Source: Zygnema cylindricum
Lineage: Eukaryota; Streptophyta; Zygnematophyceae; Zygnematales; Zygnemataceae
Reading direction: 5' to 3'
Assembly: GCA_037447655.1 (NCBI GenBank)
Contig: JBBHKE010003016.1
Location: forward strand, 1-64,000
DNA: 64,000 nucleotides
Within the stretch, counting starts at the first letter, position 1; every line of letters starts with the position of its first letter. Positions 1 to 64,000 of this stretch are shown here, piece by piece. Under the pieces are notes generated by a model. The model searched no databases, was not told the origin of the DNA, and was given only the letters and a program-made list of their open reading frames with translations. The translations under genes and the position numbers were made by a program.

Positions 1-142
1 CAAATTGATTTTTTTTTTCTTTTCTTAATTTTACTATCTTACTATAAATATCTTGTTTACGTTTATTTGTTACTATTTTTTTTTTTATATAATATTTATT
101 AATACAAAGATTATTGATATTTCTATTGCTTATTATGATTAT

Positions 143-646
143 TGAAAGAAATACCACCAAGATGGTATGCAGTGTAAGAAATAAAATAAACACACAATTG
201 GCAACAAAAAATAACACTACATACTAAGATGGCAGAAGCCTTTGTACAAGGCTTTTCCCTTTCCTCTCACTCTTCCCTCTTTACTCATTATATCCCAAGA
301 TAATGCAATCTGTGATACTAATCTGCAGTAACACAAACAACTTAAATAGCATCCTATCTAACGTGCAGTGCACGACAGGTAAGAAGCAAAGGTAGCGTCA
401 CTCGAAGGGAGACTCGAAAGAAGAAGAAAGCATGCAGAAGAGTGCAAACGTGTTTTTCTCCTTCGAGAAGAGAAAAAAAGAAAAGAAAACGTTTCGTGTG
501 AACTGTACAATAAAACTTCGTATGAATACTTTCGTGCGCCGTTCGCCCACGAAAGGTCAAACGTACGAATTCATAAAGTGACTCGACGCGAACCAAAATA
601 TTGCGCGCGTCCAATATATGACGATTCTCAAAATTGAATCGTAACA
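143..646 (-). repeat. 3' LTR of copia 1
   Basis: 504-bp copy of the terminal repeat, clearly alignable with 5463-5968 through shared blocks such as the ACGTGCAGTGCACGACA region. On the minus strand it begins TGTTACGATTC. Divergence from the other LTR is visible throughout, which indicates an old insertion. Confidence 0.85.
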
Positions 647-660
647 ATCCCCCTCTCAAA
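647..660 (-). other. polypurine tract of copia 1
   Basis: On the minus strand a purine run (TTTGAGAGGGGGAT) directly abuts the TG start of the 3' LTR. This is the position and composition expected for the plus-strand DNA priming site of an LTR retrotransposon. Confidence 0.75.
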
Positions 661-679
661 TGTAGAATTGTCAAAGTAG

Positions 680-2230
680 TTAAATCAACCCTAATTTGGG
701 CCGCCCCCTCAGAAGTACACCATGTACGGGTGCCTTCGTTAGCATGTCGGCAGCTTTTTCCAAAGTTGACACAAACTTAAATTCCACTTCTTTCGCCATC
801 ACAAGATCACGCATGAAATGCCATTGTATGCGTATGTGTTTAGTGCGTTTGTGAAATGCTGGATTTTTAACCAATGCCATAGAACTCATACTGTGCGTAA
901 AAATAGTCAAACAGCCAATAGGAAATTTTAATTCATTCAACATTTCTTTCATCCAAACTGAATCCTTGGACCCGTGACACGCAGCCATATATTTTGCTTT
1001 CGTGGAACTTAACGCGACAGTTGGTTCGAGGCGCGAACTCCATGAGATTGCCGCCTAATCAAAAACAAAGGCGTATCCCGAAGTAGATTTCCCTATATCA
1101 AAATCCCCTCCCCAATCGGCATCGCAATAGCCGATGCACTTCAGCGTATCGCCAGATTTGTATGTCAAGCCGATTTCTATTGTACCTGCAAGATAGCGAA
1201 AGGTTTGCTTGATTGCCTCTCAGTGCGCATTTTTTGGCGCTTGGCAAAATCAACTGACCTCTGATACGGCCGCCGAAATATCCGGTCATGTTCCTACGTT
1301 AAGATACATAAGACACCCAATAGCCTCAGGATATGGGACGTCAACCGTTGGTTCGTCGTCACATTTTTGTAACTGTACTCTTGAGTCCAAAGGTGTTAAA
1401 GTTGTTTTCGCGTCTAGCATAGAAAACCTTTTTAACACTTTGAGGCAAAATTGAGCTTGACTCAATTTTATATTGCCGTTGGCGAATCGAACCATTTCGA
1501 TACCCAAAATGTATTGTACCTCTCGAAAGTCAGTTACTTTGAAATGTAGGCGCAAATACGCTTTCAACTCGGGGATAAGATCCATGATGTCGGACATCAT
1601 AATAAAATCATCGACGTAGACAGAAAATATTGTCTCATCTGCGCCTTCACCTTTAATGTACAAGCAAGAATATGAGACCGTACAGGTGAAACCGAATTCG
1701 ATTAGGACTTTATGTAGGCGCAGGTACCAAGTTCTGGGCGCCTGCCTCAACCTAGAGAGAGATTTACGGAGGCACCATACTTTTCCTTCCCGTGAAGTCA
1801 CGCCCTCCTAAACTTTCATACAAACCTCTTCTTCAAGCTCGCTGTTTAGGTAAGCTGACTCAACATCTATTTGATGGATGTGTTTCTATCTTGTGGCCGC
1901 AATTGCAATAATAATGCGTAGCGATTCAAATTTGACCATTGGAGCATATGTCTCCGTATAGTCAACCCCCTCTCGTTGCTGAAACCCCATAAATAGAAGC
2001 CGTGCCTTGTATTTAATTACTTCTCCTGAAGCACCTGTTTTTGTTTTGAAAACCCACTTGGTATCAATTGCCTTTTTATCTTTTGGTAAAATTACTTCCT
2101 TAAAAGTTCAATTTTCCACAATTTTATTAAATTCCCTCTCCCAACCCGGTTTCCACTTAGACTCCCAATCACATGAATTTATCGCCTCCGAGTATGATTG
2201 AGGATTTCCGGCTAAATTAATGCATAATGA
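680..2230 (-). pseudogene. copia 1 reverse transcriptase and RNase H, broken
   Basis: Conceptual translation in several minus-strand frames gives a copia RT. Near 2000-2200 lie remnants of the KWVFK...YKARL region, then a QAPRTWY block, the catalytic SVYVDDF motif near 1610, and an LGIEM block. At 680-988 follows the RNase H tail, with an ADMLTKA motif. In-frame stops and frame changes separate the pieces, so no intact enzyme can be made. The longest open part is 1286-1801 (171 codons). Confidence 0.85.
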
Positions 2231-2605
2231 TTGCTATAAAACTAAATTTGATTCTTTTGAATCGGAGATAAAGTAATAGGAATTCTTAATAAAAGGGACC
2301 GGTTTCTTTCTTTTGTTTAGAAGCACAATTTCGGGTTCTTTTTCTTTTTCAATTTCAATCACTTTTCCACTTGATTTACTTGATTTAGAGCTCTCTGATT
2401 TTTGAGTATTTGTAGACATTTAAGAGTCATGAGTGGTGTCACTTCGATTGTCAATATCAATGAAAGGGATTTCTTTTAATTCAGGCTGAGATTTCTTGGA
2501 ATTTTCCTTTGAATCAATTTCCACATCGGAATCTGATTAGTCAATGTCTGGAAATGCTTCAATCTCATCCATTTCGTGGAATTCCAAATTCCGATTTAAT
2601 TTCTC
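2231..2605 (-). pseudogene. copia 1 integrase-RT linker, low complexity
   Basis: Between integrase and RT the minus strand encodes Ser/Lys/Glu-rich, low-complexity sequence (for example KSSKSSGK near 2370). Copia polyproteins usually have a poorly conserved linker here. No catalytic motif is visible and stops occur in all frames. Confidence 0.55.
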
Positions 2606-3330
2606 CTATGAACGAATTGCGGATTTCAAATCTTCATAGAAATCCACATTTTGGGATTTTTTTACGATATGACGAATTGGATTAAATACTCTATATAAAT
2701 TTCCCTTCGAACTATATCCGATAAAAGTTCCCGGCCAACTCCTTGGTGCAAATTTACCTTTTCGCCTAGGCCGCTCGATGTAGACCGTAGCACTGCATCC
2801 CCAAATACGAAGATGATGAATAGTCGGCTTTTGTCCATTCCAAAGATCATAAGGTGTCTCCTCTCCGGAAATTGAAGTAAGACGACGATTGCAAATATAG
2901 TTGGCGGTTAAGATCGCATCTCCCCATAAGAACATTTTGTTGCCGAAATAGTATATCGTATCACAAACCATTTTTTGTAATGTTCAGTTTTTCCTCTCGG
3001 CTACACCATTAGATTCGAGAGAGTATGAAGTAGTGAATTGTTGCCTAATTCCCCACTCTTTACAATAACTCTCGAAAATTACAAATTCTCAACCATTGTC
3101 CAATAGAACCGATTTTAATTTTCGATCAGATTGTCTTTCAACCATGATATGCCATTTTTTACAATTTCCAAAGACATCGGATTTCTTTTTGAGAAGATAA
3201 ACCCAAGAGAATCAAGAAATCCATCAATAATCACCATGATATATCGATTTCCCCCAATACTTGCCGGTGTAATATGTTCATATAAATCGAGATGCACGAG
3301 CTCCAATGGATTCTTGGATTGATAATTTAT
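2606..3330 (-). pseudogene. copia 1 integrase, broken
   Basis: Minus-strand remnants of the integrase. The start of the core domain (LVHLDLYEHITPASIGGNRY) is at about 3115-3306. The C-terminal part, with the NYICNRR and TPYDLWNGQKP motifs and a FIGYSSKGNLYRV block, lies in 2606-2971. The central region containing the remaining DDE residues is scattered over stops near 3000-3100. Confidence 0.8.
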
Positions 3331-3543
3331 GTCTTAGGCCGGATGTAACTTGCGGATTTGTCGTCTTTGGCTGCACCCTTTGCATCCATTTACCTTTTCC
3401 TCGGATATGAGATCAAGACCGCGAACACATGATGTCTTGATCATTCTCTTCAAATTTCCCTCAGAGGTATGGCACATCCAATGATGCCACAAGCTTAAGT
3501 CCTTTTTGTGAATCAGCTTTTGACTAGATACGCTTCCAGTAAG

Positions 3544-4260
3544 TTAGTTCGTTGGAGGCTGCCACCAAAATAAGGTGCTGTGGAGGGTGTCGGTCAAAAC
3601 GCCTTCACCAACGACGACTCCATTTTTCTTCTTAATTTGTACGGTACCGTTGTTGTGCGAAATGACGCTGCACCTAGTTCGTTGAATCTGCGGTATAAAT
3701 AGTAAGTTTGTTGTACCTTCAGGAATATATAGGACATCCGTTAGTTTCGATTCATTGAATTTTTCAACGCCATCAGGTTTGTACATAATGAAATGTAAAG
3801 GTACAGTACCCACTGTACCGACGTGGATCACGTGGCCACTTGCCATAGAGATGTGTTTCGGAGTAGTAAGGTGAAGCATATCCAAGATTTGTGTAGCGTC
3901 TGTACACAGGTGGTGCGACAGGTGGTGCGACGCACAGGAATCAATCACCCACTCCACTTCTTTGGTGTCGACGTCATCAGACGTTAAAGGAAGGTTCAAA
4001 ATAGCGCTTCCTTCTCCTCCATCGAAATTCCAGAAAAAAATTCCATGGCCGCCGTCTCGTCCCACTTGGCTGCCACCTCTTCCACCGTCTCAACCACCAC
4101 CGCGTCCACCTTGACGGTCGCCACGACCACCACCGCCAACATTGAGTCAAGAGATAAAATGAGTGGAGATGTGGCCCGACTTTCCACAAAAGTAACACTC
4201 CTTGTCTTTATCCGGACATGTGGAAGATCCATGGCCGGTTTGTTTACACCTAAAGCATGT
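3544..4260 (-). pseudogene. copia 1 zinc knuckles, protease and GAG-pre-integrase region
   Basis: Going 5' to 3' on the minus strand: two CCHC-like knuckles around 4180-4260 (CFRCKQTGHGSSTC and CYFCGKSGHIS), a gap of low complexity, then the aspartic protease start WVIDSCASHHL at about 3960. The family has D-S/T-G at the active site, whereas here Asp-Ser-Cys is read, so the catalytic triad is damaged. The 173-codon piece 3544-4065 carries the protease body. Confidence 0.8.
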
Positions 4261-4440
4261 CATATTATCAATCTGCGGTTTCTGTTTTCTATTTCCTTGA
4301 TTCCTAGGACCTCCATTTCCCCTAGGACCACCACCTCTACCGCCCCTTTTGCCACGGAGAAAATTAAGTTCCGTGGCATTGGGTGAGGTTACATTTAGGG
4401 TTCTTGAATCCTTTGGTCCTCTAGATTCTTTAGCCTCTTC

Positions 4441-5418
4441 CTATGCAGTTTTAAGATAATTTACTGCAAAACCATAGGTGCAATTGTCACGGATTTGTAA
4501 AATTTGTTTTAAGTGAAGCATTTTATCCGGAAGTGCTTTCAATAGACCGGTAAGTTTATCCTCATCCATGATGACTCTACCGTTATTTAAAAGGTGTTCT
4601 ATGATAAAATTGTAGCGTTTTACGGCTTCATCTATAGTTTCATTTGTTTTAATTTTAAATTGCATGAACTCTCCAAAAATTTGTTGCCCCTTATTTTGGG
4701 CACCTTTCTCGTATTGGTTCTCAAGCGATCTTCAACATTCATGGGCAGATCCGTGGGTGAGGAAGTGGTCGTGGATAGATGGAGCACATGATTGCATTAA
4801 TCCGGCAATGGCCGCAAGATTCTTCCTCTTCCACGTTCTCCGAGCTTTTCGATCGATGTCCGGAAGCATTTCCTCCCCAATCACCACCTTCCATAGATGG
4901 CGTAACATCAATTGAGTTTTGATGTACTTTTTCCAAGAAGCATAATTATTTCCATTGAAAACGACAGTTTTCCCCGGCATGGAATACATGTTATCTTGTT
5001 CATACTCTTCGTCCAAGTCTGAATCATTGTCAATGATAACTTTCCCCTTTCCAATATCTTTCTTCGGGGGATCGTCGTCATCCTCTCCACCGGAATCATC
5101 ACCGTTCGGATCAGGATTCGGATTTCCTCGAACCGTGTTCGATATTTTCCGGTCAATGTCTGTGAACCGTTGCTCCATAAGGATGAGGAGCTTATCAAAT
5201 TGTGAGTTTAATCGTTCCTTGGCGACACTGCTTCCACCACTAGTCTCTTGCTTGAGAGGCACAAGTGGAGGAGGAACATTAAAACTGAAACTGGCCTCGG
5301 CAACAGCCTGAGGGGGATCCGGTGGATCCTCGGTTTCCAATGGAGTGAAGGAAGATGAGGAAGGAGTGAATGGGGAAGACTTATTCTTGTTTCTCCCCAT
5401 GGCGTCTACACTTCCCAC
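4441..5418 (-). pseudogene. copia 1 gag, broken
   Basis: The minus-strand gag begins at an ATG near 5418 (or the MGRNKNKSS Met slightly downstream), 25-45 bases inside the primer site. It encodes an acidic N-terminal region, then the GNNYASWKKYIKTQL block typical of copia capsids, and continues at 4441-4665 with NETIDEAVKRYNFIIEHLL. The 228-codon segment 4732-5418 is the longest intact part. Later frames are interrupted. Confidence 0.82.
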
Positions 5419-5442
5419 TTTTTAAACTTTAAAAGTGAAGCA

Positions 5443-5460
5443 CTGCCTGCTCCGATACCA
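5443..5460 (-). other. primer binding site of copia 1
   Basis: Minus strand reads TGGTATCGGAGCAGGCAG two bases inside the 5' LTR. Its first 12 bases differ from the classic plant initiator-Met PBS (TGGTATCAGAGC) at one position. Confidence 0.85.
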
Positions 5461-5462
5461 AT

Positions 5463-5968
5463 TGTAAAATATACCACTGAGATGGTATGCAGCGGAAGAA
5501 AAAATAAATACACACACAAAATGGCCACAAAAAATACTTTATATAAAAAGATGGCCGAAGCCTTTTTTACAAGGCTTTTTCCCTTTCCTCTCACTCTTCC
5601 TTCTTTACTCTATCTATCCCAAGATAATGTAAACTGTGATACTAAGCTGCAGCAAAACGAACAACTTAAATAGCCTCCTAACTAACGTGCAGTGCACGAC
5701 AAGCAAGGTAAAGGCCGCGTCACTCATAGTGAGACTTGAAGGAAGAAGAAAGCGCGCAGAAGAGTGCAGCGTGCTTTTCTCCTTCGGGAAGAGAAGAGAA
5801 GGTAAGAGAAGATTTCGTGCGCACTGTACCACGAACCTTCGTATGTATGTTTTCGTACGCCATACGCGCACGAAACATTAAGTGTACGGTTCAAATAAAG
5901 TGACGTCGACGCGAACCGAAATATCGCGCGCGTCCACTATTAGACGATTCACAAATTGAATCGTAACA
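5463..5968 (-). repeat. 5' LTR of copia 1
   Basis: 506-bp terminal repeat homologous to 143-646. In the minus-strand sense it starts TGTTACG and ends TTTTACA, directly followed by AT and the primer site. Confidence 0.85.
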
Positions 5969-7748
5969 CCCCTTAACCCCGATTTTGGGGGAAAAACGCG
6001 ACATTTGCTGCGCTGTCCGTACTAAATTTCGGTTAAACGGAATTCAAATAGATTCCTATACATGGCATGCCACGCTATATAAAGTCAATAATAAAATGCA
6101 GTATATAATAAAGTATTATTGTATACCTACTATCTTTTTTTTAAGTTCTCACCGATAAGGAATTTGTTGGTCTCGTACCGATATATCTGAACCTTTGACT
6201 GTTCTAACCGATAACTATTGGTATCAGTGTTATCGCGATAATTGTTTTGCCGATACACAACACTATTGTTTTGTACCAAGAGGCAAGAGTTTCACGCGAT
6301 ATTACTGAATATTGCAGATCCTTTCAATCGCGCGTATGGAACCTTGCAAAGAGTTCCGTGATACCGAACTGTGGCGAGATGGGAACAAAAAAAAAGGCAA
6401 AAACGAGGCTGCGAAAGTGAACACGCGGTAGAAGCGAACTAAAAGGGAAACAGTGCAAATATAATGACACAAAAACAAGGACAATCAAACATAAGACATT
6501 CAACGGAACAACAAGCACAAAAACAATAAAAAACTGCGCACCCCAAAGGAAAACTACACGGTGAGTATTTATTAGTGTGAAGAAATTATGTGTAAAGTAC
6601 GCGTAGTGTTGCTAACTCTATTTTGGGTTTAAGGACCCAAAGCCAACAAAACATTTAACTCTAATTAACACACACGACACTACACTAATTCGAAACACGT
6701 TCCAACAAAGTAACCGCTACAACTTGTGTACGCATACTTGACTTTTGAACATGTGAGAAATGTTTCCCGCTATTTCCCCCCTTCTTTACTATGAAGCAAA
6801 TACGAGGGTACGTCCTCGTGTATTAAAGTATCTACTTTTCTCCGTCTTTTGCCCTAAAACTCATGGAACTTTGACAAAAACTTTAGCCGTACGAGAAAAT
6901 ATTTTTTACCAAAGTAGAGTGAACGTCAATTCATACTTTGGATGTACGACGTGTTTGTTGTCATGTGAACGCATTTTGGCGTTTTTCCCTTTTCGACCCC
7001 CGAGCAAAAGAATCCAGCACAAAAAAATAAAATCATCCAAAATCACCTCGAGGGGGTGATTTTAGTTCAAGTACAGCCCAAACAGCGAATGAAAAACGGC
7101 CCACGCACGCGCCACAAGAGTGGGAAAATTTTAGGACGAGGGAGAGTCCTCGCTATTTTTCTCCATGCCCGTCACATGCATGTACGGAAAATTTTTTGCA
7201 GGGGTTTCGGACCTCCACTTTCATTCATGGGGTCCTTTGCAAAATTTTGCGCCCCGCCTCTCCCCTCTCCCTCTCACACCATCGCTTTGATCTCACACTT
7301 TTTAGAATAAGACACAACAATATTAGTGTAAAATGAAAGATCTTTTAAAAATATTATTTTTGACAATTTTGAGGTTTATTTTTAATGGCTTAGTTGAATG
7401 AGAAAAGTAGAAAAAACGAAATCGGGAAACCATGGCGAAAAGTTATTGAATCAGTGACGTCGACGTTGTCACAAGTGAGCGTGACGTCACAATGTCACCA
7501 AACCCTAAACATCTACAATTTCACAAAAATCTAGACGTCTACCACTGTCGCTGTTTTTGTTGGCGTCACCAATCGTCGGAAGTTTCGTAGTCGGCTTCAA
7601 TCGTCACAAGTTGTACCTACGTCTACAACCGTCACATTTCAAAGTTCCAATTTCATTTTCGCACATAGGGACGCTCTTCAAAGTAGTACGGAGAATCTCT
7701 ACTACAGTCCAAAATACTTTATCAAAGTACCGATTACATGGGGACGTA
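5969..7748. other. unassigned intergenic stretch
   Basis: No gene recognised. AT-rich sequence with short frames lacking family motifs. A block at 6160-6275 ends in CCGATACACAACACTATTG, which resembles the end of the gatatatcg-rich block near 29500. A block at 7100-7180 (GGACGAGGGAGAGTCCTCGC region) recurs at about 41405-41475, so it is a dispersed repeat. 7440-7740 is rich in GACGTC/GTCGAC words. Confidence 0.5.
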
Positions 7749-8232
7749 CCCTAAGTCAGAGGTCGCAAACGGTCTACCGAAACCGTGACCGACCGTTAAC
7801 CGACCGCCCGCGCCGGATTCGGAACGGATTCGGTTGCCAAATTTTGGGGGTCGGGCGGTTACGGTCGGTTGATTCACCAAGGAAAAAAAAACGGTCGGTT
7901 ACGGTCGGTCAACCAAAAAACCAAAAAAAAAGAAAATTTTGTACTGTCCTTATAATCCAACATTCTTGTACGTTGTACTCTTTGGCATCGTGGAAGTACG
8001 TGACATCATGATTAGCGTCGCAAATCTGACACGGTACTATACAGTAGTAAGCTATTTATTTCGCCAATCAAAGGGAACGCGACAAAGCGTCGCAAATCTG
8101 ACACGGTAGTACACTATTCATTTCGAAAATCTTAGGGAACGCGACAAAGCGTCGCAAATCTGACACGGTAGTACAATATTCATTTCGCAAATCTTAGGCA
8201 ACGCGACAAAGCGTCGCAAATCTGACACAGTA

Positions 8233-8628
8233 CACCGCCAATCGTTATTAGCGTTGTGTACACTAATTCCATCCCACTTTTTTTTATTATTATTCTCCAT
8301 TAGTGCAGTTCATTCTATTTTTTTCTTTATTCTATTTAGGGTTATTTTCAGTACGTTGTCTCTTAAATATAGTTGTGTACGGTCAGTGTCAGACCGTACA
8401 TAAACGTACCTTTTTAAGTTCAAAATTACAATAAACTAGTTTTAGTAACCGCAGACGCATGAGAACGTGCGTTCAAAAAAGGAAAAAAAACCAGGTCGTA
8501 AAAAATCCCGTTCCCACATATTTGAATGTATGATTTTTTCCAAAATTTTCAAATTCTTAAATAGCGTACACCACTGTAATTATTATTATACGCTAATCAA
8601 ACTCCCACGCTAATAACGATTGGCGGTG
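8233..8628. mobile_element. MITE, CACCG...CGGTG family, TA duplication (copy 1)
   Basis: 396 bp bounded by ~22-bp inverted repeats starting CACCGCCAATCGTTATTAGC and flanked by TA on both sides. Removing it with one TA restores a 62-bp repeat unit like its neighbours, which is direct empty-site evidence for the boundaries. No coding capacity. A 2-bp TA duplication is typical of Tc1/mariner-type elements, but the terminal sequence is not one I can place in a named family. Confidence 0.9.
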
Positions 8629-8697
8629 TAGCACACTATTCATTTCGCAAATCTTAGGCAACGCGACAAAGCGTCGCAAATCTGACACAGTACAGTA

Positions 8698-8913
8698 CAC
8701 CGCCAATCGCTATTAGCGTGTACGTTTGATTAGCGTATACTATTATTTAGCGTGGTGTACGCTAATTGTGAATTTGGAAATTTTGGAAGAAATCGATTAC
8801 TCTAATTAGGAATTAGGGCTTTTTTAAAATAGTGTGGATAATTCTATTTGAGAATAACAAAAAAAAAAGCGGGACGGGATTAGCGTACACAACGCTAATA
8901 GCGATTGGCGGTG
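8698..8913. mobile_element. MITE, same family (copy 2), opposite orientation
   Basis: 216 bp, TIRs starting CACCGCCAATCGCTATTAGC, TA duplications at 8696-8697 and 8914-8915. Its forward sequence aligns with the reverse complement of copy 1 (shared GTTTGATTAGCGTATA, GTGGTGTACGCTA and AAATTTTGGAA blocks). It has lost the middle of the element. Confidence 0.9.
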
Positions 8914-8969
8914 TAGTTTACTATTCATTTCGCAAATCTTAGGGAACGCGACAAATCGTAATTATTGGC

Positions 8970-9665
8970 TTAGAGCGTTGTTCCATTAGGCGCTCTCAGT
9001 AAACGTCAAAAATTCGTTTACTGAAGCGATCGTTCCATTGTGTCGGGTCAGTAACCGACATTTGTTTTCCATGGCACATGTTGATTGGTCCACGTAATAT
9101 ATGAATAAGATTATGTTAATCTTCAAAGAATCTTTGAGAGCAAATTGTAACCACATATTTGTACCAGTGAAAGGTAAAAAATGACTCGTACGACGTATTG
9201 AATGAAATCTGTACGAGCGGACGAAACGTAAGATATGTAAAAGCGTACGAAAATGTCAGAATGGTTGGTGGATACCAACAGAAGCGTGAAACAATATCTT
9301 CCGTCAAAAATTTTCTTGCGGCTTTCGGTGGCCTCGCATCCTCCCTGGCGGAAGGCACACGTCATATGCGACGTGTACCCATCTGGTAGAGCGGTCGTCG
9401 TGGATATTTGTTCACTTTTCCACGAGGCACGACGGTATTCGTTCAGGCACTGAGAATTGACCTACTCCGGGTCACTTGTTGCGAACTGAAAGTGTCAGAC
9501 GACGTCGTATCCGATTACGGTCCACGTTTACGCCCATAAACGTGGAGAATCAAATCCCTTATTCAATAGCCTTGTTTTTCGGACATTTTTTTATTTTTGG
9601 TACGGCACTGTACGAAGCAGTACGGCTTTCAGTAAACAACGTCATTTTTCCCCTAATGGAACCTT
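8970..9665. mobile_element. possible TIR element inside the hAT element
   Basis: Inverted GTTCCATTAGG (8980-8990) and CCTAATGGAAC (9652-9662), with further inverted GTTTACTGAA-type motifs inside both ends, suggest a ~690-bp TIR element. The interior has no recognisable gene. No clear target duplication was found. A related TTCCATTAG terminus is seen at 56030-56620. Confidence 0.4.
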
Positions 9666-9905
9666 GCCCTTATTCCGTCGTACATTGATTAATTTTGTAC
9701 TTTTTCGGTTACGGGCGGGCACGGTTAGTCGCGAAAAATCAAGATTCGGTTAATCTTTTTTTTCGTAAACGACGGTCGGTTAACGGTTAACAATTTTGGA
9801 GCGTGACAAAACTCGGTCGGGCGTCTGTTACTCAGATTTTGAAAAAAAAAAAACGGTCGGTTTCGGGTATGATTTTTTTTGACTTTTGCGACCTCTGCCC
9901 TGAGT

Positions 9906-12437
9906 AGTGAGTACGCTTTTCCGTATCGACGCCACTCACTTTCAAACGCGTCGACACCGTCACCTGACACTTTTGCTGTACAAAAAAACGAGCATTTGCT
10001 GTACAAAATGACATATTTCGTACACTACACTATTTACAATCCTCCAGGATAAGAGAACTTGACACTAATCGAACCGTTCCTAAATTAGCGTAAACAAAAT
10101 AGTGTTATTTATTTTATTTTAGGTTCAAGGGCATTAATTTCGGGACGCCGATATAGTGTTATCAACACTATTACCATTTTTCAGTGTAACAAAATTCCAC
10201 GTGGATAAATAACTTTTTAAAAGCAGTGTTATGAAATTCTCAAATACCTGATGCTCGGTCGCACACGCTGAGGGATTTCCGAAACACATCGACGATCCAT
10301 ACGAGCCATAGCAGATCGAAGAGGCCTAGAAGCTTCCACGCTATAAAGCCACGCATAAACCCTGACAATAAAATGAAGGATGGAAGCGGGAGGGCGGCCC
10401 CTACTCTCGAAAGAACACCACAGGTACGGAGAAACTCGTTCAAAGTTGACTCCCACGCGACCAAATATTTCAGCCGCCGTCGGAATTAGGTTATCCATAC
10501 ATAGCAGTGTGCATAATCACGCCCATTAGCTGATCAGGGTTTAGTCAGATGAAGGTATGAAGCATGAAGGGGACATGCGGATCACAACGATTGGCTGACG
10601 CTTTGAGGACGCTGATTGATTCTCTTACAATATGCTCGGCTTTTCTGGCAGATACATTGATACGCTGATTTGATGCAATTGCAGCCTACATATGGCTGTT
10701 TGCTTTCTTTTCTATCGTAAAATTTCCTTCCAGTGTAAGATAGTGGAACAGCTTTGTAAAAGCAAGCGTTTTTCACTCTCAGCTTAACTCATTTTCAACT
10801 CTGGTCTTTAGTGAGCCAAACCTCCCTTTGAGAGTGGAAGGAATCCACTGTTGTATATTGGTCGGAGTTTTTGCAGGTAAAGTGGCTCAATCAATCCTGA
10901 CTGGAGTTGTTATTTGCACAGGGCGTAATTTTCCTGAATATAAAAACTACAAAGTACATATTCCCAGAGAAACACAACCGATAAATTTAGTGAAGAACAC
11001 TTTTGAGCCGATAACATTGGTTTGCCAAAGTTATTCTGCGACAGTGATGAGCTCGAAAAGACATTGGTTGTTAATATTAACTTCAGAATGTATTTGATCT
11101 TCACTCTATTTGACATTTCTCGGTATCATTCAAAATTGAGACGCTTGGAATTGTGGAACGAGGGACATTATTGCTGCTTCGTGTTGTGAAGGCAAAGAAA
11201 TAAGAGTTGTAAAGGCATTTCATTGGTTCAATGTTATATTCAGGAAAATGAATGATATCATGAAAAGGAAAAACGGTTTTCTTTCAGTATTATGAAATAT
11301 AATCCAAGCCTTTCCTTGCTTCAAAATTTCAAGTGACCGGCTATGTAGGCTGTTTCCCTCGACATCGTTTCAATGTCTTGACTTGCAAAAGTTTGGGCAA
11401 CACATTCCAGTGCAGATGAGCACTTTAAAAGTATCTTTACAAAACAGCCTGAGATTGACAAAATGACATTCAATCCAAGTGTAAGCAATTCAGTGTTCTT
11501 ATCTAACACAAGTCTACGATCATAAGACTGTAACAGAAGACAAGAAATGGCGCAATCCAGACTGTAATTTGCACATTCTAGGATAACAGCCACTAGTTGC
11601 CTTTCCATCTTCTCCATAAAAATCATTCGCTGTGACGTGCAGCAGTAACAAAAATGTAAGTTTGCTATGAAAACTATATCGAGATAAAGAACTAATTCTA
11701 CCAATCAAATGTCTCAGATCCCAGAGGAATTTATCAAACATCAACCATTAAAACACATTCAAACTCGCAAAAAGACGCATTGGAATCCAAATAGCACACT
11801 TTATTCCATTGTCAGAGAAAAATGACACATGTATGTACAGTTTAACTTCTTGTATTTGCCTTTTTGAACAAGTACAAAAGAGTTTCACGAAGAGCAAAAC
11901 CTTTATTATTTGTCCATCCACCCATCGGCTTAGGATCACCAGAAAAATCACAAGGTACAACTGTAACATCCGAATCGAAGCGAAATTCAGGATCACTGAT
12001 TTCTCCACTCCCAAAAAAATGACAAAAGCAAGAAATCTTGTATGTGTTTTAGTGAGAGCTTCTATAAACGACTACCCGAAAAACATCTACAAAATGTAAC
12101 CCAGAGCCTCTATATTGTTCCAAAGCGTAACTATACAATTCTTTCAGGAGGAGACAAAAAAAGGAGTAACACAAACAATAAAGTCTCCTCCCTAACAAAA
12201 GAAAATTAAAAGACTGAAAAAGATTGGCGACAGCGCCATATACAAAAATCTCTACCTCCACCATTACCCCAAAGGAAGCCAACTCTACACAACAAAAGAA
12301 AACAAAAGCAAACAAACAAAAAGAAAAAAAAAATGAATCTGGATTTCAATCCTAATATCCTTTGTACGTCAATTCTCTTTGGTTTCTCTGTAAATCTGGT
12401 CTTAGGTTAAGTAAATTTTTTTCCTAAAGGTTTTCTT
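9906..12437. other. unassigned region downstream of the RUP-like gene
   Basis: About 2.5 kb without a recognisable gene. Frames up to 127 codons exist on both strands (for example 11321-11704 minus, 10828-11097 plus) but show no family motif and no biased composition. The part nearest the gene (about 11750-12437) is AT-rich and could hold its 3' UTR. No polyadenylation site could be fixed with confidence. Confidence 0.45.
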
Positions 12438-12629
12438 CTAAACAACCTCCTGTTTCCCCACTATAACTCTCACCAGCCCTTCCGAATTTGCTGCCACCAG
12501 AGTACAATCCTCCGGCTCTTGTCTCCAACAAACTGCACTTACAAATGGCCCTCTCTGATTGGCCCGGGCAGGTGCTTGGCTGCCCGAGGCGGAAAAAGGT
12601 AAAGAAAGAATGTGTTTCCCCGAATCAGC
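12438..12629 (-). pseudogene. in-frame C-terminal continuation of the RUP-like WD40 gene
   Basis: After the TAA at 12630-12632 the same minus-strand frame stays open for 63 codons to a TAG at 12438-12440. It encodes GPFVSAVCW and a TLVAANSEGLVRVIVG block, which is the last beta-propeller strand set shared by RUP and COP1 proteins. The preceding ~28 residues are low complexity. A CTGAT branch-point-like word, a pyrimidine tract and CAG sites lie just before GPFVSAV. The TAA may therefore be removed by a small intron, be a recent nonsense mutation, be read through, or be a sequence error. It is typed as broken because the frame is interrupted as read. Confidence 0.75.
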
Positions 12630-14624
12630 TTATTTTGAATATTCGTAAACTACAACTTCGTTCGTTTCCGATCCACAGGCGACTAATCCTCCCGCACTCG
12701 ATCCTTTCACGGCCAATCCCACAAAATTTCTCACATTATGATGCTCCTTGAGAATCGCCACTGGCTTGTTATGGTCCTCTCCTCCTCCTCCTCCTCCTCC
12801 TCTTCCTTCAGGTGTCATATTCCCATTTGTATCACCCTTCCCTCCTCCTCCTCCTCCTCCTCCTCCTCCTCCTCCTCCCACTACTGCCGAGGGCACCGGA
12901 TGTCTCCCTCCAGTCGCCGGTCCTTTTCTCACATCGCTCACCGGTCTTCTCATCGAAGACATCACGTCCCACAACTGTATCGTACTATCAATGGATGCGG
13001 AAACCAACAAAGAAGGTCCCATAAATCGAACATAACTGGCTGTCCTGGAATGTCCAAAATAACTCTCAATGGGTTCGCTCATTTGGCGCAAATCGTAAAG
13101 ATGAACTCCTCCTCTCTCGGCACTCGCTATTGCTAACAAATGATCCGCAGCGGGATTAAACTCGGCACAACAAACCGCTCTAGCAGATGGAGTTTTCAAA
13201 ACTGCCGCACTCCGTTCCATGTTCGCTCCCCAAAGTCGTACCGTTCCGTCGTCCGAAGCTGAAGCACACATGTTTGTCCGTTGAGCGTAGTCAATGCTCC
13301 AAACTCTCTGCCCCGAGTGCTCATCTCTTTCACAAACTGTCAATCCTTTCTCCAAATCCCATTCTGCGACAACTCCGTCGTAGTCTCCGCAGGCGATTCG
13401 AGAGGATCCTCCGGGAACCCATTTTACACTGCTTAGTTTTGCCGGGGTACAAATAGTCGCTTGAGCCGCGGCTTCTCTCTCTATCAAAGGTGTCCCCGGC
13501 CGTCCTATGGAACTGAGATTATCCATTTTCCGTTTTCTCGAAGCCTGTTTCCTCTCATTCCGTCTCCGTTCAATAAGCTCGTCATCTTCCTCGTCCAACC
13601 AATCCTCCTCATCGCTGCGATCCAGGTCTCTCTCTTCCTCTCCGCCTCCCACCTCTCTTTCCCCGTCCAGCATCCTACTTCCCCACTTCCTCCTTTCCCT
13701 CCTCTCTCTCTCCAACCTCAGCTCCGCCGACCAATCCAAAACTGCCGCCATGGAGTAGATCCGAACCTTCCTCGCAATTCCCCCCGTGGCGAAAAACTCT
13801 CCCGCTAGATCGAAATCTACGGTCCCGATCACATCTGACGATCCACAGTAACTGTCACCTGATCCCAAAGAAGCTTCCACCTCAAATCTCCACTCCCATC
13901 TCCCACTCTCCTCCCTCTCCGACGCCCCAATCCCCAACCCCTTCAACCCATTTTCTCCAGCCGCCACCGCCGCCTCCATGGCTCTCCAAGAATCTGTCTT
14001 CCACCCCCATTCCTCTGCTTCTCCCCCTTCCGAATCCTCTACCTCTCGCGCTTCCGAGCCTGCCTGCCCTCCCTCCTCCCCCTCCACGTCACTGTCCGAA
14101 TCCGAGGCCTTTGGGAACAAGTCTCTCTCTGCCCTCTCTCCCCCCTGACTCATCTTCCCCTGTCTCTCCTCCTTACCTGTGACACCTGTCAAAATCTTAT
14201 CCACGCTATTTTCCACCGGGTGCACTTTTCCCCCTTTCATCCATTTTCCCCATCCCCCCCACACCCACTGTTCCCGGACCTCGCCCGGGCCTCCCCACGT
14301 GACGTCACTGGCCTGGCATCCGCGGCCGCTCCCTCCCTCCCCTTTCCCCGGACGGATGCAGACCGTACAGCTGCACATTCCGTACGATTCCGTACCACAC
14401 GCCAGCATGGCAGGAGGCGATCCGATGGCGAATGCGGCTCCAGGTGACAGTATGACGTCAGCATCCATGGAGGCTTCGGGCTCGTCCGAGGGAAGGCAGG
14501 GCACGGATTGGTCTTCAGGACACGTGGCGACATTCATGTGCATCCATTCTGCGGCCATGAGGGTCTTGGAGGTGTTGACACGTGGCACCACCTGCGGTGG
14601 ACGAGATTCCGAGGCAAGCTGCAT
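12630..14624 (-). CDS. RUP: RUP-type WD40 repeat protein (repressor of UV-B photomorphogenesis family)
   Basis: 664 codons. Residues 1-240 are a long, low-complexity, acidic extension. The WD40 propeller begins at about 243 (WEWRFEVEAS), followed by DVIGTVDFD, FFATGGIARKVRIYS, CTPAKLSSVKW (about 392), GDYDGVVAEWDLEK, DEHSGQRVWSIDYA, ASDDGTVRLW, AVCCAEFNP, GHSRTASYVRF, SIDSTIQLWD and RNFVGLAV...ACGSETNEVVVYEYSK. The ATGGIARK...CTPAKLSS signature favours RUP over COP1 or SPA, and there is no RING or kinase domain. An Arg/Glu-rich insert (about 300-390) and two poly-Gly runs (about 583-596, 608-615) interrupt loops between blades. Known role: RUP proteins bind the UVR8 photoreceptor, promote its re-dimerisation and dampen UV-B signalling. 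The start is uncertain; Met 23, 29 or 53 are alternatives. The last blade lies beyond the stop in the same frame. Confidence 0.85.
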   Translation of the reverse strand: MQLASESRPPQVVPRVNTSKTLMAAEWMHMNVATCPEDQSVPCLPSDEPEASMDADVILSPGAAFAIGSPPAMLACGTESYGMCSCTVCIRPGKGEGGSGRGCQASDVTWGGPGEVREQWVWGGWGKWMKGGKVHPVENSVDKILTGVTGKEERQGKMSQGGERAERDLFPKASDSDSDVEGEEGGQAGSEAREVEDSEGGEAEEWGWKTDSWRAMEAAVAAGENGLKGLGIGASEREESGRWEWRFEVEASLGSGDSYCGSSDVIGTVDFDLAGEFFATGGIARKVRIYSMAAVLDWSAELRLERERRERRKWGSRMLDGEREVGGGEEERDLDRSDEEDWLDEEDDELIERRRNERKQASRKRKMDNLSSIGRPGTPLIEREAAAQATICTPAKLSSVKWVPGGSSRIACGDYDGVVAEWDLEKGLTVCERDEHSGQRVWSIDYAQRTNMCASASDDGTVRLWGANMERSAAVLKTPSARAVCCAEFNPAADHLLAIASAERGGVHLYDLRQMSEPIESYFGHSRTASYVRFMGPSLLVSASIDSTIQLWDVMSSMRRPVSDVRKGPATGGRHPVPSAVVGGGGGGGGGGGGGKGDTNGNMTPEGRGGGGGGGEDHNKPVAILKEHHNVRNFVGLAVKGSSAGGLVACGSETNEVVVYEYSK
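12778..12878. repeat. CTC/CCT trinucleotide microsatellites inside the WD40 gene
   Basis: Two (CCT)n tracts (about 12778-12801 and 12841-12878). On the minus strand they encode uninterrupted glycine runs inside a propeller loop, between the IQLWD and RNFVGL strands. Such repeats vary in length by slippage but stay in frame. Confidence 0.95.
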
Positions 14625-14652
14625 TCAGAGGCGTCCAAAAAGGAGCCACGTG
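14296..14652. promoter_or_regulatory. cluster of CACGTG (G-box) words around the RUP start
   Basis: CACGTG occurs at 14296-14301 (followed by ACGTCA), 14521-14526, 14579-14584 and 14647-14652. The two central copies are extended as ACACGTGGC. G-boxes are bound by bZIP factors such as HY5, which is known to induce RUP genes in the UV-B feedback loop. Three of the four lie within 132 bp spanning the assigned ATG. Whether they are used, and whether they are upstream of the true start, is inference. Confidence 0.5.
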
Positions 14653-14695
14653 TCAGCATGTGGGATTGTTACTGTTCACCTACTTTTCTTCCTTC

Positions 14696-14700
<5 letters not shown>

Positions 14701-14782
<82 letters not shown>
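14701..14782. repeat. (CT)41 microsatellite upstream of the RUP-like gene
   Basis: 82 bp of uninterrupted CT dinucleotides, reading (GA)41 in the sense of the gene and starting about 77 bp upstream of its ATG. GA-rich leaders are common in plant 5' UTRs and can bind GAGA/BPC proteins. That function is inference. Confidence 0.97.
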
Positions 14783-14786
<4 letters not shown>

Positions 14787-15165
14787 CTTTTCGTAGCCTT
14801 GGTTAAAACTCTCCCTCTCTCCCTCTCTCCCTCTCTCCCCCGGTCTCTCTGATCTACCAGCGCCTGCCAGCACTCACCAGAGTATGTTCCCAGCGAGCTA
14901 CGCTTGTCACGGCCATGGCGGCAGGGATACGCTAGTCCGCGCCTCTCTCTCTCTCTCTCTCTTCCTCTCGCTGTGTCCGTCTTCCGCGTTCTCTCCTTTC
15001 TTCCTCTCTCTCCTCTCTCTTCCTCTCTCCTCTCTCTTCCTCTCTCTTCCTCTCTCCTCTCTCTTCCTCTCTCCTCTCTCTTCCTCTCTCTCTTCCTCTC
15101 TCTCCTCTCTTCCTCTCTCTTCCTCTCTCTTCCTCTCTCTTCCTCTCTTCCTCTCTCCTCTCTTC

Positions 15166-15198
<33 letters not shown>

Positions 15199-15210
15199 GC
15201 TCTCTTCCGG
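14783..15210. repeat. pyrimidine-rich tract of TCTCTTCC-type units
   Basis: Imperfect repeats of CTCTCTTCC and CTCTCTCC, densest at 14943-15205, purine-rich in the sense of the gene. The Arg/Glu or Ser/Leu reading frames across it are products of low complexity, not genes. Confidence 0.9.
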
Positions 15211-16160
15211 CTGTACGGGAGAAGTGTACGAGGTAGGAGAGTTGCGATTCCAGCGCGGATTGTCCCTCTCTCGCAAAGACGCGTGGCTCGGTCGTCCTTC
15301 CCTCCTCGAGATTTCCGCTAGGGCAAAGTGGCGCGAAAAGTTGCGTAAATTTTGGCGTCAGCGGGCGTTTCGCGAGTGCCACGCGGCCGCGCGACGTGGC
15401 CCGACCAAAAACCGCACAAGGCGCCCGGCGGCGCGGATCGGATTCTAGAGGGGGATTCTACAATGGGAGGTACGAAGAATTTAATGCGTTCACACTGGAG
15501 GGTACAAAGGGTAAGTAGATTTTTGTGACGTCGAATCGGACGGGTGGAACGTCTATGGTCGAGAGGATTTACACGAATCTAGAGGGAGGGCCGAAGGACG
15601 GCAGGACGAGCTTTTTGGCTCGCGGCTTGGAATTGGCCGCGAGGGCGTGGGAAATATCGGAGATTTTTGAATAGGGGACGAGTTGTGGAAATATTGGGGG
15701 CCACGAGGCTTGGGGATTGGAGGTACGGATTTTGTGGTATGAGGTGGCAGGATTTTAGTTGAGAGCTGATGTGGAAGAATCTTTAGTTGAAGACCGGGAG
15801 GGAAAGACGAAAAGGACAAATAATAACAAATATCTGTTTCTTTTGTGAAATGTTTTTGTCTGCCCGAGAATAGCAAAGTGCGTAGTCAACGGTATGACGT
15901 CGGTGATACGTGGGATTTGGTAGCTTGTTTAGGAGAGTCACGGGAAAAGTGTGTCCGGTTTTTTAGCGGTGGAGGTCTCTTTCTTGCATGCGCGTGAAGA
16001 GGTTTGCCGCATCTGATTAGTTGAGCCTCATATTTTGCCGAAGCATTTCGAGTAAACGTACCGGTACAGCCCAAACCGTCGTCAACTTTTCCCCTCAGGA
16101 AAAAGTTGTCAGGAGGAAGTTGAGGCACAGCACACCCTGTTCGGCGCAGACGTTTACCAC
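15211..16160. other. unassigned, GC-richer upstream region
   Basis: No gene recognised. 15211-15450 is GC-rich (GCGCGACGTGG, CGCCCGGCGGCGCGG) and may belong to the promoter or 5' region of the WD40 gene. The remainder shows only short frames on both strands without motifs. Confidence 0.4.
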
Positions 16161-16162
16161 TA

Positions 16163-16650
16163 CACCGTGAATCGCTATTAGCGTAATGAAATAGATAGCG
16201 TAATGAAACAATTAGCGTTATTTACGCTAATTGGGAATGTCGTTTTTTTTCGAAATAAATTTTATTCTAATTTTTCGTACATTCTAATTTGTAAACTGCC
16301 ACACTACGATATGTGCATGTACGAAATTGTTCAAATCGTACGCCGTCGCGTTTTTTGACATCCGTGAATGCCGGAAAATATTTACGCAATTGCGTGTTAG
16401 CGCGACTACTGGACAGCGTGAATATCTTTTCTGTACTTTTCTACTTGAAAAAGTACAAAAAAGTACGTCTCTGACATACCGTACATCACACTATTTATAA
16501 TGGCACTTTATTGGAGTCATGAATCCTATTTAATGGGCTACCTCAAATAACGTGTAGAAACATTTAGAATGTTTAATTCTATTTGAGAATTTGCCTAAAA
16601 AAACAGGGTACCTCAATTAGCGTCCAACACGCTAATAGCGATTCACGGTG
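16163..16650. mobile_element. MITE, CACCG...CGGTG family (copy 3)
   Basis: 488 bp with TIRs starting CACCGTGAATCGCTATTAGC and TA at 16161-16162 and 16651-16652. The interior shares the CTTGAAAAAGTAC ... ACCGTAC ... CACACTATTTA block with the copy at 22471-23009, so these are one family. Confidence 0.88.
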
Positions 16651-16652
16651 TA

Positions 16653-17733
16653 TTACTTCTATTACTGCTATTACCAGATGATGAACATGATGTTGATGCA
16701 AATGTCTTTGAAGTTGGCGTACTATTACTGACGTACTGTTGACTCTCCTCGAACTCTTCAACGCTCATCCCAACCTCCGCCCTTCTTGTTCCAACATCTG
16801 CGAATCCATTTCTCTTTGAATGGCATAGCTTCAACAATAGCAATAGCCGAAATTGCTTCAACTTTCTTAAGATCAACAGGAACGACAGGAGGATTCCCAT
16901 TGGTAGCTGCCCTAGCTGCATTCGATTTTGCAAGACCCAAATTAACCATCCGCGACTGTACACATGAAAGATGATGGCTATTAGACATTAGGATGTCTCA
17001 AGAATTTAATAAATAAAAATTTATAATAAAAATAATAGAAAAAGAAAGTTCATGGAAAAAAAGAGGCTTGCGAACACATGAAAAAAAAAATACATGAAGC
17101 AGCACGACGATGATACTACCATGCAAAATACATGTATTCGTTACGTCTTCTTAGCTTTCCCCATTCAAAATGAATATGGACATCACTTTCAGCCACAAAT
17201 GTTGCGGCCCCTTTCCTTGGCCCAAATTTTCCAAAAGCTTCAGTTTGGCCTGTACTTGTGTCAAATCCATTTGACGACAAATCGTGATCGTCCATCATGG
17301 CAAATCTTTTACATCAAATGTATGTATATGTAATAATATGAGAAATTTTATCACAACTTGGACGATTATACTGTCTCACTTAAAATCTTATGAAAACTCC
17401 AGGTTTCAAAGAAATCAACTATTAGACTTTGAAGCACACTAACTAAGTGACATTCAGATAGTGATTTCCCTACTGTCAAATAAACATCGAACCTTTAAGA
17501 TAATTCATTTATGTAAAATTCTTTCATGACAACAAAATTATGTTTTAAAAAGAAATGTAAATACAAAAATGTAAAATAATCTGATAATTATTCTTCTTCC
17601 TACAAGACAATTATATACTTTATAAACTAACACATTTTTTCCTCGAATATATCAAACTGCTCTAAACCAGATTAAAAACACGATTGAATTCAATTTTTGT
17701 TTGGATTTTCCTACTAAGTTTGAATTCCTACAG
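16653..17733. other. unassigned stretch with weak minus-strand frames
   Basis: Minus-strand frames at 16643-16988 and 17116-17298, separated by AT-rich, intron-like sequence, encode a Ser/Thr-rich segment and a HHLSCV block that faintly recall the N-terminal part of DUF659 hAT transposases. No zinc-finger cysteine pair could be found, so I do not assign a gene. 17300-17730 is AT-rich and featureless. Confidence 0.35.
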
Positions 17734-18469
17734 TACATCGCGAATCGTAATTAGAGTAAATAACGCTAATTCGGTCGCCCTAAATTTTGACTCTATCACC
17801 TTAAGTAGAGTAAATGATTAAAATTTATTCATTATACTATTTAAGGTAAGGTTTAATTAGTGTAAAAAATATAATATAAGATCTTTTTAAATAGTATAGA
17901 GAACGGACGACGTCTAATCGTGCAGAATTATACTTTTATAAGTAAGAAGGTACAAATAATGATTTAATAGAATCGCGCTCGCACGTGAAATCGCACTAAA
18001 CAAAAATCAATCACATCGAAAAAAAAATGTTCGCATAACTCTCATCCGTCGATAGCATTGTCGTCAGTGAGAACATTAACTGACATTCAACGCGACAAAT
18101 AGTCCTAACGTCATAATGACGTCAAAACTATACAGACTGACAGATTTTGTGCGTCTACGTAATTTAGTGTTTATAATTTCAGCGCGGATAATTATTGACG
18201 ACATAACCTAATATCATAAAAGTCCAATTCGTACGGATTTTGACTTTTTTTCCGCTAGTTTCGTAAATTTCGTAAAATTCGTACGTCTCAAATTGTACGG
18301 AAAATTGTACGGACATTTAAAAAAAAAAAGACGTTGCTTCATTTTTTGCTCGCGAATTTTCCTCCACTCTTTCATAAAGAAGCCGCCATTGGAGACGCCA
18401 TAAATTCCTCCAGTACAAGGTGTTCAGTCGAAAAAAACAAATATATTTTATAGGCATAACAAGAAAGAA

Positions 18470-20056
18470 GTGGATGCAGCATGGGCAAAGGCTTTATTTG
18501 CCAATGGCTTCTCGTTTAGACTATTAGAAGACCAATATTTTAAGGCAGCGATGAAGAAAATCGGGGAGATAGGGCCGTCTTACAAGTTACCTCACCGAAA
18601 TACCATAAGAAATCGACTTCAGTCTGAGACGAAAGCAACGGTCACTGACGATTTGGCAAGCTACCTGGAGACCATGAAAATTATCGGTGCCTCCATCACA
18701 TCAGACGGTTGGACAGTCGTTGATGACACGCCTCTTTTGAACATTCTCGCAGTCACCCCCAAATGAGATATGTTTCTCATGGCTGAAGACACTAGAGGGC
18801 AAACCAAGGAGTTTGAATACATTTGTCAAGTGTTAGAGAAAGCAGTTATTGCGGTAGGGGTGGAGCATGTGGTGAAAGTTGTGACAGATTTTGCTCTTGT
18901 GAACAAGGCCGCCGCCTCGTTGCTCATGGGAAAGTATCCTTCCATCATATGGACGCAATGTTCTACCCACGTATTGGACCTAATGTTAGAGGATTAGGGT
19001 AAGTTGTCATTTTTTTCAACACCTGTCCGAGAAGCAAATGAGGTGTTGAAATTTATTACGAATCATCATATGACTACAACTTTGTTCAACAAAATTTCAA
19101 AACTTAGGCTTTTGAAACCTGGAGAGACTAGGTTTGCAACAAATTTTATCATGCTACAGAGGTTTTTACAGGTGAATGATAGCTTGGAGACCTTTATGTT
19201 TCACGATGCTTACAAGCACTAGTTAAGCAAGTCTACATACAAGTCAGAGGGTGCTAAGATTAAATGCCTCATCTTGAACCCGGAGTTTTAGACGAGAGTG
19301 ACTGAGGCTGTGACAGTTTCAGAACCTGTGGTGCGGATGATGAGAGAGTGCGACAAAGGGAGCCCAAATGTGGAGAACGTTTATCATGGTTTTTACAACG
19401 TCGGTGAGTTCTTGGTGAAGTTATCGAGCAACGGAGGAGCGCGAAATTATGAAGGTCTGCAAATTTTGGAGGAGGTGAAGGTGTCTTCATCGCCACATGG
19501 GAGATGGCACACAACCCCCATATATGTTGTCGGCTTTGTACTCGATCTTGAGTACCAAAGTGATGACTATGGTCAACTTTGAAATGTGAAAGTAATGGAA
19601 GGTTTTCAAATACTGCTTGATAAGATGTTACCAAATTTGGAGGACCAGGCTGCTCCCTACAATGAGTTGTCTAAGTATAAAGGTTATGAGGGCATATTTG
19701 GGAGGGAGGTGACAAAGACGTGTGCTAAGCAAATGCCAGGCTGGAAGTGGTGGCAGCAGTTTGGGGCTGTCACCCCTATCTTACAGAAAGTAGCAATTAA
19801 GATCCTTGCCCAGTGCACAGTTTCCAGCTCATGTGAGAGGAATTGGTCAAGCTACGACCACATTCACTCTAAGAAAATGAGCAGATTGACATCTAAAAGA
19901 GCTAATGATTTGGTTTGGGTCTTTAGCAATCTCATATTATTAGAAAGCACCAGGGATGTTAGTTACGAAGAGGAAATGGTAGCATGGGAGGAAGAGGAAG
20001 GGGAGGTAGGAGAAAAAGAGTTTGATGAAGACATGTTTGACATAGATTTAGAGTAA
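18470..20056 (+). pseudogene. hAT (DUF659) transposase pseudogene
   Basis: One plus-strand frame reads from a probable splice acceptor (TTTTATAG at about 18450) to the TAA at 20056. It carries VDAAWAKALFANGFSF, GPSYKLPHRNTIRNRLQ, ITSDGWT, CSTHVLDLMLED, KPGETRFATNF and the C-terminal dimerisation block SSCERNWSSYDHIHSKK...RLTSKRANDLVWVFSNL. Five stops lie in this same frame: TGA 18764, TAG 18995, TAG 19220, TAG 19289 and TGA 19580. No frameshift is needed. At least the stop after NPEF and the one after YKH sit where the family usually has Trp, consistent with TGG-to-TAG changes. The N-terminal BED finger is not visible. The product would be a cut-and-paste transposase, now inactive. Confidence 0.9.
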
Positions 20057-20249
20057 AGAGGGATAGGGGTGATATATACATATTCACGGCCTGCAATGAG
20101 TTGACATATTTTTAATATGAAAATTATACTATATCCACCAGGTTAATACAAAGTTTGTTCTTTTTTTTGTTTCAATGTGAACTTTGTCTTTTTTGATCGT
20201 GGACATGTTTTTTTTTATTTTGGACATTTTTTAACAAAGACATGTTGTA

Positions 20250-20505
20250 CCAACGACGAGGCAGTCTGGTCGCTGGTTTAGCAACTAGGCATTCTGGTCG
20301 CTGCAGGCAGTCAGACTGCCTAATTGCTATGCCTGGTTGCTAAACCAGGCAGTCTAGTTGCTGGTTCAGGGACGAGGCAGTCTGGTCGTTGGTACAGTGA
20401 CGACAGTCTGGTCGCTAGTTCAACGACGAGGCAGTCTGGTCGTTGGTACATTGATGCTCGCTGGTTCGGCGACGAGGCTGCCTCGCCGCTAGTTCGTCGC
20501 ACTTT
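20250..20505. repeat. minisatellite of GAGGCAGTCTGGTCG units
   Basis: About eight imperfect units of ~28-33 bp built on GACGAGGCAGTCTGGTCGYT plus GGTTCA/GGTACA spacers, with one inverted stretch (CAGTCAGACTGCCTAATTGC). It lies just downstream of the dead transposase and inside the TIR-bounded region. Confidence 0.85.
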
Positions 20506-20802
20506 TAGTTTTTTAAGGTATTGAATATTTCAAAAATTTGAAATTTGAACGTTAAAATAAAGTACGAATTTTAAAAATTCCGAAGTCGTTTGATGCGCAC
20601 TTTACGTAGTAATAGTTAGTTTAATCCGTGCGTGTTATGCGCATGGGACTTCTATGCCCAATATAGATTACTTAAATAAAGTAGAGTAAACTTCCTATGT
20701 GAAAAAGTTATATCACACAAATTGGCGTTCATAACTCTAACTGTTTTTTTTTTGTTTTTTTACTCTAATTTTTTCTTTACTCCAATTACCATTCGCGGTG
20801 TA

Positions 20803-22435
20803 GTGAATTCAAATTTCCTAGTATTAAAGAAATACACCGGACTTTCCGGGTGCCATTTCAAATTTGTAATTTCCCGCGGTACTCCGTATAAGTTTTGTCG
20901 TTTTAATCATATTTTTAGAATGACGTCGTACCAATTTGAATTTTGAATCTGACGCGGCATGCATTTTGAATTGTCGCATCTTCGATGGTACAAAAGGTGA
21001 CGTGGTCACTTTTCGGACAAAAAAAGGTCAGAAAATAATGTTTTCTGTACTTTCAAATGTCCAAATCGCGGTAAGATCGGACGGTTCAGTTTCACTTTTC
21101 CTGATCTGGATTCGATGAGTCACAAACTGTATAATAATTCAGAACCGTACAGCCATACGGAATTGGGTTCCGGCAACCACGTCCAGATTCAGGAGGTTTC
21201 TGTACCAGATTGCTTACCCTGGATTTCCGTACGCCTCGTTAGACGTGGCCTCAAGTTGGGTCACCAGCTAAAGAAAGTCCAGATTTATATTTAATTATTT
21301 ATCACGTGAATCTTGAGACGGATGTCCACTCGGACGAATCTGCCGTTGCGTACGAAACTGCGCCAATAGCGTACGCTCTCCACTGTACGGCTCAATGATA
21401 TTGGAAGATCGTCGTGGCTCCCGATTGTACACGCACGGGCTCACGGTTTAAATAATGCCTCTTTTTGCAAATTATGCGCACGTATCCATAAATGAAATGA
21501 AGGGATGTGCCACCTCCACGGAGACACCGTACAGTGACTCGTCGGGACTGTGACATGCTGTGCTAACTGAACACATCAGCTTTATTCTCACTCGAATTGT
21601 GAAAGTTTCTGTACTGTAGTGTTGGCGTATCGAATCGTATCCTTATCTAAAGAGGATTTGACGAACCCGGTTTCGTACTTTGACATTCTTTCAATTTGTA
21701 CATCGACGCGAAAAATAATTTGTTCACAATCTCCGTGGATACGGTGTACGGAAACGTCACGCTGATGGCTACAGTGTTCTACGAGGAGGATGACCGGCCG
21801 AACAATCGGAATTTAAAAACAAATCAAAGATAAATCAATCTTTCCAATGATAACCAATTATATAATAAATTTATAAAAGTTCATAGCCTGCCCGCTGCTT
21901 CGGGCAGAATACCTATGTGAAAAGCACAGCACAGATTTTCAAACTATGGTGCCTAGCTTTGGTGTCAGTGATCTCTATGGCTCGATTTACATATCTGGAT
22001 TACAATAAGCTAAGCAAAGATTTACGCAATCTTTATTAGATGTGGCATAGTTCAAAAGTAGGTGACCGTACGCCCATACAATATGCCTATTGTATGCAAA
22101 ACATACAATATGGCCTTAAGACCCATATTGTATTGGCCGCAAAACTCACAACTTCGCGCATGTAAGCATATCCTTCAGTTTATTTTTTTTGCAATCGCAG
22201 CCGTCCATATACTGACGCGATGGATGCCGCTGTTCCGGCAAATTTGAATTCCTAACTAAACGAGACATTCGTAGACGCAATCTTGGCTGTCAGATTTACG
22301 TTAGGATACAGGACAACCGCAAAAACAGTTCGTGACTGACAACCGTCCACTAAATTAGGGTGTTCCCTGTTAGTTAAGGCAACGTGGATCCATAGAAAAT
22401 TAGAATTGTACATTTAACCTTGTACTACAGTACAG
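20803..22435. other. unassigned intergenic stretch
   Basis: No gene recognised. Short frames only. Composition is near that of other intergenic parts of the window, with frequent GTAC words. No terminal repeats could be paired. Confidence 0.45.
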
Positions 22436-22437
22436 TA

Positions 22438-23177
22438 CACCGTCGATCGTATTTGGCGCGTTGAAAACTACACCGCGCATCGTTATTAGTGTAAAAGTTT
22501 AAAAAGTGTGGAAGTAAATATATCGTCATTGAAGCTAATTAAAATTTAAAAAAAAAAAAAAAAAAAGGTGTATTCTAATTTCGGCGTTTATGCTAATTTG
22601 GGAACAGCAAAAATGGAATATTCCTTGTACGATTATATACATTAATATATGTATCCGTACAAAATATTAAAAATCGTACGACGTCGTGAAATTTAAATAT
22701 TCGTACATGTAAGACTAATTTACGTGTCAGAACAATCCCGTTTTTTTAGCGCACAATCCTATGCGTGCGCATCTGATTTAACTCATTTTTTGTAAAATTT
22801 TCACTTGAAAAAGTACATTTATGTACGGTCTGACATAGACCGTACACCACACTATTTAGATATTATTGTAATTGGTCCTTTACGCTATTTTGTACGGTAT
22901 CTTATTTAACGTCAAGGAAAAATTAAAATCATGTATCCTATTTGAGGAAAAAAAACAAAATTTTAAGAACCCAAATTAGTGTCGTTGACACTAATAACGA
23001 TGCGCGGTGTAATTCGGCGCCCCTAAATTTTGACCCTTGAACCTTAAATAGAATAAATGACGCTATTTAAGGACATGGACCATAGTTTGCCACGTCTCCT
23101 AGCACTTAATTAGAATTAATGACGCTAATTTGTTCTTTACTCTAATAATTTCTACACGCTAAATACAATCGACGGTG
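22438..23177. mobile_element. MITE (outer), split by a second MITE
   Basis: Outer TIRs CACCGTCGATCGTATTTGGC (22438) and the inverted copy ending ATACAATCGACGGTG (23177), flanked by TA within a mirrored TACAGTACAG...CTGTACTGTA context. Without the inner element it would be about 200 bp. Its right part resembles 17736-17880. Confidence 0.8.
22471..23009. mobile_element. MITE (inner, copy 4), nested
   Basis: 539 bp, TIRs CACCGCGCATCGTTATTAGT and ACTAATAACGATGCGCGGTG, TA duplications at 22469-22470 and 23010-23011. It inserted 31 bp inside the outer MITE. The interior shares the CTTGAAAAAGTACAT and GACCGTACACCACACTATTTA blocks with the copy at 16163-16650. Contains a poly-A run near 22545-22566. 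Confidence 0.88.
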
Positions 23178-23179
23178 TA

Positions 23180-23582
23180 CTGTACTGTAATGCTTTAGTG
23201 ACGTCCTTTTTTCCATTACTTTGCCGGGAAGATTTTTACGTTGTTCACACTAAACTGAAAAGATGTGATAGAAAACCATGTACAGTATTTTATCAGGACG
23301 TCAGCAGCTAATTTATGGCATCTGTCAACATGGAAAAAAAATCATCATTTTATTACATAATGTGCGAAGTAAAAACCATCAAAGTACAAAGGGGGTAAAA
23401 AAAAAATAGAACATTTAAAGACTACAAGAGCCAACACCTAGGAAAACAAAACAAAGCAAAACAAAAAAACAAATGAGGAAAAACAACAGCAACTAGGCTA
23501 ACTAGCAAGACTAAACCAAAAACCAAAGATGACTAGACAAAAAAGGAAAAACCCACTCTATATGATGCCCCACAACCCCAAC
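23180..23582. other. unassigned, A-rich on the plus strand
   Basis: No gene. 23330-23540 is adenine-rich on the plus strand (AACAAAACAAAGC, AAAAAAAC). It borders the 3' end of the minus-strand RT pseudogene but has the wrong polarity for its poly-A tail. Confidence 0.45.
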
Positions 23583-26034
23583 CAACTAAATTCCACACCC
23601 CCAAAGATTGTGGATGTGGACTGGATCTCGTGGAGGAAGGTCTAGGAGGCTTCGCCTATCGTCCGCCACCGTGCTTCGACGGAGAAGGGCCCCAGCTTGC
23701 GCTCCTTGAAGGGCGACCGATACAGGTTGCCGATAAAAAGCAACCAGAAGGCTAAGGGGCGGGCTCCCAGGACCCTTAGAATCAGAAGCTCTCTTAGCAC
23801 AGTTGCAAAGAAAATCATCGAAAGACTTGTCCAAAGAACCAAAAATCTTTGCAGCATTTGGGACAAACTGGTCCGTCGGGTACTAGTGAGCGTAATCTCT
23901 TTCCTTAGCAGCCGCTGCATCCCAAGCCGCCACGCCTGAATGTACTGCTGCGCGAGAAGAAATGTGGGTCCCAGTCGGATCAGTAAGGACCACATCACCC
24001 AAAGGTCGCCCAGTCCCATGGAGGAAAACCAAGTCAACCCGAGGGCTTCGGAGACCACTAGATTGGGGACGAGGAGGTAAAATATGAGAAACCTCCCGCT
24101 TCACAATGTAGCCTACTTTGACACCAATCGCAGCAACTGCATCACGAAACAAATCATGCCCGACGGTCGTTCACCCCTTCGCAAACAACGAAGTAAATGG
24201 ATGCCGTCAAAGTCAATAGGTTAGTTGCAAACACAGTTGGGGCGCCCAAGAAGCGGAGGGTGAGGCCAACCCAAACGAAGGCGGATAGCAGAGGTGAACT
24301 GGTCAGACGTCATACGAAGTGTCTAAAAATTGGGTGTTGCCTATAACCACGCAAAAAAACCCGACCCATAACACAAACGTAAACGAGCACGCGATTGAGC
24401 AGAAGGTAGCGCGAGTAATAGATCATGGAATTCACAACTCCTAACTGCTCGGATATGCGTTGTTGCATATGGTAGTTATTGTCAACAATAAGAGACAGGA
24501 AAGGTGGCGCTTGGTTTTCGGGCATCAGACGGAAGAAGTGCACGGGCAAAGAGAAGAGCTTGATGATACGGAAAAAGATTATCCTCCACTTTAGGGACGA
24601 CTTGAGCTAGAATGGGAACATCATTTGCTATAAAACGGGAAGCGATAGCAGGCTCCACTAAAGCCTAACTACCCAAAAAAGTCGTTGGAGCAACTCGGGC
24701 CACTAGAATCAAACCTAAACCCCTGTTGGAAATTGGAAGGCTAGCTTGACGACGTGCAAATGAACCCTCTGTGCGATTAAAAATCCTATGCCCAACAAGG
24801 TGATGGAGAACACTAAAAAGTTGATCGTCGAACCCTTTTAGAGAGGACAAAAATGGATCCGTTGGTGGTACCATCCGAGCGAGCTACTGAGGACGTTGAG
24901 CAAAGCAACAAGTGAGGATTTGAATGCCACCTGGGAGTCGGAGAGCTTAGGAAGTTCATTAGAGTGCGAGAGGTCCTCCAACAAAGCATCAATGACAACT
25001 TGGTTCACAAAAGATGGGGCACCGATAAAAGATACTAAAGCTTTATTACCATCTGTCGAAGATGTAATACGAAAACCCACAAGAACAAGGAAGTTTGAAG
25101 GTAAGCCGTGCGGGCACCAAGCCAAACATTTAGACGGCTTAACTGACAAACCAATCCGACGAAGTTGCTCCGCAAAATGAGAAAAGGCAGATAAAACTTG
25201 GTCACGAGGGCCCACAATATAAGTATCATATGCGATGGAAGGGAATAAACAACCAGGAAAAGTCGTAGCAGAGTCGCATAAAAATTAAACGTGAACTGAA
25301 GCAAAAAAGGGGGCCCCCAAAGGATCACCTTGGCAAGTGCCAGTCGCAGATTCCAATGTGGCAACCTCACCATAGGGATCGCCAAGAGGAAAGATGAAGG
25401 AGCTCGGGCGAGAATAAAATGCACTAACAAAAGGGAAAATGTGACTGATGGGAGATAGAGCATGCCTCAATTCTCGAAAGATAACACTACGGTTGACAGT
25501 GTTAAAGGCGTTAGCGACATCTTACTGGAGAACCACCCAATCCGGATAGAGATCTAAAACAACGCGAAAACCATGAACAACCGCCTCACAACCCCCTTTT
25601 GTAGCAACTCCGAACAAGTGCGGTGAAAAATGGTCATGGAAAGCCCCTTCGCGTTGAATACAAATTGAGCGAGCAACAAAACGGCAGAACACCTCACCGA
25701 TAGCAATTGGGCGAATTCCCTCAACACGCTTAATAACAGCAACAAGGCGAGGCGCAGAGAGAAGGGGTACAACATTGTGAGGAACGTGTACTCAAGCCAC
25801 CTTTGAAGCTACCTTAAAAATAAGATCAAAACCTTGAGAGGGGATGTCTGGAGGAAATATGTCGCTGAGGAGTTCATACACCATCCCAGATGGGCCCTCG
25901 AAATAAAAATGAGGCGACCGAAGCAAAACTATAGTAAATGCTTCCCACTCCAAGCCGAACGATTCAATAGGATCATAGACTTCCGCGAATGGGAGGATCT
26001 TTTCATGGGCCGGAGGATGTAATATGGAATTCAA
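23583..26034 (-). pseudogene. non-LTR-type reverse transcriptase with C-terminal domain, broken
   Basis: Read 5' to 3' on the minus strand: an EGPSGMVYELL block (about 25880) like the RT entry region, GIRPIAIGEVFCRFVAR (25690), DVANAFNTVNRSVI (25510) holding the first catalytic Asp, GTCQGDPLGAPFFA (25330), then AYDTYIVGPRD (25225) where non-LTR RTs have a Y-x-D-D core, and LSVKPSKC (25150). At 23883-24152 a C-terminal piece (RVDLVFLHGTGRP, DVVLTDPTG) resembles the extra C-terminal domain of such proteins, possibly nuclease-like. Several stops and shifts break it. The 5' end is cut off by the LTR starting at 26035. It recalls LINE/R2-like or orphan plant RT families; I cannot choose among them. 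Confidence 0.72.
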
Positions 26035-26911
26035 TGGTCTCCATTGACCCACAAAATGAGCAGCCTATGTAAAGCCTCTAGGATAATATTTGCCCCTTCC
26101 ACTTTCCCACTAAATAAGTGCCGCCCAGTCACACAAATATTCTGACCACCCTCACCACTGTGAGGAGAAGACTCCCTTGAGTCAAACGCAAAAAGAATCA
26201 TTGAATTTGCTCCCTTTAGCATTAAGTTATGGCTGGTCAAATATGACCTTTATAGTTACAAGCTCTCTTAGAGAGAGGTACCTAAATATCACTAAGTCTT
26301 GGTCTGCCTACTCACGACTACCTACTACTAAACCATAGTCCAATAGGAACACTATATAGTACAAGAAGGTACAATTGGAGATGTACTTATTGTATGACCA
26401 TTGTACGACATGGTCTACACCGTGACACTTGTCATATCGGGAGCCATGGTTCCTCCTCCCATCTTCTCGGGTATCAAATAATGTGGCGCCACGTGGCACC
26501 GCGTAACGCTATCTCCAAATGACGCCAAAATCTCACTTCGCGTGGCGGCTACAATGTCGGCCGTCTGATCAAAACCTATTTTACACGGCTGAGATTCGCG
26601 TAGATGCATGAATTGCTCTTTTTGGTTAGTCGGTTGTTTAATTAACTGTTGCATTAATGTTTATATATCAATAAACCCGTCACGTGTATCGTTTCGATAA
26701 CTCTTTAGTGGATAAGGCTTATGCTATATACTAGTTCACAAACCCAGATTCAAATCTGGACTTAGGCAAAATTTTAGTAAAATATGCTTTACTTCAAAAT
26801 CTGCCACTTTCTACATATGGCGGCAGCCATGGCGTGCCTTTGATCCTCACTCTCTTTCTTTAAAGTAAAACTAAAATATAGAAGTGAAATATTAATTACC
26901 TCTTTTCAACA
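26035..26911 (-). repeat. 3' LTR of copia D
   Basis: On the minus strand it starts TGTTGAAAAGAGG after a purine tract (26912-26924) and ends near AATGGAGACCA at 26035, where the RT pseudogene resumes. It aligns with the LTRs at 31594 and 39419 (shared CAGCCACGCGAAGTGAGATTTTG-type region, TATATAGTGTTCC, GACTCAAGGGAGTC). Antisense to the LTR, 26701-26759 contains a tRNA-like stretch with a GATTCAAATCTGG B-box. Confidence 0.75.
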
Positions 26912-26924
26912 CTCCCTTTAATTC

Positions 26925-27720
26925 CTAGTCACTTTTTAATTTTAATCCACAGTTTTCTCTGCAATAAATCAACTTAGGGGAAGGCACTGCTTTTGTCATC
27001 ATGTCTGCAATCATTTCTCTATCAGTTTTATAAAGTATTTTAATAATTTTATTTTCAACCTTCTCTGTGACAAAGCTTAGTCTAATATTCATATGCTTAG
27101 CTTTGAAGTGATGTTTCGGATTAGCTGCAATCGAGATAGCAGGTTGATTATCTCAAAAAACATTTTGAGTTCCAAACTTCATGAACCCAAGTTCTTCAAG
27201 AAGAGATTTAACCCACATTAACTCTTTGGTGGCAGCAGAGGAAGACATGTATTCAGCCTCATATTAGACTGAGCAACTACTTGCTTGCTACTCCAACAAC
27301 ATGAACCGGATCCAATTTGCAACACATATCCAGTGGTATACCGCCTTAAAGGCACATCTCCATAATTGGCATCACTCCAGGTGGTGATGTCAATGTGCTC
27401 CCCTCCCAAATGCAACCATAATTCCCTTGTCCCCACCAAATACCTCATCACCCTTTTGGCAGCCTCATAGTCTCTCTTTCTTGGTTCATTTAGACTTCTA
27501 CTAAGGACACCTACAGCTGCAGCTATATCTGGACGGGTACAATTCATAAAATTAATTATACTGCCTACAATCCGTCGTTTAGGGATATTTTCCATAAATT
27601 TTCTTTCTATCTCATCCATCTCATCATTAATGATCAATATTCCTCTCTGTTCACTCCCCTCAGACACTTTCTTCAAATCTATAGGAGTAGTACATCCGTT
27701 TGCTTTTTTCCATCTGAAAT
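26925..27720 (-). pseudogene. copia D RNase H, broken
   Basis: Minus-strand copia RNase H region: GSIINFMNCTRPDIAAAVGV, AAKRVMRYLVGTRELWL and WSDANYGDVPL in a 152-codon piece (27218-27676). It is followed by interrupted remnants of the NQPAISIAANPKHHF and AKHMNIRLSF motifs down to about 27000. RT and integrase are missing; sequence from another LTR begins at about 27782. Confidence 0.82.
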
Positions 27721-27781
27721 TTTTCTAGCATATTACCAATTGCTTTTTTTTTTGACTTTTATAATTTTATTCCCTCTATCT

Positions 27782-28540
27782 TGTAGAAATCGATGGTTCT
27801 TTTATTATTTTCTAGGTTGTAATTTGGAATATAGAAAGAAGCCGAGGCAGTCTGCCTCTAACTTCTCTCTCCAACTCTCACACTTGTTGCAGTCAATGAG
27901 ATGTTGGAGAGGAAGCTAGAGCCATGGCTACCTAGGCTATCCAAAGGTTTATGGGAAATATATTAGTTGATTTACGGAAAGGTAAGTTTATTTACTAAAA
28001 GTAGTATGTCGGAACAAGAATTTGATCTTGATACCTGCCGATCGTTAGAACGCTAGTAGCCGGTGGCCTTAACCGTTAAGTATAGGCAGAAAGTTATATA
28101 TTAATAGGTTTGATATTTTTTTAAATGTTGCCACGTAGGAAAATCCATTTATCAGCGGAACTTTACGGATACATTGATCTATTTATGTAAAAGTACGGAT
28201 TTCGGTATGGATAAGTCACGAGTACCGCGCATTTTGTTTCTTTTACGAAACAAATACCGCACAAGCATTTATGACGGCTACGATTGAAATCTGCATTCAA
28301 TCGGACGGTCGAAAAGAAAGCCGAGATCGCGGAAAATATTCTCGGCGGTTTGTGGTCATTGCCACATCGTATGAGACGTGGCACGATTAAGTTGGATCGC
28401 GACATCTCCGGGGATTACAGGACCAAATCTTGATATGACATGTGTCGACATTTAGGCCATGTCGTACAATATCCGTACATAAAGTACACCTGCAGCTGTA
28501 CTTTTGTGTACACCACTGTAATGTGATTGGTGCCGTATAC
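27782..28540 (+). repeat. LTR fragment in plus orientation, inside copia D
   Basis: Begins TGTAGAAATCGATGG, followed by the TTTTCTAGGTTGTAA and GCCGAGGCAGTCTGCCTCTA blocks that open the LTRs at 31594 and 39419. It contains a decayed tRNA-like stretch near 28040-28085 and a GTACACCACTGTAATGTGATTGG region shared with the LTR at 40395. It is opposite in orientation to the surrounding copia D coding remnants and runs into the TRIM-like copy at 28541. Confidence 0.6.
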
Positions 28541-28724
28541 TGTTGGATTGGCACGTGAAGCTGGTCCAATACGGGGTAGAATATGGAAATATCCATACTC
28601 GAGCCGCCCGTAATAAATGGGTACGGACCCGCCAGTCTCAACATCGAGCTGGTGGCACAGTGGTAGTGCGTTCGCAGCTGAAGTGAAAGGTCCCAGGTTC
28701 GAACCCTGGCCGGCTCAATTTTCC
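28541..28724 (+). mobile_element. truncated TRIM-like LTR with tRNA-like module (third copy)
   Basis: Starts TGTTGGATTGGCACGTGAAG and aligns with the LTRs at 32681 and 32968 through the tRNA-like part to TTTTCCC, where copia D protease sequence resumes. The last ~45 bp of the LTR are missing. The tRNA-like section is the best preserved of the three copies. Confidence 0.7.
28646..28716 (+). other. tRNA-like module (A and B boxes) within the LTR
   Basis: 71 nt that fold as a cloverleaf: acceptor GAGCTGG/CCGGCTC (one G-T pair), a D-arm containing TGGCACAGTGGT (A-box consensus), and T-arm CCAGG-TTCGAAC-CCTGG with a perfect B-box GGTTCGAACCC. The anticodon loop AGCTGAA lacks the universal U33, so a functional tRNA is unlikely. 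The Pol III promoter elements look intact. Confidence 0.7.
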
Positions 28725-28729
28725 CATTC

Positions 28730-29117
28730 TTACTCACTGTTTTCTTCCCATTCTCAGAAATAGTTTTAAAACCCTTCTTTTCTACCACTGACGTAGAGAA
28801 AAAGTTTCTTTTAAAAGCTGGGACATGCAACACATCTTCCAAGACCCTTTTCACAGGTTTTCCCTCTACGTTCAACATAAGTGACACCCTCCCCTTTGCT
28901 TTTGACTCAACAAAGGTATCATCACTAAAATAAATTTTGATGGGTGAAATGGATTGAATACTCTCAAATAGATGGCGATTGCGGCACATGTGGGCAGATG
29001 CGCCGGAGTCCATAATCCATTCGTCTTCCTCCACGCCTTCCGTTGCTTGTGCCATTGCAAAGTATTTCTTTTCGCTGTTATCGGGAAATCTGCTCACATC
29101 CTCCTCTTGAAGTACAT
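28730..29117 (-). pseudogene. copia D protease region, cut by insertion and assembly gap
   Basis: Minus-strand copia protease with EWIMDSGASAHMC (intact DSG), then VLEDVLHVPAFKRNFFSTS and SENGKKTVSKNGK. After that the frame runs into the TRIM-like repeat, yielding a chimeric 236-codon reading frame at 28387-29097. The 5' side disappears at the N gap. Confidence 0.85.
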
Positions 29118-29127
29118 NNNNNNNNNN
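29118..29127. other. assembly gap (10 N)
   Basis: Ten ambiguous bases. The gap length is probably nominal, so the join between copia D and the sequence to the right is unproven. Confidence 0.98.
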
Positions 29128-29740
29128 GGACTTTCAGTCGTCTCGTCAAAGATTTGAGAACCGACCATTTTCGTATGGAAATCCGTACTTGCGTATTATG
29201 TACGTGTACTTCGCAAGTGTACCGCGTCAAATGTACCTCACAGATCTTCACTCTGCTGACTTTCAGGAAAAAACCGTATTTCTTTTCGGCAAAGATTTTA
29301 CGGTCACCGCAAGTGACTTTGGAGACGTGATTTTTTTTCTTTTTTTTTTTTAAATGCCACGATATATTGTCGATACGATATATCGGCGATATATCGGCTA
29401 TAAATTGCGATATTTCGATAATCGATATATCGAGGCGATATATCGATTATCGTATACATAAAATTTGGTACATATCGAATATCGGCAAGTGGTCCTCGAT
29501 ACCCAACACTACTAATTGCCATAAAAATACGCCCAAAGATAGTAAAAAAAAATATTTTTCAGAGATCTTTTATTCGATACCATTATTGTTGTTTTTCATT
29601 GCAATAATTGTGAGATGGATACGGTAGTGGGAGAGGGAGCGAAAGAATGTTTTTTTGGAAAGCTATAATCCTTCCTATGCCTCGGGTGTGACGGCGAGTT
29701 TTCGGGACTTCGAATAATTTGGTGAGTCTAGTTCAGTATG
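29128..29740. repeat. unassigned stretch with a GATATATCG-rich block
   Basis: 29355-29465 is built from overlapping CGATATATCG words, highly self-complementary, and ends in CGATACCCAACACTACTAATTG at about 29497-29518. The inverse of that end, TAGTGTTGGGTAT, recurs at 57660. This may be the end of a TIR transposon. The rest has no recognisable gene. Confidence 0.55.
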
Positions 29741-30459
29741 CACTTGAATTAGTGTCGCAATGAAGGTTGGGAGTTAACGGTATCAGTCACTCCATGGACA
29801 CGCGTTGTCACGTTAGGGCATACGCTGCAGAACATCCTCTGTGGAAGTACAAATATACATGGGGACAACGGAGACCTGTGGAGGCATATCTCCGGTGCCG
29901 GCATATCTACAGTGTCGAATTCAGTATGTGGACGACGCATGAAGACCGCTAACAAATGCTGACTAAGCATAGAGTAGATTCATGATAATCCTACGTCGCA
30001 TCTGAATTTGATGTCGGTGTACATGATTGTAGAACATACGTTTGTCGCTTAGCTAATTAGTTAATTAGCATAGAATGTGCTGAGAATGACATACCTTCTG
30101 TTTTCGTGGAAACTCATAGTAATAGGTGTGTCAAGTTGTTATTTGTACGACAAGCATGCCTCCTTATAATCAATAGTGAAGCTTAAGTGTATACGAGTAG
30201 GACTTAGTCATTTTTGGAGTTAGGAACAATTTGTACAAAAAAACTGTGTATGTTATTTTTCGTAAATTTATCTGTGAATAATTCACAGATCTGTAAACAT
30301 AGTTTTGTGTAATTTTGTGTGTTCGTTCCTCGAGTTGTTATATACATTGTAAAAGATTTGTAGTGCTATAGTGTCTCTAATTTGTCAATTATCAACTGTT
30401 GAAGTTGCTGTTTTTCAGATAGGTTTTTGTGAAAGCTTCTTGCTTGGTTATATTATGAG
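29741..30459 (+). repeat. probable LTR/leader of copia G
   Basis: The ~50 bp before the gag ATG at 30460 (TTTTTGTGAAAGCTTCTTGCTT) match the corresponding segment of copia B's LTR. The stretch is therefore likely a decayed LTR plus leader. I could not place its 5' end. Confidence 0.4.
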
Positions 30460-31593
30460 ATGACTACACCTGCATCCTCCTCTTCTTCACCAACATCGTC
30501 ATCCTATTCAATTTCAACAGTTGTCTCACAACAACAAGTCACGAGCCCACCTTCACGAATTTCGATTTTTTATGGGAGGGCAAATCTGTATTGGGCAGAT
30601 ATTGTCAGACCTTACTTTGTACAAGTAAAGCTTTTTAATGTTGTTAATGGATCTCTTGTAGAAACAGATCCAAAACTTGATCTAAAAAATGAGCACGCTC
30701 TTTATTAAATAAAGTTAATGAAAACTAAGAAGCTACATATGTCATACATTCATGCTACTTAAGCATCAAAAATTTGGGATGCTTTGAAAAAGACATATTT
30801 TTAAACTAATGCACAACATGAGATTATAACTGTTGGGGAGATGTGGGTATATAAATACACAAGCGGAAGTATGGTGGAATATTGTAAAAAATTCAAACTT
30901 TTGATAGCCGAGAATGCATGCTCAGTGGGATCATTTCTTTAATACCATCATACTATGATTTTAGTGAGGGGGCTTCCTAGTAAGTATTCGGGAGCCTCAG
31001 ATGAAATGACAAAGCTAGATAAAGCTAACTAGAATCTAGTTACATAACTCCGACAGGAATCTAGGTACAGCTATAGATTACATGTTAAAGGAAGAAGCCA
31101 ATCTAGATACAGCTATAGATTACATGTTAAAGGAAGAAGCCACTTAGCAGGTATTTAATTTTGGAAAGCCAGAAGTAGCTTACAATGCTCAGTTTGAGAG
31201 AGATACCAGATTTCAAGGAAATCATTTTTTTCAGCAGTATGAAAGATGTGTCTAGTGCTATGATAATGGTCATCTATTTAGATATTGCCCTTTGTATATA
31301 AAAACTTGTGAAATAGGTTTTTATCGCAAAGGATAAAAAGTGAAAGGAGCTCCACTTACACCGAGGCCACCGATCAAAATTGCAACATTTTTAGCGGAGG
31401 AAACCAAACCGGTGAAGGAGATGGAGGGGGCGAATTTGAGGTTGCTTTTTTTCCTAAAAATGATGACACCGAATTATTTGCTCTTGCTAAGACGATAGAG
31501 GAAGAGAAAGATCTTCGGTGGATTATGGATAACGGGAGTTCCTCACATGTGCTGGAACAAATCCTATTTCAAGGAAATGGCACCTATCCCTTT
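30460..31593 (+). pseudogene. copia G gag to protease, broken
   Basis: Plus-strand gag starting MTTPASSSSSPTSSS, with PPSRISIF and LYWADIVRPYF (family: RIPVFNGQNYLYWADL). Then come GEMWVYKYTSGSMVEYCK, a damaged zinc knuckle near 31245 and the protease start RWIMDNGSSSHV near 31520, where DSG has become DNG. Many stops. The protease is cut by the LTR beginning at about 31594. 31060-31143 carries a ~42-bp tandem duplication (ATCTAGATACAGCTATAGAT unit). Confidence 0.82.
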
Positions 31594-31689
31594 GTAGAAA
31601 TTTATGATTCTTTTAAAATTTTCTAGGTCTTAAATGAAATGTAGAAATGAAGCCGAGGCAGTCTACCTCTAACTCTTATCTTGAACTCC

Positions 31690-31835
31690 CGCACTTGTCG
31701 TTGTCACTAAAGGTTGAAGAGGGAGCTAGAGCCATACTTGTCGTTGTCAGTGAAGGTTGAAGAGGGAGCTAGAGCCATGGCGAGGGAGCTAGAGCCATGG
31801 AGGGAGCTAGAGCCATGGCGAGGGAGCTAGAGCCA
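31690..31835. repeat. GAGGGAGCTAGAGCCATGG minisatellite in LTR
   Basis: Five or more copies of a 16-20-bp unit around GGGAGCTAGAGCCATGG, one including the longer ACTTGTCGTTGTCAGTGAAG context. Other LTRs of this family in the window have only one copy. Confidence 0.85.
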
Positions 31836-32680
31836 TGGCTCCTGTGCTGTGCATATAGAGACAGGCAGTTGTTGTTGAAAAAAGGAAATTAATAATTCAC
31901 TTCTCTATTTTTGTTATATTCTAAAGAGAAAGAGAGTGAGGATCAAAGGCACGCTATGGCTACCGCAATATTTAGAAAGTGGCAAATTTTGAAGTAGATG
32001 ATATTTTAACAAAATATTGCCTAAGTCCGAATTTCAACCTGCGACTTCTAGATTTCATATAGCCAGGCGCCTTAACTATTAAGGCCCTACAAAAAGATAC
32101 ACGTGATGGATATCAAAGGTAAATAAACATTAACAAAACGGATAATTAACACCAAACTAATGAAAAGAACAATTCATGCACGTACGCGAATTTGAACCGT
32201 GTAAAATATGTTTTGATCGGACGACCAACATTGTAGCAGCCACCCAAAATGAGCTTTTGGCGGCATTCGGAGATAGTGTCACATAGTGCCACGTAGCGCC
32301 GCATTATTTGATACTAAAGAAGATAAGAGGAGGAACAATGGCTCCCAATTTGAGAGGTGTTACCTTGTAAACTATGTCGTACATTAGACATACAATAAGT
32401 ACATCGCCCATTCTACCTTCTTGTATTATATAGTGTTCCTATTAGACTAAGGTTTAGTAGTAGGTAGTCGTGAGTAGGCATATCAAGACTTAGTGATATT
32501 GAGGCACCTCTCTCTAAAAGATCTTGTAAATATAATGGTCATTTTTGACCAGCCACAACTTACTGCTCAGGGGAGCAAATTCATAGATTCTTTTTGCTAT
32601 AGACTCAAGGGAGTCTTCATTTCATAAGGGTAAAGGTGGTTAGAGTTTTTGTTTGCCAGGGTGACAATTATTCTTGCTGG

Positions 32681-32909
32681 TGTTGGATTGGCACATGAAT
32701 GCCGGTTCAACATGTGGCAGAATGTGATAAGTCACACTTGAACCCGCCTAAAAGAAACAGGTACGGACCCGACAGGCTCTACATCGATCTGGTGGCACAG
32801 TGGTTAGTACGCTAACAGCTCAAGTTAAAGGTCCCACGTTTGAGCCCTAGTCGGCTCACTTTTTGCTAGTATGGGACATACGCAATCCCGGATTTCACGG
32901 AAATCAACA
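32681..32909 (+). repeat. TRIM-like 5' LTR
   Basis: 229 bp, TG...CA. Shares GTCACACTTGAACCCGCCTA and AGAAACA-GTACGGACCCGA blocks with the 3' LTR. About 8-10 bp near the start are absent from the 3' copy. Confidence 0.8.
32786..32857 (+). other. tRNA-like module in TRIM 5' LTR
   Basis: 72 nt aligned to 28646-28716: TGGCACAGTGGTTAGTACGC D-arm (A-box) and a degraded B-box CGTTTGAGCCC. Acceptor ends are GATCTGG and TCGGCTC. Confidence 0.6.
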
Positions 32910-32924
32910 TGGTATCGGAGCCAG
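32910..32924 (+). other. primer binding site of TRIM-like element
   Basis: TGGTATCGGAGCCAG immediately after the LTR's terminal CA. Complementary to the 3' end of plant initiator-Met tRNA except at one position in the first 12. Confidence 0.8.
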
Positions 32925-32954
32925 CGGGGTTGCGGATGGTGTGACCGACCTTCG

Positions 32955-32967
32955 CGTGAGGGGGGGG
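32955..32967 (+). other. polypurine tract of TRIM-like element
   Basis: CGTGAGGGGGGGG run directly before the TGTT start of the second LTR, the expected location of a polypurine tract. Confidence 0.65.
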
Positions 32968-33188
32968 TGTTCGTGAACGCCAGTTGAATAGATGGTAAAA
33001 TGTGATACGTCACACTTGAACCCGCCTAAAAGAAACAAGTACGGACCCGAAAGGCTCTCCATCAAGCTGGTGGCACAGTGGTTAGTGCGCTGACAGCTCA
33101 AGTCTGAGGTTCAAGGTTCGAGCCCTGGCCAGCTCACTTTTCCCTAGTATGGGACATTACCGAATCCCGAATTTCAGTGAAATCAACA
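32968..33188 (+). repeat. TRIM-like 3' LTR
   Basis: 221 bp starting TGTTCGTGAACGCC and ending TTTCAGTGAAATCAACA, with the same tRNA-like module and GTATGGGACAT block as the 5' LTR. Confidence 0.8.
33064..33135 (+). other. tRNA-like module in TRIM 3' LTR
   Basis: 72 nt: acceptor AAGCTGG/CCAGCTC (six of seven pairs), D-arm GCAC-AGTGGTTA-GTGC with A-box TGGCACAGTGGT, and B-box GGTTCGAGCCC (consensus). The loop AGCTCAA would place CUC as anticodon but has G at position 33, so it is probably not a charged tRNA. Confidence 0.7.
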
Positions 33189-33265
33189 GCATAAATACAA
33201 AAGGGTCAAGGTTATCTTAGAGGCTTCGTGTGAACTGCCTACTCTGATGAACCATGGAGGTCTCA

Positions 33266-36200
33266 AAGTTGTAGGTTATGGGCCCACCGTCTAGGGTATC
33301 CATTTTCAATTAAACTGGCTTCATATACTTGGAGAGTATGATGTGAGGAACTCTATGTGAGAAAGGTTTTTGGGGATTAGTGAGCGGACGGGTGAGGTGT
33401 CCATCCAGTCTTAGGATCCCTCTAGGGTTTACAAGAAGTAGATTCACTAGAGATGCAGATCCATCTCCAACGGAGGAGACAAAGGAATGGGAGGTGGTGG
33501 AAAAAAGAAAGGAGAAGGAGACGGTTACACCATTAGAAACCGGTTCGGCATTCATATCACCTATTCCGAGGAATGAGGAGAATGATATCGATAACTCGGA
33601 CTACAACAATATGGCGGCAAAGCCTTTAATCCTCCTCCATCTTCCTCAAGGGCTTCCATCTCCTCATTTGCTAGTAGAGAGGTCATCCGATATTTGGGTG
33701 GCTCTCATAGAAATGTACCGAAGTTGTACGATTCAATAACAACAGTTGGCTGATCAGAAAATTAACGCATATGTATACAAGGGGGGGAAGATGTTGGATT
33801 TTTGTAATGAGCTCGCAACACTTTTCTTGGAGCTAGAGAGTGTTGGACATGTTGAAACTGAAAAGATGAAAGTTAAGTGTTTGCTCATGAAGTCACTAGA
33901 TGAGTTCGAGAACATAGTCAACCGTGTGCAGGACTTGCCAGAATCATGGTGGATATGGAATTCAGTGGTAGGGATGATTCTCGTTGGGGAGAATACAATT
34001 GAAATCCGAAGGGGAGGAAAGAGTGAGCAAGCCTTAGCAGTTGGGACCCATTGGAGGAACAAGGATTCTAAGAAAATTGTCGAAAAATTATGGTGGTGGG
34101 GGACAAAAAGATTGAGACCAACGAGTTCGAACCGAGGGCTCCCAAGGGTTTGTGTCATTTTTGTAGAAAACCAACGAACTATATGGCGGAGTGCACTAAG
34201 TTAAACGAGCTGCGGTTAGAGGAGGGGCAGACTGGTGGACCACAAAGAGGAAAGATGAAGGCCTTTGTAACACATGTACATGAGGCGGAATACGAGGACA
34301 AGGACGATGTGCTCCTATTAGATGAGGAGTTGGAAGCGACAAACGAGGTAGAAATTCCACGAAAGCATAAATGTGCTTTCGCTGGATTGAAAGGTGAAGC
34401 TGGCTGGATTGTAAATTCAGGTGCCTCCATGCACATGTGTAAGGATAAACAACTGTTCACTAAGATAAGAAATATTCCCACCCTAGAGATAGAGTACGGG
34501 GTTGGGAGGATAGTCAAAATAACTCTTGTAGGATCTGTAGATCTGCAAGTGTAAGTAGAAGGAAAGCCATCCATAGTTACATTCTCCGATGTATTGTTTA
34601 TTCTGGAGTTGAACAAAAGTTTCATCTCTACATCTATGTTAGATAGCAAGTGTTTTGATATTAGCACTACGAAATGAGTTTTTACTGCTAGTTTTGAGGA
34701 GGAAGTGTATTTCACTGCTGAAAAAGGTAGCAAATAGATGTTTAGGCTGATTATAAGCATTAAAAAGAATAAACTTTATTATGTTGGTATTCATGATATA
34801 ATGTTGTGGCTTAAGAGGCTTAGACATATGAATCTAGATAAGTTAAGAGAGATGGAAAAGATGGGAGTTGTGGAAGGTATTCAGTTCGGAGAGAGTGAGA
34901 CTCTAAGTGATTCTAGTAGATATGCTCAAGGTAAAGCACATAAGTTACCCTTCCCAGTAGTTGCCACCTATAAGGGAGCAAAGATTCTAGATTTAGTACA
35001 CACAAATATTTGGGGACCGGCCAAAGTGCCTACATTGGGGGGGAAGAGATTTATGATGACTATCATTGATGATTGGTCTAGGTATTCTAGGGTGTATTTT
35101 TTGAAAAATAAGTCAGAAGCTCGAAATGTTTTAGACAATATAAAGCATGGAGTGAAAAACTCCATGAAACCCCAATCAAGTGAGTAATGAGTGAGAATGG
35201 TGAAGAGTATACCTCTAACAATTTGAGGATATTTTGAGGGAAGATGGAGTCCAACACCAAAAGACAGTTCTAAAAAACCCAAAACAAAATAGGGTAGCTG
35301 AAAGATTAAATAGAACACTAAGTGATACTGCTAGAAGTACGTTGTTGGATAAGAAGATAGGAAAAAGGTTTTGGGCCGAAGCAATGAACTTTGCTAATTA
35401 CCTCAAATATAGAGTTTTTACTATAGCGGTAAAAGGCCAACACCTTATGAGAGATGGACCGGTCGAAACCAGACATATCCCTCTTAAAGGTTTTTAGCAG
35501 TCAAGTGTTCAATATAGATACATATCGGTCAAATTGGAAGCTAGATCCTAAAGGAAAACCGGGGTAGTTATTAGGATATGATGAGGATGTAAAAGGATAC
35601 AAAGTTTATGATCTAAAATGGGAAAATATAATCTTAGTAAAGCATCTAGTAGTTATCGATAAGGAAAGTATGTGGATCCCTTAAAGTATACAAAGTCAGT
35701 ATTAAGAAAACAGGTCAGTCAGAATTGGATTCGTCAATCATCGATCGCTGGCCATCAAAGTCATCAATTCGAAGATGTCCTTCTCTTTTTTTTTTTTTTT
35801 TTTTGTTTGCAGGTTAACAACAAGGTAACAAAACTATATTATCCATATGAACCTCAAACTTATAGAGATGCGATGAATTGTCCAGAAATGAACCGTTAAA
35901 AGACAACCATCAACGAGGAGATGGCATCAATTATAGCAATCGATACTTGGGAACTGGTGGATTGTCCACCTAACCGAAAACCAATCAGTTGTAAGTGGGT
36001 GTTCAAATTAAAACTGAACCCAGGTAACACCATTGAGCCATATAAGGCCCAATTAGTGGCTAAAGGATTTACACAGAAAAAGGGAATCAACTACAATGAA
36101 ACCTTTGCCCCAATCGTCAGGTTTCCCCTCTGTCCGCATACTTCTCAGTTTGGCAGCAGCTGAAGACATGGAGGTGCACCACATGGACATTAAGACAACC

Positions 36201-36733
36201 TTTTTGCATGGAGAATTGAAATTGGAGATATTCTTGCGACAACTCGAAGGATTTGTGGAGGAAGGAGGGGAGAGTAAGGTATGCTAGCTGATTAAATCTC
36301 TTTATGGTTTGAAACAGGCTCCCCAACAGTGGAATAAGAAGCTTCATGAGTTTGGAATGAGAAGCTTGATGAGTTTCTTACAGTTCTGGGATATATCTTG
36401 ATCAGCTCAAATCACTCAATGTTTTTGAAGATGAGGAAGGTATTTTTTTTATTGCAATTTATGTTGATGATTTGCTTGTTCTTAGTAAATCAATAGACAA
36501 AATTGATAAACTGAAAACCGATCTTATAGGGAGATTTGAGATGAAGGATATGGGGGAGGCAAGATATATTTTGGGAATTCAAGTAGATAGAGATCGTGAA
36601 AGAAAGATTGTAAGATTTACTCAAAAAGAAGCAATATGGAACATGTTGGAAAAGTTTCAGATGGATAAGGCTAATAGTTGTACCACTCCAATGGAGTTGA
36701 AGAAGGGATTTGAGGGGAGTGTGGAAAAAAGAG
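33266..36733 (+). pseudogene. copia E gag-protease-integrase-RT, broken
   Basis: Plus strand: a VMGPPSRVSIFN gag start near 33276, an acidic insert (33380-33740), MADQKINAYVYKGGKMLDFC, a zinc knuckle CHFCRKPTNYMAEC near 34150 (His replaced by Asn), protease AGWIVNSGASMHMC (Asp to Asn in DSG), integrase DLVHTNIWGPA...DDWSRYSRVYFL with first Asp to Asn, MASIIAIDTWELVDCPPNRKP, TFAPIVRF, a split RT, and the intact YVDDLLVLSKS near 36460. It ends in a VEKRVVI linker at 36741. Many stops and shifts; the recurrent D-to-N changes fit G-to-A decay. Confidence 0.85.
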
Positions 36734-36744
36734 TCGTAATTTAG
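36734..36744 (+). repeat. 11-bp direct repeat, left copy
   Basis: TCGTAATTTAG at the end of the RT of copia E, repeated exactly at 38687-38697 before the RNase H. It brackets the second gag-protease-integrase block. Confidence 0.85.
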
Positions 36745-38686
36745 TTCGAGAGAATACGATTGAGATCCGAAGGGGAGGAAAGAGTGGCCAAGCCTTGGCA
36801 ACAGCGACCGATTGGAGGAACAAGGATTCCCGGAAACCAGTCAGAAACTATGGGGGTAGGGAGCAGAAAAAACAGGTTGGCGAGTTCGAACCAAGGGCTC
36901 CCAAAGGTTTATGTCATTTTTGTAAGAAACCGGGGCACTATATGGCAGAGTGCACCAAGCTAACCGAGCTTCGGTTAAAGGAGGGGCAGACCGGTGGTAC
37001 CCCGAGAGGAAAGAAAAAGGCCCTTGTCACACAGGTACTTGAGGCGGAATCCGAGGACGAGGACGATGAGCTCCTTTTGGATGAGGAGTTGGAGGCGAAA
37101 ACTGAGGTTGAAATTCCACGAAGGCAGAAATGTGCTTACGGTGGATTGAAAGGTGAAGCAGGCTGGATTATAGATTCAGGTGCCTCAATGCACATGTGTA
37201 AGGATAGACATCTGTTCACTAAGATAAGAAAGATTCCCACCGTAGAGATAGAGTACGGGGATGGGAGGATAGTCACCACTACTCTTGTAGGATCGGTAGA
37301 CCTGAAAGTGTTAGTAAAAGGAAAGACATCCATATTAACATTCTCCGATGTATTGTTTATTCCGGAGCTGAACAAAAACCTTATTTCTACATCAGTATTA
37401 GATGATAAGGGTTTTTTCACTAGCATTAGGGAAGGAGTCTTTATTGCTAGTTTTGAGGAGGATGTCTATTTCATTGCTGAGAAAGGTAGCCATGGGATGT
37501 TTAGGCTGATCTTAAGTAATGAAACGAAGAAACTTTATTATGCTGGTGTTCATGATATTATGATGTGGCATAAGAGGCTTGGGCATGTGAATCTAGATAA
37601 GTTAAGAGAGATGAAAAAGATGGGAGTGGTGGAAGGGATTCAGTTCAGTGAGAGTGATGATATAAGTGATTGTAGTGGGTGTGCTCAAGGTAAAGCACAC
37701 AGATTACCCTTTCCAAAAATAGCCACCTACAAGGGAGAAAAACTTCTAGATCTAGTACACACAGACATTTGGGGACCGGCTAGAGTGCCCTCACCGGGGG
37801 GGAAGAGATTTATGATGACTATAACTGATGATTGGTCTCGGTATTCCCGAGTATATTTTTTGAAAAACAAGTTAGAGGCTGAGGACTGTTTTAGACAATA
37901 TAAAGCATGGAGCGAAAAACTCCATGAAACTCCAATCAAGAGAGTAAGGAGTGACAATGGTGGAGAGTATACTTCTAACCAGTTTGAGGATTTTTTGAGG
38001 GAAGATGGGGTTCAACACCAAAAGACAGTTCCAGAAAATTCGGAACAGAATGGGGTAGCTGAAAGGTTAAATAGAACACTAAGTGATAGTGCTAGAAGTA
38101 TGTTGTCGGATAAGAAGATAGGAAAAAGGTTTTGGGCAGAAGCAATGAACTGTGCTAATTACCTCAAAAATAGAGTTCTTACTTCAGCTATAAAAGATCA
38201 AACACCTTATGAGAGATGGACAGGCCGAAAACCAGACTTATCTCATTTAAAGGTTTTCGGCAGTCAAGTATTCAGTCTAGATACAGATCAGTCTAATTGG
38301 AAGCTAGATCCTAAAGGAAAATCGGGATACTTATTAGGATATGATGAGGATGTTAAAGGATATAGAGTTTATTATCTAAAAAGAGAAGATATAATCTTAG
38401 TAAAGCATCTAGTAGTTATGGATGAAGGAAAGTCTGTGGATCCCTTCAAATATACAAAGTCAGTAAAAATCAGATTTGAGTCAGAAAATTCTGATGACTT
38501 TGAGCTTCCTAACTATCCAGGTTTTAGAGACGATGACATTCTTGCAGGAACAAATCAGACCGAAAGGACTCGGCTGTGGAAACTCCAGTGACAACTCTAC
38601 TCGAAGCGGAAGATGTGGTGGAAATTGATTCGGAATCAAGGGATAGGGGAGAAGCCGAGTTTGTTCGAAAGAATCCACGAGAACCA
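36745..38686 (+). mobile_element. second gag-protease-integrase block inserted between RT and RNase H
   Basis: This ~1.94-kb segment starts in mid-gag (matching 33985 onward) and ends in the integrase-RT linker. It lies between two copies of TCGTAATTTAG, after which the host element's RNase H continues. It is much better preserved than the host's own gag-integrase region, which points to a later arrival from a sister element. It may have come by template switching, gene conversion or repair. There is no poly-A and no LTR at its ends. Confidence 0.75.
36795..38591 (+). CDS. copia gag (C-terminal)-protease-integrase, open 598 codons
   Basis: An open frame without its natural start: the upstream gag half is absent, so the first Met is fortuitous. 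Order: zinc knuckle CHFCKKPGHYMAEC (about residues 39-52), acidic linker, protease AGWIIDSGASMHMC (intact DSG, about 127), GAG-pre-integrase MWHKRLGHVNLDKL (about 257), integrase core with HTDIWGP, RSDNGGEY and NGVAERLNRT supplying D, D and E, and the C-terminal RFWAEAMNCANYLKNR...GYDEDVKGYRVY. It ends in the linker before RT. Protease and integrase could in principle fold, but no RT follows in frame. Confidence 0.85.
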   Translation: MATATDWRNKDSRKPVRNYGGREQKKQVGEFEPRAPKGLCHFCKKPGHYMAECTKLTELRLKEGQTGGTPRGKKKALVTQVLEAESEDEDDELLLDEELEAKTEVEIPRRQKCAYGGLKGEAGWIIDSGASMHMCKDRHLFTKIRKIPTVEIEYGDGRIVTTTLVGSVDLKVLVKGKTSILTFSDVLFIPELNKNLISTSVLDDKGFFTSIREGVFIASFEEDVYFIAEKGSHGMFRLILSNETKKLYYAGVHDIMMWHKRLGHVNLDKLREMKKMGVVEGIQFSESDDISDCSGCAQGKAHRLPFPKIATYKGEKLLDLVHTDIWGPARVPSPGGKRFMMTITDDWSRYSRVYFLKNKLEAEDCFRQYKAWSEKLHETPIKRVRSDNGGEYTSNQFEDFLREDGVQHQKTVPENSEQNGVAERLNRTLSDSARSMLSDKKIGKRFWAEAMNCANYLKNRVLTSAIKDQTPYERWTGRKPDLSHLKVFGSQVFSLDTDQSNWKLDPKGKSGYLLGYDEDVKGYRVYYLKREDIILVKHLVVMDEGKSVDPFKYTKSVKIRFESENSDDFELPNYPGFRDDDILAGTNQTERTRLWKLQ

Positions 38687-38697
38687 TCGTAATTTAG
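38687..38697 (+). repeat. 11-bp direct repeat, right copy
   Basis: Exact copy of 36734-36744 (TCGTAATTTAG), at the junction back to the RNase H part of copia E. Confidence 0.85.
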
Positions 38698-39400
38698 ATT
38701 AGGAATTAGGTTCGGAAGAACAGAAGTTCATGCAAACTATTCTTTACAAGCAAGTAGTGGGAAGTCTAATTTATTTTATAAATTGTACCAACCCGGATTT
38801 AGCTGCAGTTGTAGGAGTGATGAGTAGAAGTCTAAATGCTCCCACTAAGAGGGATTGGGAGGCAGCTAAGAGAGTCTTTAGATATTTCATAGGAACTAGG
38901 GATCTATGGTTGCATCTGGGTGGGGAGAATACTGACATCACTACTTGGAGTGATGCCAGTTATGGTGATGCTCCGATGAGGAGATGCACTTTTCAATATA
39001 TATTATATGTGGGTGATGGGGCTTGCTGTTGCACTAGCAAACAGCAATAAGTTATTGCTCAAACCACAATAAAGGCTGAGTATATGGCCTCTTGCTCTGG
39101 TGTAAAAGAATTGATGTGGGTTAAGTCTGTGTTGGTTAGCCTGGTCACCTTAAGAGTGGTGTGCAAAATTTTTTTTGTGATAATCAAGCAGCAATTGCTA
39201 TTGTTGCCAATCCTCAACATCATTTTAAAGCCAAACACATAGACATAAGATTTAGCTTTGTTAGAGAGAAGGTAGGAAAAAAAATAATCAATTTAGCGTA
39301 TAAACCAGATAGCGAGGTGGTAGCAAATATGATGACCAAACCTGTGCCTTCCCCTAAGTTAATTTCTGTAGAGAGAAGTGTGGTCTCAAATTAAAGAGTG
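38698..39400 (+). pseudogene. copia E RNase H, broken
   Basis: Plus-strand QVVGSLIYFINCTNPDLAA, AAKRVFRYFIGTRDLWL, TTWSDASYGDAP (38730-39050), then after a stop and shift the DNQAAIAIVANPQHHF and KHIDIRFSFVREKV motifs and MMTKPVPSPKL (39161-39394). Directly followed by a purine tract (GAAAATAAGGGGAG) and the 3' LTR. Confidence 0.88.
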
Positions 39401-39418
39401 ACTAGAAAATAAGGGGAG

Positions 39419-40050
39419 TGTTGAAATTAATACTTCTTTAAGGATTTTCTAGGTCTAAAATGAAATGTAGAAAAGAAGTCGAGGCTAACTCCTATCTTCA
39501 ACTTCCACACTTGTCGCAGTCATTGAAGGTTGAAGAGGGAGTTACAGCCATGGCAGCCTGTGCTTTCTATAGAGAGACAGGCAGTTCTTATTGAAAAAAG
39601 ATAATTAATAGTTCACTTCTCTATTTTAGTTATAATTTAAAGAGAAAGAGAGAGTGAGGATCAAAGGCACGCCATGACTGCCGCCATATTTAGAAAGTGG
39701 CAGATTTTGAAGTAGATGATATTTTACCAAAATATTGCCTAAGTCCGGATGGATTTGAACCTACGACCTCTAAATTCCACATAGTCGGGCGCCTTAACCA
39801 TTAAGCGATAGGAAACGATACACGTGACGAGTTTCAAAGATATACAAATATTAACGAACCGACTAATTTACACCAAACTAACGAAGAGGAACAATTCAGG
39901 CACGTACGCGAATCTGAACCGTGTAAAATATGTTTTGATCGGACGCTAGCATTGTAGCTGCCACCCAAAGTGAGATTTTGGCAACATTTGGAGATAGCTT
40001 CCCGCGGTGCCACATGGCGCCGCAATTTTTGATAATGGAGAAGATGGGAG
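39419..40050 (+). repeat. 3' LTR of copia E, truncated
   Basis: Starts TGTTGAAATTAATACTTC after the polypurine tract. Homologous to 31594 onward up to the GATAATGGAGAAGATGGGAG point at about 40050, where it jumps into RNase H sequence of another element. Antisense tRNA-like stretch at 39738-39815 with B-box GGTTCAAATCC and D-arm GCTTAATGGTTAAGGC. Confidence 0.8.
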
Positions 40051-40394
40051 GCTCAGTATATGGCCTTTTGTTCTGCAGTGAAAGAGTTGATGTGGATCAA
40101 GTCCTTGTTTTAAGAATTGGGGTATATGACGGAGGGAGTGCATGAAGTTTTCTATGATAATCAAGCTGCCAATTGCTATTGCAGCCAATCCAAAACTTCA
40201 TTTCAAAGCTAAACATATGGACATAAGATTGAGCTTCGTGAGGGAAAAGGTTGAAAACAAATTTGTTAATCTTGTGTATAAATCCGATCAAGTAATGTTG
40301 GCTGACATGATGACCAAACCTGTGCCCTCTCCCAAGTTAAAAGGGAAAAATATGGATTAAAAGAAAAATTAAAATTATACTAGAAAATTAAAAG
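40051..40394 (+). pseudogene. copia F RNase H end and polypurine tract
   Basis: Plus-strand remnant reading AQYMAFCSAVKELMW, then over shifts a YDNQAA remnant, KHMDIRLSFVREKV and ADMMTKPVPSPKLK. It is followed by an A-rich purine tract and the LTR at 40395. All upstream parts of this element are absent. Confidence 0.8.
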
Positions 40395-41396
40395 AGTGTT
40401 GAAATAACAAGATTTTTGGGTATTTTCTAGGTATAAATAGATTAGCGGAAAAAGATAAGAAAAGTGCAGGCAACCTGCCTCCATCTCTTCTCTCTCACCC
40501 TCATACTTATTGTAGTCACTGAAGCAAAAAAAGAGTGATGGAGCCATGGCTGCCTCGGCTCCATAGGCAGCACTAAAGAGTGACTTAAGTCACTCTTAAC
40601 AAAAGGTTGAGTTTGGCAGGACTCGAACCTCTGACCGGCAGAGCTGGGCGTAGCCGTTAGCTCTAACCAGTCTGTCGTAGAAGTCCGTTAGGATACATAG
40701 GGTTTGATATCTATTTAAACTTATATACGGTCTTAAAAGTGATTAACTAAAATATAAAGGAATGAACATAAAACAAGTTTAAGTTTAGTGCGGACGTTAT
40801 TTTGCACAAAATAAATGAATCTGACATTTGTTTCGTCGGCTAAAATTCAGCGTTTGATTTAATCCTACGGCATACCTCGCTGTCACGATCCCACAATGGT
40901 CACTTTGGCGTTTATGGACGTGGCATGACCTGGCGCCACGTGGAGTGATAACATTTGGTCGTAGGAATTCGGGAGAGCGTACGGACGAGTGAAAGGTTGA
41001 CATGCGTCCACTCAGTGGCCTTGTCGTACACAGGCCGTACAAAAATGATATCGACCGTAGTAGCTTATTGTACTTTACAGTTATGTGATTGGGTCGTACA
41101 TTAGTAGATAGGGGTTGTGAGAGGGAAGTAGGTCTTAGAATATTTTTTAGACAGTCACCTCTCCCTTGGGAGATTTGTATAAATTGGCATCTTTGCCACC
41201 TCATAACTTATCGGCTGGTTGGCCGTTTTCAGTGATTCTTTTTGCTACGGACTCAAAGGAGTCGAGGCTCCACAGGGGTGCAGTCAGAAGTTAGTTTTCC
41301 CTCTTAGGCAGCAGTGGTTTAGGCTTGAAGTGGGTTAGTTAAAAGCTATATAGAGGCTTCCTAAATTTTGTAGTCCAATGGAAGACACAGAATTGC
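40395..41396 (+). repeat. LTR of copia F (family L)
   Basis: About 1 kb starting TGTTGAAATAACAAG and ending near GAAGACACAGAATTGC. A related solo copy lies in reverse orientation at 46017-53205, and a shorter reverse copy at about 55050-55600. It contains a 22-bp perfect palindrome (40576-40597) and, on the opposite strand, a tRNA-like stretch (40608-40686) with B-box GAGGTTCGAGTCC and D-arm CTGGTTAGAGC. Confidence 0.8.
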
Positions 41397-41489
41397 TTGA
41401 ACCACTCACGCGCCACACGATTTTGTAAAACATTTGGACGAGGGAGAGTACTCGCTATTTCTCTCCATGCCCGTCACGCGCTATGTACG
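41397..41489. other. short dispersed repeat
   Basis: Contains CACGCGCCACA, GGACGAGGGAGAGT and CTCTCCATGCCCGTCAC, recurring at about 7105-7180. No gene. Confidence 0.6.
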
Positions 41490-41987
41490 TGTAATAGGGA
41501 CAAAGTGATCCACACAACACCACAATGCAATGCGGATAGACTCCAAGGATCCCCTCGTAGCAACAGCAAAAGCACACAGACTCACGGATAAAGGTTGAGC
41601 TTTATTACTCAGGAAGATTACAAGTTGAAAGCTCGCTGCGAACGTTTACTCAAAAACAATTGTCTACTGACTAGGTCTACTTGACTATTTAACCTCACCA
41701 GCTGCTAGTCAACATGTACCACACTTATGTACACGTGGACCTTCACGGTCAACCGAGATGTATCTAAACTATCTTCTAGAACTATACAGTTTAATCTAAA
41801 TTCTGCGACGTTGCTATACTGCTACGTTGCGTTGCTACGCTGCGCTACCAAGTCGCTGCGCTATCACGCTAAATTGTTACGCTGCTATGTTGTGCTAGTC
41901 TGGCATCGCCGCTGCGCTACTCTGGAACCGCAACTATCGCAGACTGTATTCTAACCACTAAGTACTCCACTCTGTAACCCCATTACA
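41490..41987 (-). repeat. 3' LTR of the chromovirus
   Basis: Minus strand starts TGTAATGGGGTTACAG and ends CCCTATTACA. The purine-rich CCTTAGTGGGAGGCAT lies directly upstream (41988-42003). It contains a GCTGCG/GCTACGTTGCG-rich section (41810-41935). Its partner LTR is not in the window. Confidence 0.75.
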
Positions 41988-42349
41988 ATGCCTCCCACTA
42001 AGGATTTAGCGTCCCGCTGAACATTATTTACTCAGGGAAGTGGAAGTTGGCGGAGGATTTCGTACATCTTTTGACGATACTCCTTGAACTCCTCCCAGAG
42101 GGTGTCCACTTGGTTTGGGAGGTGTTTGCATCGAGTCTTTTAATGGGCGATGTGGCGATCCTCCGCTACCAAACGTCTCCGGATGATCCGATCCCGAAGT
42201 TGGTCCTCTCCCTCTTCCGGTGCAGCTGCGGCTGCTTCTAGTTGTGGTGGGGCGGCTTCATGTGCAGGTGCTTCATGTACCGACTTTGGGGAGCTTCGGG
42301 GTCATCAACCGGTTTTGCTTGTTCTTCCCCCTCGTCTACTCGTTCCCAC

Positions 42350-43455
42350 TAAGGTACTTTCCTCAACTTGAAGGAGACATGTTTCCTAGCTGTTCGCGCT
42401 CCCTGCAAGGCGTTCTTTCTGGCTAGTTTAAGTGCTCATACCTCGTTTGTGACTTCAGCCCGAGAGATGATGTCGTGAAGACAAACATCTCATGGGTGAT
42501 ATTGGCATAGCAGCCAGGGAACATCTACTGTGTACCGATACTGGTCCTCAACCACTTCAACGAAAGCTAAGGCATGAGGGTTTAACTTGACATATCCCTT
42601 ATGGCTGTTCCCTAGGTCCTTCGTCCTCATAAAGTTCCATGCTAGGTGTGACAGCACGGTGGCGGGGATGTTGATAAGATCCCCAAGTTTTCATGTGTGC
42701 CATGATGCTGGCCACTCCTTAGGATCCCAATAGAAGCGTTTGGCAAAGCTGAAGGCGAGATCGGGATGATGGGGGTCGATAGGAAGTGGAAAGAGGTAGT
42801 CAAGAATCTCTTCCCCTTTTTCACTCTCGCCGTCCGTGTCTCTTTGTCCCCGTCAAAGGGCAAATACATCATCCCCGCTGAAATACTGTGCCTCAACCTT
42901 CTTTTCTGAGCTCTCCGAGAACTGCTCATCGGCGGTACTCTCTTTGTTTGGGTCCCTCGTCACCTCTAGATCTGACGCACCCTCCTCTATTCGTGAGGGT
43001 GTCGGTTCTTGCTCTGGCTCCTCAGCGTCCGAGAGCTCATAGTCTTTTTCATCCTCCTGGTCCCCCTCTCGGAGTGGATTATACTCAGGATCCTGCGAGT
43101 TCTCTAACCCCTCTCCTCTGCTGCTTCCTGCTATTCCTTCCCTGCTACCACCTGCATCCTCGAACTCCGGTTCCTCCTTTATCGCCCTCCTCCGGTCGGC
43201 TTGGACCATGGCTTCCATTGCGACTAACAATTGATCTTGGCGCGGCATGTCATTGTGACCTACCCGTACGAGTCTTCTACTTTTCGGTGGTGGAGAGGAC
43301 GACGACGCCATGGACAGCGTGGAGTCCAACAATGCAGGTAATTCGACGAGCGAGGGTAAATTAGCTGGGCAGAGCGAGCTGCTCTCCAAACTACCTTGGC
43401 TAGGTTGGTCGCGGAAGCTGGTGTCAGCTTTAGCTGAGAGGATTGAGGATTTCAC
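42350..43455 (-). pseudogene. extra sense reading frame between chromodomain and 3' LTR
   Basis: A minus-strand frame opens at 43455 (MKSSILSAK; alternative Met at about 43310, MASSSSPPPKSRR). It runs 200 codons of Ser/Glu/Asp-rich sequence to a TGA at 42853. A one-base shift later the frame continues (GEEILDYLFPLPIDPHHP, FAKRFYWDPKEWPASW, NIPATVLSHLAWNFM, DVPWLLCQYHP) to about 42350 with three more stops (TGA/TAG). I do not recognise the product: it is not an envelope with a visible membrane segment, nor a standard gag. It is co-oriented with pol, so it may be an accessory product of the element or captured host sequence. Confidence 0.6.
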
Positions 43456-43817
43456 CCTTGGACTCTTCCAAGCGTGGCAGCGTGGGAAGATATCGTAACG
43501 TCCAACATTTCGTAAGTTGCGCTATTGCGGCGATACCAAGGTTTCGTCATAACCAAGTGTGCGATTCCCAAGTGTGCGATTCACAATTGCGATATTGTGG
43601 TTTTCTGTCAACGTAGCGGTACCGCTGCGATTCTTTGACGGCACCGCTGCTATACTGCGCTTCGAAGGTTGCACAACCATAGTGTTGCGGTCCCTTAACA
43701 TTGCCGCTGCTTTTCCTCGCCGCGTCCCTAAAATGAATGCGATGGTTGCGACATTGCGATTCGTTCCTTTATTGCGTCTTTTTCGATTGTCCCTTCGGTC
43801 AAGCTGATGTCCGCACT
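43456..43817. other. spacer rich in TTGCGATATTGCGG-like words
   Basis: No gene. Degenerate GCTGCG/TTGCGAT repeats resembling those in the chromovirus LTR (41810-41935) and in copia C (57710-57900, 61110-61310). Confidence 0.5.
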
Positions 43818-44270
43818 CTACGTAAATCGGCGCAGCAAATCGGGCGAATGCTGATCCTCCTCGCCCACCCAAGAATGGTCTTGAACTCCGTAACCTTTCC
43901 ATCCTACCAAATACTGTATAGAGGTAGAATTCTGAAGTCGACGCGATTGAAGGATTTCTTCCACTTCGTACTTGTCCGATGTACCTTGAATGGGTGGTAA
44001 TGGAGTATGTGGACGTTGATGAGGGAAAACCGAATCGGGGTCGCGAAACGGTTTGAGAAGGGAAACATGGAAAATATTGTGGATATGCCATACCCGCGGA
44101 ATATTCAGTTTATAGGCCATGTGCGCCACCTTTGAAAGGATAGTGAATGGGCGCGAAATCGGTGCTAATTTCCTAGAGAGGGCACCCGGTAATGACATGT
44201 TTGCCATAATAAGGCGAACCTTATCATCCACACAAAAGACGGTGTCTTTACCGTGAGCGTTGGCTTGCAA
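43818..44270 (-). pseudogene. chromovirus integrase C-terminus and chromodomain
   Basis: 150 open codons. The FCVDDKVRLIMANMSLPG...RKLAPISRPFTILSK block is the integrase C-terminal (GPY/F-like) region. NIPRVWHIHNIFHVSLLKPF leads to the chromodomain YEVEEILQSRRLQ...YLVGWKGYGVQDHSWV, with the aromatic cage positions Y, W and the final W-containing motif largely kept. In chromoviruses this domain guides integration to marked chromatin. It is separated from the integrase core by a stop. Confidence 0.85.
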
Positions 44271-44291
44271 CTTTTGACGGTCCTTTTTAAG

Positions 44292-45137
44292 CTAGAGATC
44301 CTTCGTCGCCTTTTCAAGATTCGCTTGCAGCGTTTTGGCAAAGTCTAGAGCTGCAAGCGTAGGACAATCGGCGACCAATAAATTTTGGGGAATGGTGGGA
44401 TGTCGCCCATTGAGGGAAAATGGAGTAGCATTCTTGGACGAGTGCACAACATTGTTGTGTGCCACCTCAATTTGTGTCAAATGGTTCACCCAATCCGTTT
44501 GGTGCACCGATACATACGCACGTAAAACGTCCTTCAAAGTCTTGTTCACCCTTTCGGTCTGACCGTCAGTATGAGGGTGATAAGCCGTGGACATGGCAAA
44601 TTGTGTTCCACACAACTCGAACAGACTTTGCCAAAAGTGGCGAACCAACTTTCTATCACGGTCGTTGACGATCCTCTTAGGGAGTCCGCGATGGCGGAAA
44701 ATCACATCGAATAAAAAGTCTGCCACATCTCGAGCTGTAGCTCCAGTTGTCGTGGGTATGAAATGGACCATTTTCGTTAGGTAGTCCATGACAACGAAGA
44801 TGGAGTCATAGCCTAGTCGCGTTAATGGGAGAGCAACAATGAAGTCCATCGAAATCGCCTCCCAATGAACAGATGGTATCGCGAGAGGTTGCAACAAACA
44901 TTGATGACCCGATTCCGATTTATGTCAGTTACAAGAGTCACATGTTCTGACATATTTTGCTATGTCTTGAGTCATGTTTGGCCAATAATACGCCTCACCA
45001 ACACGTGCAATTGTTTTATCTCGTCCGAAATGTCCACAAAGCGGCTCGTCATGACTCATTTTAAGTATCATGTGACGTAATTCTTGGTTTGTCGGGATAG
45101 AAAGTCGAGTTTGCTTGCTCGGTCTATACCTCCACAT
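44292..45137 (-). pseudogene. chromovirus integrase zinc finger and core
   Basis: H2C2 finger (HMILKMSHDEPLCGHFGRDKT ... CDSC) at 44925-45137. The catalytic core at 44292-44897 has WEAISMDFIVALP (first D), IVNDRDRKLV (second D; the family has SDRD) and TDGQTERVNKTL (E). A stop near 44925 separates finger and core. Catalytic residues appear present, but the protein cannot be made in one piece. Confidence 0.88.
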
Positions 45138-46016
45138 ATTGTTGGTGGTTCGAACTAAAATCTTTCGTTTAACTAGTTCCTTAAGTGCATCATCTTCGTC
45201 GTATATGGCCTTAACCCTATTTAGCCACTAATCGTCCACTTGTACCGTACTTGCCATTGCGCTGATCTTCAGACCCTGCGTTTTTTCCGGCCTAGCGGTG
45301 TCTTTTTTGACAAAGCTTTTGCTTAGATTCTCCGATGCTTGCGAACCTTGCTCTGTCACTAGCGCAGCTACACCAAGTCTTCTCGACAGCGCATCTGTCG
45401 AGTTTGTCTTGCCTAGTTTATACACAATAGTTGATTCCCGTCCGAAGGTCTAAAAAAACATCATCCATCGAACCTGTTTCTTTGACAACTTTGGCTCTGT
45501 CTGGAGATAGTGTAAGGCATGGTGATCGGTGATGATTGTGATCCACTTTCTTGAACGTATCATTTCCAAACTTCCAACGCGTTAATAATTGCTATTGTCT
45601 CCTTTTCATGCATGGTCCGGTTAAGTTCCGCAGCCTTTAGTTTACGACTGTCGTATGTTATGGGTTGAAGGCCCTTGCCGTGATCCTCCATAAGGATCGC
45701 TCTAATAGCCGTATCGTTGTCATCGTTTTATTGTCCAAGGTAACTGTGGGTCGGGGACAGCTAACATAGGGGTGGTAACAAACCGCTCCTTTAACGTGTC
45801 AAAGGCTGCCCCTTGCGCCGTTTTCCACTCATAGGGCACGTCATTCTTAATTAAGTCCGTGAGTGGTGCACCGTTTTTTGCGAAACCTTCTACGAAACAA
45901 TGATAGTAGGAGCATAATCCAAGAAAGCTCCGTAACTCCGTAACGTTAGTCAGTTGTGGCCACTCCTTGACTGCCTTAGTTTTGTTCGGATCCACTGCAA
46001 TCCCATCCCCGCTCAC
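45138..46016 (-). pseudogene. chromovirus RT thumb and RNase H, broken
   Basis: VDPNKTKAVKEWPQ...ELRSFLGLCSYYHCFVEGFAKNGAPL at 45720-46016 is the RT thumb/connection. RNase H follows in fragments with several stops, ending in YKLGKTNSTDALSRR (45380-45425), the usual end of the RNase H. At 46017 the frame is cut by the solo LTR. Confidence 0.85.
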
Positions 46017-46830
46017 TGCAATTCTGTGTCCTCCATTGGACTACAGAATTCAAGAAGCCTGTAGATAGTTATTAACTAACCCACTTTCAATGGCAACCAC
46101 TGCTACCCAAGCAGACAAGCAGACAATCTGACTGCACCCCTGTGTAGCTTGGACTCCTTTGAGTTTGTAGGAAAAACAATATTTGAAAACGCCCAACCAG
46201 GCAATAAGTTATGGGGTGGCAAAGATGTTCATTTTACAAAAACCCTCAAGGAGAGAGGTGACAAAAAAAAAACACTAAGTCCTGATTCCCTCTAATAGCT
46301 CCTATCTACTCAAGTACGGACCAATTGTTTTGTTGTACTGTTCCAGAAAGTACTACTGCCGATGTACCTTTATACGACAAATGTACTACAAGGCTATTGC
46401 GTGGACGCGTGCCCTCTTTTTACTTGTTTATAGGTTCCTCGGAATTCCCGCGACCAAATGTGATCTCTCCACGTGGGGCCATCTCATGCTATGTCACAAA
46501 AAGCCAAAGTGACCACTCCGAGATTTCGGCGATGATGTGCGCCGTTGGATATGAACCGAAATGCAATCTCAGCCGTTATAAATACTTGCGCAATATTCGT
46601 TTCGCTGTCGAAACAAAATAAGTGGTATCCGTTTTGAAATAGTATCGTACTTCGTACTTTACAAAACTGTATCTATGCATGCTTTATACAGTTTTAGTTA
46701 AATGAATTCCTTCATTCTTAAATAAATATATATCTATCATACCTTATAACATTTAGCATTGGTCCTAGTCTAATAGGATAAAGCTGACTGCTACCGGCCA
46801 ACTTGTCGGACAGCAGGAACAGTTGTTCTA

Positions 46831-47820
46831 TGACAACTGGTGCAGGTGGAGCTGCAGCAGTAGTGGTAGAAGTAGACATAGCTTAAGCAAAAGCTTTCCA
46901 AGAAGTCCTCACAAAACATTGTAAATCACCAGTCTAACACTTCACAGTTTTACTAAAATTTACTACACTATAGACCCGGACTCACATATCCAATTAACAC
47001 AAAACTCAGCACAGAAGAACCTCAACATATATACTGTTAACTCCCAAAGTTACAACCATATTCACCTAGTAGACCATAAGATACATGACCTACAAGTTTC
47101 CCACAAACTGCCTTTTTTTTTCTTTATCTCAAAATTGGATACAAGAATATTTCTAAGTCCTAATCTTTATACTATGAGAGAGCATCTACAACCTATTAGC
47201 CAATCAAATGTCAGTACCCAGAATAGTAGTACTGTACGATAGTACGACAAGGTACACTAGTGTACTTCCAAAAACCTAAATCCAACTAGCCTAAAAGTGA
47301 ATAGTGAAACACTATTTCCTAAAGTGCTACGCTACAAAAACAATCTCTTCAGGTATTTAACAATCTGATGTCGTACACATAATGTTGCTTAGTTAGTCAT
47401 CAACCTCAAATTCTTCCAACCTGCTGTGGTAAACTTGTACGACTATCTGGGACGCTTACGAAGCTCCTCGTCATCTGTGGTCCCCCTCAGAATTCTCGTC
47501 GTTAATCTGATACGAATCAACGTCTGATATTTGTCGTTTGGTATCAGTGTTCCCAGATGTCTGGTTTAATTTCCGTCTTCCCGATCCGACGAATTCAGTC
47601 GTCCGATAGATGACATGTGGCCATGTCCATTCCCCATTTCCTGCACTGTCTAAAAAGCCGACGCGTGTATATGTGACCGTACTAATACTCTTTGAGAAAA
47701 CATTCTACTGTCACACTATTTAAGGTAAGTATTACATTTCAAACTACACCAAAAATATTCTAAGTACTTAGGCTTCCCTCACAGCTCTATATACTAAAGA
47801 CAAAGCTTTCAAAAACAACA
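46831..47820 (-). repeat. 3' LTR of copia B
   Basis: 990 bp, closely similar to 51987-52974 over its whole length. In the minus sense it starts TGTTGTTTTTGAAAGC and ends CAGTTGTCA. The last ~45 bp are identical in type to the first gag codons of the 5' side. Confidence 0.88.
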
Positions 47821-47843
47821 CTCCCCTAAAGCTTTAGTCTCAG

Positions 47844-48647
47844 TTACTCAATTAGACCAATAGCCTTTCTGCAAAACTGTAATTTAGGTGCAGGAAGAGC
47901 TTTAGTTAGCATATCTGCAACCATGTTTTCATCCGGCAAATAGCACATTTTTATGACCTTTCCAAGCACATTTTCACAGACAAAATGCAGTCTGATATCC
48001 ATATGTTTGCTTTTAAAGTGATGGCTGGGGTTAGAGGCTATGGCAATTGATGCATGGTTGTCGCACCAGATGACTTGAGGACCAGTTTGCATATGTCCCT
48101 ATTCCTGCAAAAATACTTTTACCCACAAGAGTTCCTTGAGGGCAGAACTTGCTGCCATATATTCGGATTCCATAGTTGACTGGGTAGTGACCTTTTGAAG
48201 TTTGCTGCTCCACCACCAGGTACCATTTCCAATCTGTAGAACAAATCTAGTGGTGGATTTCTTGTTCGGCATGTCTCCATAACTCGCATCACTCCAAGTT
48301 TTCAGCTTGACTTCTCCTCCTCCGAGGACAAGTTTAAGATTTTGAGTTCTTGCCAAGTACCTCAGGACTCTTTTTGCACCTTCCCAATCTGCCTTTTTTG
48401 GGTTTTGAAGACTCCTACTCAACGCTCCAACCGCTGCTGTCACATCCGGCCTAGTACAGTTCATAAAATAGATAAGAGATCCAACTACCTGCCTATATGG
48501 TTTTGAGACCATCAACTCCTCCTCCCTTAACTCTTGCATCTCATCAACTAGAATGCCTAACTCAGAGTCAACTCCTTCTAATTTCTGTCTGTATTCCATA
48601 GGAGTGACACATCCTTTAGCCTCTTTCATATCAAACTTTTCAAGCAT
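47844..48647 (-). pseudogene. copia B RNase H
   Basis: Minus-strand MLEKFDMKEAKG...GSLIYFMNCTRPDVTAAVGA, AKRVLRYLARTQNLKL, TWSDASYGDMP, STMESEYMAASSALKELLWVK (48099-48647), then after one stop VIWCDNHASIAIASNPSHHF and ADMLTKALPAPKL (47844-48092). Near-complete domain; one nonsense codon separates the halves. Confidence 0.88.
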
Positions 48648-48659
48648 GGAACTTATAGC

Positions 48660-49720
48660 CTCCTTTTAAGTTAACATGATTTGCCTCTTACTTCTATCTC
48701 CCTCTACTTGTATTCCTAAAATATATTTGGCCTCACCGAGGTCTTTTATCTCAAACCTTGATTTCAGTGCTCTCTTGATCCTATTTATTTCATCCATGGA
48801 TTTGCTGATAAGAAGCAAATCATCTACATAAACAGCAATATACAGTTTTCCATCCTCCCCTTGTAAAACATAATCAGAATGGTCTTAACTAATTCTTTTG
48901 AAACCTAGTTTGGTGAGGAACTCATCTACCTTTAGGTTCCATTGTCTAGGGGCCTGTTTAAGCCCATACAAGGATTTCATGAGTTTACATACTAGATTTT
49001 CTTCTCCTTTTTCTACATACGTTCCTGGTTGCTGCATATAAATATTTTCTTCCTGCTCTCCATGAAGGAACGCTGTCTTAACGTCCATCTGATGGACATC
49101 CATGTTTTCAATAGCAGCTAAACTAAGTAAGATTCTGACATTTGGAAACCTTACCACTGGAGAGAAAGTTTCCTCAAAGTTGATTCCCTCTTTCATATTG
49201 TAATCTTTGGCCACAAGTCTGGCCTTGTACCGTTCAATCGTGCCATTAGGATTTAATTTTACTTTAAAAACCCATTTACTTCCGATGGCTTTTCGGTCCG
49301 GAGGTAGATCAACCAGCTCCCACGTTTAGGCTTCCATTATAGACTTCATTTCATCGTTTGCCGCTTCAATCCAGTGAGTTCTTTCTGGTGAAGAGAAAGC
49401 CTCCCGGATGGTCTGAGGTTCTCCTGGGTTAGCAGAATAGGCAAATTGGGAACTTGATTGGAGGCAACTGCTAGTTCTCTTTCCCCCCTGAAATTTTGAG
49501 GCGGAGACCGATGGAAGTCTTGCGTTTCTTTGCTGTCTTGCAGCTGGCTGTGACTGATCCTGTAACTGTTCTCCTTGCTCCATTTGTTGTTGAAGGGGAA
49601 CTTGATTTCCCGAGATCACCGGTTCTGCAAGAGGTTGCTGAACACGTTGGTAGAACACTGTTTTTCTGTGTGTCAAAAATATCATAGTCCTGAGATTTTT
49701 CGGCAACTTTAGTATCTGTT
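48660..49720 (-). pseudogene. copia B reverse transcriptase
   Basis: Minus-strand SPERTHWIEAANDEMKSIMEA (about 49330-49390), then a stop in place of Trp in the T-W-ELV motif, then [59 protein letters not shown] (48885-49214). Another stop, then AVYVDDLLLISKS near 48830 (catalytic pair intact) and DLGEAKYILGIQV. Proline/glutamine-rich linker at 49471-49706. Confidence 0.87.
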
Positions 49721-49815
49721 ATAGAAAAAATATCTGCTGATTCCGACTCATCTTTTATAATAATGTTCCTAGACACTACTATCTTCAGCTTTTCTAAAAC
49801 ATAAACTCTATAACC

Positions 49816-50385
49816 CTATGAATTTTCATCATACCCGATAAGAATACCTGGTAGACCTTTAGGTTCCATTTTCCATGTATTTGGGGATGTGTTTAGAATA
49901 AAGCATTTACTGCCAAATACCCTGAAATGACTTACGTCTGGTTTCCTACCTGTCCATAATTCAAAAGGGGTAGTAATGACTGAACGAGATGCAATCCTGT
50001 TTTTGATATAGACTGCACAATTTGCGGCCTCAGCCCAGAATTTCAAATCTATATTCTTTTCAGCTAGCATAGATGTAGCATATTCTCTAATTGTCCTATT
50101 TAATCTCTCAGAAACACCATTTTGCTGAGGAGTGTAACGAACTGTTAGCTGACGACTAATCCTTTCATTTAAGAGAAAGTTTTCAAATTCTTTTGACATA
50201 TACTCTCCTCCATTATCCGATCTGAGTTCCAGAATCGGAACTCCATGAAGTATATCAACCCAAGCCTTGTAATGTTTGAAGTGGCCGAACACTTCACTCT
50301 TTTCTTTCATGAAGTAGACTTTTGTGAACCGAGAGAAATCGTCTGTATAAGCAACCATGAAACGAACCCCCCCAGTAAATGGCAC
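49816..50385 (-). pseudogene. copia B integrase core and C-terminal part
   Basis: 189 open codons: MPFTGGVRFMVAYTDDFSRFTKVYF, ELRSDNGGEYMSKEF (second D), QQNGVSERLNRTIREY (E), FWAEAANCAVYIKNR and PFELWTGRKPDVSHFRVFGSK. The first catalytic Asp region lies just upstream across a stop (50400-50418). Confidence 0.88.
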
Positions 50386-50418
50386 CTGTGCTGGTCCCAG
50401 ATCATCCGAATGAATAAG

Positions 50419-51084
50419 TTATAAGACTTTTGTTGATTTGTGATCTGATTGCTGGGGAAAATGCAACTTAAGAATCTTGCCTATAGAGGAACCATCACAT
50501 GTTTTTAGTGGCTCATTTGTTAGTGAAACACCCTCTATTTTACCAACTTTGACCATTTTTGTTAAGCTATCATAGCTGACATGGCTTAGTCTTTTATGCC
50601 ATAATTCATTCAGAGATTGTACACCAGAATAGAGAACATAATTTTCTTTAGATTCATCCATATCCATACGGTACATTTTGCTTGCATCTCTAGTTCCTGT
50701 GACTGCTATTTTGCCTAGCTTGCTCACAACCTGCCTACCTCCTTTAAGGGAGACCTCAAAACCTTTACTCTCAACCAAAGATGTAGAAAAAAGGTTCCTT
50801 TTATAATCAGGAACAAATAAATCATTATGAAGTGTTCTTTCTACTGGTTTCCCTCCTACATCTACCAGCAATGAGGCATCACCTTGTGTAGATGTCTGCA
50901 CACTCATTCCACAAGCATAGTAAATATTTCTTGCAGGTGTTAAATTCAGATTGGTAAAAAGTGACTTGTTCCAGCATATATGTGTTGATGCTCCGGTGTC
51001 CATTATCAACCCAGTGTCCCTGGAGCCTTCCATAGTCGCTGCCATTGCAAATAGCTCCGAATCATCCTGCTCAATGAAGCTCAA
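50419..51084 (-). pseudogene. copia B protease and GAG-pre-integrase
   Basis: 221 open codons in the same frame as the integrase. Protease GLIMDTGASTHICW (DTG intact), VERTLHNDLFVPDYKRNLFSTS, then NELWHKRLSHVSYDSLTKM and CDGSSIGKILKLHFP, where the usual Cys of the second zinc pair has become Ser. Ends at a stop before LIHSDD. Confidence 0.87.
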
Positions 51085-51199
51085 GGACTCATCCTCCTCA
51101 ATGACAAATGATAAAAATAAAGAGGTGTTTTGTAACTTCTGACCAGAAAAGCTTTGGTTAAATTGACTTTGTTGCCATCCTAGCCTATATAATCCTGTC

Positions 51200-52035
51200 T
51201 CATTTGCCTTCTTTAGTTTAGGACAGTACCTATAACCATGACCTCTTTCTGAACAGTAAAAACAAGCAGTGAAAGACTATCTATTCTGACCTTGATTAAA
51301 CTGTTTAAACTGACCCTGATTCTGATTAAACTGATCGTTTGCGGATAAATTGATTTCTTCCCTGATTAAACTGTCCTTTCCTGTCAAAGTTTGTGTTCAA
51401 TGCTTCTAAGCTCTTTTCACCACTAAGCATCTTTGACGTAGACTCTCCTTCAAATATAATATTAATAGCTAACTGAAGAGTCCAACTAGAGTTATCATTC
51501 TTTTTCAATTCAGCAGATGCATCTTTCATGCTACTAGGAAGACCCCTAATTATCAGTGCAGCTTGCTGGAATTCAGGAAAAGATCCTCCAGCACAAGCAT
51601 GAACATCAATGAGAGCTCTGAAATTGTCGGTATACTCGGCCATTATTCCCCCCGAGTATATGTAGTCCCATATTTTTCCAACCAACAGGAGTTCTTTTTG
51701 AACATTCGCTTTCTCATAAGAAGTATTTAGAGACTTCCATATGTCGATCGCCTTTTTCATTTTGATCCTCGACATGACCATGTTTTCCGAAAGGCAAAGT
51801 TTGAGAGTATTTTGAGCCTGTGAATTCTTCTTCGCCCACGTTATGTCAACTTTATCAAGTGATCCATCCAGAATGTCCAGCATACCTGCATTTTCAAAAT
51901 GTGACTCAACCATATCCGCCCAGTAAGCATACTTCTGACCGTTAAAAATAGGAATTCTTGAGGACAGGCCCATAACCTATTACCTATAACAACTGATGCA
52001 AGTGGAGCTGCAGCAGTGGTGGTAGAAGTAGACAT
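51200..52035 (-). pseudogene. copia B gag
   Basis: Start MSTSTTTAAAPLASVV at 52035, lying inside the repeated (LTR) sequence. After a short shift GLSSRIPIFNGQKYAYWADMVESHF (51326-51973) continues through KIWDYIYSGGIMAEYTDNFRAL and AALIIRGLPSSMKDA. A zinc knuckle remnant (CFYCSERGHGYRYCPKLK) lies across stops near 51210-51270. Confidence 0.85.
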
Positions 52036-52974
52036 AGCTTAAGCAGAAGCTTTTTAAGAAGTCCTCACAAAACACTGTAAATCACCAGTCTAACACTTCA
52101 CAGTTTTACTGAAATTTACCACACTATAGATCCGGACTCACAGATCCAATTAACACAAAACTCAGCACATAAGGACCTCAATATACATGCTGTTAACTCC
52201 CAAGGTTACAGCCAAATTGACACAGTAGACCATAAGATACATGACATGCAAGTTTCCCAGAAACTGCCTTTTTGTTTTCTTATCTCAAAATTGGATACAA
52301 GAATATTTCTAAGTCCTAATCTTTATACTCTGAGAGAGCATCTACTACCTATTAGCCAATCAGATGTCAGTACCCAGAATAGTAATACTGTACGATAGTA
52401 CGACAAGGTACACTAGTGTACTTCCAAAAACCTAAATCCAACTAGCCTAAAAGTGAATAGTGAAACACTATTTCCTAAAGTGTTACGCTACAAAAACAAT
52501 CTCTTCAGGTATTTACAATCTGATGTCGTACACATAATGTTGCTTGCTTAGTCAGCAACCTCAAATACTTCCAACCTGCTGTGGTAAACTTGTACGACTA
52601 TCTGGGACGTTTACGAAGCTCCTCGTCATCTGTGGTCCCCCTCAGAATTCTCGTCGTTAATCTGATACGAATCAACGTCTGATATTTGTCGTTTGGTATC
52701 AGTGTTCCCAGATGTCTGGTTTAATTTCCGTCTTCCCGATCCGACGAATTTAGTCGTCCGATAGATGACATGTGGCCATGTCCATTCCCCATTTCCTGCA
52801 CTGTCTAAAAAGCCGACGCGTGTATATGTGACCATACTAATACTCTTTGAGAAAACATTCTACTTTCACACTATTTAAGGTAAGTGTTACATTTCAAACT
52901 ACACCAAAAATATTCTAAGTACTTAGGCTTCCCTCACAGCTCTATATACTAAAGACAAAGCTTTTAAAAACAAC
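51987..52974 (-). repeat. 5' LTR of copia B
   Basis: 988 bp partner of 46831-47820, with small substitutions scattered along it. Its outer end reads AACAAC followed by the solo-LTR sequence GGGAATCGGG. The expected terminal TG of the inner end reads TA here. Confidence 0.87.
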
Positions 52975-53210
52975 GGGAATCGGGATCAAGTCCTGGGTCC
53001 GTCAGGTTTCTTTTTAGTAACCTACTAAAAAAAACTACCTGTTGAGCTAAGGCAGCCATGGTTCAACCACCCTCTCTATCCTTCAGTGACTACAACAAAG
53101 ATGGGGGGTAGAGAGAGGAGGTGGAGGCAGGCTGTCCGTCCTTTTTTTTTATATACTAACATATTTATACCTAGAAGATACTCGATAAATCTATTAATTT
53201 AAACACTCAC

Positions 53211-54290
53211 CACATGACCTAAAAACTCAATTTTCTCCTTCAAAAAGTCACATTTACTCCTCTTTGCGTACAACTTGTTTTCCCAAAGGACTTATAAGAC
53301 CGTTCGCAGGTTCTCCATATGATCTTCCAACGGCCTGCTATACACTAGGATGTTGTCTAAGAAGACTACGACGAAGGGGTCATAATATTGCCGAAAGATT
53401 GAATTCATCAAGTGCATAAAAGTCGCCCGCGCGTTGGTCAAACCAAATGGCACAACTAGGAATTGAAAGTGACCGTATCGAGTCTGAAATGTAGTTTTTT
53501 CCACATCTTCCTTGGCAATTCGAATTTGATGATAACCACTTCGTAAATCGATCTTCGAAAAATATTTGGCCCCTATTAACCGGTCTAATAATTCATCTAT
53601 CTTTGGTAGAGGGTACGTTTTTTTCACCGTCAACTTATTTAGCGCTCGATAGTCCACACACATACGTAACCCTCCATCCTTCTTATTCACGAAGAGGACG
53701 GGGGCTCCATAGAGTGACTTGCTCGGTTCGATTGCTCCGGCTTCGACCAACTGCGCATGTTGTTTTTTGAGTTCATCCAATTCGGTGTAACTCATCTTAT
53801 ACATTCGATTGGCCATGGGTAACGCCCCGGGAACAAGCTCTATCATGTGGTCTACTTCGCGCTTCAGAGGTAAATTTTCCGGGAGCTTCGGGGGAAAGAC
53901 ATCAACATACTCCTTGAGAAGCTTTCTCAAGACTTCCGGGACCTCTACGGAAGTCTTTTCGGTGTCATCACCTCCTTTCGAGTCGAAGTCGTGGTCTTTC
54001 TTACTCCATTCCTCCGAAATCCCCTCCTTCGTTTCCTCAATCGGTTGGACGACCGCCATACAAATTGTCTCCCCTTTGTTGAGTGCCATTTTTAGCTGTA
54101 AGGCCAAAAGTAGGCGTCCCTCTTCCGATCATTACCAGCCTTTCCTACCTTTATCTCGAACTCTTTTTCACCTTTCTTCACTCTCATGTTGCCACTTCTC
54201 CAATCGATCGTAGGGTTCCATTTTTGCAACCACGGTTTCCCCCAGATTATCTCATGGTCCCCAAGGGGTAATACATAAAGGTTGTCAAAC
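53211..54290 (-). pseudogene. chromovirus protease end and RT N-terminal part
   Basis: 54110-54290 reads a protease/linker (NLYVLPLGDHEIIWGKPWL, WNPTIDWRSG) over a shift. 53292-54107 (271 codons) is the [74 protein letters not shown] and [12 protein letters not shown]. The catalytic F-L-D-D core reads F-L-D-N, and the family's PFGLTNAPATF has Arg for Pro. After a stop, KLYAKRSKCDFLKEKIEFLGHVVS leads to the CTCAC junction. Confidence 0.9.
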
Positions 54291-54710
54291 CATTAGAACT
54301 TCCCAATTCCGATGCGTAACCTCGGAGTACGATGAGTAATCGCCCTTACAAGCCTTTCGGTGGAAGAGGAAGAGGAGGACAATCTGAGGGACCACGAAAG
54401 GGTCCGCAAAATGGAGTATGTTGTTTTTGCAAGAAATTCGGGCAATACATGACTGATTGCGCCCGAATGGCAAAGGTACAAATGAAGGATGGACAGGTGA
54501 ATTCTAGCCAAAAAGAGAGAAAAAATCTACTTGTGGCAACACAAGTTGGTGGAGATGAGTAGAAGACAATTGATGAGGAGTTTGAGGAGCTTCTCTTTGA
54601 TGAAGAACTTGAAAGAAAGAACATGGAGACAAAAATTCCAAGAAGGCAAAAGTTTGGCAAAAGAGGCATAATGAAAAACCAGAGGATGGGTATATCATTT
54701 ACTTAGGAGC
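54291..54710 (+). pseudogene. copia gag zinc-knuckle fragment
   Basis: Plus-strand MSNRPYKPFGGRGRGGQ...NGVCCFCKKFGQYMTDCARM (CCHC-like with His replaced by Gln), then an acidic DEEFEELLFDEELE region and remains of a protease start (MGISFT). It resembles the knuckle-to-protease part of copia E but is only ~400 bp and truncated on both sides. Confidence 0.78.
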
Positions 54711-55049
54711 ATACATGCTTATGGCTTTCTCCTTCCCTTTCTCTCCATCCATGATGATGGTTTTTCCATCGTCCTCTGCTTTCTCTAAGGCTCTAGACAC
54801 TCTTCTGCTCAGTCTTGATGCTCCTAGAAACTGAGCTCCTCAAAAACCTAGTAGGGCTACAATGCTCGTTGCAAAACACCTCACATATCTTGATAATATT
54901 CCCTAAAGTTGCTTTTCGACTAAGGCACTTCTCATTATAGTTTCCCAATACATAAACCCTTTTCCCTCGAAAATGGGCATTTGAGAGGGTGGGCCCATAA
55001 AAAAAAAAAGTGGGAGCTCCATAGCTCAACTTAAGTCTCTTGGATAACC
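54711..55049. other. unassigned
   Basis: No gene recognised; short minus-strand frame at 54793-55152 without motifs. Confidence 0.4.
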
Positions 55050-55620
55050 TTGATGCACTTTGGTTTGAAAAAAAATACAAGCCACCTAGGCAAAAAATAT
55101 TTCTGACCGACTTCACCCCAGTAAAGGTAAGACTCGTTTGAGTTTCCTGCAAAAAGAATCACTGAAAACGCTCACCTGAGCTGAATATTATGGTTGATCA
55201 AAGTCAACAAATATATACAAACGCTCTTTGGGAGAGAGGTACTAAGAAAACTTCCTAAGTTCTAAATTCCTACTTACAACCCCTATCTAGTGACCTATTT
55301 ACCAATCATAATATTGTAACGTACAATTCGTACAGGAGAAAGTACACTAGCTGCAGTACGATATTTGCGACTTTTGTACGACACCAATAAAATTGATGTA
55401 TCTTCCATGTCCGACACCATGGATTTGTTGTGTCTTCTTTTTTTGACCTTTGGAAACTTGCCACGTGTCAATCTGTCGGCTCTTTGGATGAGCCGCCAAA
55501 AGAGCCATTCCAATATGCCCGCGCCCACGCGGTTTGTCTGCTTATAATTTTCCAATCAATGTTGTCCGTTCAATTCCGGCAGCTTGCAGAATGTTCTTTG
55601 CGGCTTTTTGTACTTTTCCA
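55050..55620 (-). repeat. LTR fragment of family L, reverse orientation
   Basis: Shares GCAAAAAGAATCACTGAAAAC, GACTCGTTTGAG-type and CTCCTATCTA-type blocks with the reverse complement of 41000-41390, then diverges. No coding region is attached. Confidence 0.6.
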
Positions 55621-55782
55621 AATAGTGTGACGATAGAACGTTGCCATAAATAGTGCATCAAAGGAGCCTGTCGGGATTTTTTTATGTATTTTAGGTTGAA
55701 TTTTGAAATGTACATATCATGTGATTTTTCTTGAATTTTTGCTTGTTGTCCATCGTGACTCGTAGCTTGCTCGTCCTACAAG

Positions 55783-55848
55783 TCATTTTTTTTCTCTAGC
55801 TGAGAACCCACCTCGACAAGGTGGGTTCTCAACTACAGAGAAAAATGA
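55783..55848. repeat. 66-bp snap-back inverted repeat
   Basis: TGAGAACCCACCT (55801-55813), loop CGACA, AGGTGGGTTCTCA (55819-55831), with flanking imperfect arms TCATTTTT..CTCTAG and CTACAGAGAAAAATGA extending the stem to about 30 bp. No coding role visible. Confidence 0.9.
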
Positions 55849-56024
55849 ATCGAATGAATATCCGATGGTCATTGTTACCTCCCAGACCTTCGGAGAGTAT
55901 TGGCAAAATTCTCTATAATGTTGTTTCGATTACAAAAACAAAATAAGTGGTACGGTTTGATAAGGATATGCGCGGAAAATCTGTAAACTAGCCCATTTTT
56001 TGACTAAAGCAACGTCACCCTAAG

Positions 56025-56622
56025 GCATCTTTTCCATTAGGGTGTCCTAGTAGACGTAGAAAGACGTCTATTTGTAAGGTTTACTAGCAAGGTGTTCCAT
56101 TTGGTCGGGCCTGTAATCAACATTTCGCAATTATGATTTGTGCCGCTTAGGTTAGCGTTCAAATTTAAAAAATCTTGAAAAAATCTTCAAACGAAAAAAT
56201 TGATCGTAATATCTGTTCCTAGCGGAGGTAATTAGTGATTCGTACGAACAGTTAGCGACCAAAATTTAGCTTTGAAAATGGAAATCAAAAATTTTGAAAC
56301 AGAATGGCAAAAAGGCCCACCAAACTTTGAAGGTGGATGTTAAAAGGAGCGTGGAAAAATAATGTGGCAAAAGGCACATGGTCCGTATGACATGTACACA
56401 AGTAATCGCGTGTTGGTCATGGATATTTTTTTCTTTTTTTCGTGTACCAATGGTACATAACCATTGTGAAGCAACTCTCCTCGCAATGAGGGTTTCTCCA
56501 CACAGGACGATTTGCCCGATTGCTTTGCGAATCTTCGTGTGACAAAAAGAAAATTGGTACAAATTTGTACGAAAAAAGTACGGCGTCCATTAAACAACCC
56601 CACTTTTACTCTAATGGAAGAC
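56025..56622. mobile_element. possible MULE-like non-autonomous TIR element
   Basis: CACCCTAAG occurs at 56016-56024 and 56623-56631, a 9-bp direct repeat. The ends inside it are inverted (TCTTTTCCATTAGGGT and ACTCTAATGGAAGA). Nine base pairs is the Mutator-type duplication length. ~600-bp interior with no recognised gene. Confidence 0.5.
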
Positions 56623-56631
56623 CACCCTAAG

Positions 56632-57680
56632 TCCTTTAATTTCAAAAGATAGTCGAGCAAAATCAGTAAAATGTTTCGAAAGAAGAGTCCTAAGGTCCCA
56701 AAGATCTCCAAATCAAATAGTGTGAAATTATCAAGTGGGTCTGGGTGCGCATAGTAACGTTCTTTGGGAAAAAATAAGAAATAGACGTGCAAGGCAGGCG
56801 TAAAAATAAAGTTTACCCATATTTTATTTTTGTTCTTCGGGTCGTTTTTTTCTTTTAGTTTATCGTAACTACTGTACGGTACACATTGTATCACTACTTG
56901 TGTTTACACTAATAGTGATACCCAATGTACATGTCGAATTGTGAATGGCCAAAATATGGACCTGCCTCACGTACTGGGTCCATCAATCGAGTCATTTTCC
57001 AAATCCAGCAACTAACGGTATGTCCCAATGTGCATAAGTAAGGGTTTTTCTCTGTCGTTTTCCTGTAAAACTTAGCGTCGTACTGGCTAAGTCGCAACCG
57101 TACAAAGGAATCCCAAATTTGTACAGTACAATTTGAGTCATCCTCGAACTTATGATGCAGGAAAATTTGTCGTGTTCTGTTTTTTAACCCAACGGCCACG
57201 ACAAAAAACCTCAACTTCAAACTTTTCTTTAAAACACATCGGCAATGTGTTTTAAAACTAGGTATTTTCGATAAACAAATAGGAACATATATTCACACGT
57301 GCCTTAATTTTTGAAAATTTTCATACGATTTCCAATACAAATGAAAGTGTTGAATTCGCTATGTTTTGTCCATTAGCGTCCAATATGACGAAAAAAAGTA
57401 CACAATTTGTTTAGTTATGTCTGTTTTCATCAAGTACGGATTTTTTTTTCGCATGGGTCTTGAATTCTGATGCCATTTCACATCGAGCGGACAAGCGACG
57501 CAAAGGCAAAGCGCATCTTTTTCAACTGTGAAACGGCACAGGCTGGAAGGTGGTACGTCTACAATGTCACGATAAGGCATGCGACGTCACAAGCAGTTCC
57601 AAAAAAACACAGAAAAACGTGCGACAACACAGATTGTAGACGTTGACAACCAACACAAGTAGTGTTGGGTATCTAGGGGC
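56632..57680. other. unassigned intergenic stretch
   Basis: No gene recognised. Frames such as 56909-57220 minus show no motif. The last bases before copia C read TAGTGTTGGGTATC, matching the inverse of the ends near 29500, so copia C may have landed in another transposon's terminus. Confidence 0.45.
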
Positions 57681-58346
57681 TGTTGTTTTGGAAACCTTAA
57701 GTTCTCTCTATATCTTGCTGCTATGTTGCCATGCTGCGCTTAGTTTGACATCGCAGCTAGAAACCTTGAGCACTCTACACTTGTTGCTGTGCTGCTATGG
57801 TGCTCTGATCCGACATCGCAGCTGCGCTGCTCTAATATCACAGCTGCGTTGACAGATCATAGCAGTCATAGCAGTCATAGCAGCTATAGCAGTCTGCGCA
57901 AGAAAGGTGTTCTGAATAGGAGTCAGTTTGTGTGAAGATAAATTGACGGGGACATGATTTAGTGAGTATGTAACTCGAAAGGGAGTACACAGATTCGGTG
58001 CACTTTAGGCACACGTGTCGGTCCGTGAGAAAGTCAAGTTTGGTTGTTCTAGAAGAAAAGATATAGTTACATTTGAGGACAAAATTTATACGTGGAGGTT
58101 CATCTTTGGTGATGAAAGAATACGTGGAAAGCGGACGAAGTCCGCCGTCATTTTTGGAAGAGGAGTATTGACTGTACCGTCATTTCAGCGGACGAACTTT
58201 AACCGCGTACTATTTCATTTCTAGCAACTGTCTGATTGGTGGAAATAATTATGTGCATTCGATGGTGGGATTTTTGTTAATGAAGAGTAGTGTACCATTT
58301 GACCACGCTAGTTGTAGTACGGTGTGATCAACCGTAGGCTCACTTG

Positions 58347-58354
58347 TATATATA
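58347..58354 (+). promoter_or_regulatory. TATA box in copia C LTR
   Basis: TATATATA followed by AGGACTTAG, conserved at the equivalent site of the 3' LTR (about 63593-63600). Transcription would be expected to start about 30 bp downstream. Confidence 0.6.
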
Positions 58355-58395
58355 GGACTTAGATTACTTTAGGAAAAGTAAGATTGTTGTGTAAG

Positions 58396-58416
58396 AAAAA
58401 CTGCGAAGCAGTTTTT
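58396..58416 (+). other. hairpin in predicted R/U5 of copia C LTR
   Basis: AAAAACTGC, loop GAA, GCAGTTTTT: a perfect 9-bp stem ~40 bp after the TATA box, present unchanged in the 3' LTR at 63643-63663. It would lie near the 5' end of the transcript. Confidence 0.75.
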
Positions 58417-58613
58417 CGGTGTGTTTGAATTATAAGATCATTGTGATCTTTTGGCAGAACTTTGTGAAATCCTGCATGTGGGTTCTTTGATGTATATTTT
58501 ATATTGTAGAAAATTTGCAGGCTTTGCGTGTGTCTGGTTTGTTTGGGGCTTCATTGTGAAGTTGGTTGTTTGTGGGATTTCGTGAGAGTTTCCTCTTTGC
58601 ACAATTGATTATC

Positions 58614-58772
58614 ATGGCAATTGCCGGTGCTTCTTCATCTTCTTCAGTGGCACCAGCTGCCTCAAATCAACAGGTTATGGGCCCACCCTCACGGATCCCG
58701 GTGTTTAATGGGCAAAATTATCTTTATTGGGCGGATTTGACTAAGTCTTATTTGAAACAAGTGAAATTATAG
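58614..58772 (+). pseudogene. copia C gag N-terminus, ended by TAG
   Basis: ATG at 58614 (MAIAGASSSSSVAPAASNQQ) is preferred over the upstream Met at 58566 because sister gags start with a short Ser/Thr/Ala-rich leader. PPSRIPVFNGQNYLYWADL follows. TAG at 58770-58772 interrupts the frame, which continues in phase. Confidence 0.88.
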
Positions 58773-58775
58773 TAT

Positions 58776-61700
58776 GTGATTTCGGGTATTCTTCCGGATA
58801 CGGATCCGGAGTTTGGAAAGAAAAGTGAAGATGCATTGCATGTGTTGAAGTTACTTTTGTCAGAAGATCTTAACATGACATATATCAATATTTCTACGGC
58901 ATCTAAAATATGGAAGGCCTTGAGTGAATCTTATGTCTTAGCTAGTGAGCAGAATGAGGTTGTTACTGCTGGAAAAATTTGGGACTATAAATATACTGGG
59001 GGTGACATGAACTCATATTGTAATGGCTTGAAACTTCTATTATCGGAGAATGCATGTTCCGGGGGGAGTTTTCCTCCTTATCATCAAGCTATGATTCTAA
59101 TGAGAGGGCTTCCTACTGAATATAGAGGAGCAGTGGAGCAGCTAAGATGGTTAGAGAAGAGTAAATGGAATATAGCAGTCGCTCAGGCTTATATCCTAGA
59201 CGAAGAGGCAACTCAGATAGCATTAAATGGTGGTCAATCAGTGGTTGCTAACAATGCACAGACATATAAGCCAATTGGTTTTTCTGGAAACAGAAACTTT
59301 ACCCCCAATCCGAATTATAGGCAATATGATAGGTGTGTCTATTGCTTTGGTCAAGGTCATGTTTTCCGGCTGTGTCCGGCATTTATAAAAGCGTGTGAAA
59401 CAGGAATTTATTGTACGGGAGAGAGGGTGCGATCGGAGGATTCATCACCAAAATTTCCGACATCAAAACTGCCGATTAAAAATGCGGCATTCCTTGCATT
59501 TGATGAGACGTCACAAGATGAACGACCGGAAGAAAAGAAAGATGTGGTCAGATTTCCGCAATCGGATGATGACGAGTTCTTTGCTCTTGCAAAAGATCTC
59601 ATGGAGGGACCTCGAGAGAACGGATGGATTATGGACTCCGGATGCTCCTCCCGCATGTGCGGCAACCGGGCTTATTTCAAAACGCTTACTCCAATTCCCA
59701 CTCGTCGCATTTATTACGCGGATGACAGCGGTGTGGAGGCTACGACAAAGGGAAGCGTGGAGTTAGCATGTGACATCAATGATCAGATTGTAAAGAGAAC
59801 CTTGCATGATGTTCTCTATATCCCAAAGTTTACAAAAAAATTGTTTTCCACTTCGGTAGCAGAAATGAAAGGTTTTGAAATTTTACAAAAGAATGGGAAA
59901 AAGGTAGTAAGCAAAGATGGGAAGGTAGCTTTGGTAGGAACTACAGGCCCAAACTTGTTGTACCGTATGGACTTGGCTAATAAAATTGACTTTGCATACT
60001 CTAGTGTCCTTCCGGAAAATGTTTTGTGGCATAAGAGGCTCGGTCATGTTCATCATGAAAGGCTTGATAAAATGGTAAAGCAAAATATGATAAATGGTGT
60101 TGAATTAGGAGAAATAGATTCCCATGTATGTGATGGATGTGCTTTGGGAAAACTTCATAAGCTGCCACTACCTCAGACAGCGGATAACCGGACAACGGAT
60201 TTGCTGCAAATTATTCATTCGGATGTATGGGGGCCATCAAAAGTTCCTTCACTCAGTGGCAACCGGTTTTTGGTCACTTTTACGGATGACTTCTCAAGAT
60301 ATAGCAAGGTTTACTTTATGAAAGAAAAGAGTGAAGTGCTCACTCACTTCAAGCATTTTCGGGTATGGGCCAAAAAACTTCATGGGAAACCGATCCTTTC
60401 CCTTCAATCCGACAACGGAGGGGAATATATTTCTCATGTATTTTCTGAATACTTAAAAGACAATGGCATTTCTCGGCAATTTACAATTCCTTATACTCCG
60501 GAACAGAATGGAGTATCCGAAAGACTGAACCGAACTCTAACAGAAAGTGCAAAATCTATGTTACTAGATAAAGGAATAGATTTCAAATTTTGGGGTGAAG
60601 CTTTCTCGTGTGCGTCGTATATTAGAAATAGAATAGAGACTAAAGCAGTAAAAGGGAACACACCATATGAAGTGTGGACCGGAAGAAAACCGAATGTTAG
60701 TCACTTCCGAGTTTTTGGGAGGAAATGTTTTATTTTGGATAATCTCCCTATTTCTAAGCTTAGTCCAAAATCGGTTATAGGAATTTTTATGGGTTATGAT
60801 GATGAATCCGTGGGCTATAGAGTATTTAATAGGGATAGGAATACTTTTCAGACTGCTAGAAATATTCAGGTTAAAGAAGAGAGCAGATCGGTAGATGTTT
60901 TTGGTATGACAGATTTTGAAAAAGATTCCAAAATCAAAGAATATGTTATTTTTGAAAGTGTTCCTCTCGCTTCTTCTAGTCCCACTTTGGACCCTCCGGC
61001 TGGTCCCCTTGTGGAGAATCATCCTCCTCCTCCACCACCTCCTCCTCGGCGGCAACCTACGGATCCAACAATTCCAGCCTCAGATTTTCCGGGGGGGAAA
61101 AGGCAAAGCAGCAGGCTGCGACATTGCGAAGCTGCGCTATTTTCTGTCGGATCAGTGGATCTGACTGAAAACTGCGACGCTGCGAAACTGCGAAGCTGCG
61201 ATGCTGCGAAGCTGCAAAGTTGCAACGCTGCGAAGCTGCAAAGCTGCGACGCTGCGAAGCTGCAAAGCTGCGACGTTGCGAAATTGCGAAGCTGCAAAAC
61301 TGCTCTATTATCTGCCAGCATGATGGAACCGGTCACAATACAAGAAGCCTTTTCAGCTTTGAAAAAAGATCAATGGATCGCTGCGGCTAACGATGAAATG
61401 CGATCGATAATGGAGGCTCAAACTTGGGAGCTTGTGGAGCTTCCACCAGACCGAAAAGCCATCGGCTGTAAGTGGGTCTTTAAAGTAAAGCTGAATCCAT
61501 ATAACTCTATTGAAAGATATAAGGCTAGGCTTGTTGCTAAAGGCTATAGTCAGAAGGAGGGAATTGACTATGAAGAGACTTTTTCTCCGGTTTTCCGATT
61601 TCCAACTGTTAGAATTTTGTTATCCTTAGCGGCCATTGAGAATATGGAACTACATCAAATGGATGTTAAGACAGCTTTCTTGCATGGAGATTTAGAGGAA

Positions 61701-62414
61701 GTAATTTATATGAAGCAGCATGAAAGGTATGAAGAGACTGGAAAAGAAAATTTGGTCTGTAAACTGTTGAAATCCCTGTTTGGTTTGAAGCAGGCTCCAC
61801 GTCACTGGAACCTAAAACTAGATGAGTTTCTTACCAGTCTAGGATTCGTCAGGGTTAGCTCAGATCACTCAGTCTATGTTATGGAAGGGAAAGATGGGAT
61901 TATGTACATTGCGGTATATGTAGATGATTTGCTGTTGTTAAGCAAGTCCTTAAATGAAATTAACAAAATAAAGGCAGCCTTAAATTCAAGATTTGAGATG
62001 AAAGACTTAGGTGAGGCAAAGTATATTCTTCGAATTCAAGTAGAAAGGGATAGAGATAGGAGAACAATCCATCTAACGCAACGTGAAGCGATAGGAAATG
62101 TGCCTGAAAAGTTTGGCATGGCTGAGGCAAACGGAAGTGCCACTCCCATGGAATTTAAGCAGAAAGTGGAAGGCATGGAGACCGATGGAGGAATCATTTT
62201 TGACGATACCTTGGAGTCAGGGGAGGCAGATTTTATGGCCACCATTCCATACCGACAGATTGTTGGTAGCCTAATTTCCTTCATGAACTACACAAGGCCG
62301 GATATTGCGGCAGCAGTTGGCGCTTTGAGTCGAAGTTTGCAGAATCCAAGGAAAAACAGATTGGGAGGCCGCAAAGAGGGTTCTTCGGTACCTTGTAGGA
62401 ACACGGAATCTTAG
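58776..62414 (+). CDS. copia gag-pol polyprotein, 1212 open codons
   Basis: In phase with the gag start, missing only the first ~53 residues. Order by residue: gag GKIWDYKYTGGDMNSYC (67-82) and LMRGLP; CCHC knuckle C187-C190-H195-C200; protease GWIMDSGCSSRMC (DSG about 287); WHKRLGHVHHERL and the CxxC of CDGCALGKLH (GAG-pre-integrase, 415-460); integrase HSDVWGP (480), QSDNGGEY (544), NGVSERLNRT (580) giving DDE; a proline-rich linker with a CDAAKLQS tandem repeat (about 798-842); RT from WELVELPPDRK (883) through [22 protein letters not shown] and YVDD (1046) to GSLISFMNYTRPDIAAAVGA. A shift near codon 1193 sends it into a wrong frame and stop. All catalytic motifs seen are intact. Confidence 0.95.
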   Translation: MISGILPDTDPEFGKKSEDALHVLKLLLSEDLNMTYINISTASKIWKALSESYVLASEQNEVVTAGKIWDYKYTGGDMNSYCNGLKLLLSENACSGGSFPPYHQAMILMRGLPTEYRGAVEQLRWLEKSKWNIAVAQAYILDEEATQIALNGGQSVVANNAQTYKPIGFSGNRNFTPNPNYRQYDRCVYCFGQGHVFRLCPAFIKACETGIYCTGERVRSEDSSPKFPTSKLPIKNAAFLAFDETSQDERPEEKKDVVRFPQSDDDEFFALAKDLMEGPRENGWIMDSGCSSRMCGNRAYFKTLTPIPTRRIYYADDSGVEATTKGSVELACDINDQIVKRTLHDVLYIPKFTKKLFSTSVAEMKGFEILQKNGKKVVSKDGKVALVGTTGPNLLYRMDLANKIDFAYSSVLPENVLWHKRLGHVHHERLDKMVKQNMINGVELGEIDSHVCDGCALGKLHKLPLPQTADNRTTDLLQIIHSDVWGPSKVPSLSGNRFLVTFTDDFSRYSKVYFMKEKSEVLTHFKHFRVWAKKLHGKPILSLQSDNGGEYISHVFSEYLKDNGISRQFTIPYTPEQNGVSERLNRTLTESAKSMLLDKGIDFKFWGEAFSCASYIRNRIETKAVKGNTPYEVWTGRKPNVSHFRVFGRKCFILDNLPISKLSPKSVIGIFMGYDDESVGYRVFNRDRNTFQTARNIQVKEESRSVDVFGMTDFEKDSKIKEYVIFESVPLASSSPTLDPPAGPLVENHPPPPPPPPRRQPTDPTIPASDFPGGKRQSSRLRHCEAALFSVGSVDLTENCDAAKLRSCDAAKLQSCNAAKLQSCDAAKLQSCDVAKLRSCKTALLSASMMEPVTIQEAFSALKKDQWIAAANDEMRSIMEAQTWELVELPPDRKAIGCKWVFKVKLNPYNSIERYKARLVAKGYSQKEGIDYEETFSPVFRFPTVRILLSLAAIENMELHQMDVKTAFLHGDLEEVIYMKQHERYEETGKENLVCKLLKSLFGLKQAPRHWNLKLDEFLTSLGFVRVSSDHSVYVMEGKDGIMYIAVYVDDLLLLSKSLNEINKIKAALNSRFEMKDLGEAKYILRIQVERDRDRRTIHLTQREAIGNVPEKFGMAEANGSATPMEFKQKVEGMETDGGIIFDDTLESGEADFMATIPYRQIVGSLISFMNYTRPDIAAAVGALSRSLQNPRKNRLGGRKEGSSVPCRNTES
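61170..61305 (+). repeat. 24-bp in-frame tandem repeat in copia C pol
   Basis: Five units of GCTGCGAYGCTGCGAAGCTG-type sequence encoding S-C-D-A-A-K-L-Q/R, between integrase and RT. Length is a multiple of three, so the polyprotein frame is preserved. Sister copies B and E lack it. Confidence 0.92.
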
Positions 62415-62904
62415 ACTTGCTCTCGGTGGAGATGAAGTCAAAATTCAGACATAGAGCGATGCTAGCTATGGAGACATGCCAAGCCGCCGTTCCACCACTG
62501 GATTCATTTTGAAGATTGGAACTGGAACATGCTGCTGGAGCAGCAAGCTTCAAAAGGTAACAGCTCAGTCTACAATGGAGGCTGAATATATGGCAGCAAG
62601 CTCAGCTGTCAAGGAGTTACTATGGGTGAAGTCGCTCCTCCAAGAACTTCATTTTATGCTATCCGGACCTCAAATAGTGTGGTGTGACAACCAAGCAGCT
62701 ATTGCGATTGCATCCAACCCGAGTCATCACTTCAAAAGCAAGCACATTGACATCAAGCTGCATTTTGTAGGAGAGAAGGTAATGAACAGAATTTTAAAGC
62801 TAAGTCATCTTCCGGATGAGAAGATGGTAGCAGATATGATGACTAAGTCTTTACCTGCACCTAAGTTGAAATTCTGTAGAGAGGAATGTGGACTCAGTGG
62901 CTGA
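62355..62904 (+). pseudogene. copia C RNase H, frameshifted
   Basis: After the shift the new frame reads WEAAKRVLRYLVGTRNLRLAL, then TAG (62450-62452) where sister copies have Trp in TWSDASYGD, then 62476-62904: RRSTTGFILKIG, STMEAEYMAASSAVKELLW, VWCDNQAAIAIASNPSHHF, KHIDIKLHFV and ADMMTKSLPAPKLKFC. Catalytic acidic residues appear kept. Confidence 0.92.
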
Positions 62905-62927
62905 GAGAGTCTAAAGGTTTTGGGGAG

Positions 62928-63766
62928 TGTTGTTTTGGAAACCTTAAGTTCTCTCTATATCTTGCTGCTATGTTGCCATGCTGCGCTAAGTCTGACATCG
63001 CAGCTAGAAACCTTGAGCACTCTACACTTGTTGCTGTGCTGCTATGGTGCTCTGATCTGACATCGCAGCTGTGCTGCTCTAATATCACAGCTGCGCTGAC
63101 AGATCATAACAGTCATAGCTGTCATAGCAGCTATAGCAGTCTGCGCAAGAAAGGTGTTCTGAATATGAGTCAGTTTGTGTGAAGATAAATTGACGGGGAC
63201 ATGATTTAGTGTGTATGTAACTCGAAAGGGAGTACACAGATTCGGTGCACTTTAGGCACACGTGTCGGTCCGTGAGAAAGTCAAGTTTGGTTGTTCTAGA
63301 AGAAAAGGTACAGTTCCATTTGAGGACCAAATTTATACGTGGAGGTTCATCTTTGGTGATGAAAGAATACGTGGAAAGCGGACGAAGTCCGCCGTCATTT
63401 TTGGAAGAGAAGTATTGACTGTACCGTCATTTCAGCGGACGAACTTTAACCGCGTACTATTTCATTTCTAGCTGCTGTCTGATTGGTGGAAATAATTATG
63501 TGCATTCGATGGTGGGATTTTTGTTAATGAAGAGTAGTGTACCATTTGACCACGCTAGTTGTAGTACGGTGTGATCAACCGTAGGCTCACTTGTATATAT
63601 AGGACTTAGATTACTTTAGGAAAAGTAGGATTGTTGTGTAGGAAAAACTGCGAAGCAGTTTTTGGGTGTGTTTGAATTATAAGATCATTGTGATCTTTTG
63701 GCAGAACTTTGTGAAATTCTGCATGTGGGTTCGTTGGTGTATATTTTATATTGTAGGAAATTTGCA
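62928..63766 (+). repeat. 3' LTR of copia C
   Basis: 839 bp, same TG...CA ends, TATA box and hairpin as the 5' LTR. Scattered transitions such as CGCAGCTGCG to CGCAGCTGTG. Confidence 0.92.
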
Positions 63767-64000
63767 GGCTTAGCGTGTATTTTTGTTTTTGTGAGTTGCC
63801 GTGTTTTTCATTTGAGTTAGGGTGCTTTTATTTTCCTTTTTGTTGTTTCCTTTTTTTTAGGGTGTGTTTTTGTCGCTCTTTTTGTTTTTTATTGTTGTTT
63901 TTCAGTGTTGGTCATGCCACCCCTTTTGTACCCCCAGACTCAGATGGTTTACCATCGTGCTTTTTAATTTATTCTGCTTTTCCCCCAACAAAAATAAGGT
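63767..64000. other. flank of copia C, T-rich
   Basis: No gene. T-rich with TTTTTGTTTTTG and TTTCCTTTTTTTTAGGG-like runs. The first 12 bp after the LTR (GGCTTAGCGTGT) nearly repeat the bases following the 5' LTR (GGCTTTGCGTGT), which is unexplained. Confidence 0.5.

Follow-up and report, generated by a model that had tools for sequence, protein, structure and literature searches.

A probable Helenus-design TRIM with a tRNA-derived module in its LTRs, from a streptophyte alga probably near the Zygnematophyceae

Structure of the 508-bp element and its insertion site

The window, i.e., the whole stretch of 64,000 nucleotides of DNA analyzed here, contains on its forward strand an LTR-like repeat pair that consists of a 229-bp 5' LTR (positions 32681-32909) and a 221-bp 3' LTR (32968-33188) and encloses a 58-bp core (32910-32967); these lengths and coordinates are exactly those given in the initial annotation of this DNA. 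The element has a total length of 508 bp, which is below the 1-kb limit for TRIMs. In a blastn comparison against the whole window, the two repeats were 84.2% identical over 215 bp (with the 5' LTR matching positions 32974-33188; E of approx. 1e-61 to 1e-63), and in a full-length alignment the LTRs differed by 21 transitions and 15 transversions (36 of 220 aligned positions) and by 10 gap columns. The 3' LTR, which was delimited by the blastn pair and by the alignment of copies, lacks 9 bp near its start that are present in the 5' LTR and in a second copy located at 28541-28717. When the window was cut into 276 consecutive 229-bp segments, 6 of these, counting the LTR pair at 32681-33188, had a direct repeat that scored at least 100 bits and was no more than 1 kb away; the others belonged to tandemly repeated sequence at 8.0-8.7 kb and to a repeat pair at 39.2/40.1 kb.

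Both LTRs are of the TG...CA type; the 5' LTR starts with TGTTGG and the 3' LTR with TGTTCG, and both end with CAACA. The core is composed of a primer-binding site (PBS) TGGTATCGGAGCCAG at 32910-32924, approx. 30 bp, and a polypurine tract (PPT) GAGGGGGGGG at 32958-32967, all in the places where the initial annotation had put them. The PBS, which we take to correspond to the 3' end of initiator tRNA-Met, was assigned to this type by its sequence and by its likeness to Copia and Cassandra sites. Both signals are placed with zero spacing, as TGGTATCGGAGCCAG abuts the terminal CAACA of the 5' LTR and GAGGGGGGGG abuts the TGTT of the 3' LTR. Among stop-to-stop frames of at least 120 aa, none overlaps positions 32681-33188, and inspection of the sequence found no poly-A or SINE-type tail at either end of the element.

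A Copia-type repeat (31873-32672) adjoins the element on the left; this repeat has a relative on the minus strand at 26113-26911 (81% identity over 803 bp; blastn) and a more distant relative at 55083-55240 (69% over 158 bp). Both relatives run through uninterrupted, without the element, and alignment of these relatives thus provides two unfilled target sites, both on the minus strand and with approximate, hand-counted limits, i.e., 26085-26115 and, in the more distant relative, 55045-55075. When the flanks of the filled site were joined, the distance between the anchors GATTCTTTTTGC and ATC(T/C)(T/A)AGAG(G/A)CTT was 108 letters, as compared to 103 and 103 letters in the two empty sites; with closer anchors, these distances were 31 letters as compared to 26 and 26. 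The position of the 5-letter gap varied with aligner settings, while the net length remained constant. The filled site thus exceeds either empty site by exactly 5 bp, which indicates that the 508 bp entered in one piece and that a further 5 bp were gained, the size of the duplication made by an LTR-type integrase.

The left flanking 5-mer (gctgg, 32676-32680) and the right flanking 5-mer (gcata, 33189-33193) are the presumed copies of this target duplication, given the 5 bp by which the filled site is longer; they agree at 2 of 5 letters, and the chance of at least 3 mismatches in 5 letters is 0.03 at 16% divergence and 0.10 at 25% divergence. Recombination between elements was rejected as the source of the unlike 5-mers, as both flanks represent one continuous Copia-type sequence with a gain of exactly 5 bp. 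We also rejected the possibility that the repeats represent the end of a longer Copia LTR, as the Copia-type sequence resumes beyond the element and is unbroken in two other copies.

An LTR pair might be mimicked by a tandem duplication or by two neighbouring units of the SINE-like or solo-LTR-like type, and the only further copy found in the window is indeed a single unit without a core. However, the exact placement of the PBS and PPT, the absence of the whole 508 bp plus 5 bp from two related sites, and the lack of a tail at either end make this explanation very improbable. The LTR pair, the PBS and PPT, the absence of coding capacity and the single insertion with a gain of 5 bp all bear out the classification of the element as a TRIM, as initially proposed.

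The tRNA-like module and its second copy

The 3' LTR contains a tRNA-like module at 33064-33136 (box A at 33071-33082 and box B at 33115-33125), which scored 38.9 bits against the Rfam tRNA model RF00005 (gathering score of 29) and was reported by ARAGORN as tRNA-Glu(ctc) at 33064-33137. The corresponding module of the 5' LTR (32786-32858), on the other hand, gave no Rfam match at E <= 10 and is recognisable only by its alignment to the other two modules. Box A TGGCACAGTGGT, located at 32793-32804 in the 5' LTR, is identical over its 12 letters in all three copies. Within the element, box B is present as GGTTCGAGCCC only in the 3' LTR and as CGTTTGAGCCC in the 5' LTR (32837-32847); the GGTTC of box B is kept in the 3' LTR and in the second copy and reads CGTTT in the 5' LTR. 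The initial annotation had described a cloverleaf with A-box and B-box in each LTR; while this description holds for the 3' LTR, the 5' LTR has kept box A and carries a decayed box B. As its box B is altered and Rfam does not recognise it, a cloverleaf in each LTR is true of the origin of the element rather than of its present state.

The second copy is partial and extends on the forward strand from the start of the LTR to the end of the module (28541-28717; blastn and Rfam), where it is cut at the next T-run. It is 77% identical to the 5' LTR over 185 bp, which it matches from the first base through the end of the module, and 82% identical to the 3' LTR over 106 bp. Its module (28646-28717) scored 53.6 bits and was reported by ARAGORN as tRNA-Gln(ctg), so that two of the three modules exceed the Rfam gathering score. 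This copy, the sole further one found in the window, stops short of the position of the core, and no other core-bearing copy was seen within the window. On its left, positions 28432-28511 match positions 26359-26438 in inverted orientation (75%), and this flank looks like a piece of another Copia-type LTR; both copies thus start at the same base in different contexts.

At positions 28718-28725 the second copy is broken at the T-run that follows the module and is joined to a minus-strand Copia protease frame; the TTTTCCC found at this junction is also present in the 3' LTR. This junction may represent either a chance fusion at microhomology or the insertion of a terminated RNA, as judged from one case only.

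When the three modules were placed on the tRNA structure, 87.3% of 63 cells contained standard pairs, as compared to 21-35% when the partners were slid by 1-3 columns, and two anticodon-stem pairs were changed on both sides among the three modules with pairing kept. Among 500 shuffles of these three sequences, 85 reached the observed share of paired cells, 114 the observed number of doubly changed pairs and 47 the observed covariation score. Overall, the similarity to tRNA indicates that the module of the LTRs is tRNA-derived.

The kept pairing would also be expected if the module acted as an RNA rather than as a promoter, i.e., as a packaging mimic, as a substrate for end processing by RNase P/Z, or as a source of tRNA fragments. 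As the comparison includes three sequences, shuffles of which reach the observed values at the frequencies given above, and as the module of the 5' LTR has decayed beyond recognition by Rfam, we consider such a role quite unlikely.

We also compared the conservation of the module with that of the U3 region (four tests, uncorrected). At positions where the two LTRs agree, the second copy was identical at 54 of 58 positions in the module and at 59 of 83 positions in U3 (P = 0.0012; Fisher's exact test); direct tests of module against U3 with the second copy gave P = 0.14 for the 5' LTR and P = 0.013 for the 3' LTR. Between the two LTRs of the one insertion, the numbers of identical positions were 59 of 73 for the module and 83 of 96 for U3 (P = 0.40). 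As the module is better kept than U3 between insertions and has decayed equally within one insertion, these results suggest that selection acted on the module as long as the family was mobile and that the copy at 32681-33188 is dead.

Comparison with known elements and a proposed Pol III cycle

The initial annotation was not aware of a described family of this type. However, Helenus elements, i.e., TRIMs with tRNA-like sequences in their LTRs as well as a PBS and a PPT, have been described from fungi, animals and plants and range in total length from 311 to 1263 bp (Kojima 2024, PMC10886601). Most Helenus LTRs contain a box A with TRGCY and YGG and a box B with GGTTC (PMC10886601); box A of the element studied here departs from TRGCY at the fifth letter (TGGCA), and its TGG fits YGG. 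In Table 1 of that paper, Selaginella moellendorffii (Helenus-1_SMo) is the sole plant and Zygnematophyceae are absent. The Selaginella element shows 5-bp duplications, and differs from ours in that its LTRs have 120 bp as compared to 229 and 221 bp and its internal part has 85 bp as compared to 58 bp (PMC10886601). Kojima (PMC10886601) defines Helenus by its design and expects several origins; TRIMp3 is proposed there as a name for those TRIMs that contain a Pol III promoter, and Pol III transcription of Helenus is described as unvalidated. With tRNA-derived sequence within its LTRs, a PBS and PPT, and a length of 508 bp that lies inside the reported range, our element fits the structural definition of Helenus; this likeness is one of design. 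As the same design was described in 2024, the element adds a member in an apparently new host group and no new kind of element; the host group thus seems to be what is new here, while the Helenus design was already known.

The parallel to Cassandra drawn in the initial annotation is upheld, as a tRNA-derived module takes the place of 5S rRNA in the LTRs. Both elements have LTRs with the Pol III promoter and terminator of a small-RNA gene, which are putative in the element studied here, and an initiator-Met primer site (TGGTATCAGAGC in Cassandra and TGGTATCGGAGC here, which differ by one letter; PMC7215508); the Cassandra site has also been termed a 'methionine PBS' (PMC10853983), consistent with an initiator-Met reading of the site found here. 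Conversely, Cassandra carries 5S rRNA instead of tRNA sequence and is 565-860 bp long (according to Kojima, PMC10886601); no match to 5S rRNA was found in the window at the Rfam gathering score or at E <= 10. SMART/FRetro129 is similarly very small, with TGT...ACA ends, a 5-bp duplication and Copia as the presumed helper, but is 292 bp long, with LTRs of 85 bp and an internal part of 122 bp, so that our element is longer and its core shorter (PMC3281118); the main text of the SMART/FRetro129 paper does not contain the term 'polymerase III' (PMC3281118). The 58-bp core is thus shorter than the internal parts of Selaginella Helenus (85 bp) and SMART (122 bp), although we claim no record. tRNA-derived SINEs (SINE2) share tRNA-like boxes A and B and a T-run terminator with our element. 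Their tRNA head is at the 5' end, however, whereas the module here is located approx. 105 bp into the repeat; in place of a tail and target-primed insertion, our element shows primer sites of the LTR type and a 5-bp gain upon insertion.

A 2016 survey of plant TRIMs reports 5S rRNA only in Cassandra, and 'polymerase III', 'Pol III' and 'tRNA gene' are absent from its main text (PMC4717578). Among the papers listed for Helenus, TRIMp3, tRNA-like LTRs and streptophyte-alga TRIMs, which covered few subscription journals, titles and abstract openings contained no further report of tRNA-bearing TRIMs; a paper on a hornwort genome (PMC8075897) uses the term TRIM solely with other meanings. For a pattern of 43 positions derived from the three copies, there were 0 matches in viral contigs and 0 in prokaryotic genome contigs, and a distant search of a phage collection gave no match; as these collections are viral or prokaryotic, both results are little informative for an algal element.

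With regard to transcription signals, each LTR contains exactly one T-run of at least 4 letters, in both cases directly past the module, i.e., a Pol III terminator-like TTTTT at 32860-32864 in the 5' LTR and a TTTT at 33138-33141 in the 3' LTR. Crude patterns for TATAWA and A(A/T)TAAA found neither motif in the LTRs or in the core.

Alternatively, the element could represent a Pol II TRIM in which the tRNA-like module is a passenger, i.e., a SINE or a fragment of a tRNA that inserted into the LTR and has been propagated with it, without driving transcription. Kojima (PMC10886601) proposes that such elements are born when a SINE inserts into an LTR, A-box-like and B-box-like motifs are also present in the window in a different, antisense stretch of larger Copia-type repeats, and the terminator-like T-run of the 5' LTR speaks against efficient full-length transcription by Pol III. 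Nevertheless, we regard a passenger as unlikely, given the absence of TATAWA and A(A/T)TAAA (as judged by crude patterns), the better conservation of the module than of U3 between insertions (although weaker in the direct tests) and the box A 12-mer shared by three copies. Overall, the data point, with good confidence, to a non-autonomous TRIM that follows the Helenus design and resides in a streptophyte alga close to the Zygnematophyceae; its LTR, PBS, 58 bp, PPT and LTR entered as one unit, and we infer for it a Pol III-driven cycle.

Under this Pol III reading, Pol III would bind the 5' module at boxes A and B and initiate near position 32786. Halting at the first T-run would yield only a tRNA-like RNA of approx. 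80 nt, and as the T-run of the 5' LTR should halt most Pol III, full-length RNA would need read-through. Cassandra LTRs carry conserved Pol III terminators as well (PMC7215508) and thus pose the same read-through problem. In those passes that read through, Pol III would copy the 45-bp U5, the core and U3 and halt at the T-run past the 3' module; the product would be an RNA of approx. 355 nt with the same tRNA-like stretch, i.e., the R region, at both ends. The proteins needed in trans (Gag, RT, RNase H and integrase) would come from a Copia element. The first strand would be primed by initiator tRNA-Met, R would allow the strand jump and the second strand would be primed by the PPT, before integrase inserts the element with a 5-bp duplication.

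A minus-strand Copia at 141-5968 (LTRs at 141-646 and 5461-5968) has TGGTATCGGAGC, i.e., the 12 letters with which the primer site of our element starts, at its LTR end. The primer-site pattern with up to 2 mismatches had 2 matches in the window as compared to 1.47 expected, and 45 of 100 shuffles reached 2; as the bare pattern is thus not rare, the weight of its sharing with Copia rests on its position at the LTR end. Apart from the primer site and a broadly similar PPT, blastn and alignment found no likeness of the LTRs or core to the Copias of the window. As the core has no longer similarity to any of these, the candidate helper is a class of elements (Copia) rather than a named element. 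The Copia at 141-5968, the LTRs of which are 82% identical to each other, was rejected as a parent, as it shares only the first 12 primer letters and a loose PPT likeness.

Host group and other repeats of the window

On the minus strand, positions 12630-14624 contain an open frame of 664 codons with a RUP/COP1-type WD40 domain and glycine-rich stretches. Among the best 120 of 1004 matches to this protein, the best one (52% identity) is labelled jgi/Mesen1, which is presumably Mesotaenium endlicherianum. In a quick tree of 33 rows (the window and 32 of the 120 matches listed), the window row, which is 49% filled and belongs to no starred set, groups with Mesotaenium, Closterium and one further row (SH-aLRT 94, just below the starred level). 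As judged from one gene and a short search, the host thus probably belongs to the streptophyte algae and is close to the Zygnematophyceae. In a Copia protein search that scored 7990 candidates, 3 matches reached 1e-100 or better; these were all from Asteraceae, with 34-41% identity, and are uninformative on the host.

A tentative further reading, which we hold to be rather less than probable, is that zygnematophyte algae harbour a tRNA-promoter TRIM lineage independent of the Helenus elements of Selaginella, fungi and animals. In this lineage the module and terminator would form the whole R region, so that start, end and strand transfer would all depend on one captured tRNA gene and the core would be nearly reduced to the primer site and PPT. 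If the Helenus-design reading is true, TRIMs of the Pol III type with a tRNA module would be present not only in one lycophyte but also in the closest algal relatives of land plants. To the initial annotation our analyses add the second copy with its 53.6-bit module, the two empty sites, the 5-bp gain and the lone T-run that follows each module; the element offers an insertion test (a gain of 5 bp as compared to two empty sites) as well as a simple prediction of transcript ends. In addition, tRNA-bearing elements inflate automatic counts of tRNA genes, as ARAGORN calls two of the three modules tRNA genes.

The Copia-type repeats at 31820-32672 (plus strand), 26113-26911 (minus strand) and 39535-40051 (plus strand) hold the antisense stretch mentioned above, with A-box-like motifs (TGGTTAAGGC, TGGATAAGGC and TAGTTAAGGC) and B-box-like motifs (GTTCAAATC and variants). 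ARAGORN and Rfam reported nothing for this stretch, which may represent an old SINE or a fragment of a tRNA within a larger LTR. Younger Copias are located at 46828-52974 (minus strand; LTR pair 95.5% identical) and at 57681-63778 (plus strand; 97.2%), the latter with an open polyprotein frame of 1213 aa. Frames at 18404-20056 on the plus strand resemble a hAT-type transposase, as recognised by eye.
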